NCBI RefSeq assembly: GCF_029633915.1
Contig: NZ_CP091092.1
Coordinates: 558,001-622,000, forward strand
Length of the DNA: 64,000 bases
Direction of reading: 5' to 3'
Source: Methanomicrobium antiquum
Lineage (GTDB): Archaea > Halobacteriota > Methanomicrobia > Methanomicrobiales > Methanomicrobiaceae
Shown here: positions 1 to 64,000 of the stretch, one piece after another
Layout: each line of letters begins with the position of its first letter
Numbering within the stretch: the stretch's first letter is position 1
The notes under the pieces: model-generated
Told to the model about the DNA's origin: nothing
Database searches by the model: none
Seen by the model: the letters and a program-made list of their open reading frames with translations, nothing else
Position numbers and translations under genes: made by a program

Positions 1-2
1 TC

Positions 3-1454
3 CTGTCAACACCGCCTGTTGTAACACGGGTTGATCCAGGGGAACAGGAAATTACTGATCTTATAAATACAATGCGTCGATTTGAAGCAAGTGTTGATCA
101 AAATGCTTTAATGAAAGTATATATTGATGATTTTTTAGTATGTGAGTCTGAATATTTTGTCAGGAATATCTCATGTACATTTAATAATACAATATTAGGG
201 AATTTTGTTGTAAAAATTACTGCAGATAACACAAATGGTAGTGGAGAAACTACATGGAACTGGCATATCCGCTCCGCTGATTCACCTGTTGTAACACTTA
301 TCAAGCCGGTCTCTGAAGACATTACTGATCAGATTGGCAGTCCCAGGACTTTTATAGCAAGTGCCAACCAGCCGGCATATTTGGAATTTGCTTTTAATGG
401 CTTGCCGGTATGTAAGAAGCGTGTTATATGGGAAAACTATCCTTGTTCATTTAAATTTGCAAGCAGATCTGCAGGAGATCATAAGGTTGAAGTTACTGCT
501 GTTAATGCAAATGGAAGAGATAAAAAACATTGGAACTGGCATCTTACCAATCCAACATCATGCATCGAAAATGATTTACAATGTAAAGGGTATGATTTAT
601 ACAAGTGCATAAATGGTCAGTGGACCGTTTACGAATCAAATTCACCTCAGTGCGGATGGAGTGATCCTTTAACTCTTCGAAAAATCCAACATTATGTGGA
701 TTTATTCTGTCATCCAACATCTCCTAAGGCAGCTGCTGTTAGCGTTTCTACCGATCCTTTTCATTCAGTTTCAATTGAAACCTATGATTTTAAGTCGTAT
801 ACATATTCGGGGACAGTGAAATATAAAGCAGATCGGATTTATAGAAACATTGAAGTTGAACCGTTTGTTTACCAGTTGTATTTGTTTGCAGGTGATCCCT
901 ACTGCTCTTCAGTACCGATAACGGCAGAAAATATTGGTGTAAATATATCAAATGTTAAACCATCGGTTAATAATCTGGTAAATAATTCAGGATATAATGT
1001 TGAGGCAAAGCCAATCCGGGATATTGTTAAACCTGTTTCCGAAATCCAAAAAATTACAGGGATTCATCCTGATACTCAGGGTTATATTTTAAAAATCAGT
1101 GTTCTGGTAAACTGGTATGAATTGATGGTAGCTTTTCCTGATGCTGAATTTTCGGTCGAATTTGATCTTCAATATACAATCACAATGAGGCACTCTGAAC
1201 CCCAGGTAAATACATTTGTCCGCCACTGGGCATATTCAGGAAACGATAATCCTTTAATTCAATTAATGATGATGCTTGCTGGATTTTGTAATACACTTGA
1301 AACAATTCCGGCTACAGCAAACTGGGGTTCTGCTGATGTGGTGTCGGTGGGATTAAGTGGTGCGCAAAATGCAGGCGGTCTGTTAAGAGAACCGTCACAA
1401 TATCAGGATATATATGGGATCAACTGGCCGTATGGATATGGGGATGTTCAATAG
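3..1454 (+). CDS. Surface/secreted protein with Ig-like modules, 5'-truncated by window edge
   Basis: The reading frame is open from the first bases, so the start and any signal peptide lie left of the window; an internal ATG at 72 is not the true start. Two Ig-like modules are visible (ending near bases 270 and 560), each opening with a P-V-V-T-like strand and a G-S/T-x-R-x-F strand and closing with a W-N-W-H strand. A Cys-rich knob follows (Cys at the C-I-E-N, L-Q-C-K-G and Y-K-C-I-N-G-Q-W segments), then about 260 residues of unrecognised, probably beta-rich sequence. The same module occurs in the genes at 1487 and 5305, so this is one family of exported proteins. No catalytic motif was recognised. 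A role at the cell surface is inferred from module type and neighbours. Confidence 0.8.
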   Translation: MSTPPVVTRVDPGEQEITDLINTMRRFEASVDQNALMKVYIDDFLVCESEYFVRNISCTFNNTILGNFVVKITADNTNGSGETTWNWHIRSADSPVVTLIKPVSEDITDQIGSPRTFIASANQPAYLEFAFNGLPVCKKRVIWENYPCSFKFASRSAGDHKVEVTAVNANGRDKKHWNWHLTNPTSCIENDLQCKGYDLYKCINGQWTVYESNSPQCGWSDPLTLRKIQHYVDLFCHPTSPKAAAVSVSTDPFHSVSIETYDFKSYTYSGTVKYKADRIYRNIEVEPFVYQLYLFAGDPYCSSVPITAENIGVNISNVKPSVNNLVNNSGYNVEAKPIRDIVKPVSEIQKITGIHPDTQGYILKISVLVNWYELMVAFPDAEFSVEFDLQYTITMRHSEPQVNTFVRHWAYSGNDNPLIQLMMMLAGFCNTLETIPATANWGSADVVSVGLSGAQNAGGLLREPSQYQDIYGINWPYGYGDVQ

Positions 1455-1486
1455 TTCTTTCAGAGAATGAGAATGGGATTGTATCA

Positions 1487-2920
1487 ATGAAAGAAAAAAA
1501 TGTAATCTCAATTATTGCAATTGTGTTCATCACAGCCGGTGGAATATTAATCTGGGCGTCCGCTTGTGCAGGTGTTCTCCCGGGGAACTATTTTCTTCTT
1601 GAGATTGGTGGAAAATACGACTCCATGTACCCTTCAATCAGCCCTGACGGAGGAGAGATCGCTTATGTCGCCTATTCCTATCGTGAACCTGATTCGTCTG
1701 ATCTCTGGATAGTGAATACCCGGACGTGGAATACACGGAGGCTGACCTCTTTGGAAGATGTCCCCTTTCGCCCTTATTGGAATCCATCAGGAGAAACCAT
1801 CGTGTTTTTAGCCGGAAGGGATCTCTGGACGATCGAGAGAAACGGTAAGAACCTCACCAGGCTCACGGATAGTAAGTCTTTGGCTCTTTGTCGGGGCTGG
1901 AGTCCCGACGGGAGACGGATTGCCTATATCCAGAATAGCTCTCTTAGGGTGATAGATGCCGATGGCGGGAACAGTAAAATTGTTGTTGACGGATGTCATT
2001 TTGATGTTTTTCCATCGTGGAGTCCTGATAGCAGGAGGATTGTCGTTTCATGTCCTTCACGCCGAACCACTACTGTAAACGGCACTCTTATTTCTGAAAA
2101 TAATTCCCGTGCAGGGCTGTTGATTATCGATATCGAGAATGAGTCTGAGACCCTGATTGAAGTTGAAGACTGTAGCCTGCCGTCGTGGAGTCCGGCTGGA
2201 GATTGGATTGCATATGCATCGACTGACGGCATATGGACGGTTCGCCCTGATGGTTCCGGCAATTATAAAATCGGCGATGATCGCGTATATTTTTCCGAAA
2301 ATCCCAGATGGGATTCAACCGGCGGGAGATTAGTATATCTCACAACTGACGGCAGGATGATAAAGACAGTGAACTCTGACGGAACCGGGGAGCGTAATGC
2401 AGTGCCGGTTTTGGACAGCATCTCCTTCACCATGAGCAGTGATGGACATGTTGCATACAGCCCCATGTGCACCGTCCGGTTGTCACCTGTGGACGGTATC
2501 GACTGGTGTAAACTTTTTTCCACAATTCTGGATTTAATCAGGCTGAAAAATATGCAGGAAAGATGTATTGAGAGCATCAGTGAATATCGTGATACATATG
2601 ATAATACTGTGAGAGTCACATTGCCGGAGATAGTGTATTCCTCTCCTGAGGGACGTGTTGTTAATGATACTGTAGGTTCGGACAGAATATTCACTGTCGT
2701 CTCAGGTTCTCCTTCGACAATGAGGTTTTCACTTGATTCTGACGAACAGGTTTATTTGAGCGATACCGGTGTCCTGCAGGATTCGTTCATTTTTGAAAAT
2801 GTCTCTCCCGGTACGCATATGGTAATTGCATCTGTTTTTGGTGCGGATAATACGACAACCGGAACAGCAATTCGTTCATGGACATGGAATGTCTTATCCT
2901 GGGAAGAAAATAGGAGTTAA
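1487..2920 (+). CDS. Membrane-anchored TolB-like beta-propeller with C-terminal Ig-like module
   Basis: A 477-residue protein. Residues 7-28 form a hydrophobic signal/anchor. Residues about 35-320 carry TolB/WD40-like propeller repeats, recognisable from recurring S-P-D-G-x-x-I-A-Y and S-W-S-P-D-S-R-R-I strands followed by L-W-I/V-x-D-strands. Residues about 390-475 repeat the Ig-like module of the neighbouring surface proteins, ending in W-T-W-N-V. The propeller probably binds a partner or ligand outside the membrane; no enzyme motif is seen. It starts 32 bases after the preceding gene and may be cotranscribed with it. The ATG at 1487 is chosen because the signal segment begins directly after it. 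The propeller assignment is family knowledge; the function is unknown. Confidence 0.8.
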   Translation: MKEKNVISIIAIVFITAGGILIWASACAGVLPGNYFLLEIGGKYDSMYPSISPDGGEIAYVAYSYREPDSSDLWIVNTRTWNTRRLTSLEDVPFRPYWNPSGETIVFLAGRDLWTIERNGKNLTRLTDSKSLALCRGWSPDGRRIAYIQNSSLRVIDADGGNSKIVVDGCHFDVFPSWSPDSRRIVVSCPSRRTTTVNGTLISENNSRAGLLIIDIENESETLIEVEDCSLPSWSPAGDWIAYASTDGIWTVRPDGSGNYKIGDDRVYFSENPRWDSTGGRLVYLTTDGRMIKTVNSDGTGERNAVPVLDSISFTMSSDGHVAYSPMCTVRLSPVDGIDWCKLFSTILDLIRLKNMQERCIESISEYRDTYDNTVRVTLPEIVYSSPEGRVVNDTVGSDRIFTVVSGSPSTMRFSLDSDEQVYLSDTGVLQDSFIFENVSPGTHMVIASVFGADNTTTGTAIRSWTWNVLSWEENRS

Positions 2921-2950
2921 TGAAATTACTAGAAAATTGGAGTTTTAAGA

Positions 2951-3046
2951 ATGAAAATCAGAATATTATTATCTCTCTTAATCTATGGGATTTTTTGTCT
3001 TTTTAGGATAGAATATTTGTGGAGAAATCATGTTCAATTTTTGTGA
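2951..3046 (+). CDS. Possible small membrane peptide (31 aa)
   Basis: An ATG at 2951 is preceded by GGAG with an 8-base spacer and opens a 31-codon frame with two basic residues followed by a hydrophobic stretch, as in a single-span membrane peptide. Its stop overlaps the start of the next gene (3030) by 17 bases out of frame, which would allow translational coupling. It has no recognisable family and could be chance. Confidence 0.3.
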   Translation: MKIRILLSLLIYGIFCLFRIEYLWRNHVQFL

Positions 3047-3662
3047 TTTGGGAAATATTTTAAGGTCTATTTCCGGTTATATTATAAATCCTGTGGTAAC
3101 ATATGAAAAAAATAGAAATAAGGGTTATTCTCATGCAGTAGCAATATTTGTAATTCTTTATAGTGTCATTTGGTTTCTTTCGAAATCTTTGCTACTAATT
3201 AATGATATTTTATGCGGACGAACAATTGATTTGGACTTATTATCGCTGCAATTTATGTTATACCAGGCTCTATATGTCTCTATTGAGATTCTGGTTGTTA
3301 TATTTGTAATCTATTCTGTATCTAAATTTGAAAATAAAAATGTAAATTTTGTTAATTCTTTTAAAATTACATTTATAAGATGTGCCTTTTTTATCTTTAT
3401 ATTGGGATTATATTCTGTAATAAATGCAGTGTTGAATTTATTGAATATAAATTATGGCATTTCCGGCCTGGTAGATTTTGTTATTTATCTACTTTTTATT
3501 CTCGCAAACCTTTTTTTTATCCGGGTCTCAGCCGAAGGGATAAGGACATTGAATGGTCTTTCCAGAGTTAAATCATATTTAATCGCCATGATTTCTATTT
3601 TGGCCGCAAATGCGGCAATATATATTAATGCCTTCTGGCTTGAGGGTATATTATTGGCATAG
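3030..3662 (+). CDS. Multi-pass membrane protein, Yip1-like
   Basis: A 210-residue protein with about five hydrophobic segments (near residues 35-58, 78-100, 115-138, 145-168 and 183-203) and a short N-terminal cytoplasmic-type segment beginning I-I-N-P-V-V-T-Y-E-K-N. That pattern, a short P-containing amphipathic start followed by five membrane spans, resembles archaeal Yip1-domain proteins, but I saw no diagnostic motif. The ATG is preceded by GGAGA. The gene at 3806 has a similar build, so the two may be related. Function unknown. Confidence 0.65.
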   Translation: MFNFCDLGNILRSISGYIINPVVTYEKNRNKGYSHAVAIFVILYSVIWFLSKSLLLINDILCGRTIDLDLLSLQFMLYQALYVSIEILVVIFVIYSVSKFENKNVNFVNSFKITFIRCAFFIFILGLYSVINAVLNLLNINYGISGLVDFVIYLLFILANLFFIRVSAEGIRTLNGLSRVKSYLIAMISILAANAAIYINAFWLEGILLA

Positions 3663-3674
3663 GGGTGTGAAGTT

Positions 3675-3779
3675 TTGGTATTCAGAACATCAGATTTTTT
3701 CGAGGATTTGGAAGCATTATTCATATGGTCAAATTTTGTTGATTGTGAAGAGGAATGCTCAATAAATATGTCATTTTAG
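3675..3779 (+). CDS. Possible small acidic peptide (34 aa)
   Basis: A TTG codon lies 8 bases after a GGGGTG ribosome-binding-like sequence and opens a 34-codon frame in the 142-base gap between two membrane-protein genes. The predicted peptide is acidic and has two Cys around an E-E-E run. The ribosome binding site is the main evidence; there is no family match. Confidence 0.28.
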   Translation: MVFRTSDFFEDLEALFIWSNFVDCEEECSINMSF

Positions 3780-3805
3780 AATTTTAATAATTAGAGGTAA
3801 ATTAT

Positions 3806-4486
3806 ATGGGAAAAAATGATGAGAATATATTTGGGCAAATATATCTGACTATCTTAGATTACCTACATCTGATTTATCTTTTCTACAGGCATCCAAAACA
3901 GGCCTTTGAGATAGTAAATAGTGGGAAAAAAGTTCATGGTATTGTATTTTGTGTAATATACTTGTTCATCGTCAGTTTCATTTACAATTCTGCATATTCA
4001 TGTATTTCAGCTATGATGGTGTCAGGCTTTCTCCCAAGAGGATTATTGTCAGCTGTTTATGATGGAATATCTGGTTCAATAATTATGATTATAATCTATT
4101 TATTGAAATTTACAATTTTTGCGGTATTTATTTTTAGTTTGCTATGGGTATTGCGTATGAAACCCCCACTTGTCAAGACCATGAATACAATATTTTATGG
4201 TATGGCGATAGCCTATCCTTTCTTTTTGATAGTCCTCGCAATAGAAATTTTATCAGGGGGCATATTTTTTGAATATCTGGCAATTGTTGCTATTTTGATT
4301 TATTTATTGCCTGTTTTATACATGGAATGTTTAGGAATATCATGTCTTTTAAAGAAGTCGCAAAATCAGGTTATAATTGCGGTTCTGAGTGGAATTATAA
4401 TAGCAGTTCTTGCAGAAAAATACGTTCTTTTTGGATATGAAATTCTTGTAGTAAATACTGTCAGTCAGGTGGTGTTTTTAATTTAA
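3806..4486 (+). CDS. Multi-pass membrane protein, Yip1-like
   Basis: A 226-residue hydrophobic protein. A short N-terminal region containing F-Y-R-H-P-K-Q-A-F-E precedes about six membrane segments. The H-P-x-x-A-F-E start is typical of Yip1-type membrane proteins, where it lies just before the first span. An AGAGGT ribosome binding site precedes the ATG. Its stop overlaps the next start by one base (4486). Similar build to the protein at 3030. The function cannot be stated. Confidence 0.65.
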   Translation: MGKNDENIFGQIYLTILDYLHLIYLFYRHPKQAFEIVNSGKKVHGIVFCVIYLFIVSFIYNSAYSCISAMMVSGFLPRGLLSAVYDGISGSIIMIIIYLLKFTIFAVFIFSLLWVLRMKPPLVKTMNTIFYGMAIAYPFFLIVLAIEILSGGIFFEYLAIVAILIYLLPVLYMECLGISCLLKKSQNQVIIAVLSGIIIAVLAEKYVLFGYEILVVNTVSQVVFLI

Positions 4487-5274
4487 TGGTTAATTTATTA
4501 TATTCTCCTCCTGGGTCGGCATTTATTGATCTCTTTGAAAATATTAATGAACTTGTTTCTTATGATCTCAGGAATTTGTGGGAAGACTATCTCAGTCAAA
4601 AAGTCAGTGAGCACTGGGGGCCGCTGTCTGATTCAACCGGCCATTTTCCGGATTTCCTGAAGTCTTTCAATGACAGAAATGTGAAGAGAGTCCATACAAA
4701 AACAAAAGGAAAAATCGACGGGCCGTTTGTTGATGAAAGTTTCAACATTGGAAATCGGGGTGATTTTGTATGCGACAGCATCAGTCCCAGGTACGCCTTT
4801 CCGAAAAGCGGTAAAAAAGCAATAGCTGTCGGTTCGTTTCCTGCTGAATATTGGGATATTTATCCGGATCTGAAATGGTATGGTTTTGATTATGCCGGAT
4901 TCATGGAGCAGTTCAGAAAGAAGGATTATGATCTTGCTGTCATCGGTGCATGTATGAACCAGAATCTTAAGTTTCATGACAGGCCTGAAGGGCCTGATAT
5001 CATCTGTTATCAGCCGTCAGTATATCATGATTTAAAGAGATTGGCTCACGGTCATGATGGGGTTGAGGATCACAGAAAAGTAACTGATAACTTCATGGAC
5101 GTTTACAGAACAATAAAGAATGAACCCGTCGGAACGCCTGTTGGAAAGGAAGGCGGCGGTTTCACGGGTTATAATAATAAATACTGGACATACAGGACGC
5201 ATCCTGGCTTTGATATAATTAAAAGGAAGATAATATCGTTTTTTGCAACGGCTGGGTTCTCCCTCAATATTTAA
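4486..5274 (+). CDS. Hypothetical protein, unrecognised family
   Basis: A 262-residue soluble-looking protein without a signal peptide or membrane span, starting on the last base of the preceding stop codon. It is rich in aromatic residues and His in the C-terminal half (clusters around H-G-H-D-G-V-E-D-H and G-G-G-F-T-G-Y-N-N-K-Y-W). I do not recognise a family. The one-base overlap suggests coupling to the membrane protein upstream. It might be a cargo or partner of the surface proteins on either side. Confidence 0.6.
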   Translation: MVNLLYSPPGSAFIDLFENINELVSYDLRNLWEDYLSQKVSEHWGPLSDSTGHFPDFLKSFNDRNVKRVHTKTKGKIDGPFVDESFNIGNRGDFVCDSISPRYAFPKSGKKAIAVGSFPAEYWDIYPDLKWYGFDYAGFMEQFRKKDYDLAVIGACMNQNLKFHDRPEGPDIICYQPSVYHDLKRLAHGHDGVEDHRKVTDNFMDVYRTIKNEPVGTPVGKEGGGFTGYNNKYWTYRTHPGFDIIKRKIISFFATAGFSLNI

Positions 5275-6469
5275 TTCGTGATGGATTTTAGGAGGTGGGG
5301 TGATATGGGCAATCCCCCGCCAAGTCCTCCGGTTATCCTTTTAATAGTGCCTGCACAGGATTGCATAATTGATACCCTGGATAGTTTCTTTTCACGTTTT
5401 TTTGAGATAACTATGGATGTAGCATCAATTGTAACAATTTGGTTTGATGACATAATAGCATTTGTAACAAGTATATATGAGACAGATGTATCTTGGACTT
5501 TTGATCCAGAAAATATTGATCCTGATCCTATAATACCGGTTCATACAATAAGAATTGTTATTACTAATGGATCAGGTTCTTCTGAAAAAATATTATATTA
5601 AGTAATTACAGACGCACCAGTTACATCTCCGCCTCAGATAACGAGTCATACTCCCTCTTCCGGAAGCATTACTGATGCAAAGGGGGGAACGAATTCAAGG
5701 ACATTTGAAGTTGCCACTGATCAGCCGGCAACGATTATATTTTCGGTTGACGGGCTGGAGAAGAGAAGATTTTGTGCTGTGGAAAGTGCAACGTGGAACT
5801 GTGATTTTTCCAGTTATTCAGGTAATGCAACATATTCTGTTGTTGCAGAAGCGATTAATACAGTTGGAAGTTGTTCTTTAACTTGGAGTTGGAAAATTGA
5901 AAGTTCTTCTCATTGCGTTCCAACAGGTGAATACATTGATTTTGGATTTGCAAAATATCGTTCGGATTGTGATTCTGAAGAATCCAAATGGAGGAAAGCA
6001 ATGTGTCATCAAAATGCTCTCGCAAGATGGGGATATGCCAGTATCTCTAGAAATATTCCTACTAATAGCTATGATGACATAGTTGAATCCAGTGATAAGC
6101 TTGGTTATTTCAAGTATCAGCGTGATGATGAAGTATGTGAGGGCTGGGAGAACTGCTTTTTGGTTTCCAATAATCATTTTAGGCATCTGTATGTCGTTGA
6201 ATTGGGGGTAACAAATCATGGGGATCACGCTATATTGGCTGAATTTATTGGTGAATTTAGCAATTTTGATACGGAGAAAACAAATTTTGACAACTGGAAT
6301 TTCTTTCAATATGAGGATCTAGACATAAGACCAGGAGATGGTCAGATGCCTTATTATCCATCAAATGATCCCGGTAATCCAAATAAGGTTATTATACAAA
6401 AAATAACCGAGATCTACTGCAGTAGGACAATAAAAGATAATGGTGAATATTATTATACTCCACTTTATT

Positions 6470-6474
6470 ATTAT
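6470..6474. repeat. Target-site duplication ATTAT, left copy
   Basis: Identical to the five bases at 8195-8199 on the other side of the insertion sequence. Deleting one copy together with the element restores the reading frame of the interrupted surface gene. Confidence 0.85.
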
Positions 6475-8194
6475 CCGACTTTCCGCAGGTATTTCTTCAA
6501 CAATAGTATTTTTCATACTCTCCCCCCAATAACCGCAATATCTTTTTCAATTCATCATTCAGATTTGTAATTCGTTTTATTCTTTTATCACCCTCAACAA
6601 ATGAGAACTCCCTCACCCTCCTGAATCGGAAAAATGTCCATTTCAATGCCGGTCTTTGTGTCTGCTTTTTTGTCTGGCTGGTGACTGTTTCACCAGACTG
6701 TACCAGCATCTTTCTCAGCCGAAACTCAGTCATAGAGTAAATAAAAAGACACAATACCATGATCATAGCCAAAGCCTGAATCCGCGAATTTTTCTTTAAA
6801 TAGACCTCAGCAACCCGGAACGACTTGTCTTTCAGGAACCTAAATCCTCTCTCAACTGTTCCTTGAGCTTTATAATTCCTGAGCAATTCATCCGCAGACA
6901 TCTCAGTGTCATTCGTTGCCAGAACAAAACGTCCAAGATTTTGGCGTTCCTGCTCGACTACGCTGTCATTGTATTCGATATCAGCAGTAATCTTATACGA
7001 ATTAACTAATGGTTCACCGGCTTTTGGCCTACCTCGTTTTTTCTCTTCTTTCCTTTGAATCATGAGAATTTCAAGCTTGCTGAATTGATACTTATGATTC
7101 TTTTCTAACCATTTCTCTGCTTCAATGCGTGCGTCAGGTTCACATGCAAATTCCTGTGCACAGACTTTTCGAAGAGATGTTTTGGCTTTTTCCAGTTCTT
7201 TTACCAGATTCTTATCAAACGTTTTACTCTGTTGTTCATGCATTGGTTCTGAATGATACATCACCCATTTCCGTCTGATTCCTGCATATTCACTGAAAGA
7301 TTCACTATATGAATAGCGATTATCATCGCACGGTATGAACTGACAATCTGATTTGACCAGTTCCTTGGCCTCTTTAATGATAACCGGTACACGACTAATC
7401 CAGAAAGTGTGCTGACCTAAAGTCTGGAGATTTTTTTCGGTATAAAATGCAGCATCAGCTACATGATAGACTTTTTCGCCTGATTTGAGACTTTTCTGAA
7501 GTTTTTCAATAATGATTCGGAGTGTCTCTTTATCCGATTCATTCCCGGAAAAAGTCTGAAGAAATAATGGTACACCATGCTGATTTGATGCCATGCCAAG
7601 GACAAAACGCTTGAGATCCCATCGGCCATCCTTCGGATGGCCGTAGGTAATCTGAATTCCTTCTATGTTGAAATCGGATTCGTATTCGCCGGTTACGCTA
7701 AAGTTAGTGGTATCGACGTGAATGCAATGCGAGCCATATTCTGTTGGAATAAGGCAATTCGCCACGATATCGTTGAATAACTCAGTTGGACCATATTCTG
7801 CAATAGCATCCAGTGTTCTGCCCAATACATCATCATTTATCTGTTCTCGGGAAATTCCCTCCCCAAATAGTCTTTCAACGGCAATATCATCAAAAAATTC
7901 CGGAAACAGATAAAGACGGCGTTCGATGAATCCAAGACCGTTGATCACCATAGCTTTCACGGCCTGAGAATGGGTGAGATTATGGTTTCGGGTCTTGGGT
8001 ATTGCAGTGTCGATCATATTCGCGATACTAAGAGAGTTATAGGCTCCGGCAACGATGCCAAGATGACCAACAGAAAGGATAGATTCGTCATCAAAACCGT
8101 CAATGATGGGCATATTATAGGTTATTCCCTCAAAGTACAAGGATCTTGCGGTCGAATATTGTGAAATGTGTGGATTTTTAGTGCGGATGGTCGG
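6475..8194 (-). mobile_element. IS1634/IS4-like insertion sequence, apparently complete
   Basis: A 1,720-base element. The ends are imperfect inverted repeats: the left end reads CCGACTTTCCGCAGGTATTT and the right end, reverse-complemented, reads CCGACCATCCGCACTAAAAA. It is flanked by a direct repeat ATTAT at 6470-6474 and 8195-8199, as expected for a target duplication. It carries one intact transposase gene on the minus strand and no passenger gene. The undamaged duplication and intact gene suggest a recent insertion. The family name rests on the transposase sequence. Confidence 0.88.
6497..8113 (-). CDS. IS1634-like DDE transposase
   Basis: A transposase of about 538 residues filling the IS. 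It shows the DDE-type core: D-T-T-N near residue 140 (first Asp), V-A-D-A-A (second Asp), and a C-terminal Y-K-A-Q-G-T-V-E-R-G-F-R-F-L-K-D region holding the Glu, which is the typical Y-(2)-R-(3)-E-(6)-K-like signature. The N-terminal helix region with H-L-G-I-V-A-G-A-Y matches the IS1634 group. I prefer the ATG at 8113; an in-frame TTG at 8140 would add nine residues. Its stop codon lies 22 bases inside the left terminal repeat. It catalyses cut-and-paste movement of the element. Confidence 0.9.
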   Translation of the reverse strand: MPIIDGFDDESILSVGHLGIVAGAYNSLSIANMIDTAIPKTRNHNLTHSQAVKAMVINGLGFIERRLYLFPEFFDDIAVERLFGEGISREQINDDVLGRTLDAIAEYGPTELFNDIVANCLIPTEYGSHCIHVDTTNFSVTGEYESDFNIEGIQITYGHPKDGRWDLKRFVLGMASNQHGVPLFLQTFSGNESDKETLRIIIEKLQKSLKSGEKVYHVADAAFYTEKNLQTLGQHTFWISRVPVIIKEAKELVKSDCQFIPCDDNRYSYSESFSEYAGIRRKWVMYHSEPMHEQQSKTFDKNLVKELEKAKTSLRKVCAQEFACEPDARIEAEKWLEKNHKYQFSKLEILMIQRKEEKKRGRPKAGEPLVNSYKITADIEYNDSVVEQERQNLGRFVLATNDTEMSADELLRNYKAQGTVERGFRFLKDKSFRVAEVYLKKNSRIQALAMIMVLCLFIYSMTEFRLRKMLVQSGETVTSQTKKQTQRPALKWTFFRFRRVREFSFVEGDKRIKRITNLNDELKKILRLLGGEYEKYYC

Positions 8195-8199
8195 ATTAT
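8195..8199. repeat. Target-site duplication ATTAT, right copy
   Basis: Pairs with 6470-6474. The interrupted gene resumes at 8200. Confidence 0.85.
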
Positions 8200-8296
8200 G
8201 AGATTGTTGCGAGATTTATAATAGATCAAGAAAGTGATGCAGGAATTTATTATTGATGCTTATTAGTCAATGATTTTTTTATTTAAGTTTAGGTAA

Positions 8297-9541
8297 GTGT
8301 ATGAAAATGAAAATCTCTCAAAAAAAACACTATTCGCAGTTTTATTAGTTATTGCCATATTTTTAATCTTTATAATTTTTAGTCATATTACAAACAGAGA
8401 CATAGAAGATCTACCTGTTAATGATATATCTCTGGCCAATAATCTTACTCCTCCTTGGCAATTTAATAGCCAGCAAATATCTTATCCTAATTATCTTGCA
8501 ATGAGTGACAGCGGTGAAAATATTGTTGTATCCGGTTCCAGCACTATATATTCTTTTAACGTGGGTGAAGGTACAATTTTAAATTTCAGCGATCAGCAGT
8601 CCCAAATAGAATGGTCCAGAATAGAATGTATTGATGTAAGTTCCTGCGAAAAAAGAGCGGTTATCGGTTCATTTATGACGGAGGGTAATCAGGATCGTGG
8701 AATTGTCAGCTGCTTTGACGAGGATGGTACACTTCTCTGGGAATATATGACAGGGGGCCCTGTTAGTTGTATAAAAATCAGCTCTGACGGGGGATATATT
8801 GTAGCCGGAACCGATTCTGGATCATCAGGAATATCAAAGATAATGCTATTTAATTCAAATGGTTCGCTCCTTTGGGAAGTAGGTACATCTCCAACATGCT
8901 GTGATGTTATTAGTGTAGATATAAGCCAGAATGGAGAATATGTCGCCGCCGGAACTGATTATAATAAGATATACCTTTTCTTCAAAAATGGAACTGAAAT
9001 TCTAGATTACACAACTTATGGGCCCAGTGATACTGCATATTATCAGTATTGGTATGAAGGCAATCCGGGTCAATATGTTGCCCTTAGCGATGACGGCAGA
9101 TACCTTGCCGCAGGTTCGCTGGATTGTTACGTCTACCTGTTCAGCAATAACGGGACACGTCTCTGGAGATACAAGGGAGAAAGACCATTCTGTGTAACTG
9201 ATATAACTTCCGACGGTTCCCGTATCGTCTCGGTATCAGATACAGGTACGATCTTTTTATTCAACCGGACTGGTTATCTTCTATGGAGCTATGATACGGG
9301 GAGCATTATCAGGAGCATCAAAACAGATTCATCGGGAGATCTGATCGTTGCAGGATCCAACAGTTCGGAAATATACTGCCTGAATGGATCAGGCAACCTT
9401 ATCGGGAACTACACTACCAAAGGCGGAGTTACGGATGTTGAGGTGAGTACAGACGGTTCTTACATTTCAGCCGTAAGCGAAGGAGGAGTTCTTTATTTCT
9501 TTGGCAGGGGCGACCTTTGCAACAGGGATGTGGTAGTTTAG
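8297..9541 (+). CDS. Membrane-anchored PQQ/WD40-type beta-propeller protein
   Basis: A 414-residue protein with one N-terminal membrane anchor (residues about 12-30) followed by seven or so repeated blades of the form S-x-D-G-x-Y-I/L-A-A-G-S then I-Y-L-F-x-x-N-G-x-x-L-W, which is typical of PQQ-like/WD40 propellers. The C-terminal blade contains G-G-V-L-Y-F-F. The annotated start is the GTG at 8297. A tempting alternative is the ATG at 8301 (M-K-M-K-I-S-Q-K-K), which runs out of frame at an 8-A run (8320-8327). One more A would join it to the propeller frame, so the natural start may be shifted. No enzyme motif; probably extracellular binding or scaffolding. Confidence 0.75.
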   Translation: MYENENLSKKTLFAVLLVIAIFLIFIIFSHITNRDIEDLPVNDISLANNLTPPWQFNSQQISYPNYLAMSDSGENIVVSGSSTIYSFNVGEGTILNFSDQQSQIEWSRIECIDVSSCEKRAVIGSFMTEGNQDRGIVSCFDEDGTLLWEYMTGGPVSCIKISSDGGYIVAGTDSGSSGISKIMLFNSNGSLLWEVGTSPTCCDVISVDISQNGEYVAAGTDYNKIYLFFKNGTEILDYTTYGPSDTAYYQYWYEGNPGQYVALSDDGRYLAAGSLDCYVYLFSNNGTRLWRYKGERPFCVTDITSDGSRIVSVSDTGTIFLFNRTGYLLWSYDTGSIIRSIKTDSSGDLIVAGSNSSEIYCLNGSGNLIGNYTTKGGVTDVEVSTDGSYISAVSEGGVLYFFGRGDLCNRDVVV

Positions 9542-9633
9542 ATGAATGCTGTATCTTCTCTCTCTAAATTGTATTTTCTGGATTGTTTTATTATTTCGAC
9601 TGCAAAATTTTCCATTTACGAAGGGGATCTTCG

Positions 9634-10209
9634 GTGAAATTAAAACAAAGAATAAAAGAAAAGTCATTCCTTGCAATCATCATAGCTGTTGCTATAATGC
9701 TGATCTTTTGTATTGTCTTATTCATGTCCGGATTTTTCCAGGAAAATGAAAATTATGAAAATAAAGAGGTAGAAAATATGACACTTGAAGATCTACCTGA
9801 AGAAGTACAGAAAGAAATTGAGAACTTAAAATTTCCACCGAGAAATTTCAGTATAAGCAAATATGAGATAGAATCCAAAAATAAGCAGATCATTGTCTAT
9901 GTCTTCAATATAAGAGATGAAGGAGAGGTAAACAGTCTCCAGAGCCTGCAGGTAGGTGAATGGAGCTTTAAATTTATTCATGATATTGGATATGAAGAGG
10001 AGATGGATATGGCAGCAGAATATTTTGAGGAAATGAAAAAAAATCATCCCGAGTTGAAAATCGCAGGCTTTGGCATTTCATCAAAGGAATTAGAAATGTG
10101 GGTTTATAACCGGACAACAGAAAATCAGGCACTTGACGGTAAAGATATCCTCAACAGGACAATTCATGTATATGTATGTTCAACTCCACCTCCGAAAGAA
10201 AAGAGATGA
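9634..10209 (+). CDS. Small membrane-anchored extracellular protein, unrecognised
   Basis: A 191-residue protein. The GTG at 9634 is chosen because it follows a GGGGAT ribosome-binding-like sequence and sits five codons before the hydrophobic anchor (residues about 11-33); an upstream ATG at 9583 would put 17 extra residues in front. The exposed part is rich in Glu and Lys and contains E-D-L-P-E-E-V-Q-K-E-I-E. No family was recognised. It lies 92 bases downstream of the propeller gene and converges with the nitrogenase-like operon. Confidence 0.65.
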   Translation: MKLKQRIKEKSFLAIIIAVAIMLIFCIVLFMSGFFQENENYENKEVENMTLEDLPEEVQKEIENLKFPPRNFSISKYEIESKNKQIIVYVFNIRDEGEVNSLQSLQVGEWSFKFIHDIGYEEEMDMAAEYFEEMKKNHPELKIAGFGISSKELEMWVYNRTTENQALDGKDILNRTIHVYVCSTPPPKEKR

Positions 10210-10264
10210 TGAATGTATATTTGTCTTTTTTTGAGAGATAATGCAATAATTCCAGCTGATTTAT

Positions 10265-11551
10265 TTATTCCCGAAAATCCTTAACAGCATCAAAGATATA
10301 TTCCAAAATCCACAGGGCACCATCTCCGCCCAAAAATGTTTTTTCTTTGAAATAAATATCGCTGTTTGTTCTGTTGAAAAATTCAACCGATATTTTGCAT
10401 CTGCCTGAAAGACAGAGATCTTTTCCTGTCAGACCTTCACCAAAATAAAATTGCGGCTTTTTATCATATGGATCAGAATTAAAGGCTTCTGCAAAGTTAT
10501 TTGCATAAAGATATTCTTTCAGCCTTTTTGTTGTTTCAAAATCATCTTCGCCTGGCATTACTTCTACAGATACCGGAATCATTCCGAGATATTCGGAAAG
10601 CCAGACTGTCAGGGAAAGAGCAAATGAAGAATCACAGCGAACCGCAAATGTAGCACCCTTCGGATACCCTGCCTCATGGAAATAACGTGAAATTTTATGG
10701 AAAGCAAGTGTTCTTTTCTTTCTTATCTCCTCAAGAGCAGGTGTGGGATCACATCCCGTTTTATCTGCCACCTCTTTAATCCATATTTCTGTTGAAGTAA
10801 ATCCGACAGGTGCGCCGCAATCAGAACAGAATACAGGTATGCCAAACTCTGATTCATAAAATTCCGCAGTTTTTTTGCAGTATTCAGGGAATACGGCTAT
10901 GTTGTAGGATGCTGTTGTTGACTCACGTATCTCAGATACTGATGACCCTGCACCCGGGACACAAACAACGTAAAGACCCATAAGTTCGCAGATATGCTTT
11001 ATTTCAGCGACATTCCCCTGCCAGTATTTCTGGGATATTGAAAATCCCAAAAGATTCACTCGCTTTTTTAATTTAGGAAGACTGTTTAAGCACAGCCATT
11101 TTAGAACTTCTGCTATTGTAGAGTCAAAACCTTCATGAAAGGGTTTTGAATATCCACAGCTTTCAAAAGCCATGCAGATATTATCAAGACCGGCTCCGGC
11201 AAGGAAGCGGTTTAAGTCATCACCGATAAGCGATGCACCGGGAGAGTTTATAACTGCAAGAAAAGCATCTCCTTTCTTTGCAATAAGAGGAAGTATTTCT
11301 TCAAGCTTCTGTGTTGAGCCGTTTATATAATCATCACTTTCAAGATATGTACAGGGTATTCTTGACTGTCCGAAGAAGAAAGGCTCCTCAAAAGAACGTC
11401 TGTTAAGTGAATTCTCCCTTGGGAAATGCTTGTCTGAAAAATAAGCAGGATTTCCCCGGCATCCGTTAGGCCCGTTCATTACAGCACGTGCATCAGAAAT
11501 CCCCTCGATTGCAAGCAATGTACCTATAAATCCGTCAGGATCTGAATTCAT
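10265..11551 (-). CDS. NifK/NifE-like component 1 subunit of a nitrogenase-like reductase
   Basis: A 428-residue protein of the nitrogenase component 1 superfamily. Visible landmarks are G-P-N-G-C-R-G-N (Cys31), R-I-P-C-T-Y (Cys67) followed by Y-I-N-G-S-T-Q-K-L, which replaces the usual F-G-G-x-x-K-L, and I-N-S-P-G-A-S-L-I-G-D-D, where the third cluster-type Cys of the family is absent. The start overlaps the stop of the fused NifH-NifD-like gene by four bases (ATGA), so the two are coupled and probably form a heteromeric complex. Standard F430 synthesis (CfbCD) uses a homodimeric D subunit and has no K partner, so this is a different enzyme. The substrate is unknown. It is the last gene of the operon with a FecBCD-type importer. 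Confidence 0.8.
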   Translation of the reverse strand: MNSDPDGFIGTLLAIEGISDARAVMNGPNGCRGNPAYFSDKHFPRENSLNRRSFEEPFFFGQSRIPCTYLESDDYINGSTQKLEEILPLIAKKGDAFLAVINSPGASLIGDDLNRFLAGAGLDNICMAFESCGYSKPFHEGFDSTIAEVLKWLCLNSLPKLKKRVNLLGFSISQKYWQGNVAEIKHICELMGLYVVCVPGAGSSVSEIRESTTASYNIAVFPEYCKKTAEFYESEFGIPVFCSDCGAPVGFTSTEIWIKEVADKTGCDPTPALEEIRKKRTLAFHKISRYFHEAGYPKGATFAVRCDSSFALSLTVWLSEYLGMIPVSVEVMPGEDDFETTKRLKEYLYANNFAEAFNSDPYDKKPQFYFGEGLTGKDLCLSGRCKISVEFFNRTNSDIYFKEKTFLGGDGALWILEYIFDAVKDFRE

Positions 11552-13725
11552 ATAATTCCCTCCCCGTCACGTTTCCATCCTTCAGAAAGCGGATAGCTTA
11601 TTAATTTGGTCCATCTTTCTGCATGCGCAAGGGCGGCAGAAAAGCCAAATCCCGGACAGTACGGAATGCCTGCACTTTTTACCTTATCAGAAGACTTAAG
11701 CGACGGATAGGTATGCAGAATAAAGTCAGGATTTAATATTTTGATATCATCTGAACGCATCTCAACTGAATAATTTTTTTCAACAGGAAACGGATGACTA
11801 CGGCACGATGGAAGCTCTTCTGAAAAAGGGGAGTATGTAAGTCCGACTTTTAAGATATTCATCCCAAGATCCGATGCAATATCAAATATCCAGTCAACTG
11901 ATTTTGGATACGTTGATATAAGCACATTTTTTCCTTTCAAAACCGGTTTTAATGCATCCACTCTTTTCTGATATTCCTTCTCCTCTTCAGCGATAACTCT
12001 TAAAGCCACATCCTGTCTTTCAAATATTTCCGCAATGGATAATAGCCATTCTTTTGTCTCTCTAAAGCCTGTTGGAAGAGTTTTTTCAAAAAAGGGAACA
12101 TCTGATACTGAAGATATGATTTTTTGTATGTTTTCGGACGTTTCATCTGAATATGCCGGCAGATTTAAAGCAGCCTCATTAAATTTCCTTATTGAATCCA
12201 TATTACTTCTGATAAGAAAACGGCAGTTGACTGAAATATCAAGTTTATTTAGAAGATCTTTTACGGCCTGAATATTATTATCCGCGTTTGAAGCAAGGTA
12301 TTTTTCAGCGATGATATTTACAGACCGGCTCTCCTTTTTACTTACTTCCTTGTTTATAAGGCAGGTTAAGGCCCTGTAAGCGTCCATTTCTCCCTGAGCA
12401 AAATCACCTGTCAGATTACCATCTGTTTCTATCGGAATGATACATATGTCCGGGTTTTTTTCACACACTGAGGAGATTACCTTTTTTATATTATCACCAA
12501 TTATTCCGGGAGGACATGCAGTGATAACAAATATTGTCTTAAATCCCTTATCAATAGAATCTTCAAGAGCATCCTCTAGTTTTTTCTCACCTCCGAATAT
12601 GAAATCATCGTCTGTCATATCTGTTGTTATCATTCGTTGTGGCATACCTCCTGAATACATGTCATTATAACGGGCGGTGGAAGACTGGCTTGTATCAAGC
12701 ATCTTTTCATAGATCATCAGTGCACAGCTTTTCGGGCAGTGCATAACCGTCATAGCATCGGTTATCTGTGCAGTTACAGAGACCGCACCGGCAAAAGCAC
12801 AACCTATGAGCGGCTTTTTGTTTTTGACAGAGTTTGAGATGCATTTTTTCTCCATAACTCTTATTTCTGAAAGCCTGAATTTATCCGCAGGAATTTTCTC
12901 ATTTCTCATCAGAACGGTGTTTTCGAGCTCTTCATCACTCAGCGGCAGTGCCGGATACAAAAAACCTCTTTCTGACTCCAGATTTTTCATATGCTCTGCA
13001 AGTTTGCAGAACAGTCCGGCCTCATCTGAATCAGGGTACTTCTCAATTAAAGTGCATCCGTCTTTTTCCGCATCCGCAAAGATCTCACTTCTAGGCACAC
13101 TTACAATAACCGGAAGTTTTACCGCTTTTGAAAATCTTGCCACACGCTCGTCCTCTTCCAAAAGTCCGCGTGCATTGTAAATTATTCCGGCAACCCTGTT
13201 CTTTGTTTCAGTAAACTGCCTGATTCCTCTGAGAATGTTGTTGGCTGCATAAATGGCCATAAATTCTCCGGATGTTACGATGTATATTGCATCGGCATAT
13301 TCGCGTCTTATGGGAACGCTGAATCCACCGCAGACAACATCTCCCAGGACATCATAAAGGGTTATATCAAAAAGCGATGATTTTATGCCAAGTTCTTCTA
13401 GAAGCTCAAATGTGCTGATAATCCCTCTGCCAGCACAGCCTACTCCGGGCTTAGGCCCTCCTGCCTCGACGCATGCGACATTTCCATAGCCCTTATAAAT
13501 AATATCCTCGGGATTCCTGTCAGCAGGGAGGATATCCCTGATATAATCCAGAGCGGTTACCGGTATTTTCCCTCCAAGAAGAAGCCTTGTTGAATCATGT
13601 TTGGGATCGCATCCTATTTGAAGAACGCTGTGACCATTCTTTGCGAATGCGGCAGATACATTTGCGGAGATTGTGGATTTTCCGATTCCTCCCTTGCCAT
13701 AGACAGCGATTTTAATTGAGATCAT
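11548..13725 (-). CDS. Fused NifH-NifD-like nitrogenase-superfamily protein
   Basis: One 725-residue frame. Residues 1-270 are a full NifH-like reductase: P-loop G-K-G-G-I-G-K-S-T at 10-18 and both [4Fe-4S] ligands at Cys97 (G-V-G-C-A-G-R-G) and Cys132 (D-V-V-C-G-G-F), the same numbers as in Azotobacter NifH, which supports the ATG at 13725 over a TTG at 13761. Residues about 290-725 are NifD-like: Cys309, H-C-P-K-S-C (330, 334), D-D-D-F-I-F-G-G-E-K-K-L at 371-383 and T-A-C-P-P-G-I-I-G-D at 402-411. By family, the H part should deliver electrons with ATP to a metallocluster on the D and K parts. Having H and D on one chain is unusual, because H normally docks reversibly. The start overlaps the ATPase gene by 14 bases. 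Reaction and substrate are not inferable. Confidence 0.85.
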   Translation of the reverse strand: MISIKIAVYGKGGIGKSTISANVSAAFAKNGHSVLQIGCDPKHDSTRLLLGGKIPVTALDYIRDILPADRNPEDIIYKGYGNVACVEAGGPKPGVGCAGRGIISTFELLEELGIKSSLFDITLYDVLGDVVCGGFSVPIRREYADAIYIVTSGEFMAIYAANNILRGIRQFTETKNRVAGIIYNARGLLEEDERVARFSKAVKLPVIVSVPRSEIFADAEKDGCTLIEKYPDSDEAGLFCKLAEHMKNLESERGFLYPALPLSDEELENTVLMRNEKIPADKFRLSEIRVMEKKCISNSVKNKKPLIGCAFAGAVSVTAQITDAMTVMHCPKSCALMIYEKMLDTSQSSTARYNDMYSGGMPQRMITTDMTDDDFIFGGEKKLEDALEDSIDKGFKTIFVITACPPGIIGDNIKKVISSVCEKNPDICIIPIETDGNLTGDFAQGEMDAYRALTCLINKEVSKKESRSVNIIAEKYLASNADNNIQAVKDLLNKLDISVNCRFLIRSNMDSIRKFNEAALNLPAYSDETSENIQKIISSVSDVPFFEKTLPTGFRETKEWLLSIAEIFERQDVALRVIAEEEKEYQKRVDALKPVLKGKNVLISTYPKSVDWIFDIASDLGMNILKVGLTYSPFSEELPSCRSHPFPVEKNYSVEMRSDDIKILNPDFILHTYPSLKSSDKVKSAGIPYCPGFGFSAALAHAERWTKLISYPLSEGWKRDGEGII

Positions 13726-14755
13726 CCCCTGTAGCAGGATATAAATGTGAGATATTTTCAACGAGTTTGCTTATGCTCTCGCACCTGTTCTCACCGCCCG
13801 TATGAGTCAGGAGCCATGCAGGTTTATCCCCGTTCTTTTCAAGAGTCAGGAAAATATCAGATTCGCCACCGTTTGCCGGAGTAAACCCAATCCGCTCAAG
13901 TGCACATAATGTCCAGATGCGTTCGACAGATTCAGCTCCTGTAAAGGTAAAAGTACCTTTTTTCTGTACAGGAATTGTAAATTCCCCCCTTATAGAATCA
14001 AAACTGACACCCTCAATCTCAAAAGCAGAGCCAAAAATTCCGGATAATATCAGATCTTCGGGAACACCTGAGATCATTTTGCCGTTTTTGTCAATTATCC
14101 AGAGCTGATCAGCACAGCGGATTGCCAGATTCAGATCATGGGTTGAGAGAAGAATCGACTTTCCTGTTTTTTGCGCCACATTTCTTAGAATACGCATTGT
14201 TTCAATCTTATGCGGCAGATCCAGAAAGGCTGTTGGCTCATCAAGAACCATCATCTCAGGCTCCTGTGCAAGTGCACGGGCAATCATTACTTTTTGCCGT
14301 TCCCCGTCACTCATTTCATGCATGAAGCGGCGGGTGAGATTTCCTGCACCAACCGACTTTAAAGCAGATGTCACAATCAGGTTGTCTGACTCTGAAAGTC
14401 TCCCTGCCCAGTTAGTATAGGGAAAGCGTCCAAGGGCCACAATATCATAAGCAGTGAGATAGCCTGCCGAAACAGGATTTGTAAGTACAACACTCAGTGT
14501 TTTTGCCTTCTCATCTGAACTATGATCTTCTATTCTTTTATTGCACAGCCAGACTTCCCCATCTATTGCCGGCTGAATTCCGGTAATAGTTCTGATAAGA
14601 GTGGATTTGCCTGAACCGTTAGGACCGATAAGGCATACCAGCTCTCCGCGGTTTAAGGTAAGATTCAGATTTTTTGAAATCTCTTTTGCAGCGGATTTCT
14701 GGCTATTGTATCCTATTGTCAGGTTTTTGCATACAAGAATGGGGCTTTGGTTCAT
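13712..14755 (-). CDS. FecE/BtuD-type ABC transporter ATPase
   Basis: A 347-residue ATPase. Walker A is G-P-N-G-S-G-K-S-T (near residue 45), the signature is M-S-D-G-E-R-Q-K-V-M, Walker B is M-M-V-L-D-E-P-T, and the H-loop is S-T-H-D-L. A tail of about 90 residues beyond the usual ~255-residue length is present (from about residue 245), as in some siderophore/B12 ATPases. The ATG at 14755 has GAGGGG upstream and overlaps the permease stop by ATGA; a longer frame to 14800 is not preferred. It powers the importer formed with the genes at 14752 and 15822, and its 3' end overlaps the nitrogenase-like gene. Confidence 0.9.
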   Translation of the reverse strand: MNQSPILVCKNLTIGYNSQKSAAKEISKNLNLTLNRGELVCLIGPNGSGKSTLIRTITGIQPAIDGEVWLCNKRIEDHSSDEKAKTLSVVLTNPVSAGYLTAYDIVALGRFPYTNWAGRLSESDNLIVTSALKSVGAGNLTRRFMHEMSDGERQKVMIARALAQEPEMMVLDEPTAFLDLPHKIETMRILRNVAQKTGKSILLSTHDLNLAIRCADQLWIIDKNGKMISGVPEDLILSGIFGSAFEIEGVSFDSIRGEFTIPVQKKGTFTFTGAESVERIWTLCALERIGFTPANGGESDIFLTLEKNGDKPAWLLTHTGGENRCESISKLVENISHLYPATGDDLN

Positions 14756-15825
14756 GTTGTAACCCCTCTTCCGAATTTGGTTCCCCTGACAATCACCCAT
14801 ATAACAACCGGTGCTCCGAAAAGGGCGGTTATTGCATTGAGAGGCAATACAATGTCTGTTCCAGGGAAATGCGAGATGATGTCAGTGCAAAGTGAGATAA
14901 TTCCTCCAACAATTATACACGCCGGAACAAGAATACGGTGATCTGCCGTTACAAAAAGGGCTCTGCATAAATGTGGAACAGCAATCCCTAAAAATCCGAC
15001 TGGTCCGCAGAAGGCAGTGACAGCTCCTGCCATTAGAGCTGTGTTTGCAATGATAATGGTTCTTGTTCGTTTGAAATTCATTCCCATACTTTCTGCATAT
15101 TGTTCTCCTAGTAACAATGCGTTTAGAGATTTTACTGAACATAACGAAATCAAAAAACCTGCCATAAGAAGTACTGTCATCACAGGGATTTGTCCCCAGG
15201 TAACACCTGAAAAACTGCCAAATGTCCATGCGGTATAGGAATGCATGCTTGATTCGTCTGAAAATTGCAACAAAATTGTTACGAGGGCACTGCTAATGTA
15301 TGCAACCATTATTCCAAGAATCAATATTGTGATGTTACTTTGAATTTTTGATGAAATTGCAAGAATCAGTGCCAGAACTGCAAAAGATCCACAAATTGCG
15401 GCAACAGAGATGCTTAAATCACCAATGAAACCGAATGTCTGAAATATTACACCAACGCCTGCCGCTCCTGCAGAGAGCATGACAAGAGCAACACCAAGAC
15501 TTGCACCTGAGCTTATACCCAGAATGTATGGATCTGCAAGTGGATTTCTAAAAAAAGTTTGCATTAAAAGACCTGCAAGAGCAAGAGCTCCGCCTGCAAA
15601 TATTGCAGTAATAGCTTTTGGAAGTCTCCAGGCCCAGAAGATGTTTTGCCATGTTTCTTTGACTTCTCCTCCTGTGATTATGTTAAAAAAAGCATCTAAT
15701 GGTATGTTTACTGATCCTGTTAAAAGATCCAGCGTGAAAAGCAATATCAGAACTCCGAAAATCAGCGGAATTAAAAGAATAGTTCTCTTAAAGCTGTCGC
15801 CGGTTTCATCAGCAGAAAGATTCAT
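14752..15825 (-). CDS. FecCD/BtuC-type ABC transporter permease
   Basis: A 357-residue polytopic protein of the FecCD family. It shows the characteristic R-L-P-K-A-I-T-A-I-F-A-G-G-A-L-A segment (residues about 65-80), F-R-N-P-L-A-D-P-Y-I-L-G-I-S-S-G-A and a later G-F-L-G-I-A-V-P-H-L-C-R segment, with about ten membrane spans. This family imports iron-siderophores, haem and cobalamin. Four-base overlaps at both ends (15822-15825 and 14752-14755) place it in a tightly coupled operon with the binding protein and ATPase. The substrate cannot be told from the sequence. Confidence 0.92.
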   Translation of the reverse strand: MNLSADETGDSFKRTILLIPLIFGVLILLFTLDLLTGSVNIPLDAFFNIITGGEVKETWQNIFWAWRLPKAITAIFAGGALALAGLLMQTFFRNPLADPYILGISSGASLGVALVMLSAGAAGVGVIFQTFGFIGDLSISVAAICGSFAVLALILAISSKIQSNITILILGIMVAYISSALVTILLQFSDESSMHSYTAWTFGSFSGVTWGQIPVMTVLLMAGFLISLCSVKSLNALLLGEQYAESMGMNFKRTRTIIIANTALMAGAVTAFCGPVGFLGIAVPHLCRALFVTADHRILVPACIIVGGIISLCTDIISHFPGTDIVLPLNAITALFGAPVVIWVIVRGTKFGRGVTT

Positions 15826-17072
15826 TTAAATCCTCCTGAATTGTTGTCTGCAAGATTTTTGTAATAATAAAGATTATGTCTGTCAAGAAGTCCCGGATGA
15901 AGTATTTCTACAAGATCGGCAAGTATTACGTCAGGATTTAATATTGCGGACTGCCAGTAATCATTACCTCCAAAATCGTTTACTCTTGCATTATAATTAT
16001 AAACATTTCCTGATTTTAATGCTTTAAATTTTGAATAACGGGAATCCATTGCTAAAATATCTTCAATCGAATTGCCTGATCCGGTATTCAGCCAGAAATC
16101 CGCATCATATGCTTTTTCATATATGGATTCAAAATCAAGTGAAATACTTCCTGTTTCAGGCCCTTTTGTGATAATATAATCTCCACCGGCATCTCTGAAT
16201 AATTTTGCAACATAGCTTTCACCGCCTGGTGCATACCATGTACCCTGATAGTCAATTCCGGCAAAAACAGTTGGTTTGTCTGAAATATCTCTTGTTATAT
16301 TGCTAATATGAGTGTAATTATTTTTAATTATCTCAAAGACCTCATTTGCAGTTTCTTCTTTGTTATAAAAATATGCAAAAAATTTTATCCATTCAGCACG
16401 CCCAAGAGGAGTGTTTTCCATCCAGTCAGAAACTATTGCAGGCCTTAGACCTGCTTCTTCGAGTTTACCCCGATTGTCATATTCATCTGTATTACTTGCA
16501 GAACAAAATACTATTTCCGGCTCTAATTCAATCATCTGTTCAATTTTAAGTTGACTTTCCATTGAAAGAGCACCACTTCCGATTTCAGCAAGTGAGCCAT
16601 TTTGAAAGCGCTTTTGAAAATCTTCATCAAAAATTAAATTAATTCCATTGTGTCCTTTAATTGAGGATATTTCTCCTAATTCTTTTATATGTGGGAGTTG
16701 TGTTGTAGAAAGTGTAATTACTGATTCAACCGGGATTGAGACTACTTTGTAATTATCATATCCTTGGGGAATTTCTTCTCCTTTTTGAACAAGGATATAT
16801 TTCAAATCTTTTGCTGTTCTGTCCCAGGGATCTTTTATAGTAACAACTTTGTAGGTATTGTGGTATTCAACAGAGTAGCCTTTGGCATATTCCGGATATG
16901 CCTTGTCTGTGAAAAGATCTTTTGCATCCGGGTTTTCTTCAGGGATTTTTACATTCGAATGACTTTCTTCTGTATTATCAGCAAAAGCAGCAATTCCTGC
17001 TGTAAAAATGACAGCAAGTATCAACACAGCCAAAACAATGTATATTGATTTTATTTTGTATTTCTTAAACAT
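15822..17072 (-). CDS. FecB-like substrate-binding protein of importer A
   Basis: A 416-residue exported protein. Residues about 12-32 are a hydrophobic export/anchor segment ending near A-A-F-A-D. The rest resembles class III (FecB/BtuF) binding proteins: an N-lobe with the I-P-V-E-S-V-I-T-L-S strand, an E-P-E-I-V-F-C strand, a P-T-V-F-A-G-I-D-Y-Q-G strand in the second lobe, and a C-terminal N-P-D-V-I-L-A-D-L-V-E-I-L. It probably captures the ligand outside the membrane. The ATG at 17072 follows a weak GGAAGTGA; a GTG at 17081 is in frame. It is the first gene of the importer/nitrogenase-like operon, 85 bases after the CbiZ gene. Confidence 0.88.
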   Translation of the reverse strand: MFKKYKIKSIYIVLAVLILAVIFTAGIAAFADNTEESHSNVKIPEENPDAKDLFTDKAYPEYAKGYSVEYHNTYKVVTIKDPWDRTAKDLKYILVQKGEEIPQGYDNYKVVSIPVESVITLSTTQLPHIKELGEISSIKGHNGINLIFDEDFQKRFQNGSLAEIGSGALSMESQLKIEQMIELEPEIVFCSASNTDEYDNRGKLEEAGLRPAIVSDWMENTPLGRAEWIKFFAYFYNKEETANEVFEIIKNNYTHISNITRDISDKPTVFAGIDYQGTWYAPGGESYVAKLFRDAGGDYIITKGPETGSISLDFESIYEKAYDADFWLNTGSGNSIEDILAMDSRYSKFKALKSGNVYNYNARVNDFGGNDYWQSAILNPDVILADLVEILHPGLLDRHNLYYYKNLADNNSGGFK

Positions 17073-17157
17073 AACACTCACTTCCGCTGTATTCTCTTTC
17101 CTTTATGCGACTGGTACTGAAACAAAAATGTAATGATTTTAGCCATAAACTAAATCC

Positions 17158-18285
17158 TCAAAAACCGTTTTTTATGCACCAGGAACTAATTCTTATCCAG
17201 TTTTCAATAATAGTCATTTTTTCGTCAATGAGATGTTCAAAATCAGGCTGATTTTTTACAGCTATCATTTCGGGAAGTGTTTTCATAACAGAGTAAGCTG
17301 CAGTTTTTCCTGATTTTTCAGGGATAAGACCCCAGTTTATCTCATCAATAATGTGCAGAAGTGAAGTTGTCATTGCAACCACAGACGGATTTTTTGAAAA
17401 TTCGCGAAGATTTTCTATGAAAACAGGTTTTTTGTTCTCTCCTTCGATTAAAGCCGCAGTCTCCCAGTATTTGTCCTCGTTTATTCCAAATCTGTTAAGT
17501 CTGACAAGCATATCTCTCTGTGTCAGAGGGTTTAAGCAGGTTTGCTTGTCAAGTGCTTCTGTTGTTGCATCAATAATGCAAAGAGCGACAAGTTCGCCAA
17601 GTTTCGAATGTTTTCCTGCCCAGGTCAGAACATTTGGACTACTCATATTTGAGATAACTGATATCTGATCTGTACCTGAACCCGTTGCAATTCCGTTTGA
17701 ATATCTGCTTGGCGCCATAAGCTGCTGTATTGCAACTGTCTTTGCCTCAGTTGCGGTCATTATAACTCGTGTAAGAGCATGTGCAGGCAGATATGAGCTT
17801 AAAATTAAAAAAGTATTGATTGTTCCGCCGACATAAACAGTACTTCCATTCTCTTCATGCCAGTTTGCCGGGTCGCCTGCACGTCCTCCGTTTACTTCTA
17901 TTCCTGCGGTAACTATTGCTGTAACCTCAAGATCCCTGAAAGTTCTTGTGCTTATGGCAGCGTTCTTCATCTTTGCGGCTGTCATCATCGCAGCTGTCTT
18001 TTCAGGATTCAGACCCAGCCTTTTTGACTGGATTTTTATATATTCTTCAACACTTCCACCTTCAAGGTCATGACCGCAGTGACCTCTTGTCGGATTAGGC
18101 TCATGATTAAAAATAGCTTCGAGATTTTCCTGATGGCCGCCGTTTATGTATGATGTTGTAATTGAATTTCTGTTAGGAGGAAGTTTTACGACAACCGAAT
18201 TTTCCGATCTGTAAACTTTTTCTCCACCTGATGTTTCAAAAATCAGTTTAAGGTCTTTTTTTGAGTCTGTTGTATAACTTGTCAA
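17158..18285 (-). CDS. cbiZ: CbiZ-type adenosylcobinamide amidohydrolase
   Basis: A 375-residue protein with the CbiZ landmarks: V-T-A-I-V-T-A-G-I-E-V-N-G-G-R-A-G-D-P-A (residues about 122-141), a G-G-T-I-N-T-F-L-I-L strand and a second-half region with T-A-T-E-A-K-T-V-A-I-Q-Q-L and S-G-T-G-T-D-Q-like (G-S-G-T-D-Q). CbiZ removes the aminopropanol side chain of imported cobinamide so that cobyric acid can re-enter cobamide synthesis. The start is a TTG at 18285 behind AGAGGTG. A truncated homologue of its first ~60 residues lies at 23524-23721. Position beside an importer operon fits corrinoid salvage. The core family call is strong; the substrate is inferred. Confidence 0.85.
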   Translation of the reverse strand: MTSYTTDSKKDLKLIFETSGGEKVYRSENSVVVKLPPNRNSITTSYINGGHQENLEAIFNHEPNPTRGHCGHDLEGGSVEEYIKIQSKRLGLNPEKTAAMMTAAKMKNAAISTRTFRDLEVTAIVTAGIEVNGGRAGDPANWHEENGSTVYVGGTINTFLILSSYLPAHALTRVIMTATEAKTVAIQQLMAPSRYSNGIATGSGTDQISVISNMSSPNVLTWAGKHSKLGELVALCIIDATTEALDKQTCLNPLTQRDMLVRLNRFGINEDKYWETAALIEGENKKPVFIENLREFSKNPSVVAMTTSLLHIIDEINWGLIPEKSGKTAAYSVMKTLPEMIAVKNQPDFEHLIDEKMTIIENWIRISSWCIKNGF

Positions 18286-18471
18286 TTTAGAAGAACACCT
18301 CTTGTTGTAATAATGATATTGACATTTATAATTAAAAATAATTTGTCTTTAGTAAAATTTAGTTTTCAAAGAGATGTATGTAATGAGAAAAGAATATCAA
18401 TTTATATGTTTAATCAGCCATTACTGGTTTTTATTTTGAAAAGAAAAATGATTGAATAATAATTTTCAGGA

Positions 18472-19329
18472 TTATTTTAAAAACCCATGTGATGAAGCTG
18501 CATCTTTAAGTCTTCCGGCAAATATTCCGATTATTTCATCGTATTCACCAAGGGCTTTGTCATCAACAGATACAGCATATCCTTTGGACTCAAGGGCCTT
18601 TTTCCATGAATCCGGATTGGTTTCTCCTGCTATCTCAAGAGATGCATGAATTCCGGAGACTAATGCAAAGGGTGCAAGTCTCACCTTTTTGGCATTCATA
18701 TGCTCCAGACGTCTGGTTATCTTTTCAACTCCCGGATAGCCTCCGACTCCTCCGATAACAACCTTTCCCGACTTACATACATCGTCCATCACCATCTGCA
18801 TCTGACAGAGTGATGTATCAGCGCCGCCTTCGGATGTAGGTGCAACAAGTATGAGGACTTCATCATCAGAGAGTGACTTTCCATAAATTCCGTTGACAGC
18901 CTCTGCAACCTCAAAATAATCCTCAGTCCTCATTAGAAGAGGCCTTGCAACCAAAATTCCGTCAAATCCTATAGCACCATGAGCGCCGGCAAGGTCATTT
19001 AATGAGGAAATTATCCGGTATAATTCATGATAGCCCATTCCTGGTGTGAGATAAATGGGGAGAACTACTATCTGTGAATGTCCTTTATCCAAAAGTTTGG
19101 TCATTGCCGCAAGCGGACCAGATACTTCTTCACCACTTTCTTTTAGAACAAGTCTTACTGCCTCATAATTAAATGAAAATTCAACTTCTGCTTTTGGATA
19201 TGCCTCTCTTGCAAGTTTCATACATTTTTCTACAACTAAACGGCCTTCTTTCCTTGTTGTACCCATTGCAACAACAAGGACTGCACCATGGCTCTCAATT
19301 TTTTTTCCATGTCCTTTCATTAGTATCAT
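18472..19329 (-). CDS. CbiK-family protein (sirohydrochlorin cobaltochelatase-like) with degenerate metal site
   Basis: A 285-residue protein with the CbiK fold pattern: A-V-L-V-V-A-M-G-T-T-R near the N-terminus, a V-V-L-P-I-Y-L-T-P-G-M-G-Y-H-E-L strand-turn, G-G-V-G-G-Y-P-G-V, and A-P-F-A-L-V-S-G-I-H-A. In CbiK enzymes two His and one Glu bind the metal (the M-G-H-G His, the V-E-S-Y-P Glu and the G-D-H-A His). Here the first position reads A-P-T-S, the second reads V-G-G-Y-P, and only the last His is kept. It may therefore not insert cobalt, or may act with another partner. It sits upstream of the CbiZ gene. The alignment is from memory of the family, so the missing-residue statement deserves a structural check. 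Confidence 0.7.
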   Translation of the reverse strand: MILMKGHGKKIESHGAVLVVAMGTTRKEGRLVVEKCMKLAREAYPKAEVEFSFNYEAVRLVLKESGEEVSGPLAAMTKLLDKGHSQIVVLPIYLTPGMGYHELYRIISSLNDLAGAHGAIGFDGILVARPLLMRTEDYFEVAEAVNGIYGKSLSDDEVLILVAPTSEGGADTSLCQMQMVMDDVCKSGKVVIGGVGGYPGVEKITRRLEHMNAKKVRLAPFALVSGIHASLEIAGETNPDSWKKALESKGYAVSVDDKALGEYDEIIGIFAGRLKDAASSHGFLK

Positions 19330-19569
19330 CTCTTAGTTAATTTTATAAGCACTTTTAAAATTAATTTTATCACTATATATGATTATTGTTTTGCTAGCGC
19401 TCGCTTTTTGTTATGATTAAAGTCTTTTTTAAAAATAAAATCCAATAAAAAAGATAATGGTAACTTAGATTCCTTATTGTTTAATTTTTGTAAAAAAGAT
19501 GTGGTGTAAAAATTGCATATAAATTTATTTATTGGAGTTTGATAACATCCAACAGCTAAAACTAAAGTA

Positions 19570-20571
19570 CTATAGATGAATCTGGTTTTCTTTTCTGGAT
19601 GCTTTTATCTGTTTTCTGAGCGAATTTTCTAATTCCTGTCCTGTTTTTGTCTGAAGTTCATGTGTCAGAAATTCAGGCCTGATATAATCGATGATTTCTC
19701 TGCATTTTTCAGACGAAAATGGCCGGTGTTCATCAACACTTCTCAAATGATCAATAATCAGGCAGTATTTTTCATTAAAAGAAATATCTGAATACTTTTC
19801 CGGTTCATTTGTATTTTTCTGATAATCACCGGAAGTGCTTAACTGGAGGTGCATTCCGTTGATATTTTTAATTATTTCAGAATCAAGCTTTTCAAGACAC
19901 TCTATTATAGTGTCTATTGACTTTTCCTCATCATTGCACTCTTGTGTTGCATTCATGAGATGCCCTGTGTCAAGAAGAAATTTCCATCTTTTAAATTCAA
20001 GATTGTCCATAAATTCAAGAGTTAAATCTGAATCCAGAAATTTAAGCCCAGGATACCAGAGATTTTCAATATATATATCAAATGGAGGTTCTCCTCCTGG
20101 AAATGAAGATGCAGTTTCATTTAATAATTCTGCAGTTGCATATAGAATTTCTCTGTCAGAATACAACTGCTCTTTTGAAAATGCAGACTCCACTTCTGTA
20201 AATGTTGCATGAAACACTCCATATGCCGGATTTAATTCTTTGGCGCAGGATAAGCATTCACAGAAATTAGAAACGATTTCATCATGGCTTTTTCCCCCAT
20301 AAAAATATTTTATAGAATTGTCTTCAATCTGTTTTGGAATTTTAAATGCTTCATCCTTCCAGATTCTCATCCAGCTCATAAAAGAAGGGAGATGGACTGC
20401 CTTTACAATTTCGTTTGGGATTTTTTCCGGTACAGGATCAAAATTTACTAAAAGTTCAAGACCATCAAGACCAAGGTTTTTTATGAGGCTCCTGACATTT
20501 TCAAAGCTGCCTCCAAATTTATCTAAATCAAAATCATATATTGAAAAATTCATCAGTTCTTTAGGATTCAT
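19570..20571 (-). CDS. Xylose-isomerase-like TIM-barrel protein
   Basis: A 333-residue protein resembling the sugar phosphate isomerase/epimerase (AP endonuclease 2) barrel family. Supporting segments are L-G-L-D-G-L-E-L-L-V-N-F (strand 1-2), V-F-H-A-T-F-T-E-V-E (metal-site-type His and Glu), I-Y-I-E-N-L-W-Y-P-G, F-L-L-D-T-G-H-L-M and G-M-H-L-Q-L-S. The E-N-L-W, D-T-G-H and H-L-Q strands are placed like the metal-binding strands of the family. Its start overlaps the ChlD-like gene stop by four bases, so it is the third gene of the chelatase operon. Specific substrate unknown. Confidence 0.72.
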   Translation of the reverse strand: MNPKELMNFSIYDFDLDKFGGSFENVRSLIKNLGLDGLELLVNFDPVPEKIPNEIVKAVHLPSFMSWMRIWKDEAFKIPKQIEDNSIKYFYGGKSHDEIVSNFCECLSCAKELNPAYGVFHATFTEVESAFSKEQLYSDREILYATAELLNETASSFPGGEPPFDIYIENLWYPGLKFLDSDLTLEFMDNLEFKRWKFLLDTGHLMNATQECNDEEKSIDTIIECLEKLDSEIIKNINGMHLQLSTSGDYQKNTNEPEKYSDISFNEKYCLIIDHLRSVDEHRPFSSEKCREIIDYIRPEFLTHELQTKTGQELENSLRKQIKASRKENQIHL

Positions 20572-22490
20572 TGTGGTATCTGCCTGTATACTGCTTCTTT
20601 AACTGAATTTGCAAGTTTTGCCTTGTCAAGAGAATCGATGTAAAAATATGTTGCTTCAAGTTCGAATGCAAGGTTCTTTGCCAGGCCTATCCTTGGAAAT
20701 CCTTCTTCTGTATCAATAACAACAAAATTAATATTTTCTTTTGATGCTAATCTGGCAGTTTCGATAAGTTCTTCATATGGTTTTTTAACTGACTCTGAAA
20801 CATTAACTCTGCCATCTGTAAGAATAATTACTGCTCTGGATTCTCCTTTTTTTGAGTAGCATCCCTGTGCCATAAGTTTTACTGCTTCAGTAATTCCTTT
20901 GGAAAGAGGTGTTTTGCCTCCGGTTGGCATCTCTTTTAGCATTTTGTAGGCAAGATCTGTGCTTTTTGTAGGGGGAAGAAGAAGAGTTGCCTCTTTTTTC
21001 CTGAAAATCATAAGGCCAACCAGATCCCTTTTTTGATAGGCATCATTAAGAAGTGATAAAATTGCCCCTTTAACAGAAACCATTCTCTTGCCTGCGCCCA
21101 TCGAACCGCTTGCATCCACCAGAAACAGAATTGTGTTGCCGGTTTTTCTTTCCCTCACCTTCTCACGCAGATCACTTTTTTTAACATTGATTGCAAGTCC
21201 GTTCTTTGTCCTGAATCTCTGAAATGGTGCGGCGGCTCTTATTGAAGGGCAGATTGCTATGTCATTTCTTTTTTTGTTGAGATTTTTATAGGAGATGTAG
21301 CGTCCACTGTTATTATAACTGATAATGCTGCTTCTGTTACCGCTTTTATCCTGTTTTGACTTTTTGACCGACTTTTCATTCAGATAATCTATGACTTCAA
21401 ATACGGAACCTATGGTAAATACCTGCTCTGAATGGGGGATATCATGGTTTGAATTATTATCGTCCTGTTCCTCATTTTTTTCATCTTCGCTTTGAATATC
21501 AATATTTGTATCTGGACTTCCCGTCGGCTTTTTATCCGGACTATTGTCCTGGTTTTCATCTTTGCTGTTATCTTCATCGTTGCCTTTTTCTTCATTTTGG
21601 TCTTTGGATTGGTTTTTGGGACTATCATTTTGAGGCGGAGGATTTCTCCTTCTGTGCTGAAGAGTGATGAGCGCTGCCTCTTTGATATCATCAAAGACAA
21701 CATTATCTCTCCCGTCTATCGCTGCCAGAGTTTTCGAAACCTTTGCAAGTGCGATATCCCCTCTTTGTCCGGAAACATTCATTTCAAGGCATAATTCTGA
21801 CATTATCTCCAAAAGTGCCTCGGGAATCATCACATAGGAAAGCCTCTCCTTTGCTTTTTCAATATTATCTTTTATTTTTGCAATGTCTGATTGAAATTTC
21901 AGAGTGAATTTATCCGGGTCTTTCTCAAACTCAAGGCAGTTTCTGATTATCTTTGTTCTTTCTGCCTCATCTTTGATAACATCAGTATCAATACAAAGAT
22001 CAAACCTGTCAAGCATTTGTGGTGACAGTTCGCCTTCTTCAGAGTCCATTGTTGCCGCAAAAATAAATCTTGTCTTAGTAATTTCAGAAAAACCTTCACG
22101 CTCTATTATCAGGTTTTTAGTTTCAGACGTACTAAGTATCCCGTGGACAATATTTTCATCAAGCAGATTTATGTCATCTGCAATAACCATCTGCCGGTTG
22201 TACTCGGCTAAAATCCCTTTGGTTATTCCGATATCTCCTCGAGTTACTGCTTTTTCAATATCAATAGAACCCAAAAGTCTATCTTCCGTGGTATTTAGAG
22301 GAACTATCCCTACTTTTTTATCTTCAAGAATAGTTTTCGCAGATCTTAAAAGGACAGATTTGGCCGAACCTCTTGTGCCGGTAACTAGCAACCCGTTGAT
22401 ATCTTCATTTATGATTATGCATAACAATGCTTTTTTGGCAATACTGTTTCCGATAATTGCAGGGAAAGGGTATGGCTTATAGTCTGTCAA
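20568..22490 (-). CDS. ChlD-like chelatase subunit (AAA+ domain plus VWA domain)
   Basis: A 640-residue protein. The AAA+ part (residues about 5-300) has a P-loop G-T-R-G-S-A-K-S and a Walker-B-like [10 protein letters not shown], close to Mg/Co-chelatase I subunits. A linker of about 70 residues rich in Asn, Asp, Glu and Lys follows (about 290-365). The C-terminal VWA domain has a complete MIDAS start, V-D-A-S-G-S-M-G (D-x-S-x-S), and the later T-P-L-S-K-G and T-D-G-R segments. With the ChlI-like subunit encoded just upstream it should form the ATPase motor of a CobN/ChlH-type chelatase. Unlike its neighbour and the fused gene at 34492 it lacks the four-Cys insertion. ATGA overlaps occur at both ends. 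Confidence 0.85.
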
Positions 22491-23527
22491 TTTTTATAAC
22501 TCTCCAGAATTAATGACTCGACTTTGTCAAATTCAAGCCTGGCCTCTTCAAAGGGAAGTTTTCTCATCCTGTGCGGCAGTGCAAGCCCTGCTGCCTTTAT
22601 CAGATCATTTCCCTCGACATTATTTCTCTCATCAAGTGCTGCAAATGCGCATGCAGTTTTGACAAGAGTAAGATCTGATCTGTGGCCGTCCACATTTAAA
22701 AGAAGGGAGATTTTAACAGCCGTGTTCAGCAGAAGATCATCGGGTTTTATTTCTAATATTATTTTTTTGGCTGTTTCAATTTTATCCCTCAAATTTTGTT
22801 GAAGAGGTTTATATTTATCACAGAATTCATGTGGATTTTTCTCAAATTCCAAACGTCTTTTTACAATCTCTATCCTTTTTTCTGTATTTTTCTCACCTTC
22901 AACATTAACAGAAAGGCCGAACCTGTCAAGAAGCTGGGGACGAAGGTCGCCTTCCTCGGGATTCATTGTCCCGACAAGCATGAATCTGGATGGATGAGAA
23001 TATGAAATTCCTTCTCTTTCAACAAAATTTGTACCCATTGCGGCCGCATCAAGCAGGAGATCCACAATATGATCATCAAGGAGATTAACTTCGTCAACAT
23101 AGAGAATATTACCGTTGGCTGCTGCAAGAACGCCTGGCTCAAACTTTTTTTCACCCTTGGTAATTGCCTCTTCAATGTCAAGTGTGCCTGCAACACGATC
23201 CTCTGTGGCACTTAATGGCAGTTCTACAACACGCATTTTTATATCTTCATATTCGGGAGTCTTTCCTGATTCTGTTAATATCCTGCATGATGGGCAAAGA
23301 TATCTCTTCTGCCCGGCTTCGCAGTGAAAGATGCAGTCTTTTATAGTTTTTCTCTCAGGCAGAAGATCAGCTACTGCTCTCACAGCAGTTGATTTTGCCG
23401 TTCCTTTCTCACCTTTTATAAGAACGCCGCCTATTGACGGGTTTACCACATTTGAAAGAAGAGCATCTTTCATATCTTCCTGCCCTACTATTGCGGAGAA
23501 GGGATATGCCGGATTATCGTCACTCAT
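22487..23527 (-). CDS. ChlI-like chelatase AAA+ subunit with four-Cys insertion
   Basis: A 346-residue AAA+ ATPase of the magnesium/cobalt chelatase I family. The P-loop is [10 protein letters not shown], Walker B is [12 protein letters not shown] and the sensor region is [17 protein letters not shown]. Between the P-loop and Walker B is a short insertion with four Cys (C-I-F-H-C and C-P-S-C), which probably binds a metal. Subunit I hydrolyses ATP to drive metal insertion by the large subunit (CobN at 30663 is the only candidate in the window). It begins with ATGA overlapping the stop of a small CbiZ-like fragment and ends overlapping the ChlD-like gene. Confidence 0.88.
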
Positions 23528-23721
23528 AATAATGCCTCCGAACTATCTCTTATAAGGCATAAGGTAATTTTTTTCAGGTTTTCTAACATAAAATTTCTTT
23601 TTTTGAGAATTTTTACAAAGATTGAATCTTCGCAGCAGTATCTTTCCTTCTTTGAGCTGAGTTCTAAAATCAATCGGATATCTTTTCTGTAATCTATATG
23701 TTTCAAATTATTTTCTGTCAA
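23524..23721 (-). CDS. Truncated CbiZ N-terminal homologue (65 aa)
   Basis: A 65-codon frame starting at TTG 23721 behind AAGGTG and ending with a TGA that overlaps the ATG of the ChlI-like gene. Residues 12-43 align with the start of the CbiZ protein encoded at 18285: both read K-D-(L/I)-(K/R)-L-I-x-E-x-S, then Y-x-x-E-(N/D)-S-(V/I)-x-V-K and R-N, with 13 identical positions in 32 and no gap. Everything after about residue 45, including the catalytic core, is missing. It could be a relic of a duplicated cbiZ or a shortened gene kept for translational coupling. Confidence 0.55.
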
Positions 23722-24129
23722 TTAAAACACCTTTTATCTGCCATCAAAAAAATGGGAGAATGATTTAGTAAATATAAATGATGTTTTAACAAATTTAGTT
23801 TTGTTGATCTGAGGTAACAAATTTTTTCCGGGGATACTAATCATAGATACTGACTTGTAGAATTCGCGTATTAAAATTAGATCTGTTTTGCTGTGACTGT
23901 CAAAATTCGAGAGAGATTTTTTATCGCTTTTTGTGTGATGAAAAACGCTTATCATGCGAATTTTTACATGAAAGATTCTTCGTAACTTACGTGAAAAGCT
24001 ACATGAAATATATTTTCATGAATGTTTTCATAAAAAAGTGAATGAAATAAAATTTCGTCTGACTTCTCGTAAAAATAATATGCAATAGTTTATGAAATTG
24101 TTATACCAAAATAATAAATGAAGTGAATT
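23722..24129. other. Divergent intergenic region with one palindromic repeat copy
   Basis: A 408-base AT-rich gap between the divergent chelatase operon and the Gate-domain gene. It contains one copy of the interspersed repeat (about 23975-24030) and further C-A-T-G-A-A-type half sites around 24030-24080. Both promoters should lie here, but I cannot place them with confidence. A 73-codon minus-strand frame at 23734-23955 has no supporting features. Confidence 0.5.
23975..24030 (+). repeat. Interspersed intergenic repeat, copy 1
   Basis: It matches the family pattern C-T-T-C-G-T-A-A-C-T-T-A-C then ACATGAAATATATTTTCATGAA, in the same orientation as copies 4 and 5. It lies between the divergent chelatase and Gate-domain genes. 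Confidence 0.7.
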
Positions 24130-25137
24130 ATGGTTGATGCAATATCTTTTTTTTCAATGCTTGAATATATGATTAAAGCCATAATTCTCATAAGCACAGG
24201 TATTGTTTTTGTAAATATATTGGGTGAAACAGGTCTTTTTAAAAGATTGCAAAAAGTGAGCAGACCTTTGTGCAGAATTTCCGGACTTTCTGAAGGTGCT
24301 GCTATTTCTGTTCTTTCAATGGCCGTTAATTCAATAGCAGGCAAATCAATGCTTGCTGAGTATTACAGGGAAGGAAAAGTGAAAAAGGAGGAGATTGTGC
24401 CTTCACTTCTTATAGGAACATTTCCAACAGTTCTCGGTGAATCTTTGTTTAGAGTACAGCTTCCAACCGCAGTTATTCTTCTTGGTCCTGTAATTGGATT
24501 TACATATACCTTTTTCAACTTTTTTTCTTCGTTTCTGCAGGCTTTTTTTGCAATTTTATACAATCACATTGTTCTTCATGAAAACGGATACATTCCAAAA
24601 AATGAAACCGGAGATGAAAAAAATGGAAATTCTAAAGACTCAGATGAAGATAAAAGTCAGGAAAAAAGCAAAAAGAAAAGAAAAATTACAAAGAAAAATA
24701 TCAAAAACGGTTTTAAAAAATCTATCCCTGGTTTAAAGCAGATCATTCCAATTACGATTTCTGCAATGCTCGTTTTTTATCTATTATCACTTTTGGGTTT
24801 GATGAATATCATCGCGATGGTATTTGATCCTCTTCTTAACATTATTGGCCTTCCAGGTGAGGCAACAGCCGCTCTTGTGGCACAGTTTATTCATTTTTCT
24901 GCAGGATATACGATTGTCGGATCACTTATTGAAACAGGAGTTTTGAATATGGAACAGGCACTTGTTACGCTTATTCTCGGGAGCATGGTTGTTATAACAA
25001 TGATTTATGTCAAATATTCATTTCCAATGTATCTTGCTCTTTTTGGAAAAGACGGCCTTATGATAACATACAAAACTTATGCGATAAGCATGGCGGCAAA
25101 GATTGTTTGTATCGGGATTGTGATGGTTGTTTTTTAA
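24130..25137 (+). CDS. Gate-domain (nucleoside recognition-like) membrane protein
   Basis: A 335-residue protein with two hydrophobic Gate-type halves separated by a highly charged, Lys/Glu/Asp-rich loop (residues about 155-198). The segments S-M-A-V-N-S-I-A-G-K-S-M-L and P-S-L-L-I-G-T-F-P-T-V-L-G-E in the first half, and the G-E-A-T-A-A-L-V-A-Q-F-I segment in the second, resemble the nucleoside recognition/Gate domain also found in FeoB and spore maturation proteins. Such proteins are thought to transport small molecules or metals. It is alone on the plus strand between the chelatase operon and the pilins. The substrate is unknown; a link to the tetrapyrrole genes is only positional. Confidence 0.7.
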   Translation: MVDAISFFSMLEYMIKAIILISTGIVFVNILGETGLFKRLQKVSRPLCRISGLSEGAAISVLSMAVNSIAGKSMLAEYYREGKVKKEEIVPSLLIGTFPTVLGESLFRVQLPTAVILLGPVIGFTYTFFNFFSSFLQAFFAILYNHIVLHENGYIPKNETGDEKNGNSKDSDEDKSQEKSKKKRKITKKNIKNGFKKSIPGLKQIIPITISAMLVFYLLSLLGLMNIIAMVFDPLLNIIGLPGEATAALVAQFIHFSAGYTIVGSLIETGVLNMEQALVTLILGSMVVITMIYVKYSFPMYLALFGKDGLMITYKTYAISMAAKIVCIGIVMVVF

Positions 25138-25406
25138 AAGGAAAAAATAAGTTCTGAATAATTTCCAAAAACCTTAATTTAAAGGGCCCTGTTATAAAAA
25201 GAAGTTATATGGCGGTTGGGCATGATTGTGGGTTAATTGATGTCCTCTATAAGATATATGCACTATTTGATGCAATGTAACTGTACAAATTTATCAAAAC
25301 CGATTAAATTCAATATATTTGATAGAAAATCAATTTAGCTGTTAAAACTGCATCTTTGCCAAATTATTTTTTGTGACAATCAAAAATTTACAAAAAAGGA
25401 AAAAAA

Positions 25407-25967
25407 TTAAGAAGTAATGGTTACTTCACTCTGTGCAAATACTTTTCCTGAAGAATCTGCAAGTTCAAGCCAGAACGTCTTTCCAATATTTGCAGTACAA
25501 TTAAAAGAATAAGTTCCATATTTTGATGCACCTGGCTGCAAAAATTTATCCAAATGATATGGTGGATTAATGTATGCTGTAGATCCTGCTGCAAAATTCT
25601 TTTCACCAGAATAACCGTCCTCCCTCATCCAGGCATTTTTTGATCCTGCATCTGCCGTAGGACTATTGACAATTGTTGATTTGTTTATTGTCCAAATCAT
25701 ATGTTCAGCATCCCCAAAGGTTTTGGTTGGACGAACCATTACAATAGTATCAATTGTACCAATTGCACTTCCTCCTATATGTTCAATTGTCATTCCATCT
25801 GATATACTGTAAGTACCTTTAATCTGTACTTGTGGTGCTTTATCAGCAGTTCCGGAAATACCGCCTGCAAAGGCACTTACAACAGCCGCAATGATAATTG
25901 TTACAACAAGCATCAGCATAACGCCAACAACCGGTGACACTGCTTCATTATTTGTGAATGATTTCAT
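25407..25967 (-). CDS. Archaeal type IV pilin
   Basis: A 186-residue protein with a short leader (M-K-S-F-T-N-N) before E-A-V-S-P-V-V-G-V-M-L-M-L and a hydrophobic helix, the archaeal pilin N-terminal (Pilin_N type) pattern cleaved by prepilin peptidase. The ATG at 25967 follows GGAGGG with an 8-base spacer; an upstream start at 26000 would overlap the previous gene. The mature part is an unrecognised beta-rich head. It forms a two-gene unit with the next pilin, separated by four bases. Confidence 0.88.
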   Translation of the reverse strand: MKSFTNNEAVSPVVGVMLMLVVTIIIAAVVSAFAGGISGTADKAPQVQIKGTYSISDGMTIEHIGGSAIGTIDTIVMVRPTKTFGDAEHMIWTINKSTIVNSPTADAGSKNAWMREDGYSGEKNFAAGSTAYINPPYHLDKFLQPGASKYGTYSFNCTANIGKTFWLELADSSGKVFAQSEVTITS

Positions 25968-25971
25968 TATT

Positions 25972-26685
25972 TTATCCCTCCACAACGACATTTTTATCAA
26001 AAATTACACTTCCAGTTGGTACGTGCACCAATTTTACTGAAACAACATCACCTGGTTGAAGATGATACCAATCAATACCAAGTATTGCCATAAGAGAATC
26101 CTGATCTCCATTTGCTATAGAAAATTTAGTGCCATCTGTATATTCATATCGAGTGTCTGAAGAAACACCATATCCTCCATAAGATGCACTCCAGCCATAT
26201 GGGCTGTTATGCATTGTTGTTCCAGCCATTAGAGTATAATTTCCATAATGCTGATTTACGGAATAAGAACCTGATGCTTTCCAGCCTTCAATTGCCTGTC
26301 CAAATCCTAAAGGTGCTACATAAGTGCTGTTAATTATTCCAGTACCGCAATCGTAGTGTACGTTGGCATTATTCATTGGTCCAGTAATAATCGTACTATT
26401 GGATGTTCCATCAGAAGCTTTCCAAGATGTTACTAGTTGAATATCTTTTGTAGGGATTCCTTCTTCTGTAGAAAGCACGCGCAGATTAAATCCACTGCCT
26501 CCCCAGGTACCATCATTTACAATATTGCATTCAAAAGAGGCAACAGGTGCTTTTTCCTGACCGGACACTAAACCCCCGGCAAAACCGGATACCACCGCAG
26601 CGATGATAATCGTCACAACAAGCATCAGCATAACGCCCACAACAGGCGATACAGCTTCAGTTTGCGTTATTCTTTCTTTTTTCAT
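25972..26685 (-). CDS. Archaeal type IV pilin
   Basis: A 237-residue pilin. The leader M-K-K-E-R-I-T-Q-T is followed by E-A-V-S-P-V-V-G-V-M-L-M-L-V-V and a hydrophobic helix ending in A-G-G. The C-terminal strand Q-P-G-D-V-V-S-V-K-L-V-H-V-P-T-G is nearly the same as in the pilin at 36662, so the two are paralogues. AAGGAG precedes the ATG at 26685. It is expected to be assembled into a surface filament by the machinery at 41463-45312 or one elsewhere. Confidence 0.88.
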   Translation of the reverse strand: MKKERITQTEAVSPVVGVMLMLVVTIIIAAVVSGFAGGLVSGQEKAPVASFECNIVNDGTWGGSGFNLRVLSTEEGIPTKDIQLVTSWKASDGTSNSTIITGPMNNANVHYDCGTGIINSTYVAPLGFGQAIEGWKASGSYSVNQHYGNYTLMAGTTMHNSPYGWSASYGGYGVSSDTRYEYTDGTKFSIANGDQDSLMAILGIDWYHLQPGDVVSVKLVHVPTGSVIFDKNVVVEG

Positions 26686-26913
26686 AATAACTCCTTCAGT
26701 TAAAATTTATCGAAACCGGCCTACCAGATCATAATGTTACCAGAATCAATAAAAGTGTTATTTTTTTAGTCATAAATAAATTTTATTATTATTTTTTCAC
26801 TAATGAATAAATTAAATTTTTATTTGATAATTATTACATTTTAAAAAATAAAAAGAAATCAGATTTGTAAGAGTTAAATATTACTAAATAAAAAGTATAT
26901 TTTAAAACTTAGT

Positions 26914-26949
26914 TAGTAAAAGTAGTAGTAAAAGGATAGTTAGTAAAAG
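26914..26949 (+). repeat. Three copies of TAGTAAAAG upstream of the importer B operon
   Basis: TAGTAAAAG occurs at 26914-26922, 26926-26934 and 26941-26949, the last merging into the ribosome binding site of the gene at 26959. It could be operator half-sites or a simple AT-rich repeat. Confidence 0.5.
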
Positions 26950-26958
26950 GAAAGGCAT

Positions 26959-27504
26959 ATGAAATACACAATACCTTTAGCGATAATAGTTCTGTCAACA
27001 TTCATTGCAGTAATACCCTCTGCCGCCACAGAAGACATTTCAGGAGTGTCATATACAATAACTCCGACAGGGGAAACTGATGAATACAAAATATCAATAG
27101 AAATATCAAATATCACAGCCGGCGGTCTGAGCCTTGAATTTCCCGGAAGCTTTGAAATAACTGACACAAATATCCCAAACGGCCATTATGGAAGCGATGG
27201 TGAAACTCTTATTGTAACTCTGACAGGCGAAAAAGAAATTTATCTTGATGTAGTCTGTCCAAATCTGGCGACAGGCGAAATCCTCGAAACGTGGGAAGAT
27301 CTTTCATCCGGCACAAGGGGAGGAGATGAATTATCTGTTAGTGAATCAGAAAAAGAGCAGGAAACAGACAAAAAAAAGGAAGAAAACAATCAGAATAATA
27401 TAACTCCTAAAGAAAGTCCGTTTGGATTTTCAGGCATTTTTAGTGTCTTCTCTATCATCATCGCAGGACTTTTAATGACTATTTCAAACAGGGAGGATAA
27501 TTGA
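26959..27504 (+). CDS. Small secreted protein with C-terminal membrane anchor
   Basis: A 181-residue protein with a signal peptide (cleavage likely after I-P-S-A-A), a beta-rich domain of about 95 residues, an acidic/Gln/Asn-rich linker and a C-terminal hydrophobic segment beginning S-P-F-G-F-S-G and ending in charged residues. The C-terminus resembles a PGF-CTERM-type sorting tail only loosely. AGGAAAGG precedes the ATG. The stop lies one base before the start of the binding-protein gene, so it belongs to the importer B operon and may bind or hand over the imported ligand. Confidence 0.7.
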   Translation: MKYTIPLAIIVLSTFIAVIPSAATEDISGVSYTITPTGETDEYKISIEISNITAGGLSLEFPGSFEITDTNIPNGHYGSDGETLIVTLTGEKEIYLDVVCPNLATGEILETWEDLSSGTRGGDELSVSESEKEQETDKKKEENNQNNITPKESPFGFSGIFSVFSIIIAGLLMTISNREDN

Positions 27505-27505
27505 A

Positions 27506-28756
27506 ATGGTATATAAAAAGACTGTTTTAATTATTCTCCTTTTTTCAGCCGCAATCCTACTAATAAATCCGGCATATGCAGGTACACAGAGCAATTCAGA
27601 AACTCTGCCTCTCGATAAAAACAATGATCTGATTATAACCTCAGACGAACTTGCGCCTGAAATCCTCTCATACTTAACAGAAAAATATCTCAATGGGAAT
27701 ACAGACATTCAGCCAACAACCGATCTCTCCGATGCAACATATATCTACGCCAACTGGAACGGAAAACCAAAAAATGTTCAGGATTTCAAAGGTCAGGCAG
27801 TAACACTCTACAGGCCGTTTAAAAAAGTGGCTGTTTTAAACGGCGAAACACTTGAAACAATGAGATCGCTTGGATTTGATGAAAGTAAAGTATCAGGTGT
27901 CGGAAAATATACACTTGAAGATAAAGTCTTCTTCCCGGAGTATTCTAATAAAGCAAACATAGGTTCGGTCTGGTCGCCTGATTATGAAAAAATAATCTCC
28001 ATTTCGCCTGATGCAGTATTCATCTACGCAGATTTCATGGAGGACAAATCAGATGAAATCCAGGAGAAAATCCAGTCGATGAATCCGAAAATAAAAATAT
28101 TCAGATTTGATCTCTATAATCCTTCAACCTACCTTGAAGAAACAAGGCTTCTTGCAGGTGTGATTGACAAAGAAAACAATGCAGAAACCCTTACTTATTT
28201 CTATTCCGAGCAGACAGATCTCATAAATTCTGTAATCTCCGGCATTCCAAAAGAGAAGCAAACACAGATTTATTTTGAAAGCTGGGATGACTACAAGAGT
28301 GTTGCAAACGGCTCGGGATACAATGAAAAAATAAACCTTGCAGGCGGAGTAAGCATATTTGAAGATGCAACACCTGAATATCCGGTTGTAAATCCTGAAG
28401 AAATTCTCATTAAAAATCCGGATGTTGTTGTAAAGTTAATAGGGTCAGGAAAACTTGCTTTTGGCGGATATGAGGATTCAGATACTGCAAAAGTAAAAGA
28501 AGTCTATCAGGCCATGACATCCCGCACCGGCTGGCAGAATCTTGACGCTGTAAAAGAAAACCGTGTTCATATTCTCAGTAATGACATTTTTGGAGGACCT
28601 GAATACATACTTGGGACTCTTTACCTTTCAAAATGGCTGTACCCTGATGAATTCAAAAATATTGAACCTGAAGAAATTCACCAGAGATACATATCACAGT
28701 TTCAAAACCTTGACTTTGATGTAAAAAAAGACGGTATTTTTGCTTATCCATTATAA
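27506..28756 (+). CDS. FecB-like substrate-binding protein of importer B, with EF-hand-like loop
   Basis: A 416-residue exported binding protein. Signal peptide residues about 1-26 (ending P-A-Y-A). Residues about 37-48 form a perfect EF-hand-type loop D-K-N-N-D-L-I-I-T-S-D-E (Asp1, Asn3, Asp5, Thr9, Glu12), a dockerin-like element not usual in FecB proteins. The rest has class III binding-protein strands including P-D-A-V-F-I-Y-A-D, N-P-D-V-V-V-K-L-I and E-N-R-V-H-I-L-S. GGAGG precedes the ATG. It precedes the permease, ATPase and CobN genes. Its ligand may be a tetrapyrrole or metal chelate (inference). Confidence 0.85.
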   Translation: MVYKKTVLIILLFSAAILLINPAYAGTQSNSETLPLDKNNDLIITSDELAPEILSYLTEKYLNGNTDIQPTTDLSDATYIYANWNGKPKNVQDFKGQAVTLYRPFKKVAVLNGETLETMRSLGFDESKVSGVGKYTLEDKVFFPEYSNKANIGSVWSPDYEKIISISPDAVFIYADFMEDKSDEIQEKIQSMNPKIKIFRFDLYNPSTYLEETRLLAGVIDKENNAETLTYFYSEQTDLINSVISGIPKEKQTQIYFESWDDYKSVANGSGYNEKINLAGGVSIFEDATPEYPVVNPEEILIKNPDVVVKLIGSGKLAFGGYEDSDTAKVKEVYQAMTSRTGWQNLDAVKENRVHILSNDIFGGPEYILGTLYLSKWLYPDEFKNIEPEEIHQRYISQFQNLDFDVKKDGIFAYPL

Positions 28757-28790
28757 TAACAATAATTTTTGCTTTTAAATGAGGCGACAG

Positions 28791-29882
28791 ATGACACTTG
28801 ATTCAAAAAAATTTCATGCACAGTGCAGGAAAATAAAGGCAAAAAACAGGACATTCTTCATAGGCTTAACCCTTCTTTTAATTCTTTTAACCGGCATCGG
28901 AGTAACTCTCGGCTCAGCAGAAATTTCAATTCTGCAGTCCTATCAGGCGCTTTTTTCCGGACTTTCAGAAAGAGTCTGTGTATTTTTCTTCGGCGCTGAA
29001 CAGGGTTCACAGTCAATGACGGAGATTGTCATCTGGGATATCAGACTTCACCGGGTGTTGTTTGCAATCGCCGCCGGATTCGGGCTTGCAATTGCAGGAA
29101 CAGTTATGCAAGGGATATTGAGAAACCCGCTTGCAAGTCCTTTTACACTTGGAATTTCCTCAGCCGCATCCTGTGGTGCATCGGTTGCGATAATACTTTT
29201 TGGAGGATTTGCACTCCTTTCAGGCAGTATTACAACTATGATTCTTGCATTTTTATTTGCAATGCTTGCGGCATTTGGAATTTACTTAATGGCACGCCAC
29301 AAGGGGCTTTCGTCATCGGCGATGATTTTGGCAGGAATTGCCCTGATGTATCTTTTTTCTGCTGTGACCTCACTTTTACAGTATTTCGGGTCCGCTGATC
29401 AGGCAGCAGCGGTTGTCTACTGGATGTTTGGATCGCTTGACAACACAACATGGTTAAACCTCGGAATAGTCTTTCTTGTTCTTCTAATAATAGTCCCGTA
29501 TCTTCTCCTGAAGGCATGGGATTTAAACGCACTTTCTGAAGGATCTGAAGTTGCAAAATCAATAGGTGTCCCGGTTGAGCGTGAAATGACAATTTTCATG
29601 TTTATTGCATCACTGATAACTGCTGTTATAATCTCATTTACCGGAACTATCGGTTTTATAGGGCTTGTTGCACCGCATATTGCAAGAATGGTTACAGGAA
29701 GCGACAATCGGATATTAATTCCGGCATCAGGATTTATGGGCGCTGCAATCCTTCTTGGTGCTGACTGTTTAAGCAGAACAATAATATATCCTTCTGTAAT
29801 TCCGGTTGGAATCATGACTGCTTTCCTTGGTGTTCCGTTCTTTTTGTATTTATTCCTAAGAAGAGGTGATACGGGATGGTAG
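28791..29882 (+). CDS. FecCD/BtuC-type ABC transporter permease of importer B
   Basis: A 363-residue polytopic protein of the FecCD family, with L-R-N-P-L-A-S-P-F-T-L-G-I-S-S-A-A and G-F-I-G-L-V-A-P-H-I-A-R-M segments and about ten spans. The ATG at 28791 is preferred because GAGG sits six bases upstream; an in-frame ATG at 28779 is inside that site. It overlaps the ATPase gene by seven bases. It is clearly related to but distinct from the permease of importer A. Confidence 0.9.
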   Translation: MTLDSKKFHAQCRKIKAKNRTFFIGLTLLLILLTGIGVTLGSAEISILQSYQALFSGLSERVCVFFFGAEQGSQSMTEIVIWDIRLHRVLFAIAAGFGLAIAGTVMQGILRNPLASPFTLGISSAASCGASVAIILFGGFALLSGSITTMILAFLFAMLAAFGIYLMARHKGLSSSAMILAGIALMYLFSAVTSLLQYFGSADQAAAVVYWMFGSLDNTTWLNLGIVFLVLLIIVPYLLLKAWDLNALSEGSEVAKSIGVPVEREMTIFMFIASLITAVIISFTGTIGFIGLVAPHIARMVTGSDNRILIPASGFMGAAILLGADCLSRTIIYPSVIPVGIMTAFLGVPFFLYLFLRRGDTGW

Positions 29883-30670
29883 CAGTAAAAGTTAGCGGTC
29901 TTTCCTATGCTTACCGGCAAAAGGACGTTTTTTCAGATGTTTCTTTTGAAGCAGAGGAAGGAAAAGTGCTGGGGCTTGTCGGCCCGAACGGATGTGGGAA
30001 GACCACACTTATCAAGTGCATTGACGGGATTTTAGATCCAAAGGGAACGGTTGAAATCTTTGGCACTGACTCAAAATCTCTTGACAGAACAGAGATTGCA
30101 AAAAAAATTGCATATGTTCCGCAGAGTGTTCCGGACGGACTTTCATCCTATGTATATGAAACTGTTCTGATGGGAAGACGGCCGTATCTTAACTGGAATG
30201 TAAAGCCTGAAGATGAAGAGAAGGTCTTTTCGGCAATGAAACTTTTAGGAGTTGAGGATTTTGCATTCAGAAAGACAAACGAACTTTCAGGCGGCGAACG
30301 CCAGCGTGTTATGATTGCAAGGGCGGTTGTGCAGGAAACTCCTGTAATTCTCATGGATGAGCCGACAAGCAGTCTTGACATAAGGCACCAGATGGAAGTC
30401 ATGGAGAACATGCGTCTTTTGGCAAAAGAGAAGAACACTGCCGTTATTGTCTCACTGCATGATCTAAATCTTGCCGCAGGTTACTGCGATACGATGGTTA
30501 TGTTAAAGAAAGGAAAAATTCACAGCTGCGGACCGCCCGTCGAGGTTTTAAACAGCGAAACGATTAGAAGCGTTTACGAGGTTGATGCTTCAATAAACCG
30601 GGAAAATGAAAGACCATATATAATACCTTTAAGACCGGCAGAAAATTCAGCGGAGACACAAAATGGTTAA
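29876..30670 (+). CDS. FecE/BtuD-type ABC transporter ATPase of importer B
   Basis: A 264-residue ATPase of normal length. Walker A is G-P-N-G-C-G-K-T-T, the signature is L-S-G-G-E-R-Q-R-V-M-I-A, Walker B is V-I-L-M-D-E-P-T-S-S-L-D and the H-loop is S-L-H-D-L-N. Unlike the importer A ATPase it lacks the long C-terminal tail. It overlaps the permease by seven bases and CobN by eight, which couples import to the chelatase. It energises transport across the membrane. Confidence 0.92.
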   Translation: MVAVKVSGLSYAYRQKDVFSDVSFEAEEGKVLGLVGPNGCGKTTLIKCIDGILDPKGTVEIFGTDSKSLDRTEIAKKIAYVPQSVPDGLSSYVYETVLMGRRPYLNWNVKPEDEEKVFSAMKLLGVEDFAFRKTNELSGGERQRVMIARAVVQETPVILMDEPTSSLDIRHQMEVMENMRLLAKEKNTAVIVSLHDLNLAAGYCDTMVMLKKGKIHSCGPPVEVLNSETIRSVYEVDASINRENERPYIIPLRPAENSAETQNG

Positions 30671-33600
30671 AATATCAGTAATATCATGGGGAAGCGAAAT
30701 CTCAGTAATCAGGCATGCGGCAAAAAAATTGGGTTTTGAGCTTTCAGACTGGAATGTATACGATTTAAAAGAGAATGAAAGTTTAGTATCCGGATGTATA
30801 AACTCATTTTCTGACTCGGATTTTGTTCTAATCCACCCGTCACATGACTCATACTGGGATGAGATAATAGACGGATTTCCAAAGGAGATGCCTGTTGTAT
30901 CATACGGTTTTTCAGATATGTTTTGGTCGGCATCAACCGTTCCTTTATCAGTTGTATCAGCCGTAAGCGCCTATTTCCTTTATGGCGGTCTTGAAAATAT
31001 CTGCAATATGCTTGCATTCTGTGCATCAAAAATCCTTGGCCTTGATTACCACTATTTAGAACCATCCGTTACACGATGGGAGGGAATCTATCACCCTGAT
31101 ATTCCTTTTGTCCTTGACAGCCCCGGGCAGTATTTCGATTACCGGGGAGTCATATCAGAATATAATGTCGGAATTTTATTCCCGCGAACGCAGTGGATAT
31201 GCGGGGACTTAAAGGCAATAGATGCGTTTGTAAGGAGAATTGAAAAGTTTGCAAACACTGTATGCGTCTTCTGCTTTTCAAACGGCGATGAAGAATTGGG
31301 AGCATTGTCAAGTGAGGAATGCCTTAAAAAATACATGCCGGATAATCTGGATGCATTAATTGACCTTCGGTCATTTGTCCAGAGCAAAGACCGTGAATCA
31401 TTAATAAAACACTTAAAAAAGCTTGATGTGCCTGTTTTCCATCCTCTTACAATGTATCACAGCTCAATTGACGACTGGAAAGCGTCTGAATTTGGAATGA
31501 CAGGCTCTGAAACCGGATGGACAGTAGCTCTTCCTGAGTTTCAGGGCTTAACAGAGATGATACCATTTTCTTTTGCTGAAAAGGAGTCTGTATCCGGCGT
31601 TGAAACAAGCCTGCACGTTCCGCATGAAGAAAGAATGAACAAAATTGCTGAGAGAATAAAGAGATGGATTCTACTTTCAAAAAAGAAAAATTCAGAGAGA
31701 AAAATAGTCTTTATTCTTCATAATAAACCCTGTGCATCTGTTGAGGGAACAGTGGGTTCAGGTGCCAACCTTGACACTCTTGAGAGCGTCTCTGAAATTT
31801 TAAAAGCCATGAAAGAGAGGGGCTACAATGTAAACCCACCTGAATCAGGAGAAGCTCTCATAAATGAAATAATGTCTAAAAAAGCTGTATCGGAGTTTAG
31901 GTGGACATCAGTTGAGGAAATTGTACAAAAAGGAGGAGCACTTACTCTCATAAAAGCAGATGACTACAAAGAGTGGTTTTCAACACTTCCGGAAAAGGTA
32001 AAGATTCAGGTTTCGGGATGTTGGGGAAAACCTCCTGGAGAGGAGATTGACGGTGTACCGCCGGCAATGCTCTATAAAGGGGACATTGTCGTAACAGGCA
32101 TTTCTTTTGGAAACGCACTTGTCTGTGTCCAGCCAAAAAGAGGATGCTCTGGTGCAAGATGCGACGGGAAAGCCTGCAAAATCCTTCATGATGCAAAAAC
32201 ACCTCCTACTCACCAGTACCTTGCAACATACCATTACTTTGACGAAACTTATGGCGCCGATGCGATAGTGCATGTTGGAACCCATGGAAACCTTGAATTC
32301 CTGCCCGGAAAAGGCGTTGGACTTTCAGATTCCTGCTATCCTGATATAGCCATTGGAAGCATGCCGCATCTTTACATATACAACTCTGACAATCCGCCTG
32401 AAGGAACGACTGCAAAGAGGCGTTCATATGCAACACTTATCGATCACATGCAGACTGTTATGGCAACATCGGAGCTTTACGGGAATTTAAAGGAACTTGA
32501 AGAGCAGATTGCCGAATACAAACGGGCAGTTTCAACCGACAAAGCACGTGCACATGCACTTACTCATACTATTGAAGAGTTACTGGAGGAGACCGGCATT
32601 TCTTATTCTATAAACCTAAAAGGTCTGAAGTATATTGAGGCAGGATTTGATGAGATTATTGAGGCCGCCCATAAGGTCGTAACACAAACATATGAAACAA
32701 AAATTCCAAAGGGAATGCATATCTTCGGAAGAAAACCGGAAGGTGAAGACAGGGCCGATATGATATACTCGGTTCTTTGTTATGAGGGGATTTTGAATGA
32801 TTTTACATCTGAAATTTCAGGAAATACTTCACCTGAATCTGATATCGAAAAGTTAAGGGAAGAAGAAATCCTTTCAAAAGAAATAATCCTGGCAATAGTA
32901 AACAAAACAGACCCCTATGAAACAATCAAATCCGCAATCGGAAAAGAATTTACATCTGAACAGAAAAAACACGCCGATGAGATATTTGGAATAATTAACT
33001 CAATAAATGAAAGAATAGAAGATTCTGATGAAATTAAAAGTTTTCTCCATGGCTTTGACGGTAAATACGTCGAACCAGGGCCATCCGGCCTTATTACACG
33101 TGGAAATCCTGAGATAATGCCTACCGGAAGAAATTTTTATTCGCTAGACCCCAACAAAGTTCCAACAAAGGCGGCATGGAGAATTGGAAACAGGCTTGCA
33201 GATGAAGTTTTAGGTAAATATCTGGAAGAGAATGGGAAATATCCGGAAAACATTGCTTTTTACTGGGTATCAACAGACATCATGTGGGGAGATGGTGAGG
33301 TATTCTCCCAGATGCTCAAATTAATTGGTGTTGAACCTGTATGGAAGTCCGGAAAGGTGAAGTCATTCCGGGTAATTCCCGCTGATGAACTTGGAAGGCC
33401 AAGAATAGATATTACTGTTAAGATCGGCGGAATCATGCGTGATAATTTTTACAACTGCATTGAATTTTTAGATGAAGCTGTAAAGGCTGTATCAGAACTT
33501 GATGAGCCCCCTGAGATAAATTTCCTAAGGAAACATTTCCTGCAAACCGGAAACAGCGAAAGAATATTTGGAAACCGTCCGGGAACTTATGGAAACGGTG

Positions 33601-34367
33601 TGAATCTTGCAGTTTATGCATCGGCGTGGAAAGATGAGGCTGATATCGCCGATGTTTTTTTGGAATGGAACAGTTATTCATACGGAAAAGGAAAGGAGAA
33701 TTTTGGAGTTTCCGCAAAGGAAAAAATGACTGCGCAGCTAAAATCAGTAAGCCTGACGTTTAATGTCGCTATGACAGATGAATATGATCTCCTTGGGTGC
33801 TGTTGCTATTTCGGAGCACACGGCGGACTTACAATTGCGGCAAGAACAGTTAGCCAAAACGAAATCCCTGTCTATTACGGGGATACAAGAAGTAGGGATA
33901 CAGTTGAGGTCAGAACAATTGCTGATGAGATAAGACGTGTTGTAAGGACAAAACTTCTCAACCCAAAGTGGATAGACGGGATGAAAAAGCACGGCTACAA
34001 AGGTGCTGAGGACATCTCAAAAAGAATCACCCATGTTTACGGATGGGAGGCGACAACAGGAGAGGTTGACGACTCAATATTTGATAGCATCGCAGAAACT
34101 TTTGTCTTAAATGAGGAGAACAGAAAATTCTTCTCCGAGAAAAACCCGTGGGCTCTTGAAGAGATAGGAAGACGCCTTTTAGAAGCGAATGCACGGGAAC
34201 TCTGGGAAGCAGATCCGGATTTGATTGAAAAACTAAAAGAGGCTTACATGGATATTGAGGGTGACATGGAAGATAGAAGGGGTGAGTCGCAGGGTGACAT
34301 TCAGGGCGGATCGATTGATGTTTTTACATTGAAAGAGATTGCGGCAAACAGGCATAACCGTGCATAA
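30663..34367 (+). CDS. cobN: CobN/BchH-type metal chelatase large subunit
   Basis: A 1,234-residue protein, normal length for the CobN/ChlH family. The clearest signature is A-I-V-H-V-G-T-H-G-N-L-E-F-L-P-G-K-G-V-G-L near residue 540, preceded by a Cys-containing segment (G-C-S-G-A-R-C-D-G-K-A-C, about 495-506) that archaeal members share. A second landmark is P-T-G-R-N-F-Y-S-L-D-P near residue 825. The family binds a tetrapyrrole and inserts cobalt or magnesium with ATP from I and D subunits. It is the last gene of importer B's overlapping operon and is followed after 124 bases by a fused ChlI-ChlD gene. Methanogens normally make cobamides with small chelatases, so its metal and substrate are open. 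Confidence 0.9.
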   Translation: MVKISVISWGSEISVIRHAAKKLGFELSDWNVYDLKENESLVSGCINSFSDSDFVLIHPSHDSYWDEIIDGFPKEMPVVSYGFSDMFWSASTVPLSVVSAVSAYFLYGGLENICNMLAFCASKILGLDYHYLEPSVTRWEGIYHPDIPFVLDSPGQYFDYRGVISEYNVGILFPRTQWICGDLKAIDAFVRRIEKFANTVCVFCFSNGDEELGALSSEECLKKYMPDNLDALIDLRSFVQSKDRESLIKHLKKLDVPVFHPLTMYHSSIDDWKASEFGMTGSETGWTVALPEFQGLTEMIPFSFAEKESVSGVETSLHVPHEERMNKIAERIKRWILLSKKKNSERKIVFILHNKPCASVEGTVGSGANLDTLESVSEILKAMKERGYNVNPPESGEALINEIMSKKAVSEFRWTSVEEIVQKGGALTLIKADDYKEWFSTLPEKVKIQVSGCWGKPPGEEIDGVPPAMLYKGDIVVTGISFGNALVCVQPKRGCSGARCDGKACKILHDAKTPPTHQYLATYHYFDETYGADAIVHVGTHGNLEFLPGKGVGLSDSCYPDIAIGSMPHLYIYNSDNPPEGTTAKRRSYATLIDHMQTVMATSELYGNLKELEEQIAEYKRAVSTDKARAHALTHTIEELLEETGISYSINLKGLKYIEAGFDEIIEAAHKVVTQTYETKIPKGMHIFGRKPEGEDRADMIYSVLCYEGILNDFTSEISGNTSPESDIEKLREEEILSKEIILAIVNKTDPYETIKSAIGKEFTSEQKKHADEIFGIINSINERIEDSDEIKSFLHGFDGKYVEPGPSGLITRGNPEIMPTGRNFYSLDPNKVPTKAAWRIGNRLADEVLGKYLEENGKYPENIAFYWVSTDIMWGDGEVFSQMLKLIGVEPVWKSGKVKSFRVIPADELGRPRIDITVKIGGIMRDNFYNCIEFLDEAVKAVSELDEPPEINFLRKHFLQTGNSERIFGNRPGTYGNGVNLAVYASAWKDEADIADVFLEWNSYSYGKGKENFGVSAKEKMTAQLKSVSLTFNVAMTDEYDLLGCCCYFGAHGGLTIAARTVSQNEIPVYYGDTRSRDTVEVRTIADEIRRVVRTKLLNPKWIDGMKKHGYKGAEDISKRITHVYGWEATTGEVDDSIFDSIAETFVLNEENRKFFSEKNPWALEEIGRRLLEANARELWEADPDLIEKLKEAYMDIEGDMEDRRGESQGDIQGGSIDVFTLKEIAANRHNRA

Positions 34368-34491
34368 CCAGATTACAATGCACGAATATTACTAATGCCC
34401 CTAAATTGTAATACTTTTTTTTAAATTCAGATTATAATAGTAATAATAAAAAATAAAAACTTAATACGTCAATACCTCATATGATAATATA

Positions 34492-36549
34492 ATGGAATCA
34501 TCATCCCGGAGAAACATTTTACCGTTCACAGCCATCGTCGGACAGGAAAGGATGAAAACAGCACTTCTCTTAAATGCCGTCAATCCAAGAATCGGCGGAG
34601 TATTAATAAGAGGCGATAAGGGAACAGCCAAATCAACAGCCGTTCGTGCACTTGCTGAAGTTCTGCCGGAGATTAATGTATCGGTCAACTGTCCGTTCAA
34701 CTGCAACCCCGACAATGAAAAGGAGATGTGCTACTTCTGCCGGGAAAAATCTGAAAAGCCAAAATCATACAGGCGAAAGGTAAGAGTTGTTGACCTTCCG
34801 CTTGGTGCAACAGAAGACAGGCTTTCCGGCACAATTGACATTGAAAAGGCGATAAAGGAAGGCAAAAAGGTAATTGAGCCGGGTATACTTGCCGATGTCA
34901 ACAGGGGAATACTCTATGTTGATGAGATTAATCTGCTTGATGATCATATCGCGGATATTCTTCTTGATTCCGCTGCAATGGGGGTAAATGTCATTGAAAG
35001 AGAAGGAATCTCACTGTCGCACCCGGCAGTCTTCATTCTTATCGGAACAATGAACCCCGAAGAAGGCGAACTTCGCCCCCAGCTTCTGGACAGATTCGGC
35101 CTTCAGGTATCTGTTGAGGGAATAAAGGACATTGATTCAAGAATAGAAATAGTAAGGACAGCAGAAAATTTTGAGAAAAATCCTGAAGAATTTATTAAAA
35201 AATGCTGTACCGGACAGGATGAACTCAGAAATAAAATAGAGGCTGCCGCAAAGATATTGCCCCTTGTTGAGATTACAGATTCACAGATCAGAAAGATTGC
35301 AGAAGTCTGCATAAATGCCGGAATTACAACACACCGCGCCGAGATTACGGTCATGAGAACAGCAAAGACAATTGCGGCGCTAAAGGGGCAAAAAAATGTT
35401 GAAACAGAAGATATAAAAGAAGCAATACAGCTTGCCCTTCCCCACAGGATGCGGAAAAAACCTTTTGAAGAGCCTGAACTTGATGAGGATATGCTAAACG
35501 ATATCTTAGACGAGCCGGATGACAAAAATGAAAAGTCGCCCGGTGAGAAAAATCAATCAAACCAGCCTGAAGAGAGAAAAAATCCGCAAAGAAACGAAGA
35601 GCCTCATTCCACAGGCGATCCTGAAAAAAACAGTGATAATTCCAAAGACAGAGAAAAAGAGGATTCATCCGAAGTCACGTATGCCGTTGGAAAGCCTGTC
35701 GATATATCAAAGATTAATGATGAAATACACAAAGACAGGATGAAAAGAAAAAATGCAAGCGGGAAAAGGGTTGAATCAGGGGTGTCTGGTAAAAGAGGGC
35801 ATTACAGGGGATTTGACATTTCAAAAGAGCCTAATGATATTGCGTTTGACGCAACAATCAGGGCAGCAGCACCGTTTCAAAATCAGAGGGAGAAAGAAGG
35901 GCTTGCAGTTTCACTTAAAAAATATGATTTGAGGGAGAAGAGAAGAGCTGGAAAAATTTCAACAGCCTGCATGTTTGTCGTCGATGCAAGCGGTTCGATG
36001 GGTGCAAAGAAGAGAATGGAAAGCACAAAAGGTGCAATTTTATCAATGCTTAATAATTCCTACCAGAAACGCGACAGAGTAGGTCTCGTTGCATTTAAAG
36101 GTGACAGGGCTGAAGTTCTCCTTCCGCTGTGCTCAAGTGTTGACCTGGCAAAGAAATGCTTAGAAGAGCTTCCAACAGGAGGAAGGACTCCTCTCTCCGC
36201 CGGACTTATGAGAGGACTGGAGGCATTAATGCAGGAGAAGAAGAAAAACGGCGATGTTATTCCACTTCTTGTGTGCATATCCGATGGAAGATCAAACTCC
36301 TCTCTTTCGGGAAATATAAAACAGGAGCTCTTGGCAGTTTCACAGGAAATTTTCAGGAACAATATTCATACCGTATTAATAGATACTGAGGATTTATCAG
36401 GCGGATTCTTAAAAATGCAGCTTGGCTACTGTAAAATGATTGCAGAGCACTCGCAGGGAAGCTATTATTCACTTGATGAATTAAATCAGGAAAATATTTC
36501 AGAAATTGCATCAAAAGAGATGGATTTCTGCGGTGAACTTTTAAACTAA
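34492..36549 (+). CDS. Fused ChlI-ChlD chelatase subunit (putative cobaltochelatase type)
   Basis: A 685-residue protein. The AAA+ domain (residues about 8-330) has [22 protein letters not shown] and [17 protein letters not shown], plus the four-Cys insertion (C-P-F-N-C and C-Y-F-C at about 63-84). An acidic, Asn/Lys-rich linker (about 340-410) leads to a VWA domain with V-D-A-S-G-S-M-G and T-P-L-S-A-G. It matches the fused cobaltochelatase subunit type that accompanies CobN in archaea. With the separate I and D genes at 20568-23527 the window holds two motor sets for one visible large subunit. No clear ribosome binding site precedes the ATG, so the mRNA may be leaderless. Confidence 0.9.
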
Positions 36550-36557
36550 AGTTTTTT

Positions 36558-36600
36558 TAAAAAACGTTCATGAAACAAATTTTCATGCACTGTTTCATGA
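36558..36600 (-). repeat. Interspersed intergenic repeat, copy 2 (partial)
   Basis: It has the A-A-C-G-T-T-CATGAAA half, then TTTTCATGCACTGTTTCATG, as in copy 3, but lacks the outer GTTAC palindrome. It lies in the convergent gap after the fused chelatase gene. Confidence 0.65.
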
Positions 36601-36661
36601 AAATTAGAATTTGATTTTCAGGGTAAAATATTCTGTTTTTCACAGTTTTTTGCTACCCGTG

Positions 36662-37312
36662 CTATCCGTTTACATAGATTTCGTCATCATAGATTACCCG
36701 CCCTGAAGGAACATGTATCAGCATTACAGACACGACATCTCCTGGGTTTAGTTTATCCCAGTCCTGTCCCAATACTGCCTGAATGGAATCTTCTCCTGAA
36801 CTCCCGTAATCAGATTCACCATAATTTTCTGCCGGATATGCAGTCATTCTGGTTCCTGCCATAAGTGTGTAATTTCCAAAGTTTATGTCATCAGGGAGAG
36901 GATTGGTAGTCCTGTTCCATTCAGAAAGACCTAGACCGCTTCCAAGAGGAGAAACACCGCCCCCGTTAGAATAAAAATTCTTAGAACCAGGAGTTACAGC
37001 TGTATCATTTGATACCGGATTTTCGTCCTTATCATAGGTTTTCCAGGAAGTCTTAAGCTTAAGATCCTTTGTGCTCACAGGGCTGTTTACAGAGAGAATA
37101 TCAATCTCAAATTTGCTGTCCGCGGATTCGCCTTTATTGACAATAATATTAGTCTGTGCGGTTATCTGAATATCAGTGCTTCCGCCGGAGTTTCCTGCAA
37201 TTCCGCCGGCAAAACCCGAGATAACGGCGGCAAGGATAATTACAAGAGTCAGCATCAGCATGATGCCTACAACCGGTGAAACAGCTTCATTTTTTTTTCC
37301 TGATTTAATCAA
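36662..37312 (-). CDS. Archaeal type IV pilin
   Basis: A 216-residue pilin, M-I-K-S-G-K-K-N followed by E-A-V-S-P-V-V-G-I-M-L-M-L and a hydrophobic helix. The TTG at 37312 follows GGAGGA with a short spacer; a TTG at 37330 lies before that site. The head shares the motif L-N-P-G-D-V-V-S-V-M-L-I-H-V-P-S-G-R-V-I with the pilin at 25972, so the two are recent paralogues about 10 kb apart, flanking the importer B and chelatase operon. Confidence 0.87.
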   Translation of the reverse strand: MIKSGKKNEAVSPVVGIMLMLTLVIILAAVISGFAGGIAGNSGGSTDIQITAQTNIIVNKGESADSKFEIDILSVNSPVSTKDLKLKTSWKTYDKDENPVSNDTAVTPGSKNFYSNGGGVSPLGSGLGLSEWNRTTNPLPDDINFGNYTLMAGTRMTAYPAENYGESDYGSSGEDSIQAVLGQDWDKLNPGDVVSVMLIHVPSGRVIYDDEIYVNG

Positions 37313-37422
37313 AAAATCTCTCCTCCCCAAAATTATCTGAATATACTGTCAGCCGGAAAAAATAAAAATATTTTTCCGTGTTTTATGCAAAACTTTTACC
37401 GGCTTATTTAGAGATTACGAGT

Positions 37423-38499
37423 TTACATCATCCCGCATACAGCATAAGGATTGTTCTGGGGGTTTTTAAGTTCAGCAAGCATCTTTTCATCTACTGAAAA
37501 TTTGTTCATAACTGTTACATATTTATCATAGTTGTCTAGGTTTTCTACCATATCAACAGTTTTTGAGACTTTTTCGCCCCAGGAAGGCCCTGTCCAAACA
37601 GAAGAGTCAAAGTCAAATCCGAGAGCAAGACCGGTTCCTGTTTTGGCTTTTTTGTTCCAGAGAATAAAGATTCCAGCCGGCCTTGTGCCGTATTTTTCCG
37701 TCAGATATGCCTGGTCATCAGATGTAAAGGAAACTGAATTTAATACTCCGCCCTTTCCGGGAGTCATATCCCAGATTGTCGGGAATATATCCTCTTTACA
37801 CCAGGTCGGCGCTGACATGGCAACATATGATGTATCTTTGGTAAGCGGCAGATTCTCCTCTACATATTTTACAAGAATGTATCCGCTTGAAACACCGGGG
37901 CAGAAATGATTGTGAAGAGATGCCGCATACATAAGATCATATGGTGCACCATGTGCCCATGCATTTGATAGTGAAAGAATTGAGAAGGCGTTTGCTCCAA
38001 GCGCCTTTTGTGTTGCATCCCCATCCTCCGTGTTGGCAAGCATTTTATCAATATCACCTGTAACTAAAGCTACTTTTGAAAATGCACCTTCTTCAGCCAG
38101 GTTCATGATTTCTCCCTTTGTCATTGAATAATATCTTTCTGCAGGCTCAAGATAGAGGCCTTTTCCCGTATTTTTATTATAGAAATAAAACCATAGCGGC
38201 TTTGAGTCGGCCCGGTTTATCTGAAAAAGTGTGTCATCAGAATTCTGAAGACCAGAAACATGTGTTATCCCTGAAATTGCTTTTTGTGTTGTATACCCGT
38301 TAATCAAAACCCGCCCTGCGTCTGTAAAGCAGGCAACATCAGAATCACCGTACTCAAAATCCAGTTTTTCCATTGCAAGTGCGGCAGAACGCTCTCCTAG
38401 CTCATAAAAGCGATAATCATCAGTTGTTTCGGCAAAAACCGGTGCAGTCATCAGGCATAAAAGAAAGATGCCTGTTATCAGTCTTATATATTTGTTCAT
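37423..38499 (-). CDS. Secreted FmdE-family protein
   Basis: A 358-residue exported protein. The ATG at 38499 follows AGGAG with a 6-base spacer and directly precedes a signal peptide ending P-V-F-A-E; a longer frame from 38550 is not preferred. The FmdE domain is marked by A-A-S-L-H-N-H-F-C-P-G-V-S-S-G-Y (about residue 197), whose His and Cys are the likely metal ligands, and by A-P-T-W-C-K-E-D. FmdE was named from formylmethanofuran dehydrogenase operons; here no fwd/fmd gene is near. An extracytoplasmic metal-binding role next to metal/tetrapyrrole importers is an inference. Confidence 0.85.
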   Translation of the reverse strand: MNKYIRLITGIFLLCLMTAPVFAETTDDYRFYELGERSAALAMEKLDFEYGDSDVACFTDAGRVLINGYTTQKAISGITHVSGLQNSDDTLFQINRADSKPLWFYFYNKNTGKGLYLEPAERYYSMTKGEIMNLAEEGAFSKVALVTGDIDKMLANTEDGDATQKALGANAFSILSLSNAWAHGAPYDLMYAASLHNHFCPGVSSGYILVKYVEENLPLTKDTSYVAMSAPTWCKEDIFPTIWDMTPGKGGVLNSVSFTSDDQAYLTEKYGTRPAGIFILWNKKAKTGTGLALGFDFDSSVWTGPSWGEKVSKTVDMVENLDNYDKYVTVMNKFSVDEKMLAELKNPQNNPYAVCGMM

Positions 38500-38806
38500 T
38501 TTAATCTCCTGTTTATCACCTGAAGCGAAATCTGGCATGTATTTGTTCAAAACAAAACACGATGTCGTAATTATAACACCTCCTGTAATAAATTAATGTA
38601 AAAATTATTACATAATATAATAAAAATATTACTAAATTAAAATAGATTTTTTTTTGATATGAAATAATGCTTATATAATTTAAAAAAATAATTCTAATCC
38701 TGTGTAGTTTTACGAACCATGATGAAATATATAAATGATGTAAATTAATTTGTTATAAAACATAAATATTTTATTTGTGCCAAAAATTTGATTGAAAGGA
38801 GAATTA

Positions 38807-40009
38807 ATGACAAAAAAAGACAGAAAAAAAGATCATTTTTTCATTGCATATAATGAAAAAATAAAAAGGACTAATAAAAAAACCGGTGAAATAGAGACAA
38901 TTTCAGGGGATTTTCAGCATGTCATAATTAATGGAGAAGAATTTGTTGATGTCAAAGATTCACTCATTCCGTATAAAAGAGAAAATTTTCCTTTCAGTAT
39001 TTACGATATCGATTTTACTAAAATCAAAGATTCAGAGGATCTTTTCATAAATGGGAAAAAAGAGAACAAAAATTTAGTCAGACACATTGGCATCAAAGGC
39101 AAAGAATATATTTTTTTAAACGGCAGTTATGAAGAATTCAGAAGATTTGCTTATTCATCAGATAAACTTTTGAAAAACAAAAAAACAAAGAATATAATTA
39201 CTATTGGTGCAGTTTTCTTAGTTTTGATAGCCACAACAGTCATTTTTTTGTTTGGTGTGGGTGACGAAACCGCAGAGGCAGCACTTGATCTTGGAAGTAA
39301 AATCAGCACATATGCAGGTTTTTCGGATTATACATCTGAAGAAAAGATTAAATCGGGATATTATAAAAAAACCTTCTCCTGGGAATTTGATGGAAGGAGT
39401 GACAAATTTTTATGGTCAAATGCAGAATCACCCCGACAGTTTTCAATAACTGCAAATATCTCTAAAAATTCATATTATCAGTCTCAAAAAGCTGATCATT
39501 TAAGCAGAAATTTTTCAGAATATATATACAATACACACAATCAGGAGGCAGTAGAACAGATTGCTGAAAAAATACGCAGTTCAGGAGAAAAATACGGATA
39601 TGGGAAATATGAAAACGCAATGAACGCAGCATCATTTGTTCAAAACTGCATTGTGTATGCCAGTGATAAAGAGACAAAAAATTCTGGAGAATACTGGCGC
39701 TATCCTGTTGAAACATTAATTGACGGCACAGGAGACTGTGAAGATACAGCAATCCTTCTTGCGGCAATACTTGATCAGATGGATTATGATGTCATAACTT
39801 TTGGTCTTTTGGGGGTTGGAGAGAACAAAAATGAGGGACATGTCGCAGTGGCAGTAAAGGATGTTATCAATCCTGTGTGCGGGAACTGCGCACTGATTGA
39901 ATTTAAAGGTGAAAATTACCTTTACCTTGAATCTACAAATAACTGGGATGTTGGATTTATACCTTATGATTATTATGGAAAACTGGCAATAGAAGGTGCA
40001 ATAGAATAA
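38807..40009 (+). CDS. Membrane protein with transglutaminase-like domain
   Basis: A 400-residue protein with a charged N-terminal domain (about 125 residues), one membrane span (K-N-I-I-T-I-G-A-V-F-L-V-L-I-A) and an outer domain. That domain has the transglutaminase/cysteine-protease core: P-V-E-T-L-I-D-G-T-G-D-C-E-D-T-A with the catalytic Cys, N-E-G-H-V-A-V-A-V with the His, and a later S-T-N-N-W-D segment. The ATG at 38807 follows AAGGAG with six bases; a TTG at 38792 is in frame. Such proteins may process or crosslink surface polymers. It precedes the pilus operon but is separated from it by 526 bases. Confidence 0.8.
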   Translation: MTKKDRKKDHFFIAYNEKIKRTNKKTGEIETISGDFQHVIINGEEFVDVKDSLIPYKRENFPFSIYDIDFTKIKDSEDLFINGKKENKNLVRHIGIKGKEYIFLNGSYEEFRRFAYSSDKLLKNKKTKNIITIGAVFLVLIATTVIFLFGVGDETAEAALDLGSKISTYAGFSDYTSEEKIKSGYYKKTFSWEFDGRSDKFLWSNAESPRQFSITANISKNSYYQSQKADHLSRNFSEYIYNTHNQEAVEQIAEKIRSSGEKYGYGKYENAMNAASFVQNCIVYASDKETKNSGEYWRYPVETLIDGTGDCEDTAILLAAILDQMDYDVITFGLLGVGENKNEGHVAVAVKDVINPVCGNCALIEFKGENYLYLESTNNWDVGFIPYDYYGKLAIEGAIE

Positions 40010-40535
40010 TCTCTTTTTTAAATCTGTTTTTCTTCAGAAAAACGTTCATGAAATTATCATTTTATGCAACAGTTTCATGTAAGTTACGAAGTAACTTACA
40101 TCGCAAATCATTCATCAAACATAATTATACTTTATTGCAACATATAAAAAAATATTAATTGTTGATTGTGTAATACTTAAATTAAAAAAGTTATTACTCA
40201 AATGAAATCAGTATTCACAACATGCACTTAAAAAACCAAAAACAACAATACAATTGGTAAATATAAATTAACATAAAGTAAATATATTTGTAGAATGATT
40301 TGATCTGATTAAAAAACAATCAGACTTCACAATAAAAAATCATGAACACCTTCATAAAACCGGATGAAATTTTCAATGATAACATACATTCTGCAAATAA
40401 TTAACGAAGAATGTAAAAAAATTCATTCCGGTATTATCTAATAGTAAAGATATTATTATTTACAATTCAAATTAGTTAATCATTATTCATGAGAATGCGG
40501 ATGAAAAATATGACTAAAACACAGGTTTAGAAAAA
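40010..40535. other. Long AT-rich intergenic region
   Basis: A 526-base gap after the transglutaminase-like gene. It begins with copy 3 of the interspersed repeat (40038-40101); the rest is low-complexity AT-rich DNA with C-A-T-G-A-A-type fragments near 40340-40360. No reading frame longer than a few dozen codons is convincing. A promoter for the pilus operon probably lies near its right end. Confidence 0.5.
40038..40101 (-). repeat. Interspersed intergenic repeat, copy 3
   Basis: A near-complete copy: AACGTTCATGAAATTATCAT, then a T-T-T-A-T-G-C-A-A-C spacer, AGTTTCATGTAAGTTAC and GAAGTAACTTACATCG. The GTTAC-GAA-GTAAC part is a perfect hairpin. In reverse complement it matches copies 4 and 5 closely. 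Confidence 0.75.
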
Positions 40536-41453
40536 ATGGAAGGAAAAACACTTGATACCAGTCAGCTCACCAAAATAATGATTATAGCAATTGTTGCAAC
40601 TCTCGTGCTGGTCGCGGCTGTCAGTGCATTATATGTAATAAAAATATTTTCAAATGACAATAATGATGATACTTTTCTGCCAGATGAAAATATTATAAAA
40701 ACAACAATTCCAACACAAATTCCATCTCCGGTACCTGATGCAAACACTCCTGAAATAAGTGATCCAACAATATATCAGACTGCAGATCAGTCTTCAAACA
40801 TATTTACAATGCCGGTTGACAAAAGCGCTGATGACAAAGTACGGGTTGTTGACAACTATACTCCAAACGATCCATATTTTTCACCACCTGAGTTTAACAC
40901 AACATCAGCTGATTATAGTCTTTCCCTGGATTTTTATAAACTTCTTTATGAAAATAAAATAAAAGACATGAAATACACTCCGTTAAGTGTAGTTGTTAAT
41001 GTTGGAAAAGGGCCTTTGGTAGTTAATTTCAAAATTTCAAATGTTAAAGTGACAACAGGGAAATCCTCAACAGGAGGAGGAAGCAGTCCGAAATACAGTT
41101 CAGGTGTTCACACATTTACAGGTGTTCCAACCGAAGTGCCTTTCTATTCATTTCTAAATATAAGAGTTTCAGACAACATGACAGGAGAACTCTTAAAAGA
41201 AGGCGGATTTAGCAGACAATTTCCATCCACCGATGAACAAGATATCTTCATCTATGAAACAGGAGAATTTAGAATTGATCTCTACGGAAGCGGTCTTGAT
41301 ACTGATCTTAAAATCTTTTCAGGGACAGTACCTGAAAATCCGGACGCAATTCCTGTTGATTCTGCAGCATCTGTTAAATTTTCTGAACTAGGGAAAAGTG
41401 AAGAATCATCAAATGCTAAAAACACAGCACCTCCTGAAGAGGAATGGTGGTGA
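40536..41453 (+). CDS. Pilus-operon membrane-anchored protein, Ser/Thr-rich, unrecognised
   Basis: A 305-residue protein with one N-terminal membrane anchor (K-I-M-I-I-A-I-V-A-T-L-V-L-V-A-A-V) after a 13-residue leader, a Pro/Thr-rich segment (I-P-T-Q-I-P-S-P-V-P-D-A) and a beta-rich outer domain. It lies nine bases upstream of the secretion ATPase gene and so is likely part of the same operon. It may be a minor pilin-like or assembly component. No family was recognised. Confidence 0.65.
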   Translation: MEGKTLDTSQLTKIMIIAIVATLVLVAAVSALYVIKIFSNDNNDDTFLPDENIIKTTIPTQIPSPVPDANTPEISDPTIYQTADQSSNIFTMPVDKSADDKVRVVDNYTPNDPYFSPPEFNTTSADYSLSLDFYKLLYENKIKDMKYTPLSVVVNVGKGPLVVNFKISNVKVTTGKSSTGGGSSPKYSSGVHTFTGVPTEVPFYSFLNIRVSDNMTGELLKEGGFSRQFPSTDEQDIFIYETGEFRIDLYGSGLDTDLKIFSGTVPENPDAIPVDSAASVKFSELGKSEESSNAKNTAPPEEEWW

Positions 41454-41462
41454 AAGATTTAG

Positions 41463-43517
41463 ATGTCTGATATAATTTTAGCATCTGAAAGAGAAAAAAA
41501 ACCGGAATTAAAACCTGATTCTAAAAAAGATACTGAATCAGAATCATGCACAAGAATTTCAGAACCAAAAGATAAAAGTGATAATTCTGACTTTGAATAT
41601 GACTTTGAATTTGAATCAGCTGAACCTTTAGATGAATCTCTAATTAAAACTTCTATTGAGAGTGAAAATTTAAGGGAATATAAAAAAAAGCCTGTTTCAG
41701 ACACTAATAACAAAAAAACAAATGAATTATTCAAGTCTGCAAATGATTTGCGGAGTAAATTATTTTCAGGTAAAGAAAAGGATGATAATGAATTAAAAAA
41801 CAAAAAAACAAACCGGTTAAAAAAGGCAGTCAGTTATAAAAATTTCATTTTGAAATCCGGTAATAAAAGAGAATTATCTGATATAAGCGATACGAAAAAA
41901 AAGGATATTGAAAACGATACATCTAATATAAAAAAATCAGCTCTTAAAAATTACCTTGAATCAATAAGTGAAATTACATCGGTTTTAAATCCAAAAAACC
42001 AGGCAGTTTATCCAGAATTAAAACCACATATATTTGACTATCCCCCCGTTCCTGATATAAAAGACTTCAAAGGAGAAACAGATGATGAGATACTTGACCG
42101 CTACTGGTTAAAACCTCCTCATTCTTATGCAGTTATTATAAATGACAAAGACAAAAACAGAAAATATCTTGTATTTGAACCAAAAATATCTGAAAAAGAA
42201 CATTTAATTCTTGAAGAAACTGATGCACAGCTTAGATCAGCAATCCTTTATGACCGAAATCTTCAAAAAGAAGAGCTTAAATTTGATTCTGAGATGATTC
42301 TTCGCATAATAAAAAATCTTGATCCGGAAATTACTCCTAATAGAACAGGAATAATATGCTATTATCTGGAGAGAAATTTCCAGGGCTACGGGAAGCTTGA
42401 TCCTCTGATGCATGACGAGGGAATTGAGGATATAACATGCAACGGCCCTGACATTCCTGTCTTCATATTCCACAGGAAATACTCAAATCTGCCTGTAAAT
42501 ATTTTATTTGACGCAAATGAACTGAATAAATTTGTCCTTAAAATTGCACAAAAAGCCGATAAACAGCTTTCATTAACAGCTCCACTGGTTGATGCCGCTC
42601 TTCCTGAAGGAGCGCGTGCACAGATTACGTATACCGACGTTGTCTCCTCAAAAGGAAGTTCATTTACAATAAGAAAATTTAAGGCAGATCCTATGACGCC
42701 TGTTGACTTAATTGACTACGGGACGTATGATGCGGAAATTTTAGCATTCATATGGCTTTGTGTTGAAAACAGAAAAAGCGCAATTGTTGTTGGGGGAACC
42801 GCATCAGGAAAAACTTCAATGATGAACGCATTTTCACTTTTTATCCCTCATTTTGCAAAAATTGTTTCAATTGAAGATACCCGTGAGATTCAGATGCCAC
42901 ATAAAAACTGGCTTCCGATGAAGACACGTGAGAGTGCCTCAGAATCAGGAAAGGGAAATGTCGATATGTTCTCGCTTTTAAAAACAGCGCTCAGGCAAAG
43001 ACCTGAATATATAATTGTCGGAGAAGTAAGAGGCGCTGAAGCCCAGACTCTTTTTCAGGCAATGAACACAGGACACACTACATACTCAACTTTGCATGCA
43101 GGAGGTGTTGAACAGGCAATTAACCGACTGACAACAAACCCGATTAATGTACCTGTCGCAATGTTTGGAGCACTTGACCTGATGATAATCCAGCAACTCC
43201 AGTATATAGGCGGAAGAATGGTCAGGCGTTGTATAACAATAGATGAGGTTGTGGCAGAAAAAGATCAGATCTCTTATAATGTGCTTTACAAATGGAATCC
43301 TGCAAAGGATAATTTCAGAAGAGTTGCCAAAGAATCAAGAATAATAAATGAGATTGCATATAGTCATGGCTGGAGTATTGATGAAACCCTAAGACAGGTG
43401 GAAATCAGAAAAGAGATTCTTGAGGGTCTTTTGAGGCATAATATCCGAAATTCGGATGAGATAACAAAAGTGTTTGACGAATTTTCAAAGAGCGGCAGAT
43501 ATGAATTTACAGAATAA
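41463..43517 (+). CDS. Type II/IV secretion ATPase (TadA/archaellum I-like) with long charged N-terminus
   Basis: A 684-residue ATPase. Residues 1-170 are strongly charged and probably disordered (Lys, Asp, Glu, Ser rich). The core, from about residue 290, shows I-V-V-G-G-T-A-S-G-K-T-S (Walker A, about 440), S-I-E-D-T-R-E-I-Q (Asp box), I-I-V-G-E-V-R-G-A-E-A (Walker B) and T-G-H-T-T-Y-S-T-L-H-A-G (His box), the pattern of secretion/pilus ATPases of the VirB11/TadA/FlaI group. It powers pilus assembly or retraction at the inner face of the membrane. It is followed by its TadC-like partner with a 17-base overlap. Confidence 0.92.
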   Translation: MSDIILASEREKKPELKPDSKKDTESESCTRISEPKDKSDNSDFEYDFEFESAEPLDESLIKTSIESENLREYKKKPVSDTNNKKTNELFKSANDLRSKLFSGKEKDDNELKNKKTNRLKKAVSYKNFILKSGNKRELSDISDTKKKDIENDTSNIKKSALKNYLESISEITSVLNPKNQAVYPELKPHIFDYPPVPDIKDFKGETDDEILDRYWLKPPHSYAVIINDKDKNRKYLVFEPKISEKEHLILEETDAQLRSAILYDRNLQKEELKFDSEMILRIIKNLDPEITPNRTGIICYYLERNFQGYGKLDPLMHDEGIEDITCNGPDIPVFIFHRKYSNLPVNILFDANELNKFVLKIAQKADKQLSLTAPLVDAALPEGARAQITYTDVVSSKGSSFTIRKFKADPMTPVDLIDYGTYDAEILAFIWLCVENRKSAIVVGGTASGKTSMMNAFSLFIPHFAKIVSIEDTREIQMPHKNWLPMKTRESASESGKGNVDMFSLLKTALRQRPEYIIVGEVRGAEAQTLFQAMNTGHTTYSTLHAGGVEQAINRLTTNPINVPVAMFGALDLMIIQQLQYIGGRMVRRCITIDEVVAEKDQISYNVLYKWNPAKDNFRRVAKESRIINEIAYSHGWSIDETLRQVEIRKEILEGLLRHNIRNSDEITKVFDEFSKSGRYEFTE

Positions 43518-45312
43518 TTTTCTTATATCCTCCCTAAACACAGAAGAGTTTCAAAAATCTCTTAAGGCAGCTCATATCCCTGTACCTGCGGCAGAATACC
43601 TTCTGCTTTTAATTCTTGGAACTGTTCTTGCAGGGATGAACTATATACTGATAGTCAATTTTTTGATACTTCTTGAAATAGAGATAAACCCGATATCATT
43701 TCTGCCGCTACAGACAACAGCTGTTCTTTTATTCTTTGTTCTTGTCTTAGGGATATTCCTCTTTGCATATATGTATCCGCAGACCATTGCAACAGGAAGA
43801 AAGACCAAAATTGAGCTTGAACTTCCATATGCAATAACATACATGCAGGCTCTTTCTACAACAATGACACTATTTTCCATTTTTAAGAGTGTTGCTGAGA
43901 ACAAAGATCTCTATGGCGAGGTTTCAGAGGAGTGCGGTATGATAGTAAGGGATGTTGAATATTTCGGCGATGACCTTCTGACAGCTATGAGAAACTTACA
44001 GGAATACACACCATCTCCTAATTTTTCAGAACTTTTAAATGATTTAGCAATGGTTTTTAAGACAGGCGGCAGTATGACAGACTTTTTTGCCTCAAAATCT
44101 GCACATTTCCGCGAAACTGCAATGCAGGAACTTGAAAACACATTAAAAACAATGGAGATTATGGCGGAGATTTATGTAACCGCATTTGTTGCAGGTCCTA
44201 TTGCAATTATGATAATGATTGTTGCACAAAATCTCTCCGGACAATCAACAATAGATCTTTTAGAGCCTCTTATGTACATTGGCCTTCCTATTGGTGCTAC
44301 TGCCATGATCTTTCTTTTATACATCATGATGCCGCCCGACAGCCTGTCTGTCAGCAAAAAAGAGGTTGCACAGGCAGAATACATAGATACCAATATAGAA
44401 AAAGACAATCCTGAAATTATTGATGATAAATTTCTAAAAAATCTTCAGGCTAAAAAGCAGGCTATTAAAATAAAATCAATTTTGAGAAATCCACTTAGAT
44501 ACTATGTATCCGACTACCAGTATGGTCTTGTTTTTGGAATGCTTCTTGCATTTGTAGTGCTTCTTTTGCATATGAATGGTTTTATTGCAGAAATATTTCC
44601 AGATTATTCATTTGAAGCATTTATCTGTATCATGCTCATTGCATTTATGCTTCCAATAACATTTGCATATGAAGCCAGAAACTGGTATCTTAAGAGATTT
44701 GAATCCCAGCTTCCCGGATTTCTTAGGGAAATTTCCGATATGAAAGATATGGGAATGACACTTCAAAGTGCTATTCATATAATTGCACAAAGCAAAATAG
44801 GAGTTTTAACATCAGAAGTTAAAATTGCATCAGAAGAAATTAAGATGGGTACAAGCGTTTCCGGTGCATTGTACAAACTTGAAGAAAGAATTGGTCTTGT
44901 ATCTGTTAAAAGAGCAATATCCCTTGTTATTAAGGCAAGTGAAATCACAGATCACCTGAGAGAAATTCTTGCAATTGCTGTAGGCGACCTTGAACACTAC
45001 CTGAAGATGAAAAACGAAAGATTTGGTGTGTCTTTTATCTATGTCGCAATAATTTATCTATCATATGGAATATTTCTTTATTCTGCATACCAGTTAAACG
45101 TCTCATTTGTGGAAAGTTTTAAGGATTTTGATATTAATTTCAACCTTGCCGCTAACATCTCGGAAATGTTTCACATATCAATTATTCTTGGTTTTTTTTC
45201 AGGAATTATGGCAGGACAGCTTAGCTCAAATAACATCCTTGCAGGATTAAAGCACAGCATGGTTTTCATGGCGGCATCGCTTGTTTTGTTCGCGGTTATA
45301 ATACAGGTATAA
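43501..45312 (+). CDS. TadC/T2SF-like pilus assembly membrane protein
   Basis: A 603-residue protein with about eight membrane spans in two T2SF-like halves (segments around 35-55, 60-90, 200-260, 340-400 and 540-600). Recognisable features are the E-L-P-Y-A-I-T-Y-M-Q-A-L segment and the F-L-R-E-I-S-D-M segment, each followed by a helix bundle, as in archaeal TadC/FlaJ-type platform proteins. It anchors the ATPase and pilin assembly. The ATG at 43501 overlaps the ATPase gene by 17 bases and is preferred over an in-frame TTG at 43474. Confidence 0.88.
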   Translation: MNLQNNFLISSLNTEEFQKSLKAAHIPVPAAEYLLLLILGTVLAGMNYILIVNFLILLEIEINPISFLPLQTTAVLLFFVLVLGIFLFAYMYPQTIATGRKTKIELELPYAITYMQALSTTMTLFSIFKSVAENKDLYGEVSEECGMIVRDVEYFGDDLLTAMRNLQEYTPSPNFSELLNDLAMVFKTGGSMTDFFASKSAHFRETAMQELENTLKTMEIMAEIYVTAFVAGPIAIMIMIVAQNLSGQSTIDLLEPLMYIGLPIGATAMIFLLYIMMPPDSLSVSKKEVAQAEYIDTNIEKDNPEIIDDKFLKNLQAKKQAIKIKSILRNPLRYYVSDYQYGLVFGMLLAFVVLLLHMNGFIAEIFPDYSFEAFICIMLIAFMLPITFAYEARNWYLKRFESQLPGFLREISDMKDMGMTLQSAIHIIAQSKIGVLTSEVKIASEEIKMGTSVSGALYKLEERIGLVSVKRAISLVIKASEITDHLREILAIAVGDLEHYLKMKNERFGVSFIYVAIIYLSYGIFLYSAYQLNVSFVESFKDFDINFNLAANISEMFHISIILGFFSGIMAGQLSSNNILAGLKHSMVFMAASLVLFAVIIQV

Positions 45313-45332
45313 ATTTAAAGGAGGTTTCTAAT

Positions 45333-45776
45333 ATGAAAAAAAGAACCAATGAATTAAATTTTTTGAAGAGAGCCGAAGAGGGAGTATCTCCTGTTATTGG
45401 AGAGATGCTTATGTTAAGTCTTGTTTTAATCCTTGTCTCTCTCTTTGCAGTTTCTGCAGGGCAATACATTCCACAGGACAGGGAGCCTTCCTTAACTATA
45501 ATGACAACAGGGAATCCGGAAGACAACTGCAATCTGACATTATGGCATAAAGGCGGAGATACAGTACAAAAGCGTGATATCAAGGTGATTTTTTCAAAGG
45601 ATGATGACAGAAATGTTTATTATTCTGATAATATCACCATTAACGGCGTTTCTGATTCCATGAATTTCATGCCTGGTGATTCTATGAAAATATCCACTGG
45701 AGTGGATATCAGAGGCTATGATGTACAGATGGTAGTTTCGAAGTCTGTAATTTATTTTGGGAGGGTTAAGAATTGA
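45333..45776 (+). CDS. Archaeal type IV pilin
   Basis: A 147-residue pilin. The leader (M-K-K-R-T-N-E-L-N-F-L-K-R-A-E-E) leads to G-V-S-P-V-I-G-E-M-L-M-L-S-L-V and a hydrophobic helix. AAGGAGGT precedes the ATG at 45333. The mature head is about 100 residues and contains a conserved-looking F-S-K-D-D. It overlaps the next start by four bases. Probably a subunit of the pilus assembled by the ATPase/TadC pair. Confidence 0.85.
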   Translation: MKKRTNELNFLKRAEEGVSPVIGEMLMLSLVLILVSLFAVSAGQYIPQDREPSLTIMTTGNPEDNCNLTLWHKGGDTVQKRDIKVIFSKDDDRNVYYSDNITINGVSDSMNFMPGDSMKISTGVDIRGYDVQMVVSKSVIYFGRVKN

Positions 45777-46732
45777 AAAATGATTGTGCAGTAGCTCCTG
45801 TTGTTGCCGGACTTTTAATTCTTGCAGTAATTGTTACTGTAATATCTGTTTATTTTACAACATATGTTCCCTCACTTAAAGAGGAGGCGGAGATTGAGCA
45901 TCTTTCAAATGTTGAAAGGGAATTTTTATTATTTTCATCAGATATTGAAAACGCTGTCTGGCAAAAATCAGAGGGAAGACTTTCAAGAAATATTGAGCTT
46001 GGTGGAGGAGATGTTTTTTTATCCTCAATTAAATCAGGCGGAGTTTTGCAGGTTTTTAATGATTCTGTTCTGTACCAGATTAAAAACAGTTCAGGAATTT
46101 CTAAGAATTTTTCAGCAGTCAGATTCTCATATACTCCTATAAGCAATTTCTGGCACAATCAGGGTTATTCCTGGCAGTTTGGTTATGTAAATCTTACAAC
46201 TGAGTATGGAGAACAAACCCCTCTTTTATACAGTGATATGAACTCTGTTAAACTTAAACTAAATACTTCTTCAAATAGTTCCGGACTTTTTTCATCTCTG
46301 TTTGATATAAACTGCATGTATGAGCCTGTTTTTGAAAAGGATGCCTATGGGAATTTCACAGGTACAAATTATTTAAACTGCACTGAGATTTCTATGACTC
46401 TTACAGGATTTAAAACCGGAGAGAAAAATTATGCAAGTGGAAACGGGCTTTCAGCACTTAGTCTTGAAACACAGATAAATAATTATGATTTCACAGAAGA
46501 AAAGATCAATTTCACGGTTTTTGAAGAAACGCCTCTAAATATCAATGAAACTCTCTGGAAAGATATGAATAAAAAGCTCGCTTTGATTGAAAAGAGGAAA
46601 TTTAATAATGTTCATGTTTTGTGCTATCAGGAAGATATTGATTCACACATTGGAAATTCGCTTGGAATATCATTTATTGACCCGCTAAAAGTAAAGATTA
46701 GAGAGATTAATCTGATAATTTCAGCACAATAA
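45773..46732 (+). CDS. Pilin-like protein, last gene of the pilus operon
   Basis: A 319-residue protein with a very short leader M-K-N-D-C before A-V-A-P-V-V-A-G-L-L-I-L-A-V-I, a pilin-like hydrophobic N-terminus. The start is TTG at 45773 behind GGGAGG, overlapping the preceding gene. The large outer domain is Asn/Ser-rich with several N-x-S/T sequons. Probably a minor pilin or adhesin of the same filament. Confidence 0.75.
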   Translation: MKNDCAVAPVVAGLLILAVIVTVISVYFTTYVPSLKEEAEIEHLSNVEREFLLFSSDIENAVWQKSEGRLSRNIELGGGDVFLSSIKSGGVLQVFNDSVLYQIKNSSGISKNFSAVRFSYTPISNFWHNQGYSWQFGYVNLTTEYGEQTPLLYSDMNSVKLKLNTSSNSSGLFSSLFDINCMYEPVFEKDAYGNFTGTNYLNCTEISMTLTGFKTGEKNYASGNGLSALSLETQINNYDFTEEKINFTVFEETPLNINETLWKDMNKKLALIEKRKFNNVHVLCYQEDIDSHIGNSLGISFIDPLKVKIREINLIISAQ

Positions 46733-46802
46733 AAAAAAACTTTCATTTTAGAGGGGGATTTTTAAAATCCTCTGAATATTACTTTTCAATTTAAAAAAGA
46801 AA

Positions 46803-47726
46803 TTAAAGACTCTTAAAAAAATCAAAAGTCTCTAAAAGTCCGTCTTTTAAACTAACCTTGGGTTTCCACCCGCATGCATCTGAGAATTTTGAATAATCTG
46901 CATATGAATAACGAACGTCTCCCGGGCGGGGTTTTGAATATATGGGTCTTACTTTTACTCCGGAAATTTCTCCCATTATTTCCAAAAGCTCTTTTAATGA
47001 TGTCCCTTTATTGCATGAAACATTAAAAACACCTTTTGCATTCGATTCCATCGCTTTAAGATTTGCACTGACAATATCCTTAATATATACAAAATCACGG
47101 GTCTGATTTCCGTCTCCAAATACAACAGGCTGTTGCCCCTTTATTATTGCATTAATAAAGGCTGGAATTGCCGCGGCATATGATGATCCTAAAAGCTGGC
47201 GCGGCCCGAATACATTGAAATACCTAAGTGCGGCAAAGTCGATTGAATAAAGATCGGAATACACATTTCCGTAGTATTCGGATGATAGTTTTTGGACAGC
47301 GTAAGGAGACATGGGCTCGGCAGGCATATCCTCTGTTTTTGGCATTTCAGTATTGTTTCCATATATTGCCGCAGATGATGCCATAACTATTTTTTTAACA
47401 TCAGATTTTCTGGCCGCTTCCAGGATATTTAATGTTCCTGTCAGATTTGCTTCATGTGAAACAGAAGGGTTTTCTACAGAGAATGGAACAGACGCAATTG
47501 CGGCTTCATGAAAAATAAAGTCAACATCTCTGCAGACCTCAGGCAAAACATCTTTGTCTGTTATACTTTTCTGAATCAGGTTTATTTTATCGATATTTTC
47601 TGAAAGATTCTTCACATTTCCGGCTGATAAATCGTCTAATACGGTGACACTGTGTCCTTTTTCAACAAGTGCATCAACAATGTGAGAGCCTATAAAACCG
47701 GCGCCACCGGTTACAAGATAATGCAT
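46803..47726 (-). CDS. NAD-dependent sugar-nucleotide epimerase (UDP-glucose 4-epimerase-like)
   Basis: A 307-residue protein of the extended SDR family. The N-terminal T-G-G-A-G-F-I-G-S-H binds NAD, F-H-E-A-A marks the core, S-S-A-A-I-Y-G places the Ser, and Y-A-V-Q-K supplies the catalytic Tyr and Lys. R-D-F-V-Y-I-K-D-I is the usual substrate-side motif. It interconverts UDP-sugars, for example UDP-glucose and UDP-galactose, or a 4-epimerised acetamido sugar. A galT-like gene is present at 62486 in the window but not adjacent. Confidence 0.88.
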   Translation of the reverse strand: MHYLVTGGAGFIGSHIVDALVEKGHSVTVLDDLSAGNVKNLSENIDKINLIQKSITDKDVLPEVCRDVDFIFHEAAIASVPFSVENPSVSHEANLTGTLNILEAARKSDVKKIVMASSAAIYGNNTEMPKTEDMPAEPMSPYAVQKLSSEYYGNVYSDLYSIDFAALRYFNVFGPRQLLGSSYAAAIPAFINAIIKGQQPVVFGDGNQTRDFVYIKDIVSANLKAMESNAKGVFNVSCNKGTSLKELLEIMGEISGVKVRPIYSKPRPGDVRYSYADYSKFSDACGWKPKVSLKDGLLETFDFFKSL

Positions 47727-47963
47727 TCAAAATGAGTTTTGTTCAAAAATAAATAGAGCTTGCGATTGTAATTCAGAATTATCAGTTCATAATATCTGGA
47801 ATTATTAGTTCTTAAAATTCTGAGTAATAGTTTGGTTCTTCTCCATTTTTCTGAAAGTTAGGATTATCCAAAAAGAAAAACAACTTAGAGAATAACTTCT
47901 AAATGTGATGATATGTCCAATAAACATTACAAATAAAGGGAATGCATCTCTACATTCACATCT

Positions 47964-48345
47964 ATGTTTTCATTTGTGGGCTTTAAGATTATTGATCTGG
48001 AAGAGTCAAAAGAAATACTTACTGTCACTCTGGATGCAACAGAATTACCAAGATGTCCCAAGTGCGGTTGAATTATGTAATCGATATGATGATGTCTATA
48101 TCAGATCTGTCAATGATTTTCCTGTTCCCATTTTTTCCTGTCGTATTCAGTTCCCAGTATGCCAAATTCGATGCAAATGTGGATGCCTGGGTGGCCAATA
48201 TATTGACTTTGTCAATCCTTATTCATACTGTACCAAACGATTTGAAGCATATATTGCAACTTTATGTTCCAAAATGACAATTTCATCAGTTTCTCAGGTT
48301 ACTGGCCTTGACTAAAAGACAATCAAAGCTAATCGATTATTAGCA
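47964..48345 (+). pseudogene. Decayed ISL3-type transposase fragment
   Basis: The first part (47964-48068) reads D-L-E-E-S-K and ends P-R-C-P-K-C-G, the ISL3 zinc-finger start. A frame shift near 48070 moves the reading to another frame (Y-I-R-S-V-N-D-F-P-V-P-I then C-K-C-G-C, F-E-A-Y-I-A, V-T-G-L-D), where TAA at 48313 falls where ISL3 proteins usually have W in G-L-D-W-K-T-I-K; K-T-I-K follows the stop. Only the N-terminal third of a transposase is present. It is a relic, not a gene. Confidence 0.75.
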
Positions 48346-48369
48346 AGGGAGGGGACAGGCCCCTCCCTT
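48345..48369. other. Perfect GC-rich hairpin 1
   Basis: AAGGGAGGGG at 48345-48354 and CCCCTCCCTT at 48360-48369 form a perfect 10-base-pair stem with the loop ACAGG. It stands out in an AT-rich region. Confidence 0.8.
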
Positions 48370-48396
48370 AAAACCCACCCCGCTTACGATAGGTCA

Positions 48397-48423
48397 CCGG
48401 AAGGGGGCAACAAGCCCCTCCGG
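48397..48423. other. GC-rich hairpin 2
   Basis: CCGGAAGGGGGC at 48397-48408 pairs with GCCCCTCCGG at 48414-48423, with two bulged bases and a loop AACAA. It lies 27 bases after hairpin 1, just downstream of the ISL3 relic. Whether the two are element ends, terminators or a structured RNA is not clear. Confidence 0.75.
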
Positions 48424-48553
48424 CTCCTGGGGATGTTTTTTACATAGCGACAAATCAATTCCAAATTAGGGTGATAAGAAATATGGCGAAGAGTCAATAG
48501 TTTTTTTGAATAATAGTTTTTATTAGCTATTTTTAAAAGTTCATGAAATTTTA

Positions 48554-49033
48554 TTATCTGCTTTCTATAGCAAAATAAACACAAATTCCAATAATTATCA
48601 AAATCAGACAAAAAATCTCTTCAACAGATGAAATCTCTGCAAGAATCATACTGAAAAAATAATCATCATATCTGTTTTTAGTTACATATGGTCCTAAAAG
48701 AGGCCAAAACCAGTTTTGAGGATTTGACCACATATTATCTCCTGCCTGATGAACTAAAATTCCGGATGCAAAGGAGAATAAAGTCGGATTTTTAAATTTA
48801 AGATAAATAACTGTTCCACAAATCAGAAGAATAATCATAATCCAAAAGCCATGAAAAAAAATTCTTCCTGAACCTATTGTTTCTGAAAAAACAATATGTC
48901 CAAGAGGCTTGTCTATTAAATCCGGAATAATGCTTCCAAAAGCTGTTATCAAAATGACGCGTCTGTCTTTAAAGATTAAAAAAAGAATAAATCCTGCGAC
49001 AAATCCTGATAAAAGGTGGCAGAAAAAAAGCAT
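48554..49033 (-). CDS. Small multi-pass membrane protein, DUF457-like metal-dependent hydrolase type
   Basis: A 159-residue protein with four membrane spans. The N-terminal H-L-L-S-G-F and F-G-S-I-I-P-D-L-I-D-K-P-L-G-H, and the later S-G-I-L-V-H-Q-A-G-D-N-M-W, place His and Asp residues as in the YdjM/DUF457 membrane-bound hydrolase-like family. It begins four bases after the stop of the secreted protein gene upstream, so the two are cotranscribed. Enzymatic activity is not established for the family. Confidence 0.65.
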   Translation of the reverse strand: MLFFCHLLSGFVAGFILFLIFKDRRVILITAFGSIIPDLIDKPLGHIVFSETIGSGRIFFHGFWIMIILLICGTVIYLKFKNPTLFSFASGILVHQAGDNMWSNPQNWFWPLLGPYVTKNRYDDYFFSMILAEISSVEEIFCLILIIIGICVYFAIESR

Positions 49034-49037
49034 AAAA

Positions 49038-49553
49038 TTAGTGGGTTACTGGTAGAACAACCCCGTTTAAATAAGGTTTTTCATAGGTTACAGAATAACC
49101 GTCCGGAAATATAATTACGGTTTTGTGAGGAACAACCATAGAAGCGTCAGGCGAGAAATTTTTAAGAACCGGGTTATCCTTTAAAAAATTGTCCATATAA
49201 TTTCCAATCTCATTATACGGCAGTTTTGGCGTTTTATAAGATGTTTTGTTCTCTGTTTTATCAACTTTCGCAAAAGACGGAATTGTAACTGACACTTCTT
49301 TGTCATTCATGTAATTAACAGTAACATCTCTGCCAAGCTTTTGTTCAATTGCATCTTTTAGCAGATTTTCCTTTCCCGGAGTAAATTTAAAAGCAATATA
49401 TTCTCCAAGATTTAACTGATATGAACCAACAATAATTGCACTTCCATCAGTATTGATTGTAATTTCAGCCCCCTCTGTATTATATGCCAGTGCAGAGGGA
49501 ATAAGTAAAAGAAGGATTACTCCTGCGGCTAAAAAACCCATACATTTTCCCAT
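49038..49553 (-). CDS. Small secreted protein, unrecognised
   Basis: A 171-residue protein with a signal peptide ending S-A-L-A-Y and a beta-rich domain, including I-N-T-D-G-S-A-I-I-V-G-S-Y-Q-L-N-L-G-E and F-P-D-G-Y-S-V-T-Y-E-K. The ATG at 49553 is used; a GTG at 49562 is in frame and neither has a good ribosome binding site. No membrane anchor follows, so it may be released or bound to its membrane neighbour. Confidence 0.65.
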   Translation of the reverse strand: MGKCMGFLAAGVILLLLIPSALAYNTEGAEITINTDGSAIIVGSYQLNLGEYIAFKFTPGKENLLKDAIEQKLGRDVTVNYMNDKEVSVTIPSFAKVDKTENKTSYKTPKLPYNEIGNYMDNFLKDNPVLKNFSPDASMVVPHKTVIIFPDGYSVTYEKPYLNGVVLPVTH

Positions 49554-49754
49554 ACAAATCACTCTGGCAGGTATTATGTAAAAACTTGTATATCAAAGTG
49601 TAGGATAGTCAAAAATCAATTCAGATTATTTTCAATTTACATACACAATTTAAATTATATCAATGCAGTTGAAATCATTTCAGCCAGTTTTATATTGAAT
49701 TCAGATACTTTTTAATTTATTAACCCAATTCAACTTATATCAGTTCACTTCAAA

Positions 49755-50099
49755 ATGTCATCAGGGAGTGGCAAAAAAACCCTGATTTTAACCAAACTTA
49801 ATTTATTAAGACAGAATATATTAAAAGAGGCAATGAAATCCGGGAAAAAAAACCTGATAATTATCTCAATGACGTTATGGTTAGTCATTCTGATAATTTT
49901 CACAGTTCTTTCGTCAATAATAAATCTGGAGATATTATTTGTTTTATGGTTAATCGGGCTTTTGGTAATCCTTGAATTATCCGATTCTGTATATCTTCAG
50001 CCGCATTATATCAGATATATCAAATCTGTAGCCGCTGTTGGCGTAATTGTGTTCTTCATAATTGTTGCTCTAAAGGTAATGGAGATAATCGGGAAATGA
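49755..50099 (+). CDS. Small membrane protein of the MoxR/DUF58 operon
   Basis: A 114-residue protein with an N-terminal basic region and three hydrophobic segments. It overlaps the next start by four bases (ATGA at 50096), as do most genes in this operon. No family was recognised. Confidence 0.7.
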   Translation: MSSGSGKKTLILTKLNLLRQNILKEAMKSGKKNLIIISMTLWLVILIIFTVLSSIINLEILFVLWLIGLLVILELSDSVYLQPHYIRYIKSVAAVGVIVFFIIVALKVMEIIGK

Positions 50100-51535
50100 A
50101 AAAAATAATAATGCTTTTTTTATTGATTGCAGTATCTGCATTATTTCTTTTGATTTTTGCTCCATATACACAAAACACCGAGCTTTTCTCTCCAAAAGAC
50201 ATTCCCGGAACAGACAGCAACCTGAATCCTGATGCATTAAAACAAATTTCAAGGGAAAAGTCTGAAGAGACCTTATCAGTGATGCAGGATTTTATTTCAC
50301 TTTCAGAAACAATTATACTAAATATCAGATATGAGAGAGTAGAGGATGCTTATGATGATATTGAAGAGTATAAAAATTATCTCTCAAAATACGACAATCT
50401 TGTAATCAACCTTGATATGACAAAATCAGAGATTGAGGAATTCAGAAGAAACAACAAAGAGCATCTGAAAAATCTTGAAACACTTGCAAAACAAAATGAA
50501 GAGCTATTAAAACTGGAAATGCTTCAAATCCGGTATCAAAACTCAGATGATATGAATAGTTACTATTCGGTTACATATAATATAACACAGCTTAGAGAAG
50601 AGATTTCAGGAACTAAAAAAGATCTGGCAGAAACTACCGAAAAAACAATTGAATCCGGAGAAAAATACAGTCTTCAGACAGAATCCCTCAATACTTCAAA
50701 AAAAGAGATAGAATTCATCGGAGTTTTAAAAAGAGAAGATGATATTTTAGCAAAACCTGAAGGTGGTGGAAAATCCTCTTTAAACACCACCCATCCAAAA
50801 GATTCTGAAATGACAGGTGGTGGGTCTGACTATGAAATAACTTCGAACCCGACAGAAAAAACCCCGACACTTCAGGATACTTTGGAAAGTACTATCAAAC
50901 CAAAAACACCTCATGCAACAACTAAAATCTCCGGTCAGGAATCGGGGAAAGATGATGTTTTCCTGGATTATTATCCTTTTAAACACTTAAATTTATTAAT
51001 TAAGAATTTTTTGAGTATTTTTTCATCCGATAAAAAAACCGAAGATAGTTCTGATTCATTTTTGCTTTTGGCAACAGTATTGATTGTTGTTTTAAGCTTT
51101 TTTGGCTTTGTTAAGATACGGAGAAATAAGAGCAAAAAGAAATACAAAAAGAGACTGACCAAAGATAAACCCGATAAAGGCGAAATAGGAAAAAAAGCAG
51201 GAAAAAAAGATAAAAAAGCGAAAAATCAAAATCTGACAAATATTCAGGATGAGTATCAAAGGCTTATCTCTTCTTCAATGGAGGATAAAGCCTTCAGGCT
51301 TCTTGCAGATAGTTTGTTTGGCACTGTCGCACATTCACAAAAAATAAAATACAAAAAATCTCTTACAAATAATGATTTTTTAAAGCTACTCCCTGAGAAG
51401 GAAAAGACAAGGCTTCTTTCGTTTGTTATGCTTTATGAAAAGGTAGTATATTCGGACAATAAAACATCTGAGGACAAAGAGAATCTTTATTTGTTATTTT
51501 CTACACTTTATGAAATTTATGAGGGCGGGATATGA
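50096..51535 (+). CDS. Exported coiled-coil protein with C-terminal cytoplasmic DUF4129-like domain
   Basis: A 479-residue protein: an N-terminal anchor (residues 3-22), an extracellular region of about 290 residues with long heptad-like helices (E-E-L-L-K-L-E-M-L-Q and similar) and a Gly/Ser/Thr-rich stretch, a membrane span near residue 325 (L-L-L-A-T-V-L-I-V-V-L-S-F), a Lys-rich stretch and a helical C-terminal domain. The C-terminus sits where DUF4129 proteins sit in MoxR/DUF58 operons, ending in the L-Y-E-K-V-V-Y-type helix. Function unknown. Confidence 0.7.
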   Translation: MKKIIMLFLLIAVSALFLLIFAPYTQNTELFSPKDIPGTDSNLNPDALKQISREKSEETLSVMQDFISLSETIILNIRYERVEDAYDDIEEYKNYLSKYDNLVINLDMTKSEIEEFRRNNKEHLKNLETLAKQNEELLKLEMLQIRYQNSDDMNSYYSVTYNITQLREEISGTKKDLAETTEKTIESGEKYSLQTESLNTSKKEIEFIGVLKREDDILAKPEGGGKSSLNTTHPKDSEMTGGGSDYEITSNPTEKTPTLQDTLESTIKPKTPHATTKISGQESGKDDVFLDYYPFKHLNLLIKNFLSIFSSDKKTEDSSDSFLLLATVLIVVLSFFGFVKIRRNKSKKKYKKRLTKDKPDKGEIGKKAGKKDKKAKNQNLTNIQDEYQRLISSSMEDKAFRLLADSLFGTVAHSQKIKYKKSLTNNDFLKLLPEKEKTRLLSFVMLYEKVVYSDNKTSEDKENLYLLFSTLYEIYEGGI

Positions 51536-52404
51536 AACCGGCTGTTATAATTTCTATTCTTCTTATATTGTTGTCTTTATTTGCAGTAGATATTCATTTT
51601 TCCTCTTCTTATGATGAATACAGCAGTTATAATTCAAACTGGAACGGCACATCGCTTTTTGTTTCTGATGCATTGGCAAATGGTGCGGTTTTAGTTGAGG
51701 ATTATGAAGTATTATCATCTGCTAAAAATTCAACATTAATAATAATAGAGCCTGAAGATAATTTTTCTCCGGATGAATTAAGAATTCTTCGTGAATTTAA
51801 AAATAACGGGAATATAGTATTTATATCTGAAAAATCCGGACTATCAAAAAATCTTTTTAAAGTTCTTGGAACAGACATTTCAGTCCTTAAAATAGATTTA
51901 ATGTCTGTAGACAGGGAATTTGACAATCCCGGATTTATAATTGCGTATGTAAATAAAAATGATACTTTAACAACAGGAGTAAAAAGCATTGTCTTAAACC
52001 GGCCTTCTTCTGCACAAGGAGGAGATGTTTTAATTTCCACATCAATACTAAGCTGGATTGATGAGAATAAAAATAAAAGGGCGGATTTTGATGAACCTTT
52101 TGGAAAAAGAGGAGTGTTTGTAAAGTCCGAAAATACTTATCTTCTCTCTGACTCAGGTATATTTTTGAATTCGTTATATAAAGATGAAAAATTAAAAGAT
52201 AATAAAAGGTTTATATCAAATCTGCTCAAATCCTCAGATAAGATATATCTGGAGAACAGTCATTCAAAAATTGCATTGGAAGATGGTATCTTAAAATATC
52301 TAAACATAATGCGCAAAAATGATTTTATCAAAACGGGGGCGGCAACAACTATAATATTTTTATTGGTGCTGTTCGTCTTCAGGGGGAAAAATGACCAACA
52401 GTGA
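51532..52404 (+). CDS. DUF4350-like membrane protein
   Basis: A 290-residue protein with a membrane anchor at each end (residues 3-21 and about 265-283) and an outer domain that resembles DUF4350: the L-V-E-D-Y-E-V-L segment, N-S-T-L-I-I-I-E-P-E-D-N-F and F-I-S-E-K-S-G-L. In the MoxR-type operon such a protein lies beside the AAA ATPase. The next gene begins 14 bases before its stop. Confidence 0.72.
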   Translation: MKPAVIISILLILLSLFAVDIHFSSSYDEYSSYNSNWNGTSLFVSDALANGAVLVEDYEVLSSAKNSTLIIIEPEDNFSPDELRILREFKNNGNIVFISEKSGLSKNLFKVLGTDISVLKIDLMSVDREFDNPGFIIAYVNKNDTLTTGVKSIVLNRPSSAQGGDVLISTSILSWIDENKNKRADFDEPFGKRGVFVKSENTYLLSDSGIFLNSLYKDEKLKDNKRFISNLLKSSDKIYLENSHSKIALEDGILKYLNIMRKNDFIKTGAATTIIFLLVLFVFRGKNDQQ

Positions 52405-53365
52405 GTTTGAAACTGAAATTCAGTCAATATGCAAAAAATTTGCAGAGATAAAAGATACATGTTCTGAGTTTATTGTCGGCAATGAGCATTTAACAGAGGC
52501 AGTATTCATCGGAGTGATAAGTGACGGGAATGTTTTGATTGAAGGTATGCCCGGCACTGCAAAAACTTCGGTAATCAAAATAATATCACATCTTCTTGGA
52601 TGTAAAACAAAAAGAGTTCAGTGCACTGTTGACATGCAGCCGGCTGATATTCTTGGTGTCAGAATCTGGAATACTGATATCCGTGAATTTGAGCTAAAAG
52701 AAGGACCTATATTTACAAATATTTTATTAATCGATGAGATAAACCGCCTTCCGCCCAGAAGTCAGAGCGCTTTTATAGAAGCTCTAAGTGAAAAACAGGC
52801 AACAATAGATGGTATCACAACTCCGCTGAAAAATCCTTTCTTTGCAATTGCAACACAAAACCCGATAGAACAGGAAGGAGTATTCCCGCTTATTGAAGCG
52901 CAAAAGGACAGATTCATGCTGTGTGTGAAATCCGGGTTTTTAAAGGATGATGATGAGTTAAAAGTAATAAAAAGAGAACAGGAAGGAAATCTGGACATAA
53001 TACGTTTTCTTAAAAAAAAGCCTCCTGCATTATCCCCTTCTGAGATAATAAAAATTCAGGATATTGTCAAAAATCTGAAAGTCTCGGATTCGGTTATGAA
53101 CTATATCAGAAATATTGTTGTTGCAACAAGAGAGCACGGGGATGTGAAACTTGGAATAAGTACAAGAGGGAGCATTGCGCTTCTAAGAGGTGCAAAGTCT
53201 TACGCATGTTTAAAGGGCAGGGATTATGTAATTCCTGATGATGTGAAAAACATTGCAAGACTTGTATTTCCACACAGGCTTATTTTGAATTACGAGGCTG
53301 AGATAAGTGCAGTAACGCCTGAAAACATAATAGAACAAATTCTTGACACCATCGAGGTGCCGTAG
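52391..53365 (+). CDS. MoxR-type AAA+ ATPase
   Basis: A 324-residue AAA+ protein. Walker A is E-G-M-P-G-T-A-K-T-S (about residue 55), Walker B is I-L-L-I-D-E-I-N-R-L-P-P-R-S-Q-S-A and the sensor segment is A-T-Q-N-P-I-E-Q-E-G-V-F-P-L. MoxR proteins act as chaperone-like ATPases, often with DUF58/VWA partners. It overlaps the DUF4350-like gene by 14 bases and is followed by the DUF58 gene after four bases. Confidence 0.92.
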   Translation: MTNSEFETEIQSICKKFAEIKDTCSEFIVGNEHLTEAVFIGVISDGNVLIEGMPGTAKTSVIKIISHLLGCKTKRVQCTVDMQPADILGVRIWNTDIREFELKEGPIFTNILLIDEINRLPPRSQSAFIEALSEKQATIDGITTPLKNPFFAIATQNPIEQEGVFPLIEAQKDRFMLCVKSGFLKDDDELKVIKREQEGNLDIIRFLKKKPPALSPSEIIKIQDIVKNLKVSDSVMNYIRNIVVATREHGDVKLGISTRGSIALLRGAKSYACLKGRDYVIPDDVKNIARLVFPHRLILNYEAEISAVTPENIIEQILDTIEVP

Positions 53366-53369
53366 AAAA

Positions 53370-54626
53370 ATGCCTGACAAAAAGGATTTTTTTGCTTTGG
53401 TTATAGTTTTCCTTATTTTTTGTGGAATTTTTTTCCGGGACAAAAAAATTATTTTTGCAGGTTTCTCTCTCTTATTCATACTCCTTTTTGATTATCATGA
53501 GCTGAATAAAAAGATAGATTTTGCAGTTTTAAAATTTTGGTACTTGCGAAAACCAAAAAAAACAATAATATCGCGTGGAAGCACCGTCTCTGTTGAGTTG
53601 GAGTATGAAGCATTTGTTCCTGAAAAGACATCAGTTCAGGTTATTGATATAAATCCGAAAGGCTCTGTCTTAACACAGGGCAACTATAAAAGTCCTGTTT
53701 TAATTAAATCCAAAAAAGGTAATCTCAGATATGAGATTTTATGCCGTTCTCATGGAAAAAATATATTTCCAGGATTTATTCTAAAAATTAAAGATGGTTT
53801 CTTTGAAAGAGAGATTAAAGTATCTGAGAGCGATAAAAAAAATACAGAAATCAGTGTTTTTCCAAAACCTTCTTTTATTGAGGGAACTTTTTACCCTCTT
53901 TCCGGTAAATTAACAGACAAACCGGCAATATTTAAAAGCTACTTTGTTAAATGGATTCGCGAATATACACAATCTGATGATCTAAGAAGGGTTGACTGGA
54001 AGGCATCTGCAAAATTTAACAAACTTTTTGTCAGAGAATATACAGGAATTGAAAAAAATATTCAGACGATAATAATTGATGTTCCGGAAACCGAAGACTT
54101 CGGTGCTGAAGAAAAACTGAGATTTATTAAGGATACTGCAGGTTCGGTAATCAAAAATCAAAAAAAAGAGAAGATAATTTCTTTTATTTTGATAGCAGGT
54201 CCAAATCTCATATCAGTAGTCCGTTGCAAAAACAACCCTGAAGAAATTTTAAGCCTGATAAACAGCATAAAAACAGTATTTTCCGATAAGCATCTCTATG
54301 GATATTCTCCAAAAAATGAATTTGATTTTGCCTTTAAGTCAGATTATAGCAATTCTGTCAGGGAAAAGTCTTTATTTTTCCTGAAAATGAAAAAACCACA
54401 TATTTTTGAGAGACAGATATTCAACGCTCTTAAGGATAATGTATATGGAAAAGAGATTTTATTAATTTCCGTTCCAAAAAACGACTTAAGCCACTTAAGG
54501 ATTGTATGTTCTGCATTTGATGCATTAAATCTTAAATCTTATTGCTTTATTCCTAAAGGCGAAGATTCAGGACAATTCTTTAGAAAAATTGCCGGCATCG
54601 GGTTTGATGAGGTGACTTTCGTATGA
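53370..54626 (+). CDS. DUF58-family protein
   Basis: A 418-residue protein with two N-terminal hydrophobic segments, a V-S-V-E-L-E-Y-E-A-F-like beta domain and the DUF58 landmark W-I-R-E-Y-T-Q-S-D-D-L-R-R-V-D-W-K-A-S-A-K (about 195-216), followed by F-V-R-E-Y-T. DUF58 proteins often act with MoxR ATPases. The ATG at 53370 follows GAGGTG by about 10 bases; a TTG at 53343 would overlap the preceding gene. The last 4 bases overlap the next gene. Confidence 0.9.
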   Translation: MPDKKDFFALVIVFLIFCGIFFRDKKIIFAGFSLLFILLFDYHELNKKIDFAVLKFWYLRKPKKTIISRGSTVSVELEYEAFVPEKTSVQVIDINPKGSVLTQGNYKSPVLIKSKKGNLRYEILCRSHGKNIFPGFILKIKDGFFEREIKVSESDKKNTEISVFPKPSFIEGTFYPLSGKLTDKPAIFKSYFVKWIREYTQSDDLRRVDWKASAKFNKLFVREYTGIEKNIQTIIIDVPETEDFGAEEKLRFIKDTAGSVIKNQKKEKIISFILIAGPNLISVVRCKNNPEEILSLINSIKTVFSDKHLYGYSPKNEFDFAFKSDYSNSVREKSLFFLKMKKPHIFERQIFNALKDNVYGKEILLISVPKNDLSHLRIVCSAFDALNLKSYCFIPKGEDSGQFFRKIAGIGFDEVTFV

Positions 54627-55144
54627 CAAAACAAGGATTTTCTGGTGAAAATGCACAAATTAAATCTTTTAAAATACAGTATGTTGTATTTTCATTGACA
54701 ATTTCAGTGTTATCGTTACTATCAGTTTTTTTATCCGGCAATTTTTCAGATCTGATTTTTTCAGCCCGGATTTTTGCACTATTTGCATTTCTTTTTGCAT
54801 CTTTTTATTCATACATTAAAATTAAGCCTCTCTTCGCAGTGGTTTTTGGTGAAATTGTTGTATTTACAACCGGGGATTTCTTAATTATGTTTATTATTCA
54901 GGCAGTCATCGGAGTATTTTTTTATCTTTCATATGTATCTGAAAAGAAGTCTGATATTTTTAGATATCTGCTTCTTTTATTGCCTGTCTGCCTGATATTT
55001 TCTTTATTTTCAGAGATTCTAAACATTTTTGAATATCTTTTATTGTGTATTTTATTCCTGTCGGCATTTTATCTTTTAATAAAGATAAACTGGAGAAGAA
55101 TTGCCAGGAGAACAAATCCTAAAAAAACAGAGGGGTATAAATGA
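54623..55144 (+). CDS. Multi-pass membrane protein of the MoxR/DUF58 operon
   Basis: A 173-residue protein of about six closely spaced hydrophobic segments and a short basic tail (W-R-R-I-A-R-R). ATGA overlaps on both sides. No family was recognised. Confidence 0.65.
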   Translation: MTKQGFSGENAQIKSFKIQYVVFSLTISVLSLLSVFLSGNFSDLIFSARIFALFAFLFASFYSYIKIKPLFAVVFGEIVVFTTGDFLIMFIIQAVIGVFFYLSYVSEKKSDIFRYLLLLLPVCLIFSLFSEILNIFEYLLLCILFLSAFYLLIKINWRRIARRTNPKKTEGYK

Positions 55145-56037
55145 AGGAAAAAATATCAGATTTCAAAAACAGATTCTACATCAACGGACATTACAATATT
55201 TACGCTCTATTATCGCTGATATTAATCTGTTTTTCTGTTGTTCTTTTGTTAATTGCATATCTTACAGACAGAAATGACTTCACAACTGCAGTTTTAATAG
55301 CAGTTTCGTTTGCAAATTTTCTTGCCGCAGTAATAATTGCGGGATTTAGCAGGTCAGGAGGAATAAATCCTGATATTTCATCAATGCTTTATCCGTCACA
55401 TTCAACAGAACTGGCCAAAATGCTCTCTTTATTAAAGGTTTTTGGAGATGCACATTTTATTCCAAAGAGCGCTTCTGAGGAACCATATACACTGCAGTTT
55501 AATCCTCCCGGAGAATATCAGGGTTTTTCCTGGAACAACAAAATGTTTTCAATGGAAGATGAAGAAACAGCCGGCTTTTTTTCCAGACCTTCTTCATATT
55601 CACTGATGAAAATGCTTTATAAAAAAGCTGGACTTTTCATTCCCGATTATGATGATTCCAATGAAACAAAATATTACGGGGATTTCAATCCGAAACAGAC
55701 TGATGTTTTTTCAGAGATACTAAAAGAAGTCCTTTGTGAATATTCATCATTTTGTGATGAAGTAAAAGTCTCTTCAAACAGCGATGAATTAATAATTACT
55801 CTTAAAAATTTCAGTCTGATATCGGGGTGCAGTGAAGTGAGAGAAGAGTCTTTAAAATGCTGTACAGTTGCGCCATGTCCTGTGTGCAGTCTTGTTGCCT
55901 CCCTCACTGCAGAGTATTTCAACAGTGTTGTGTCTTTCTCTGCAGTATGGCCGGATTATAAATCTGGAGATTTGAATATTATCCTAAAGGCTCTCTCACA
56001 TCAACCCAGAGATGAAGATCGCGATAGCTTGCATTGA
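55141..56037 (+). CDS. Membrane-anchored protein, last gene of the MoxR/DUF58 operon
   Basis: A 298-residue protein with two N-terminal membrane spans and a C-terminal domain of about 220 residues. A Cys-rich segment C-C-T-V-A-P-C-P-V-C-S-L (about 239-250) recalls a metal or disulfide site. Its last 59 bases overlap the convergent DUF1616-like gene. Family not recognised. Confidence 0.65.
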   Translation: MKEKISDFKNRFYINGHYNIYALLSLILICFSVVLLLIAYLTDRNDFTTAVLIAVSFANFLAAVIIAGFSRSGGINPDISSMLYPSHSTELAKMLSLLKVFGDAHFIPKSASEEPYTLQFNPPGEYQGFSWNNKMFSMEDEETAGFFSRPSSYSLMKMLYKKAGLFIPDYDDSNETKYYGDFNPKQTDVFSEILKEVLCEYSSFCDEVKVSSNSDELIITLKNFSLISGCSEVREESLKCCTVAPCPVCSLVASLTAEYFNSVVSFSAVWPDYKSGDLNIILKALSHQPRDEDRDSLH

Positions 56038-56962
56038 TTCTGTCAAACCCTGTTATATCATCCGGGGGACAATCATCTGCGAAAAGCAAAAGCTGGAGTT
56101 TATTGTATTTGGATGAGGGAAATTCAAACTGATATAAAATCTCCTCTGTTTTGTTGTTCGAAACTGTTTTTGTTATTCTGTCCAGGAGAACCATTCCTAA
56201 AACAGATGATGTGTTTGTTTTTTCATCAAAAACCTGTGATACAGCATAGGTTTCTATGAAATAATTAACATCTCTGTATTCGTGATTTCCAACTCCGATT
56301 ATTAAATCCTGCATTTCACCGGCGGCAAATTTTGTCGGGTAATCAGCGGCCATACCTTTTTCTCCAAGGATATAAAACTCAGTGAATTTTTCTCCTTCTT
56401 TTGGAACAACTATTACAAAAACAGTTGTTGCAATTGCGGCAATTATTGAGATTATCAGAACAACTGAAAGGATTTTATCTGTTTTTGTCTGGTCTTTTGA
56501 GAACAGTTCTGAATTTGCCTCAGAAATCATCTCTTTTAGGGGTAATCTGAATCTTTTCTCTTCAGGCTGTAAAAAACGCCTGTATTGCGCAATTACAAGC
56601 ATTGCCGTTGTGAAAATTGCAAGCGATATTACAATAGGGTCAAGTCGTATCCCAAATGGTGTGTAGTTTAAAAAAAGCCCTATTAGTGGAACTACTGCAA
56701 TTGATAATCCAAACGAGAGTGCGGTTCGTTCAATTCCGTCTATGTCTTCATTTGATGGAAAAAGCGCCGCAATCAATGAGTAGCCCGGTATGAATAAGAC
56801 AACCGGGAGTGCGAATAAAACTCTTAGAAATGTCTCATTCAGAAAGGGTACATATATGAAGACTACAGCTAATATCAGCCAGAAAAAGACTGCAACCAAA
56901 TCTTTAAACAAATATTCAGGAGAAAAAGCATCTGTTATTGTATCGTATATATCATCGGGCAC
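55979..56962 (-). CDS. DUF1616-like membrane protein
   Basis: A 327-residue protein with four spans in the first 125 residues (L-P-V-V-L-F-I-P-G-Y-S-L-I-A-A-L, a DUF1616 hallmark, then G-I-E-R-T-A-L-S-F-G-L-S-I) and a further span near 170-190, followed by an outer beta domain. DUF1616 proteins occur in archaeal surface and S-layer contexts. Its 3' end overlaps the convergent gene by 59 bases. Confidence 0.8.
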   Translation of the reverse strand: MPDDIYDTITDAFSPEYLFKDLVAVFFWLILAVVFIYVPFLNETFLRVLFALPVVLFIPGYSLIAALFPSNEDIDGIERTALSFGLSIAVVPLIGLFLNYTPFGIRLDPIVISLAIFTTAMLVIAQYRRFLQPEEKRFRLPLKEMISEANSELFSKDQTKTDKILSVVLIISIIAAIATTVFVIVVPKEGEKFTEFYILGEKGMAADYPTKFAAGEMQDLIIGVGNHEYRDVNYFIETYAVSQVFDEKTNTSSVLGMVLLDRITKTVSNNKTEEILYQFEFPSSKYNKLQLLLFADDCPPDDITGFDRINASYRDLHLWVDVREPLG

Positions 56963-56986
56963 AAAAAATCCTCAAAAATATATATT

Positions 56987-58228
56987 TTATTTTCTGAGTT
57001 TTACAGTTATCGCAACTGCAAGAGATATTAGAAGAAGGCAGAACACAAACGGCATTCCTGTTGCATTTGTCTTTTTAGGAACGCTGTCTTTTTCAGTTGG
57101 TTCTTTGTCAGCCGGACTCATGAGTGCAAAAGTTCCTTCATTTGAAACCGATGATACTACAAAGTCTCCTTTTATGACTGATGCAAGTCTAATCCACTCG
57201 CCGTTTAGATATTTCGCAATGAAAAGAGTATTTTCTGTTCCTGATTCTTTGAATGAATCAGGGATTTTAAAGCTTACAAATCCGTTTATGTCATCCCCTT
57301 CGAGAATGAGAGCATATGCACCTCCTAAAATTTTCCAGTCTGCAGGAGCCTGACCTGCCGAGTCATACATCAGAATTGCATTTGAAGATCCATCCCCTGT
57401 ATAGTAAAATTCACCATCAACCGATTCTGTTGTACCTTTGACAGACGCCGAAGCGTATAATCCTTCTAGATCATTGCTGTAAGATGAATCTGAAGAAGAC
57501 TTTTTTGAACTATCAATTTCTGTCCACCAGAGTGTCGTACTGTCTGAAGACCCCCCACCCGAAGAACCGCCAGAGGCTGAGCCCCCTGATGATGATTGTG
57601 TTGCAGTTGCAGTCGGAGTATTTGTATTGACAGCTCCGCCTCCGATAGAAATCGGTGTGTTTGTGACAACGACACTGTTTATAGTGCATATTACATCAAC
57701 GGTTGATTTTTCAATGCCGCTTATCTGAAAAGTAATATCTCCAGTGTTCTGGCCTGTTTTTTTACCTTCTATGTTGAAATTGGCTGAAACTGAATATTTA
57801 TCAGGCAGTGCATCTCCGCCAACAGATATTTTTGAATATAATCCTGCACTTGTATCGCGTGTCTGTGTTGTTGAATACATCCCGTCTGTTGAAGAACCGG
57901 CTATACTGTATTCAGTACCGTCCTTTAGAACTGTCAATTTTGTAAAATCAGTATTTTTTGTGTTTGCAGAGACATGCCCCTCTTCCAGACCAAAGGGGAT
58001 GTTGAAGTTGGTTACCTTAAATTCAAAATTGTCTCCCGGGTTTACATCAAAAACGCTTTTTATAAGAAGAGAAAAAGATGCTCCCTCTTCAAGATCTTTT
58101 ATTTTTATTGTAACATAGTCTCCTGGATCGAGATTTGTCGGACTTACTGAGATTGAAACTGCACAGGCAGAAGGAATTAAAAGACCCAGTAATATCAGGG
58201 CTGATGCCAAAAATTCATATTTTTCCAT
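56987..58228 (-). CDS. Large surface protein with beta domains and C-terminal anchor
   Basis: A 413-residue exported protein. The ATG at 58228 precedes a signal peptide ending A-C-A-V; a longer frame from 58411 would place 61 charged residues before it and is not preferred. Residues about 20-190 form an Ig-like/beta domain beginning S-P-T-N-L-D-P-G-D-Y-V. A Ser/Thr/Gly-rich segment follows (S-S-G-G-S-A-S-G-G-S-S-G-G-G), then a second beta domain and a C-terminal membrane helix (P-F-V-F-C-L-L-L-I-S-L-A-V). Probably a cell-envelope component. Confidence 0.78.
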   Translation of the reverse strand: MEKYEFLASALILLGLLIPSACAVSISVSPTNLDPGDYVTIKIKDLEEGASFSLLIKSVFDVNPGDNFEFKVTNFNIPFGLEEGHVSANTKNTDFTKLTVLKDGTEYSIAGSSTDGMYSTTQTRDTSAGLYSKISVGGDALPDKYSVSANFNIEGKKTGQNTGDITFQISGIEKSTVDVICTINSVVVTNTPISIGGGAVNTNTPTATATQSSSGGSASGGSSGGGSSDSTTLWWTEIDSSKKSSSDSSYSNDLEGLYASASVKGTTESVDGEFYYTGDGSSNAILMYDSAGQAPADWKILGGAYALILEGDDINGFVSFKIPDSFKESGTENTLFIAKYLNGEWIRLASVIKGDFVVSSVSNEGTFALMSPADKEPTEKDSVPKKTNATGMPFVFCLLLISLAVAITVKLRK

Positions 58229-58307
58229 CTGAGTAAAAGTATAAGATGGCAAGTAATATATATATGTGATGCAAAAACGATTAGCATAAGTTTTGGGGGG
58301 TATAAAT

Positions 58308-60803
58308 TTGAATAACAAAAATCTGTTATCCTTAATTTTGATTTTTTTATTTTTTATGCTTGTAATCCCTTCGTCTGTCTTAGCAGATCCTTTTGAGTCT
58401 GTTCTGACCAAGGATTATAATTATAAAAATGTAACAATCAGAAACATAAATAGTCTGGATATCGCCAATCCTGCGGTATCAAAAGTTGATGTATTATCTA
58501 CTGCCGGCGACGGCTCGGATATTGATAAAGTAAATATTCCTAAAATCAGTTCTGTTAAAAGAACTTTTACAACAACCAGCGGCAAATTTCAGGGAGTGGC
58601 AGTTACAATAGACACCTCTCAGATGAGCAGTGACATTGACTGGTCCGGGATATCAGGGTATAATATATACACCAAAAGAACTGTTCCAACCCTTAAATTC
58701 ACGGTTCCCGGTTATCGGGGCAATCCGATGCTTGTTCAGATAAGTGATGATCTGACTAAGGACCAGGCAAGTGATCTTTCAACTTTCATTGACAACTCAA
58801 AACCCACTTTTGTTTATCATCCTGACAGGATAATGCATGTAAATATCCAGAGTAGTCAATACAGAGGTTCAGGTACATTTAGCTCAGAAGATTACAACAC
58901 CAGCGATATAAGCTGGACTTTAAATAAAAATATTGTACAGCTCAGTTCAGGCTTTTCAGCACCTGCTGATAATTCAAGAACTTATGAAAAAGCCTATTCA
59001 GAAGATATTCCTGAGATTGGAAAGTACTCAGGTTCTGCGATTTATCTTGACAATGATGCCAAAACCGTGACTGTTCTTGCCGGATTTCCAGTGTTAATCC
59101 TTGACAATGATTATACTGGAACCTGGACTGAGCAGACAAATGGTGACATAAAGGTTTCATTTGCAACAAATCCATCCGGTCTTTCAAAAGTCGTCTGGCT
59201 GATGCTTGATAAAGATGCTGATTATTCCCTTGATATGAAAATTAATACCAGTGCTGTTGTTGGTGATGCAAGCTCCAGATGGGGAAGTCTTGCAGGTTCT
59301 GGTGATATAACCGGTATCATGTATGATATGGTCAGAAATGATGTGGGTGAAAGTTTCGCCACATACAAATTCAAAGCCGCGGGGGGAAGTGAGCCTTCAT
59401 ACGCAAATAACTGGGCTAATATCGCAATCTCTGAAGGTTACGGTGCTTCAGGTCAAAATGATGGTTCATATGCAATAGTTCCAAAAGCAACATATGATGC
59501 ATTTAAAACCGGCAATTACTATCTTTATCTGATGGGTCTTAATGACAAACATGACGTTATTGCATTTGATCAGACAGAAAAGTCTTTGAAAAAGGAAGAT
59601 GTCAACGGCGGCCAACCAATACAGCCTAACACACCAGTAGTTATTAATGTGGGAACAGTTGGTGATACTGTTGAGACCGAAACTGATGTTGTTATAAATC
59701 TTACAACCAGTAATTCCACTTCAGGAAGTCAGAAGATAACTGTAACCATTGGTACAGAACCGCCGGAAGGAGGCAGTAATCCGCCATCCGGAGAGAAAAT
59801 GCTGATGAAATTTTTGACAATCGAAGCTTCGATTTCAAATGATGATTTATCATCTGTCAGGATAGAGGCTTCATATAATGAGACTCAGGTTAAGAACGCA
59901 GGAATTGATGAATCCAAATTAAGACTTTATTATTGGGATATCATCTCAGAAACTTACAAAGAAACAACGGATAGTGGTGTAGATACTGTCAATAATAAGG
60001 TATATGGATATGTCACCCACTTAACGACATTTGCGATTATTACAAAGACAACAGAAACACCAACAACTGCAACACCAACACCCACCGGCGGAGGCGGCGG
60101 TGGAGGGGGCGGCGGCTCCGGAGGCGGTGGCGGATTTGCCGGTTCAATCATTGCCGGAGGAGAAGCCGGGACTATAACAACAGTCACCACAACAGGCAGA
60201 CTTGATACAGATAAAGACGGTGTTGTTGAAACATCAATAGAAATTGATGCAAAAGACGAACTTGCAGGTCTTGTAATATTAAGGGGCACAACTGCTCTGG
60301 ATATTTTCGGAGATCCTCTAAGAGAAGTTACAATAATTCCGGTTTCAAAGTCATCCGCACCTTATACTCCAGAAAAGGGCAAAGGCAAAATATTCTCCTT
60401 TAACGGAATGTATTATGAATGCTCTCCTGCAGGTGCGACATTTGATCCTCCAATCGACATAGTGTTCCAGCTTACAGAAGATCAGTTCTATTCACTTGAA
60501 GATAACCAGCACTTCTCAGTTCAATACTATGATGAATCAACAGGAGAATGGGTTGAAGTAAGAACATATGTCAATCCGGGCACACATCAGGTTATAGGAG
60601 AGGTTTTACACTTCAGTACATATGCCCTTCTGGTAAAAGACACTGCATTCGAAGTTGTTACTGAGACTGTGACTACTGCACCTTTGGGTGAAGGAGAAAA
60701 ACCTGCAGGAGAAATTCCTGTATGGGCCTGGGCTCTTGTAATAGTCGTTATCCTCGTTTTGATAGCAGGCATATGGATATATTACAATAAAAAGAAAAGT
60801 TAA
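58308..60803 (+). CDS. Large surface protein with Gly-rich linker and C-terminal anchor
   Basis: An 831-residue exported protein. The TTG at 58308 follows a run of six G and starts the signal peptide; an in-frame TTG at 58293 lies before it. Beta-rich domains fill residues about 25-590. A Thr/Pro stretch and a run of Gly (ten, broken by a Ser, then more Gly) form a linker near 597-612, then a ZU5/autocleavage-like domain with I-S-F-N-G-M-Y-Y-E-C-S-P-A-G-A-T-F-like sequence. A C-terminal membrane helix (P-V-W-A-W-A-L-V-I-V-V-I-L) and a basic tail close it. Probably an S-layer or adhesive protein. Confidence 0.82.
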   Translation: MNNKNLLSLILIFLFFMLVIPSSVLADPFESVLTKDYNYKNVTIRNINSLDIANPAVSKVDVLSTAGDGSDIDKVNIPKISSVKRTFTTTSGKFQGVAVTIDTSQMSSDIDWSGISGYNIYTKRTVPTLKFTVPGYRGNPMLVQISDDLTKDQASDLSTFIDNSKPTFVYHPDRIMHVNIQSSQYRGSGTFSSEDYNTSDISWTLNKNIVQLSSGFSAPADNSRTYEKAYSEDIPEIGKYSGSAIYLDNDAKTVTVLAGFPVLILDNDYTGTWTEQTNGDIKVSFATNPSGLSKVVWLMLDKDADYSLDMKINTSAVVGDASSRWGSLAGSGDITGIMYDMVRNDVGESFATYKFKAAGGSEPSYANNWANIAISEGYGASGQNDGSYAIVPKATYDAFKTGNYYLYLMGLNDKHDVIAFDQTEKSLKKEDVNGGQPIQPNTPVVINVGTVGDTVETETDVVINLTTSNSTSGSQKITVTIGTEPPEGGSNPPSGEKMLMKFLTIEASISNDDLSSVRIEASYNETQVKNAGIDESKLRLYYWDIISETYKETTDSGVDTVNNKVYGYVTHLTTFAIITKTTETPTTATPTPTGGGGGGGGGGSGGGGGFAGSIIAGGEAGTITTVTTTGRLDTDKDGVVETSIEIDAKDELAGLVILRGTTALDIFGDPLREVTIIPVSKSSAPYTPEKGKGKIFSFNGMYYECSPAGATFDPPIDIVFQLTEDQFYSLEDNQHFSVQYYDESTGEWVEVRTYVNPGTHQVIGEVLHFSTYALLVKDTAFEVVTETVTTAPLGEGEKPAGEIPVWAWALVIVVILVLIAGIWIYYNKKKS

Positions 60804-61118
60804 TGGCAGTAAAAATTAAAAAAAATCCTATTTTTTCAATTATTTGTCTGCTTTTTAATTAGCATTTAAATCTGTTTTTAAGTCTGGTTTTCAAACCTGT
60901 TTGAAAATTTGTTTTCAATATTTTTTCATAAACGCGCTAAGAGGTTTTACATATAATGCAATTGTGCATTCCGTATTGTATGTTTTGGCATGATTCATAG
61001 GAGGCTTATGATCCAATAAAAACAAATAATGGGCTTTTCAGACGGTTTCTATAAAATAAAACCAAATGATAACGTATTTAAATCCTCGCGCAATAATTAC
61101 TATTTGAGGTGAATTACC
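60804..61118. other. Intergenic region with the mer promoter
   Basis: A 315-base gap. It contains T-rich stretches after the surface gene (possible terminator) and, at 60999-61019, a GGAGG followed by a three-codon frame (ATG ATC CAA TAA) of doubtful meaning. The likely mer promoter is annotated separately. Confidence 0.5.
61075..61083 (+). promoter_or_regulatory. Predicted archaeal TATA box for mer
   Basis: TATTTAAAT at 61075-61083 is a good archaeal TATA box. Transcription should begin about 25 bases downstream, near 61104, leaving a leader of about 15 bases that carries GAGGTGA at 61106-61112 before the TTG start at 61119. Confidence 0.6.
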
Positions 61119-62120
61119 TTGAGTTATGGAATAGAATTTGTGCCAGGAAATATTTCCGTTAAGGAAGTAGTAAAATACTGTAAACTTGCAGAGCAGAAAG
61201 ATATTGACTTTGCATGGATTACAAACCACTATAACAACCGCCACTGCTACCCGACACTTGCAGCAATTGCTCAGGCAACTGACAGCATCAAGATGGGACC
61301 GGGTATCATGAACACATTTACTGACACTCCTGCAGCGATTGCATCATTTATGTGCACACTCAATGAGATTTCAGACGGACGTGCAGTCCTCGGTATTGGT
61401 CCGGGTGATCTGTCAACACTTCCAAAACTTGCAATTGATCCGGTAAAACCTGTTGCACGCTTAAAAGAGGGTGTACAGCAGATAAAGGCACTTTGCACAG
61501 GTGAGGAAGTAAAGAAGTCCGGAAACATGGATTTCTTCGACTATGACGGAGCTAAACTTACCGGTGTCCAGCTTCCTGCAAAGAAGAAGCAGATTCCTGT
61601 ATACATTGGTGCACAGGGACCAAAGATGCTTCAGCTTGCCGGAGAAATCGGTGAGGGAGCACTTATCAACGCTTCAAACTCCAAGGACTTTGAAGTAGCA
61701 ATTCCACTTATCAAAGAGGCATGCGACAAAATAGACGACAAGAAATTCAAGAAATTCGATGTCGGTGCATACACTGCAATGTCAATTGACCAGAGCGAAA
61801 AGAAGGCACGCAATGCGGCAAAGATTGTTGCGGCATTCATTGCGGCAGGTTCACCACCCGCACTTCTTGACCGCCACGGACTTGACCAGGCAAATGTTGG
61901 TAAGATTAAAGATGCACTTTCACGCTTTGACTTTGGTGCAGTCGGCGGCCTTGTCGGCGATGCTGAAATCGATGCATTTACAATTGCAGGAACACCTGAG
62001 ATGGTAAAAGAGAAATGTGAAAACCTTACAAAAGCAGGCGTTACACAGATTATCTTTGGTTCACCTCTTGGTCCTGACATGACAAACTCAATCCGTCTTC
62101 TTGGAAAATACATAATCTAA
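61119..62120 (+). CDS. mer: F420-dependent methylenetetrahydromethanopterin reductase
   Basis: A 333-residue luciferase-like protein of the Mer family. It begins Y-G-I-E-F-V-P-G and has I-T-N-H-Y-N-N-R, G-P-G-I-M-N, G-R-A-V-L-G-I-G-P-G-D, V-Y-I-G-A-Q-G-P-K-M-L-Q-L-A-G-E-I-G and V-T-Q-I-I-F-G-S-P-L-G-P-D. It reduces methylene- to methyl-tetrahydromethanopterin with reduced F420 in methanogenesis. The start is TTG at 61119 with GAGGTGA upstream. It is followed by a stretch with repeat copies 4 and 5. Confidence 0.95.
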   Translation: MSYGIEFVPGNISVKEVVKYCKLAEQKDIDFAWITNHYNNRHCYPTLAAIAQATDSIKMGPGIMNTFTDTPAAIASFMCTLNEISDGRAVLGIGPGDLSTLPKLAIDPVKPVARLKEGVQQIKALCTGEEVKKSGNMDFFDYDGAKLTGVQLPAKKKQIPVYIGAQGPKMLQLAGEIGEGALINASNSKDFEVAIPLIKEACDKIDDKKFKKFDVGAYTAMSIDQSEKKARNAAKIVAAFIAAGSPPALLDRHGLDQANVGKIKDALSRFDFGAVGGLVGDAEIDAFTIAGTPEMVKEKCENLTKAGVTQIIFGSPLGPDMTNSIRLLGKYII

Positions 62121-62260
62121 GACTGATTTAGTTAAAAATACAACACAATTTTTTTTAAAAATTTCAGTTTTGTTTAGCGCAAAAAAAATATCCGGGTGTG
62201 AGAGAACAAAAAAATCTTAAATTCGGTATTTTTTCTTTTGAAGAGAGTGCATTTGCTATA

Positions 62261-62324
62261 AAAGTTACTTTGGAACTTACATGAGACTGTTTTACATGAA
62301 ATATATTTTTCATGAACGTTTTTT
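62261..62324 (+). repeat. Interspersed intergenic repeat, copy 4
   Basis: It reads AAAGTTACTTTGGAACTTAC, ATGAGACTG, then TTTACATGAAATATATTTTT and CATGAACG. The first palindrome is partly mutated. Confidence 0.72.
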
Positions 62325-62402
62325 GATAAATTATAAAATCCATTATGATTTATCTGATAATAACTGCAAAATTACCTGTTTGGGTTTTATAAATTATATA
62401 TC

Positions 62403-62465
62403 AAAGTTACTTCGTAAACTTACATGAAACTGTTTGTATGAAATGATAATTTCATAAACGTTTTT
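62403..62465 (+). repeat. Interspersed intergenic repeat, copy 5
   Basis: It reads AAAGTTACTTCGTAAACTTA, CATGAAACTGTTTGTATG, AAATGATAATTTCATAAACG. It is close to the reverse complement of copy 3, 22 kb away, and ends about 20 bases before the galT start. Confidence 0.75.
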
Positions 62466-62485
62466 ACAGGAAGAGGGTATAAGTC

Positions 62486-63463
62486 ATGTTTTCAGAATCA
62501 GTAATCCGTCTTGAAAATAATAATCTGTATGGCAGTTCTGATAATTATAAAAATCATCTGATAAACTTTCGGTGCGAAACTCTGACAGGCTTTAAATCAA
62601 GAATAAGCCCTGCAAGAGCAAAAAGAGAGATTGACTGCAGATCTGATAACACCTCTTTTGAGCAAGGAAAAATTAATGCATGTCCTTTTTGTCCTGAAAG
62701 GATATACTCTGAGACTCCTGTTTTTGCCGGCAATAAAAGAATTGAAATTGGTGAAAGTGTGACTTTTCCCAATCTGTTTCCTTTTTCAAAGACTCATGTT
62801 GTTACTGTAATTACAAAAGAACATTCTCCCTGTTCATTTACCAAAAGGCAGATTGAAGATGCCCTGCAGGCTCAGTATATGGCGCTAAAAGATACAGCAG
62901 GCTATCCCTCTGTCAACTGGAATAATTTATCATCCGCCGGTGCAAGTATGATTCATCCCCACATGCAGGGAATCTCTGATGATAGTCCTTCATATGTAAC
63001 AGGAGTTTACATAAAAAAAAGCAGGGAATATTTTTTGAAGAATAACAAAAATTACTGGGATATATTATCCTGTTGTGAGGTAAATTCGGAAAGGTATCTT
63101 TTCGGTGATGAGATAGTATGGTCTGCAAATCCTGTCCCTTTTGGAGAAAAAGAGATAAGAGGCTATATGCCGGTTTCTAAGATTTGTGATTTTTCTGAGT
63201 ATGTAGATCTTTTATCATCTGATATTTTAAAGATCATTGATTACTACAAAAAATCCGGGCATTTTGCATACAATATGACGATTCGTTTCGGCAAAAAAGA
63301 TTCAGATGAATCATTTAAGGCATTTGTATCAGTTATTGCAAGGATTAACCCAAACCCTGATTCCACATCCGATTCTGCGTATATGGAGAGGCTTAATTTT
63401 GAACCTGTTGTTTTGACAATTCCGGAAGAAATTGGTGCTGATTACAGACATAAATGTAGATAA
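62486..63463 (+). CDS. galT: GalT-like nucleotidyltransferase (HIT superfamily)
   Basis: A 325-residue protein of the galactose-1-phosphate uridylyltransferase family. The catalytic HIT motif is A-S-M-I-H-P-H-M-Q (H-P-H, about residues 156-158), and a zinc-type C-P-F-C-P-E lies near residue 67. The F-P-N-L-F-P-F-S-K-T-H segment is also typical. It should transfer UMP or a related nucleotide to a sugar phosphate. GAGGG precedes the ATG. Confidence 0.88.
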   Translation: MFSESVIRLENNNLYGSSDNYKNHLINFRCETLTGFKSRISPARAKREIDCRSDNTSFEQGKINACPFCPERIYSETPVFAGNKRIEIGESVTFPNLFPFSKTHVVTVITKEHSPCSFTKRQIEDALQAQYMALKDTAGYPSVNWNNLSSAGASMIHPHMQGISDDSPSYVTGVYIKKSREYFLKNNKNYWDILSCCEVNSERYLFGDEIVWSANPVPFGEKEIRGYMPVSKICDFSEYVDLLSSDILKIIDYYKKSGHFAYNMTIRFGKKDSDESFKAFVSVIARINPNPDSTSDSAYMERLNFEPVVLTIPEEIGADYRHKCR

Positions 63464-63523
63464 ATGCGAAAAAAACAGATATAAAAACCGGATTTAAAAA
63501 AAAGGATTTATTTATTTTTAGGT

Positions 63524-64000
63524 TTACCAGGGCTTTGAGATAAGTTCTGTCTTCTTTACTATCTCACCGTCTGACTTGTGTGGTCTTCTGATTACGCCAT
63601 CACAGCCCTTCTCAATCTCACGTGCTTCTTCACAGAGAAGCATTGCAGAGCGCATCATCTCGTGTGCGGATGCAACGATTGGCGTATAGTTCTCGTGTCC
63701 CTTTGTCATGAAACAGCCTTTGACGTTGACGCCTGCTACTGCCTGTGCTATCTCGTATGCTGCACGTGCCTTTGCATATGCGTATGGGTTTGAAAATTCA
63801 TCTACAACAGCCTTGTCTGATGTCATAACAATCTTTGGAAGCTCAAGTTCTGCTCCTTTCTTGCCTGCCTTTACCTGATCAATTACTGCGTCAATTGCAA
63901 GCTGGAGTTTCCTGAAAGCGCCTGTAATTGTAAGAACTTTTACAAGGTTTCCATTGTAATCTGACATCTCAACCGGGTCTAAGAATTCACGGCGTGCACC
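63524..64000 (-). CDS. mtd: F420-dependent methylenetetrahydromethanopterin dehydrogenase, C-terminal part
   Basis: The frame stays open to the window edge, where it reads [10 protein letters not shown] before the internal Met at 63967, so the gene begins beyond the right edge. The visible 158 residues match the Mtd C-terminus: [21 protein letters not shown]-like, and [14 protein letters not shown] near the end. Mtd oxidises or reduces methylene/methenyl-tetrahydromethanopterin with F420. It is on the strand opposite mer. Confidence 0.93.

Follow-up and report, generated by a model that had tools for sequence, protein, structure and literature searches.

A nitrogenase-like H-D fusion with a K partner beside a BtuFCD-type importer: a candidate corrinoid reductase in Methanomicrobium antiquum and other anaerobes

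Fusions of nifH-like and nifE-like genes, followed by nifN-like genes, have been on record since 2012, when a single sentence marked 'data not shown' placed them in Archaea, Firmicutes and Deltaproteobacteria (Dos Santos et al. 2012, PMC3464626). The same paper omits these fusions from its tree, notes ABC transporters adjoining other nitrogenase-like genes, and suggests coupling to metal transport for related loci. Among corrinoid systems, operon-2 of Dehalobacter encodes FepBCD/BtuCD, two CbiZ proteins, CobN and chelatase subunits, and is induced 346-fold by corrinoid starvation (PMC4285132). Mar, another member of the nitrogenase superfamily, carries nitrogenase-type P-clusters and an [Fe8S9C] cluster (PMC12552129). 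Here we describe a fusion locus in a window of 64,000 nucleotides from Methanomicrobium antiquum (contig NZ_CP091092.1, positions 558,001 to 622,000), to which all coordinates refer unless another locus is named.

Five minus-strand ORFs at 10265-17081, each overlapping the next, encode an importer binding protein, a FecCD permease, an ATPase, a NifH-NifD fusion and a NifK-like subunit (the last two together are called HD-K below). Pfam domains follow in the same order: Peripla_BP_2, FecCD, ABC_tran, Fer4_NifH plus Oxidored_nitro in one ORF, and Oxidored_nitro. ORFs and domains thus confirm the head-to-tail array of a preliminary description of this DNA. The binding protein lies at 15822..17081 and the permease at 14752..15825, with BtuC as its top NCBIfam model, below cut-off. 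The FecE/BtuD-like ATPase (PF00005) occupies 13712..14755 from ATG 14755, within ORF 13712-14800, and all its scores against the NCBIfam FecE, heme and corrinoid ATPase models are below cut-off. The fusion (11548..13716, ORF 11548-13761) carries PF00142 (Fer4_NifH, residues 17-282) and PF00148 (Oxidored_nitro, residues 321-721) in a single ORF, an arrangement conserved across 49 aligned fusions; the H part plus linker spans 12844..13716 and the D part 11551..12843. The K-like subunit, of 428 aa, follows at 10265..11551 (PF00148, 145.7 bits).

Upstream of the importer, also on the minus strand, lie genes for a CbiZ-type adenosylcobinamide amidohydrolase (17158..18285; PF01955, 187.7 bits), a CbiK-like class II chelatase (18472..19329; PF06180, 145.2 bits), a weakly CbiR-like TIM-barrel protein (19570..20571; 22.8 bits against an NCBIfam CbiR cut-off of 105, and below both curated cut-offs), a ChlD-like chelatase subunit (20568..22490; TIGR02442 at 569 bits, under the cut-off of 779) and a ChlI-like subunit (22487..23527), the last named by similarity alone, with orthologues in relatives that adjoin ChlD. 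On the far side of K a transposase-like ORF lies at 6497-8140, where relatives carry divergent CobN and ABC-2-like genes; these partner genes may have been displaced in the window. A second cluster, at 27506-36549, holds a FecCD permease, an ATPase, a CobN-like gene (1234 aa) and ChlI/ChlD-like genes, and this CobN-like protein is only about 31% identical to the HD-K-adjacent CobN of relatives.

Gene overlaps had been given as 4, 4, 14 and 4 bases. On the nucleotide sequence the three overlaps of 4 stand (binding protein/permease, permease/ATPase and HD/K), while the 14 between ATPase and HD applies only if HD starts at ATG 13725, giving 725 aa. By comparison with relatives the start is probably ATT at 13716, giving 722 aa, where the minus-strand ATTAA at 13712..13716 shares one base with the ATPase TAA stop. 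The HD start codon appears to be ATT in 10 of 11 importer-linked Methanomicrobiales loci (among them the window, L045, L047-L050, L103, L106 and L109) and TTG in the remaining one, with a Shine-Dalgarno-like stretch upstream; three such loci have no ATG, GTG or TTG near the HD start. The ATT frequently overlaps the ATPase stop as ATTAA or ATTAG. The Methanosarcina orthologues L095 and L099 may start at ATA. Relatives whose HD has no ATG led us to consider a programmed frameshift between ATPase and HD; an ATT start is the likelier explanation, as the L046 ATPase terminates earlier and the aligned column there holds a TTG.

Searches recovered the same fusion from 8 of 150 genomes of the order Methanomicrobiales, from 17 Methanosarcinaceae loci, and from most of the 58 archaeal and bacterial loci L101-L158, normally with the K gene next. 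Its recurrence in so many genomes rules out misassembly or chance, and contradicts the assembly error joining two genes for which the preliminary description had allowed. Exceptions within L101-L158 are L127, L157, L128 (where the ORF caller saw none) and contigs ending inside genes. L127, a Firmicutes MAG, has separate H and D ORFs, and in L157 the fusion is in pieces; a true split and a sequencing error are both possible. The 48 other fusions aligned come from Methanomicrobiales, Methanosarcinaceae, Methanomassiliicoccales, Clostridia, Desulfobacterales, Chloroflexales and spirochaetes. One Methanomassiliicoccales genome holds, besides the main fusion, another, divergent one that is accompanied by its own K gene and by an ABC ATPase (L254, 1576-5415). 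The contig L138, labelled Bacteroidetes, bears a Methanospirillum-like HD-K cluster, and that assignment is probably a binning error.

Fer4_NifH and Oxidored_nitro scores above the curated cut-offs, the P-loop and the Fe-protein cysteines place HD-K in the nitrogenase superfamily. Scores against the NifD and NifK models, far below cut-off, set it apart from true nitrogenases, and the same holds for CfbD (38.3 bits against a cut-off of 268.4) and, by sequence, for DPOR/COR (66 bits against 490 for BchB, with separate clades from one long-branched Bch set). For the H part the best NCBIfam model is CfbC, at 319.6 bits and below the cut-off of 402. In unrooted trees, with Mar sequences left out and Bch represented by few, long-branched rows, H domains from 26 fusions group together in a single clade (95/95), and the fusion D parts (98/94) and the K parts (100/99) do likewise; CfbD, Nif and Bch sequences all lie outside these clades, and CfbD forms its own (100/100). 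The proposal that the fusion is something other than CfbC/CfbD is therefore borne out, D and K nowhere grouping within CfbD and the cfb genes being present separately: canonical cfbB-C-D-E accompanies the fusion in the genome of a relative that we take to be Methanosarcina acetivorans C2A (chromosome of 5,751,492 bases), and M. antiquum has separate CfbC and CfbD besides its own fusion.

Two other nitrogenase-like sets occur in the M. antiquum genome. At L051 (7118-10092; G000:C1 near 335-338 kb) the CfbC-scoring gene adjoins not cfbD but an uncharacterised nitrogenase-like pair, D51 and K51; D51, short and unfused, is sister to the fusion D parts (100/99). The nif-like HDK set at L052 (3510-7325; G000:C1 near 465-469 kb) falls well short of the NifD/NifK cut-offs and has long branches in the trees, which marks its D and K as something other than standard nitrogenase subunits.

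The H part had been thought to keep its P-loop and both cluster cysteines (numbered 97 and 132 there, C94 and C129 from the ATT), and the D part to have conserved cysteines of its own; all of these are invariant in the 49 fusions, the D residues being C306, C331 and C401. Among K proteins the only strictly invariant cysteine is C31 (48-row alignment). The D cysteines align with NifD C62, C88 and C154 and with the cluster ligands of BchY and BchN, and K C31 aligns with the BchZ cysteine or the BchB aspartate. Three D cysteines and one K cysteine match, as a pattern, the ligands of the single [4Fe-4S] cluster of DPOR/COR, and equal those of BchY/BchZ, so that one such cluster is predicted here. 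The FeMo-cofactor cysteine is missing from the D part, NifD C225 (fragment numbering, M. acetivorans row) aligning with Y/Y/N. In K, two P-cluster positions are occupied by D and P, and two of the three NifK/NifN-type cysteines are gone. An AF2 model of K (pLDDT 88.8) matches the fold of DPOR BchB best, then nitrogenase beta chains, with close E-values.

The H-D linker, at about residues 269-295 (12832..12912), is poorly conserved, with low model confidence around 280-290; across fusions its length is highly variable, and in Methanosarcina it is of low complexity. The fusion had been called mechanistically odd. H and D are indeed covalently joined, but a variable, partly low-complexity linker offers a plausible answer, since it could let a tethered H dock and undock; in an (HD)2K2 assembly the fused H domains would form one H dimer able to dock on either half.

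Neighbouring genes were named by BLAST to the window proteins or by Pfam, after mechanical ORF calling. A search for the same fusion with importer neighbours recovered importer-linked loci in Methanomicrobiales: all seven others have importer-HD-K with CbiZ upstream and ChlD, mostly also ChlI, and in most of these seven stretches a divergent CobN is present together with an ABC-2-like pair; the presence of CbiR-like and CbiK-like genes varies. Several Methanosarcinaceae retain the importer, CbiZ or CbiK. Against a corrinoid reading, HD-K in Methanosarcina has no importer and no corrinoid genes adjoining. In Methanomassiliicoccales, CobD/CbiB, an aminotransferase and CbiZ stand beside HD-K, and in L158, from a genome of that order, the sequence is CobA-HD-K, with CobA 13 bp upstream of HD by ORF coordinates. 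The spirochaete locus L144 has an operon hemB-hemL-(CbiE/CbiT-like region)-cbiA-cbiD-HD-K-(two tetrapyrrole-methylase-like ORFs)-cbiG-aminotransferase-cbiP-cobA-cbiC. L141 reads CobN-CobN-ChlID-HD-K; HD-K is preceded by BtuCD-like genes in L125 and L146, by an ATPase in L151 and by a CbiR-like gene in L116. In some bacteria it lies near ECF-type/DUF4430 genes or a TonB receptor, and in L124 (Syntrophomonas) a ZnuA-type importer follows it.

Rfam profiles detected 13 cobalamin riboswitches and one AdoCbl-II riboswitch in 10 of 30 bacterial HD-K loci and no cobalamin riboswitch in seven NifE control loci, a comparison between loci that are not phylogenetically independent and a small control. 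The other 20 bacterial loci have no riboswitch within the stretch examined. In L134 about 140 bp separate the end of the riboswitch (7748) from the HD start (near 7888), too little for another gene, so the riboswitch is directly upstream of HD. Riboswitches also precede CbiR-HD-K (L116), a TonB receptor and HD-K (L120), and a same-strand gene run ending in HD-K (L140); in the remaining riboswitch loci they are downstream or on the opposite strand.

Translational coupling to an importer had been taken to imply that the imported compound (a tetrapyrrole, corrinoid or metal chelate) is substrate or cofactor source. Gene context and riboswitches favour the corrinoid among these three, but the argument from coupling is weaker than it was put there, since pairing with this importer is one of several arrangements. 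With a BtuFCD-type importer, CbiZ and B12-responsive regulation in relatives, the locus has the features of corrinoid salvage, although no Rfam family, and hence no riboswitch, was found in the window itself. Of the 36 HD-K genomes reached through named loci, 10 (several of them possibly incomplete MAGs) yielded no CbiC, the protein taken to mark de novo corrin synthesis; this fits a role on salvaged corrinoids.

Our preferred reading of these sequences, to which we give a probability of about 0.6, is that HD-K would reduce corrinoids for B12 salvage, as an ATP-dependent enzyme of the DPOR/COR kind with a [4Fe-4S] cluster. That it acts on some corrinoid we consider likely. The domains, invariant cluster ligands, separate clades, gene context and riboswitches were observed directly, and from there we infer the ATPase activity, cluster, substrate and reaction. 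The importer would bring in a corrinoid, whose side chain CbiZ, and perhaps the CbiR-like protein, would trim. HD-K would then work as a two-component reductase: the H domain, powered by ATP and supplied by a low-potential donor such as ferredoxin, would pass single electrons to the one [4Fe-4S] cluster, which three D cysteines and one K cysteine would bind, and on to a corrinoid at the interface of D and K, while the flexible linker would tether H to the catalytic half. Our first choice for the step itself, a tentative one, is reduction of Co(II) to Co(I), perhaps readying the corrinoid for adenosylation or lower-ligand remodelling. Against it, known DPOR, COR and CfbCD enzymes act on the macrocycle and not the metal, and Co(I) is made in other organisms without such an enzyme. 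Adenosyltransferase families are common, not universal, among HD-K genomes; neither CobA- nor PduO-type was found in the well-covered genomes G112 and G263, which makes a universal link between HD-K and adenosylation doubtful.

Rather less probable is that the step is a reduction of the corrin ring or its side chain, in which case HD-K might reduce a C=C bond or side chain, perhaps to mend or modify corrinoids that have been imported. Every characterised relative that shares the 3+1 cluster pattern has a tetrapyrrole ring as its substrate, HD-K agrees with DPOR/COR in alignment and fold, and in L144 it is part of a corrin-ring operon, where it follows CbiD and precedes later genes. HD-K is not, however, a stand-in for CbiJ (precorrin-6A reductase), and it occurs also where CbiC was not found. 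Replacement of CbiJ was rejected since CbiJ is present in 21 of the 36 HD-K genomes, that of L144 included, and is missing from Methanomicrobiales and Methanosarcinaceae alike with and without HD-K.

We hold it unlikely that the step is demetallation or metal exchange, HD-K acting with the CobN/ChlI/ChlD and CbiK chelatases to scavenge Co or Ni or to dispose of analogues with the wrong metal. Chelatase genes are found together with HD-K in Methanomicrobiales, some Methanosarcinaceae and L141, but many HD-K loci have none nearby, and iron was still removed from heme by a BtuS double mutant. We know of no enzymatic removal of cobalt from corrins. A bolder possibility, somewhat speculative, is a nitrogenase-family machine for B12-type corrinoids, widespread in anaerobes, that would bring the corrin ring to an undescribed form, or strip or swap its cobalt with CobN/ChlI/ChlD.

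It is more doubtful still that HD-K is a NifEN-like scaffold making or inserting a metal cluster, with the importer supplying metal. The D part scores well against NifE, L124 has its ZnuA-type importer, and the metal-transport suggestion made for related loci by Dos Santos et al. (PMC3464626) would agree; but K without two of the three NifK/NifN-type cysteines and D without the FeMo-cofactor cysteine argue against it, and corrinoid genes and riboswitches are the commoner neighbours. A role in F430 metabolism, by salvage or modification of imported F430, has a methanogen host and the best, sub-cut-off CfbC match of the H part in its favour, but is very improbable, and in the F430 pathway is rejected, given trees that keep D and K apart from CfbD, separate canonical cfb genes, and the spread of the family, with cobalamin riboswitches, through non-methanogenic bacteria.

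If HD-K is a corrinoid reductase, the nitrogenase superfamily gains a corrinoid branch beside those for chlorophyll (DPOR, COR), F430 (CfbCD), sulfur (Mar) and nitrogen, and methanogens, clostridia and spirochaetes gain a candidate for an anaerobic corrinoid reductase, whose natural covalent H-D fusion could be used to study electron gating. Fused nifH sequences of this kind are also a warning against counting them as nitrogen fixation genes.

The nifH-nifE-like fusion of Dos Santos et al. (PMC3464626) is very probably the same family as HD-K, and the sentence given to it draws no corrinoid or riboswitch link, unlike the reading here; the literature searched yielded no paper linking fused nitrogenase-like genes to corrinoids or B12. 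Dehalobacter corrinoid operon-2 resembles the HD-K neighbourhood in its importer, CbiZ, CobN and chelatase subunits, whereas the main text on it mentions no nitrogenase-like gene (PMC4285132). Among proteins of solved structure, the K profile matches the sequence of MarK (9d9u_C) best (1.1e-28), but HD-K lacks the ligands for the P-cluster and [Fe8S9C], K being without P-cluster cysteines. The D51/K51 pair beside cfbC in Methanomicrobiales differs in that D51 is shorter than the fusion D and unfused, and its H neighbour scores as CfbC. With CfbCD of F430 biosynthesis HD-K shares the tetrapyrrole-reducing part of the superfamily and the best H-part score, but CfbD works without a K partner and from a separate gene, whereas HD-K has a K and fuses H to D. 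COR (BchXYZ) and DPOR (BchLNB) share with HD-K the make-up of H plus D/K-type proteins, one [4Fe-4S] site of three D-type residues and one K-type residue, and the K fold; long branches separate them from it, H and D are fused only in HD-K, and their context is chlorophyll where that of HD-K is corrinoid.
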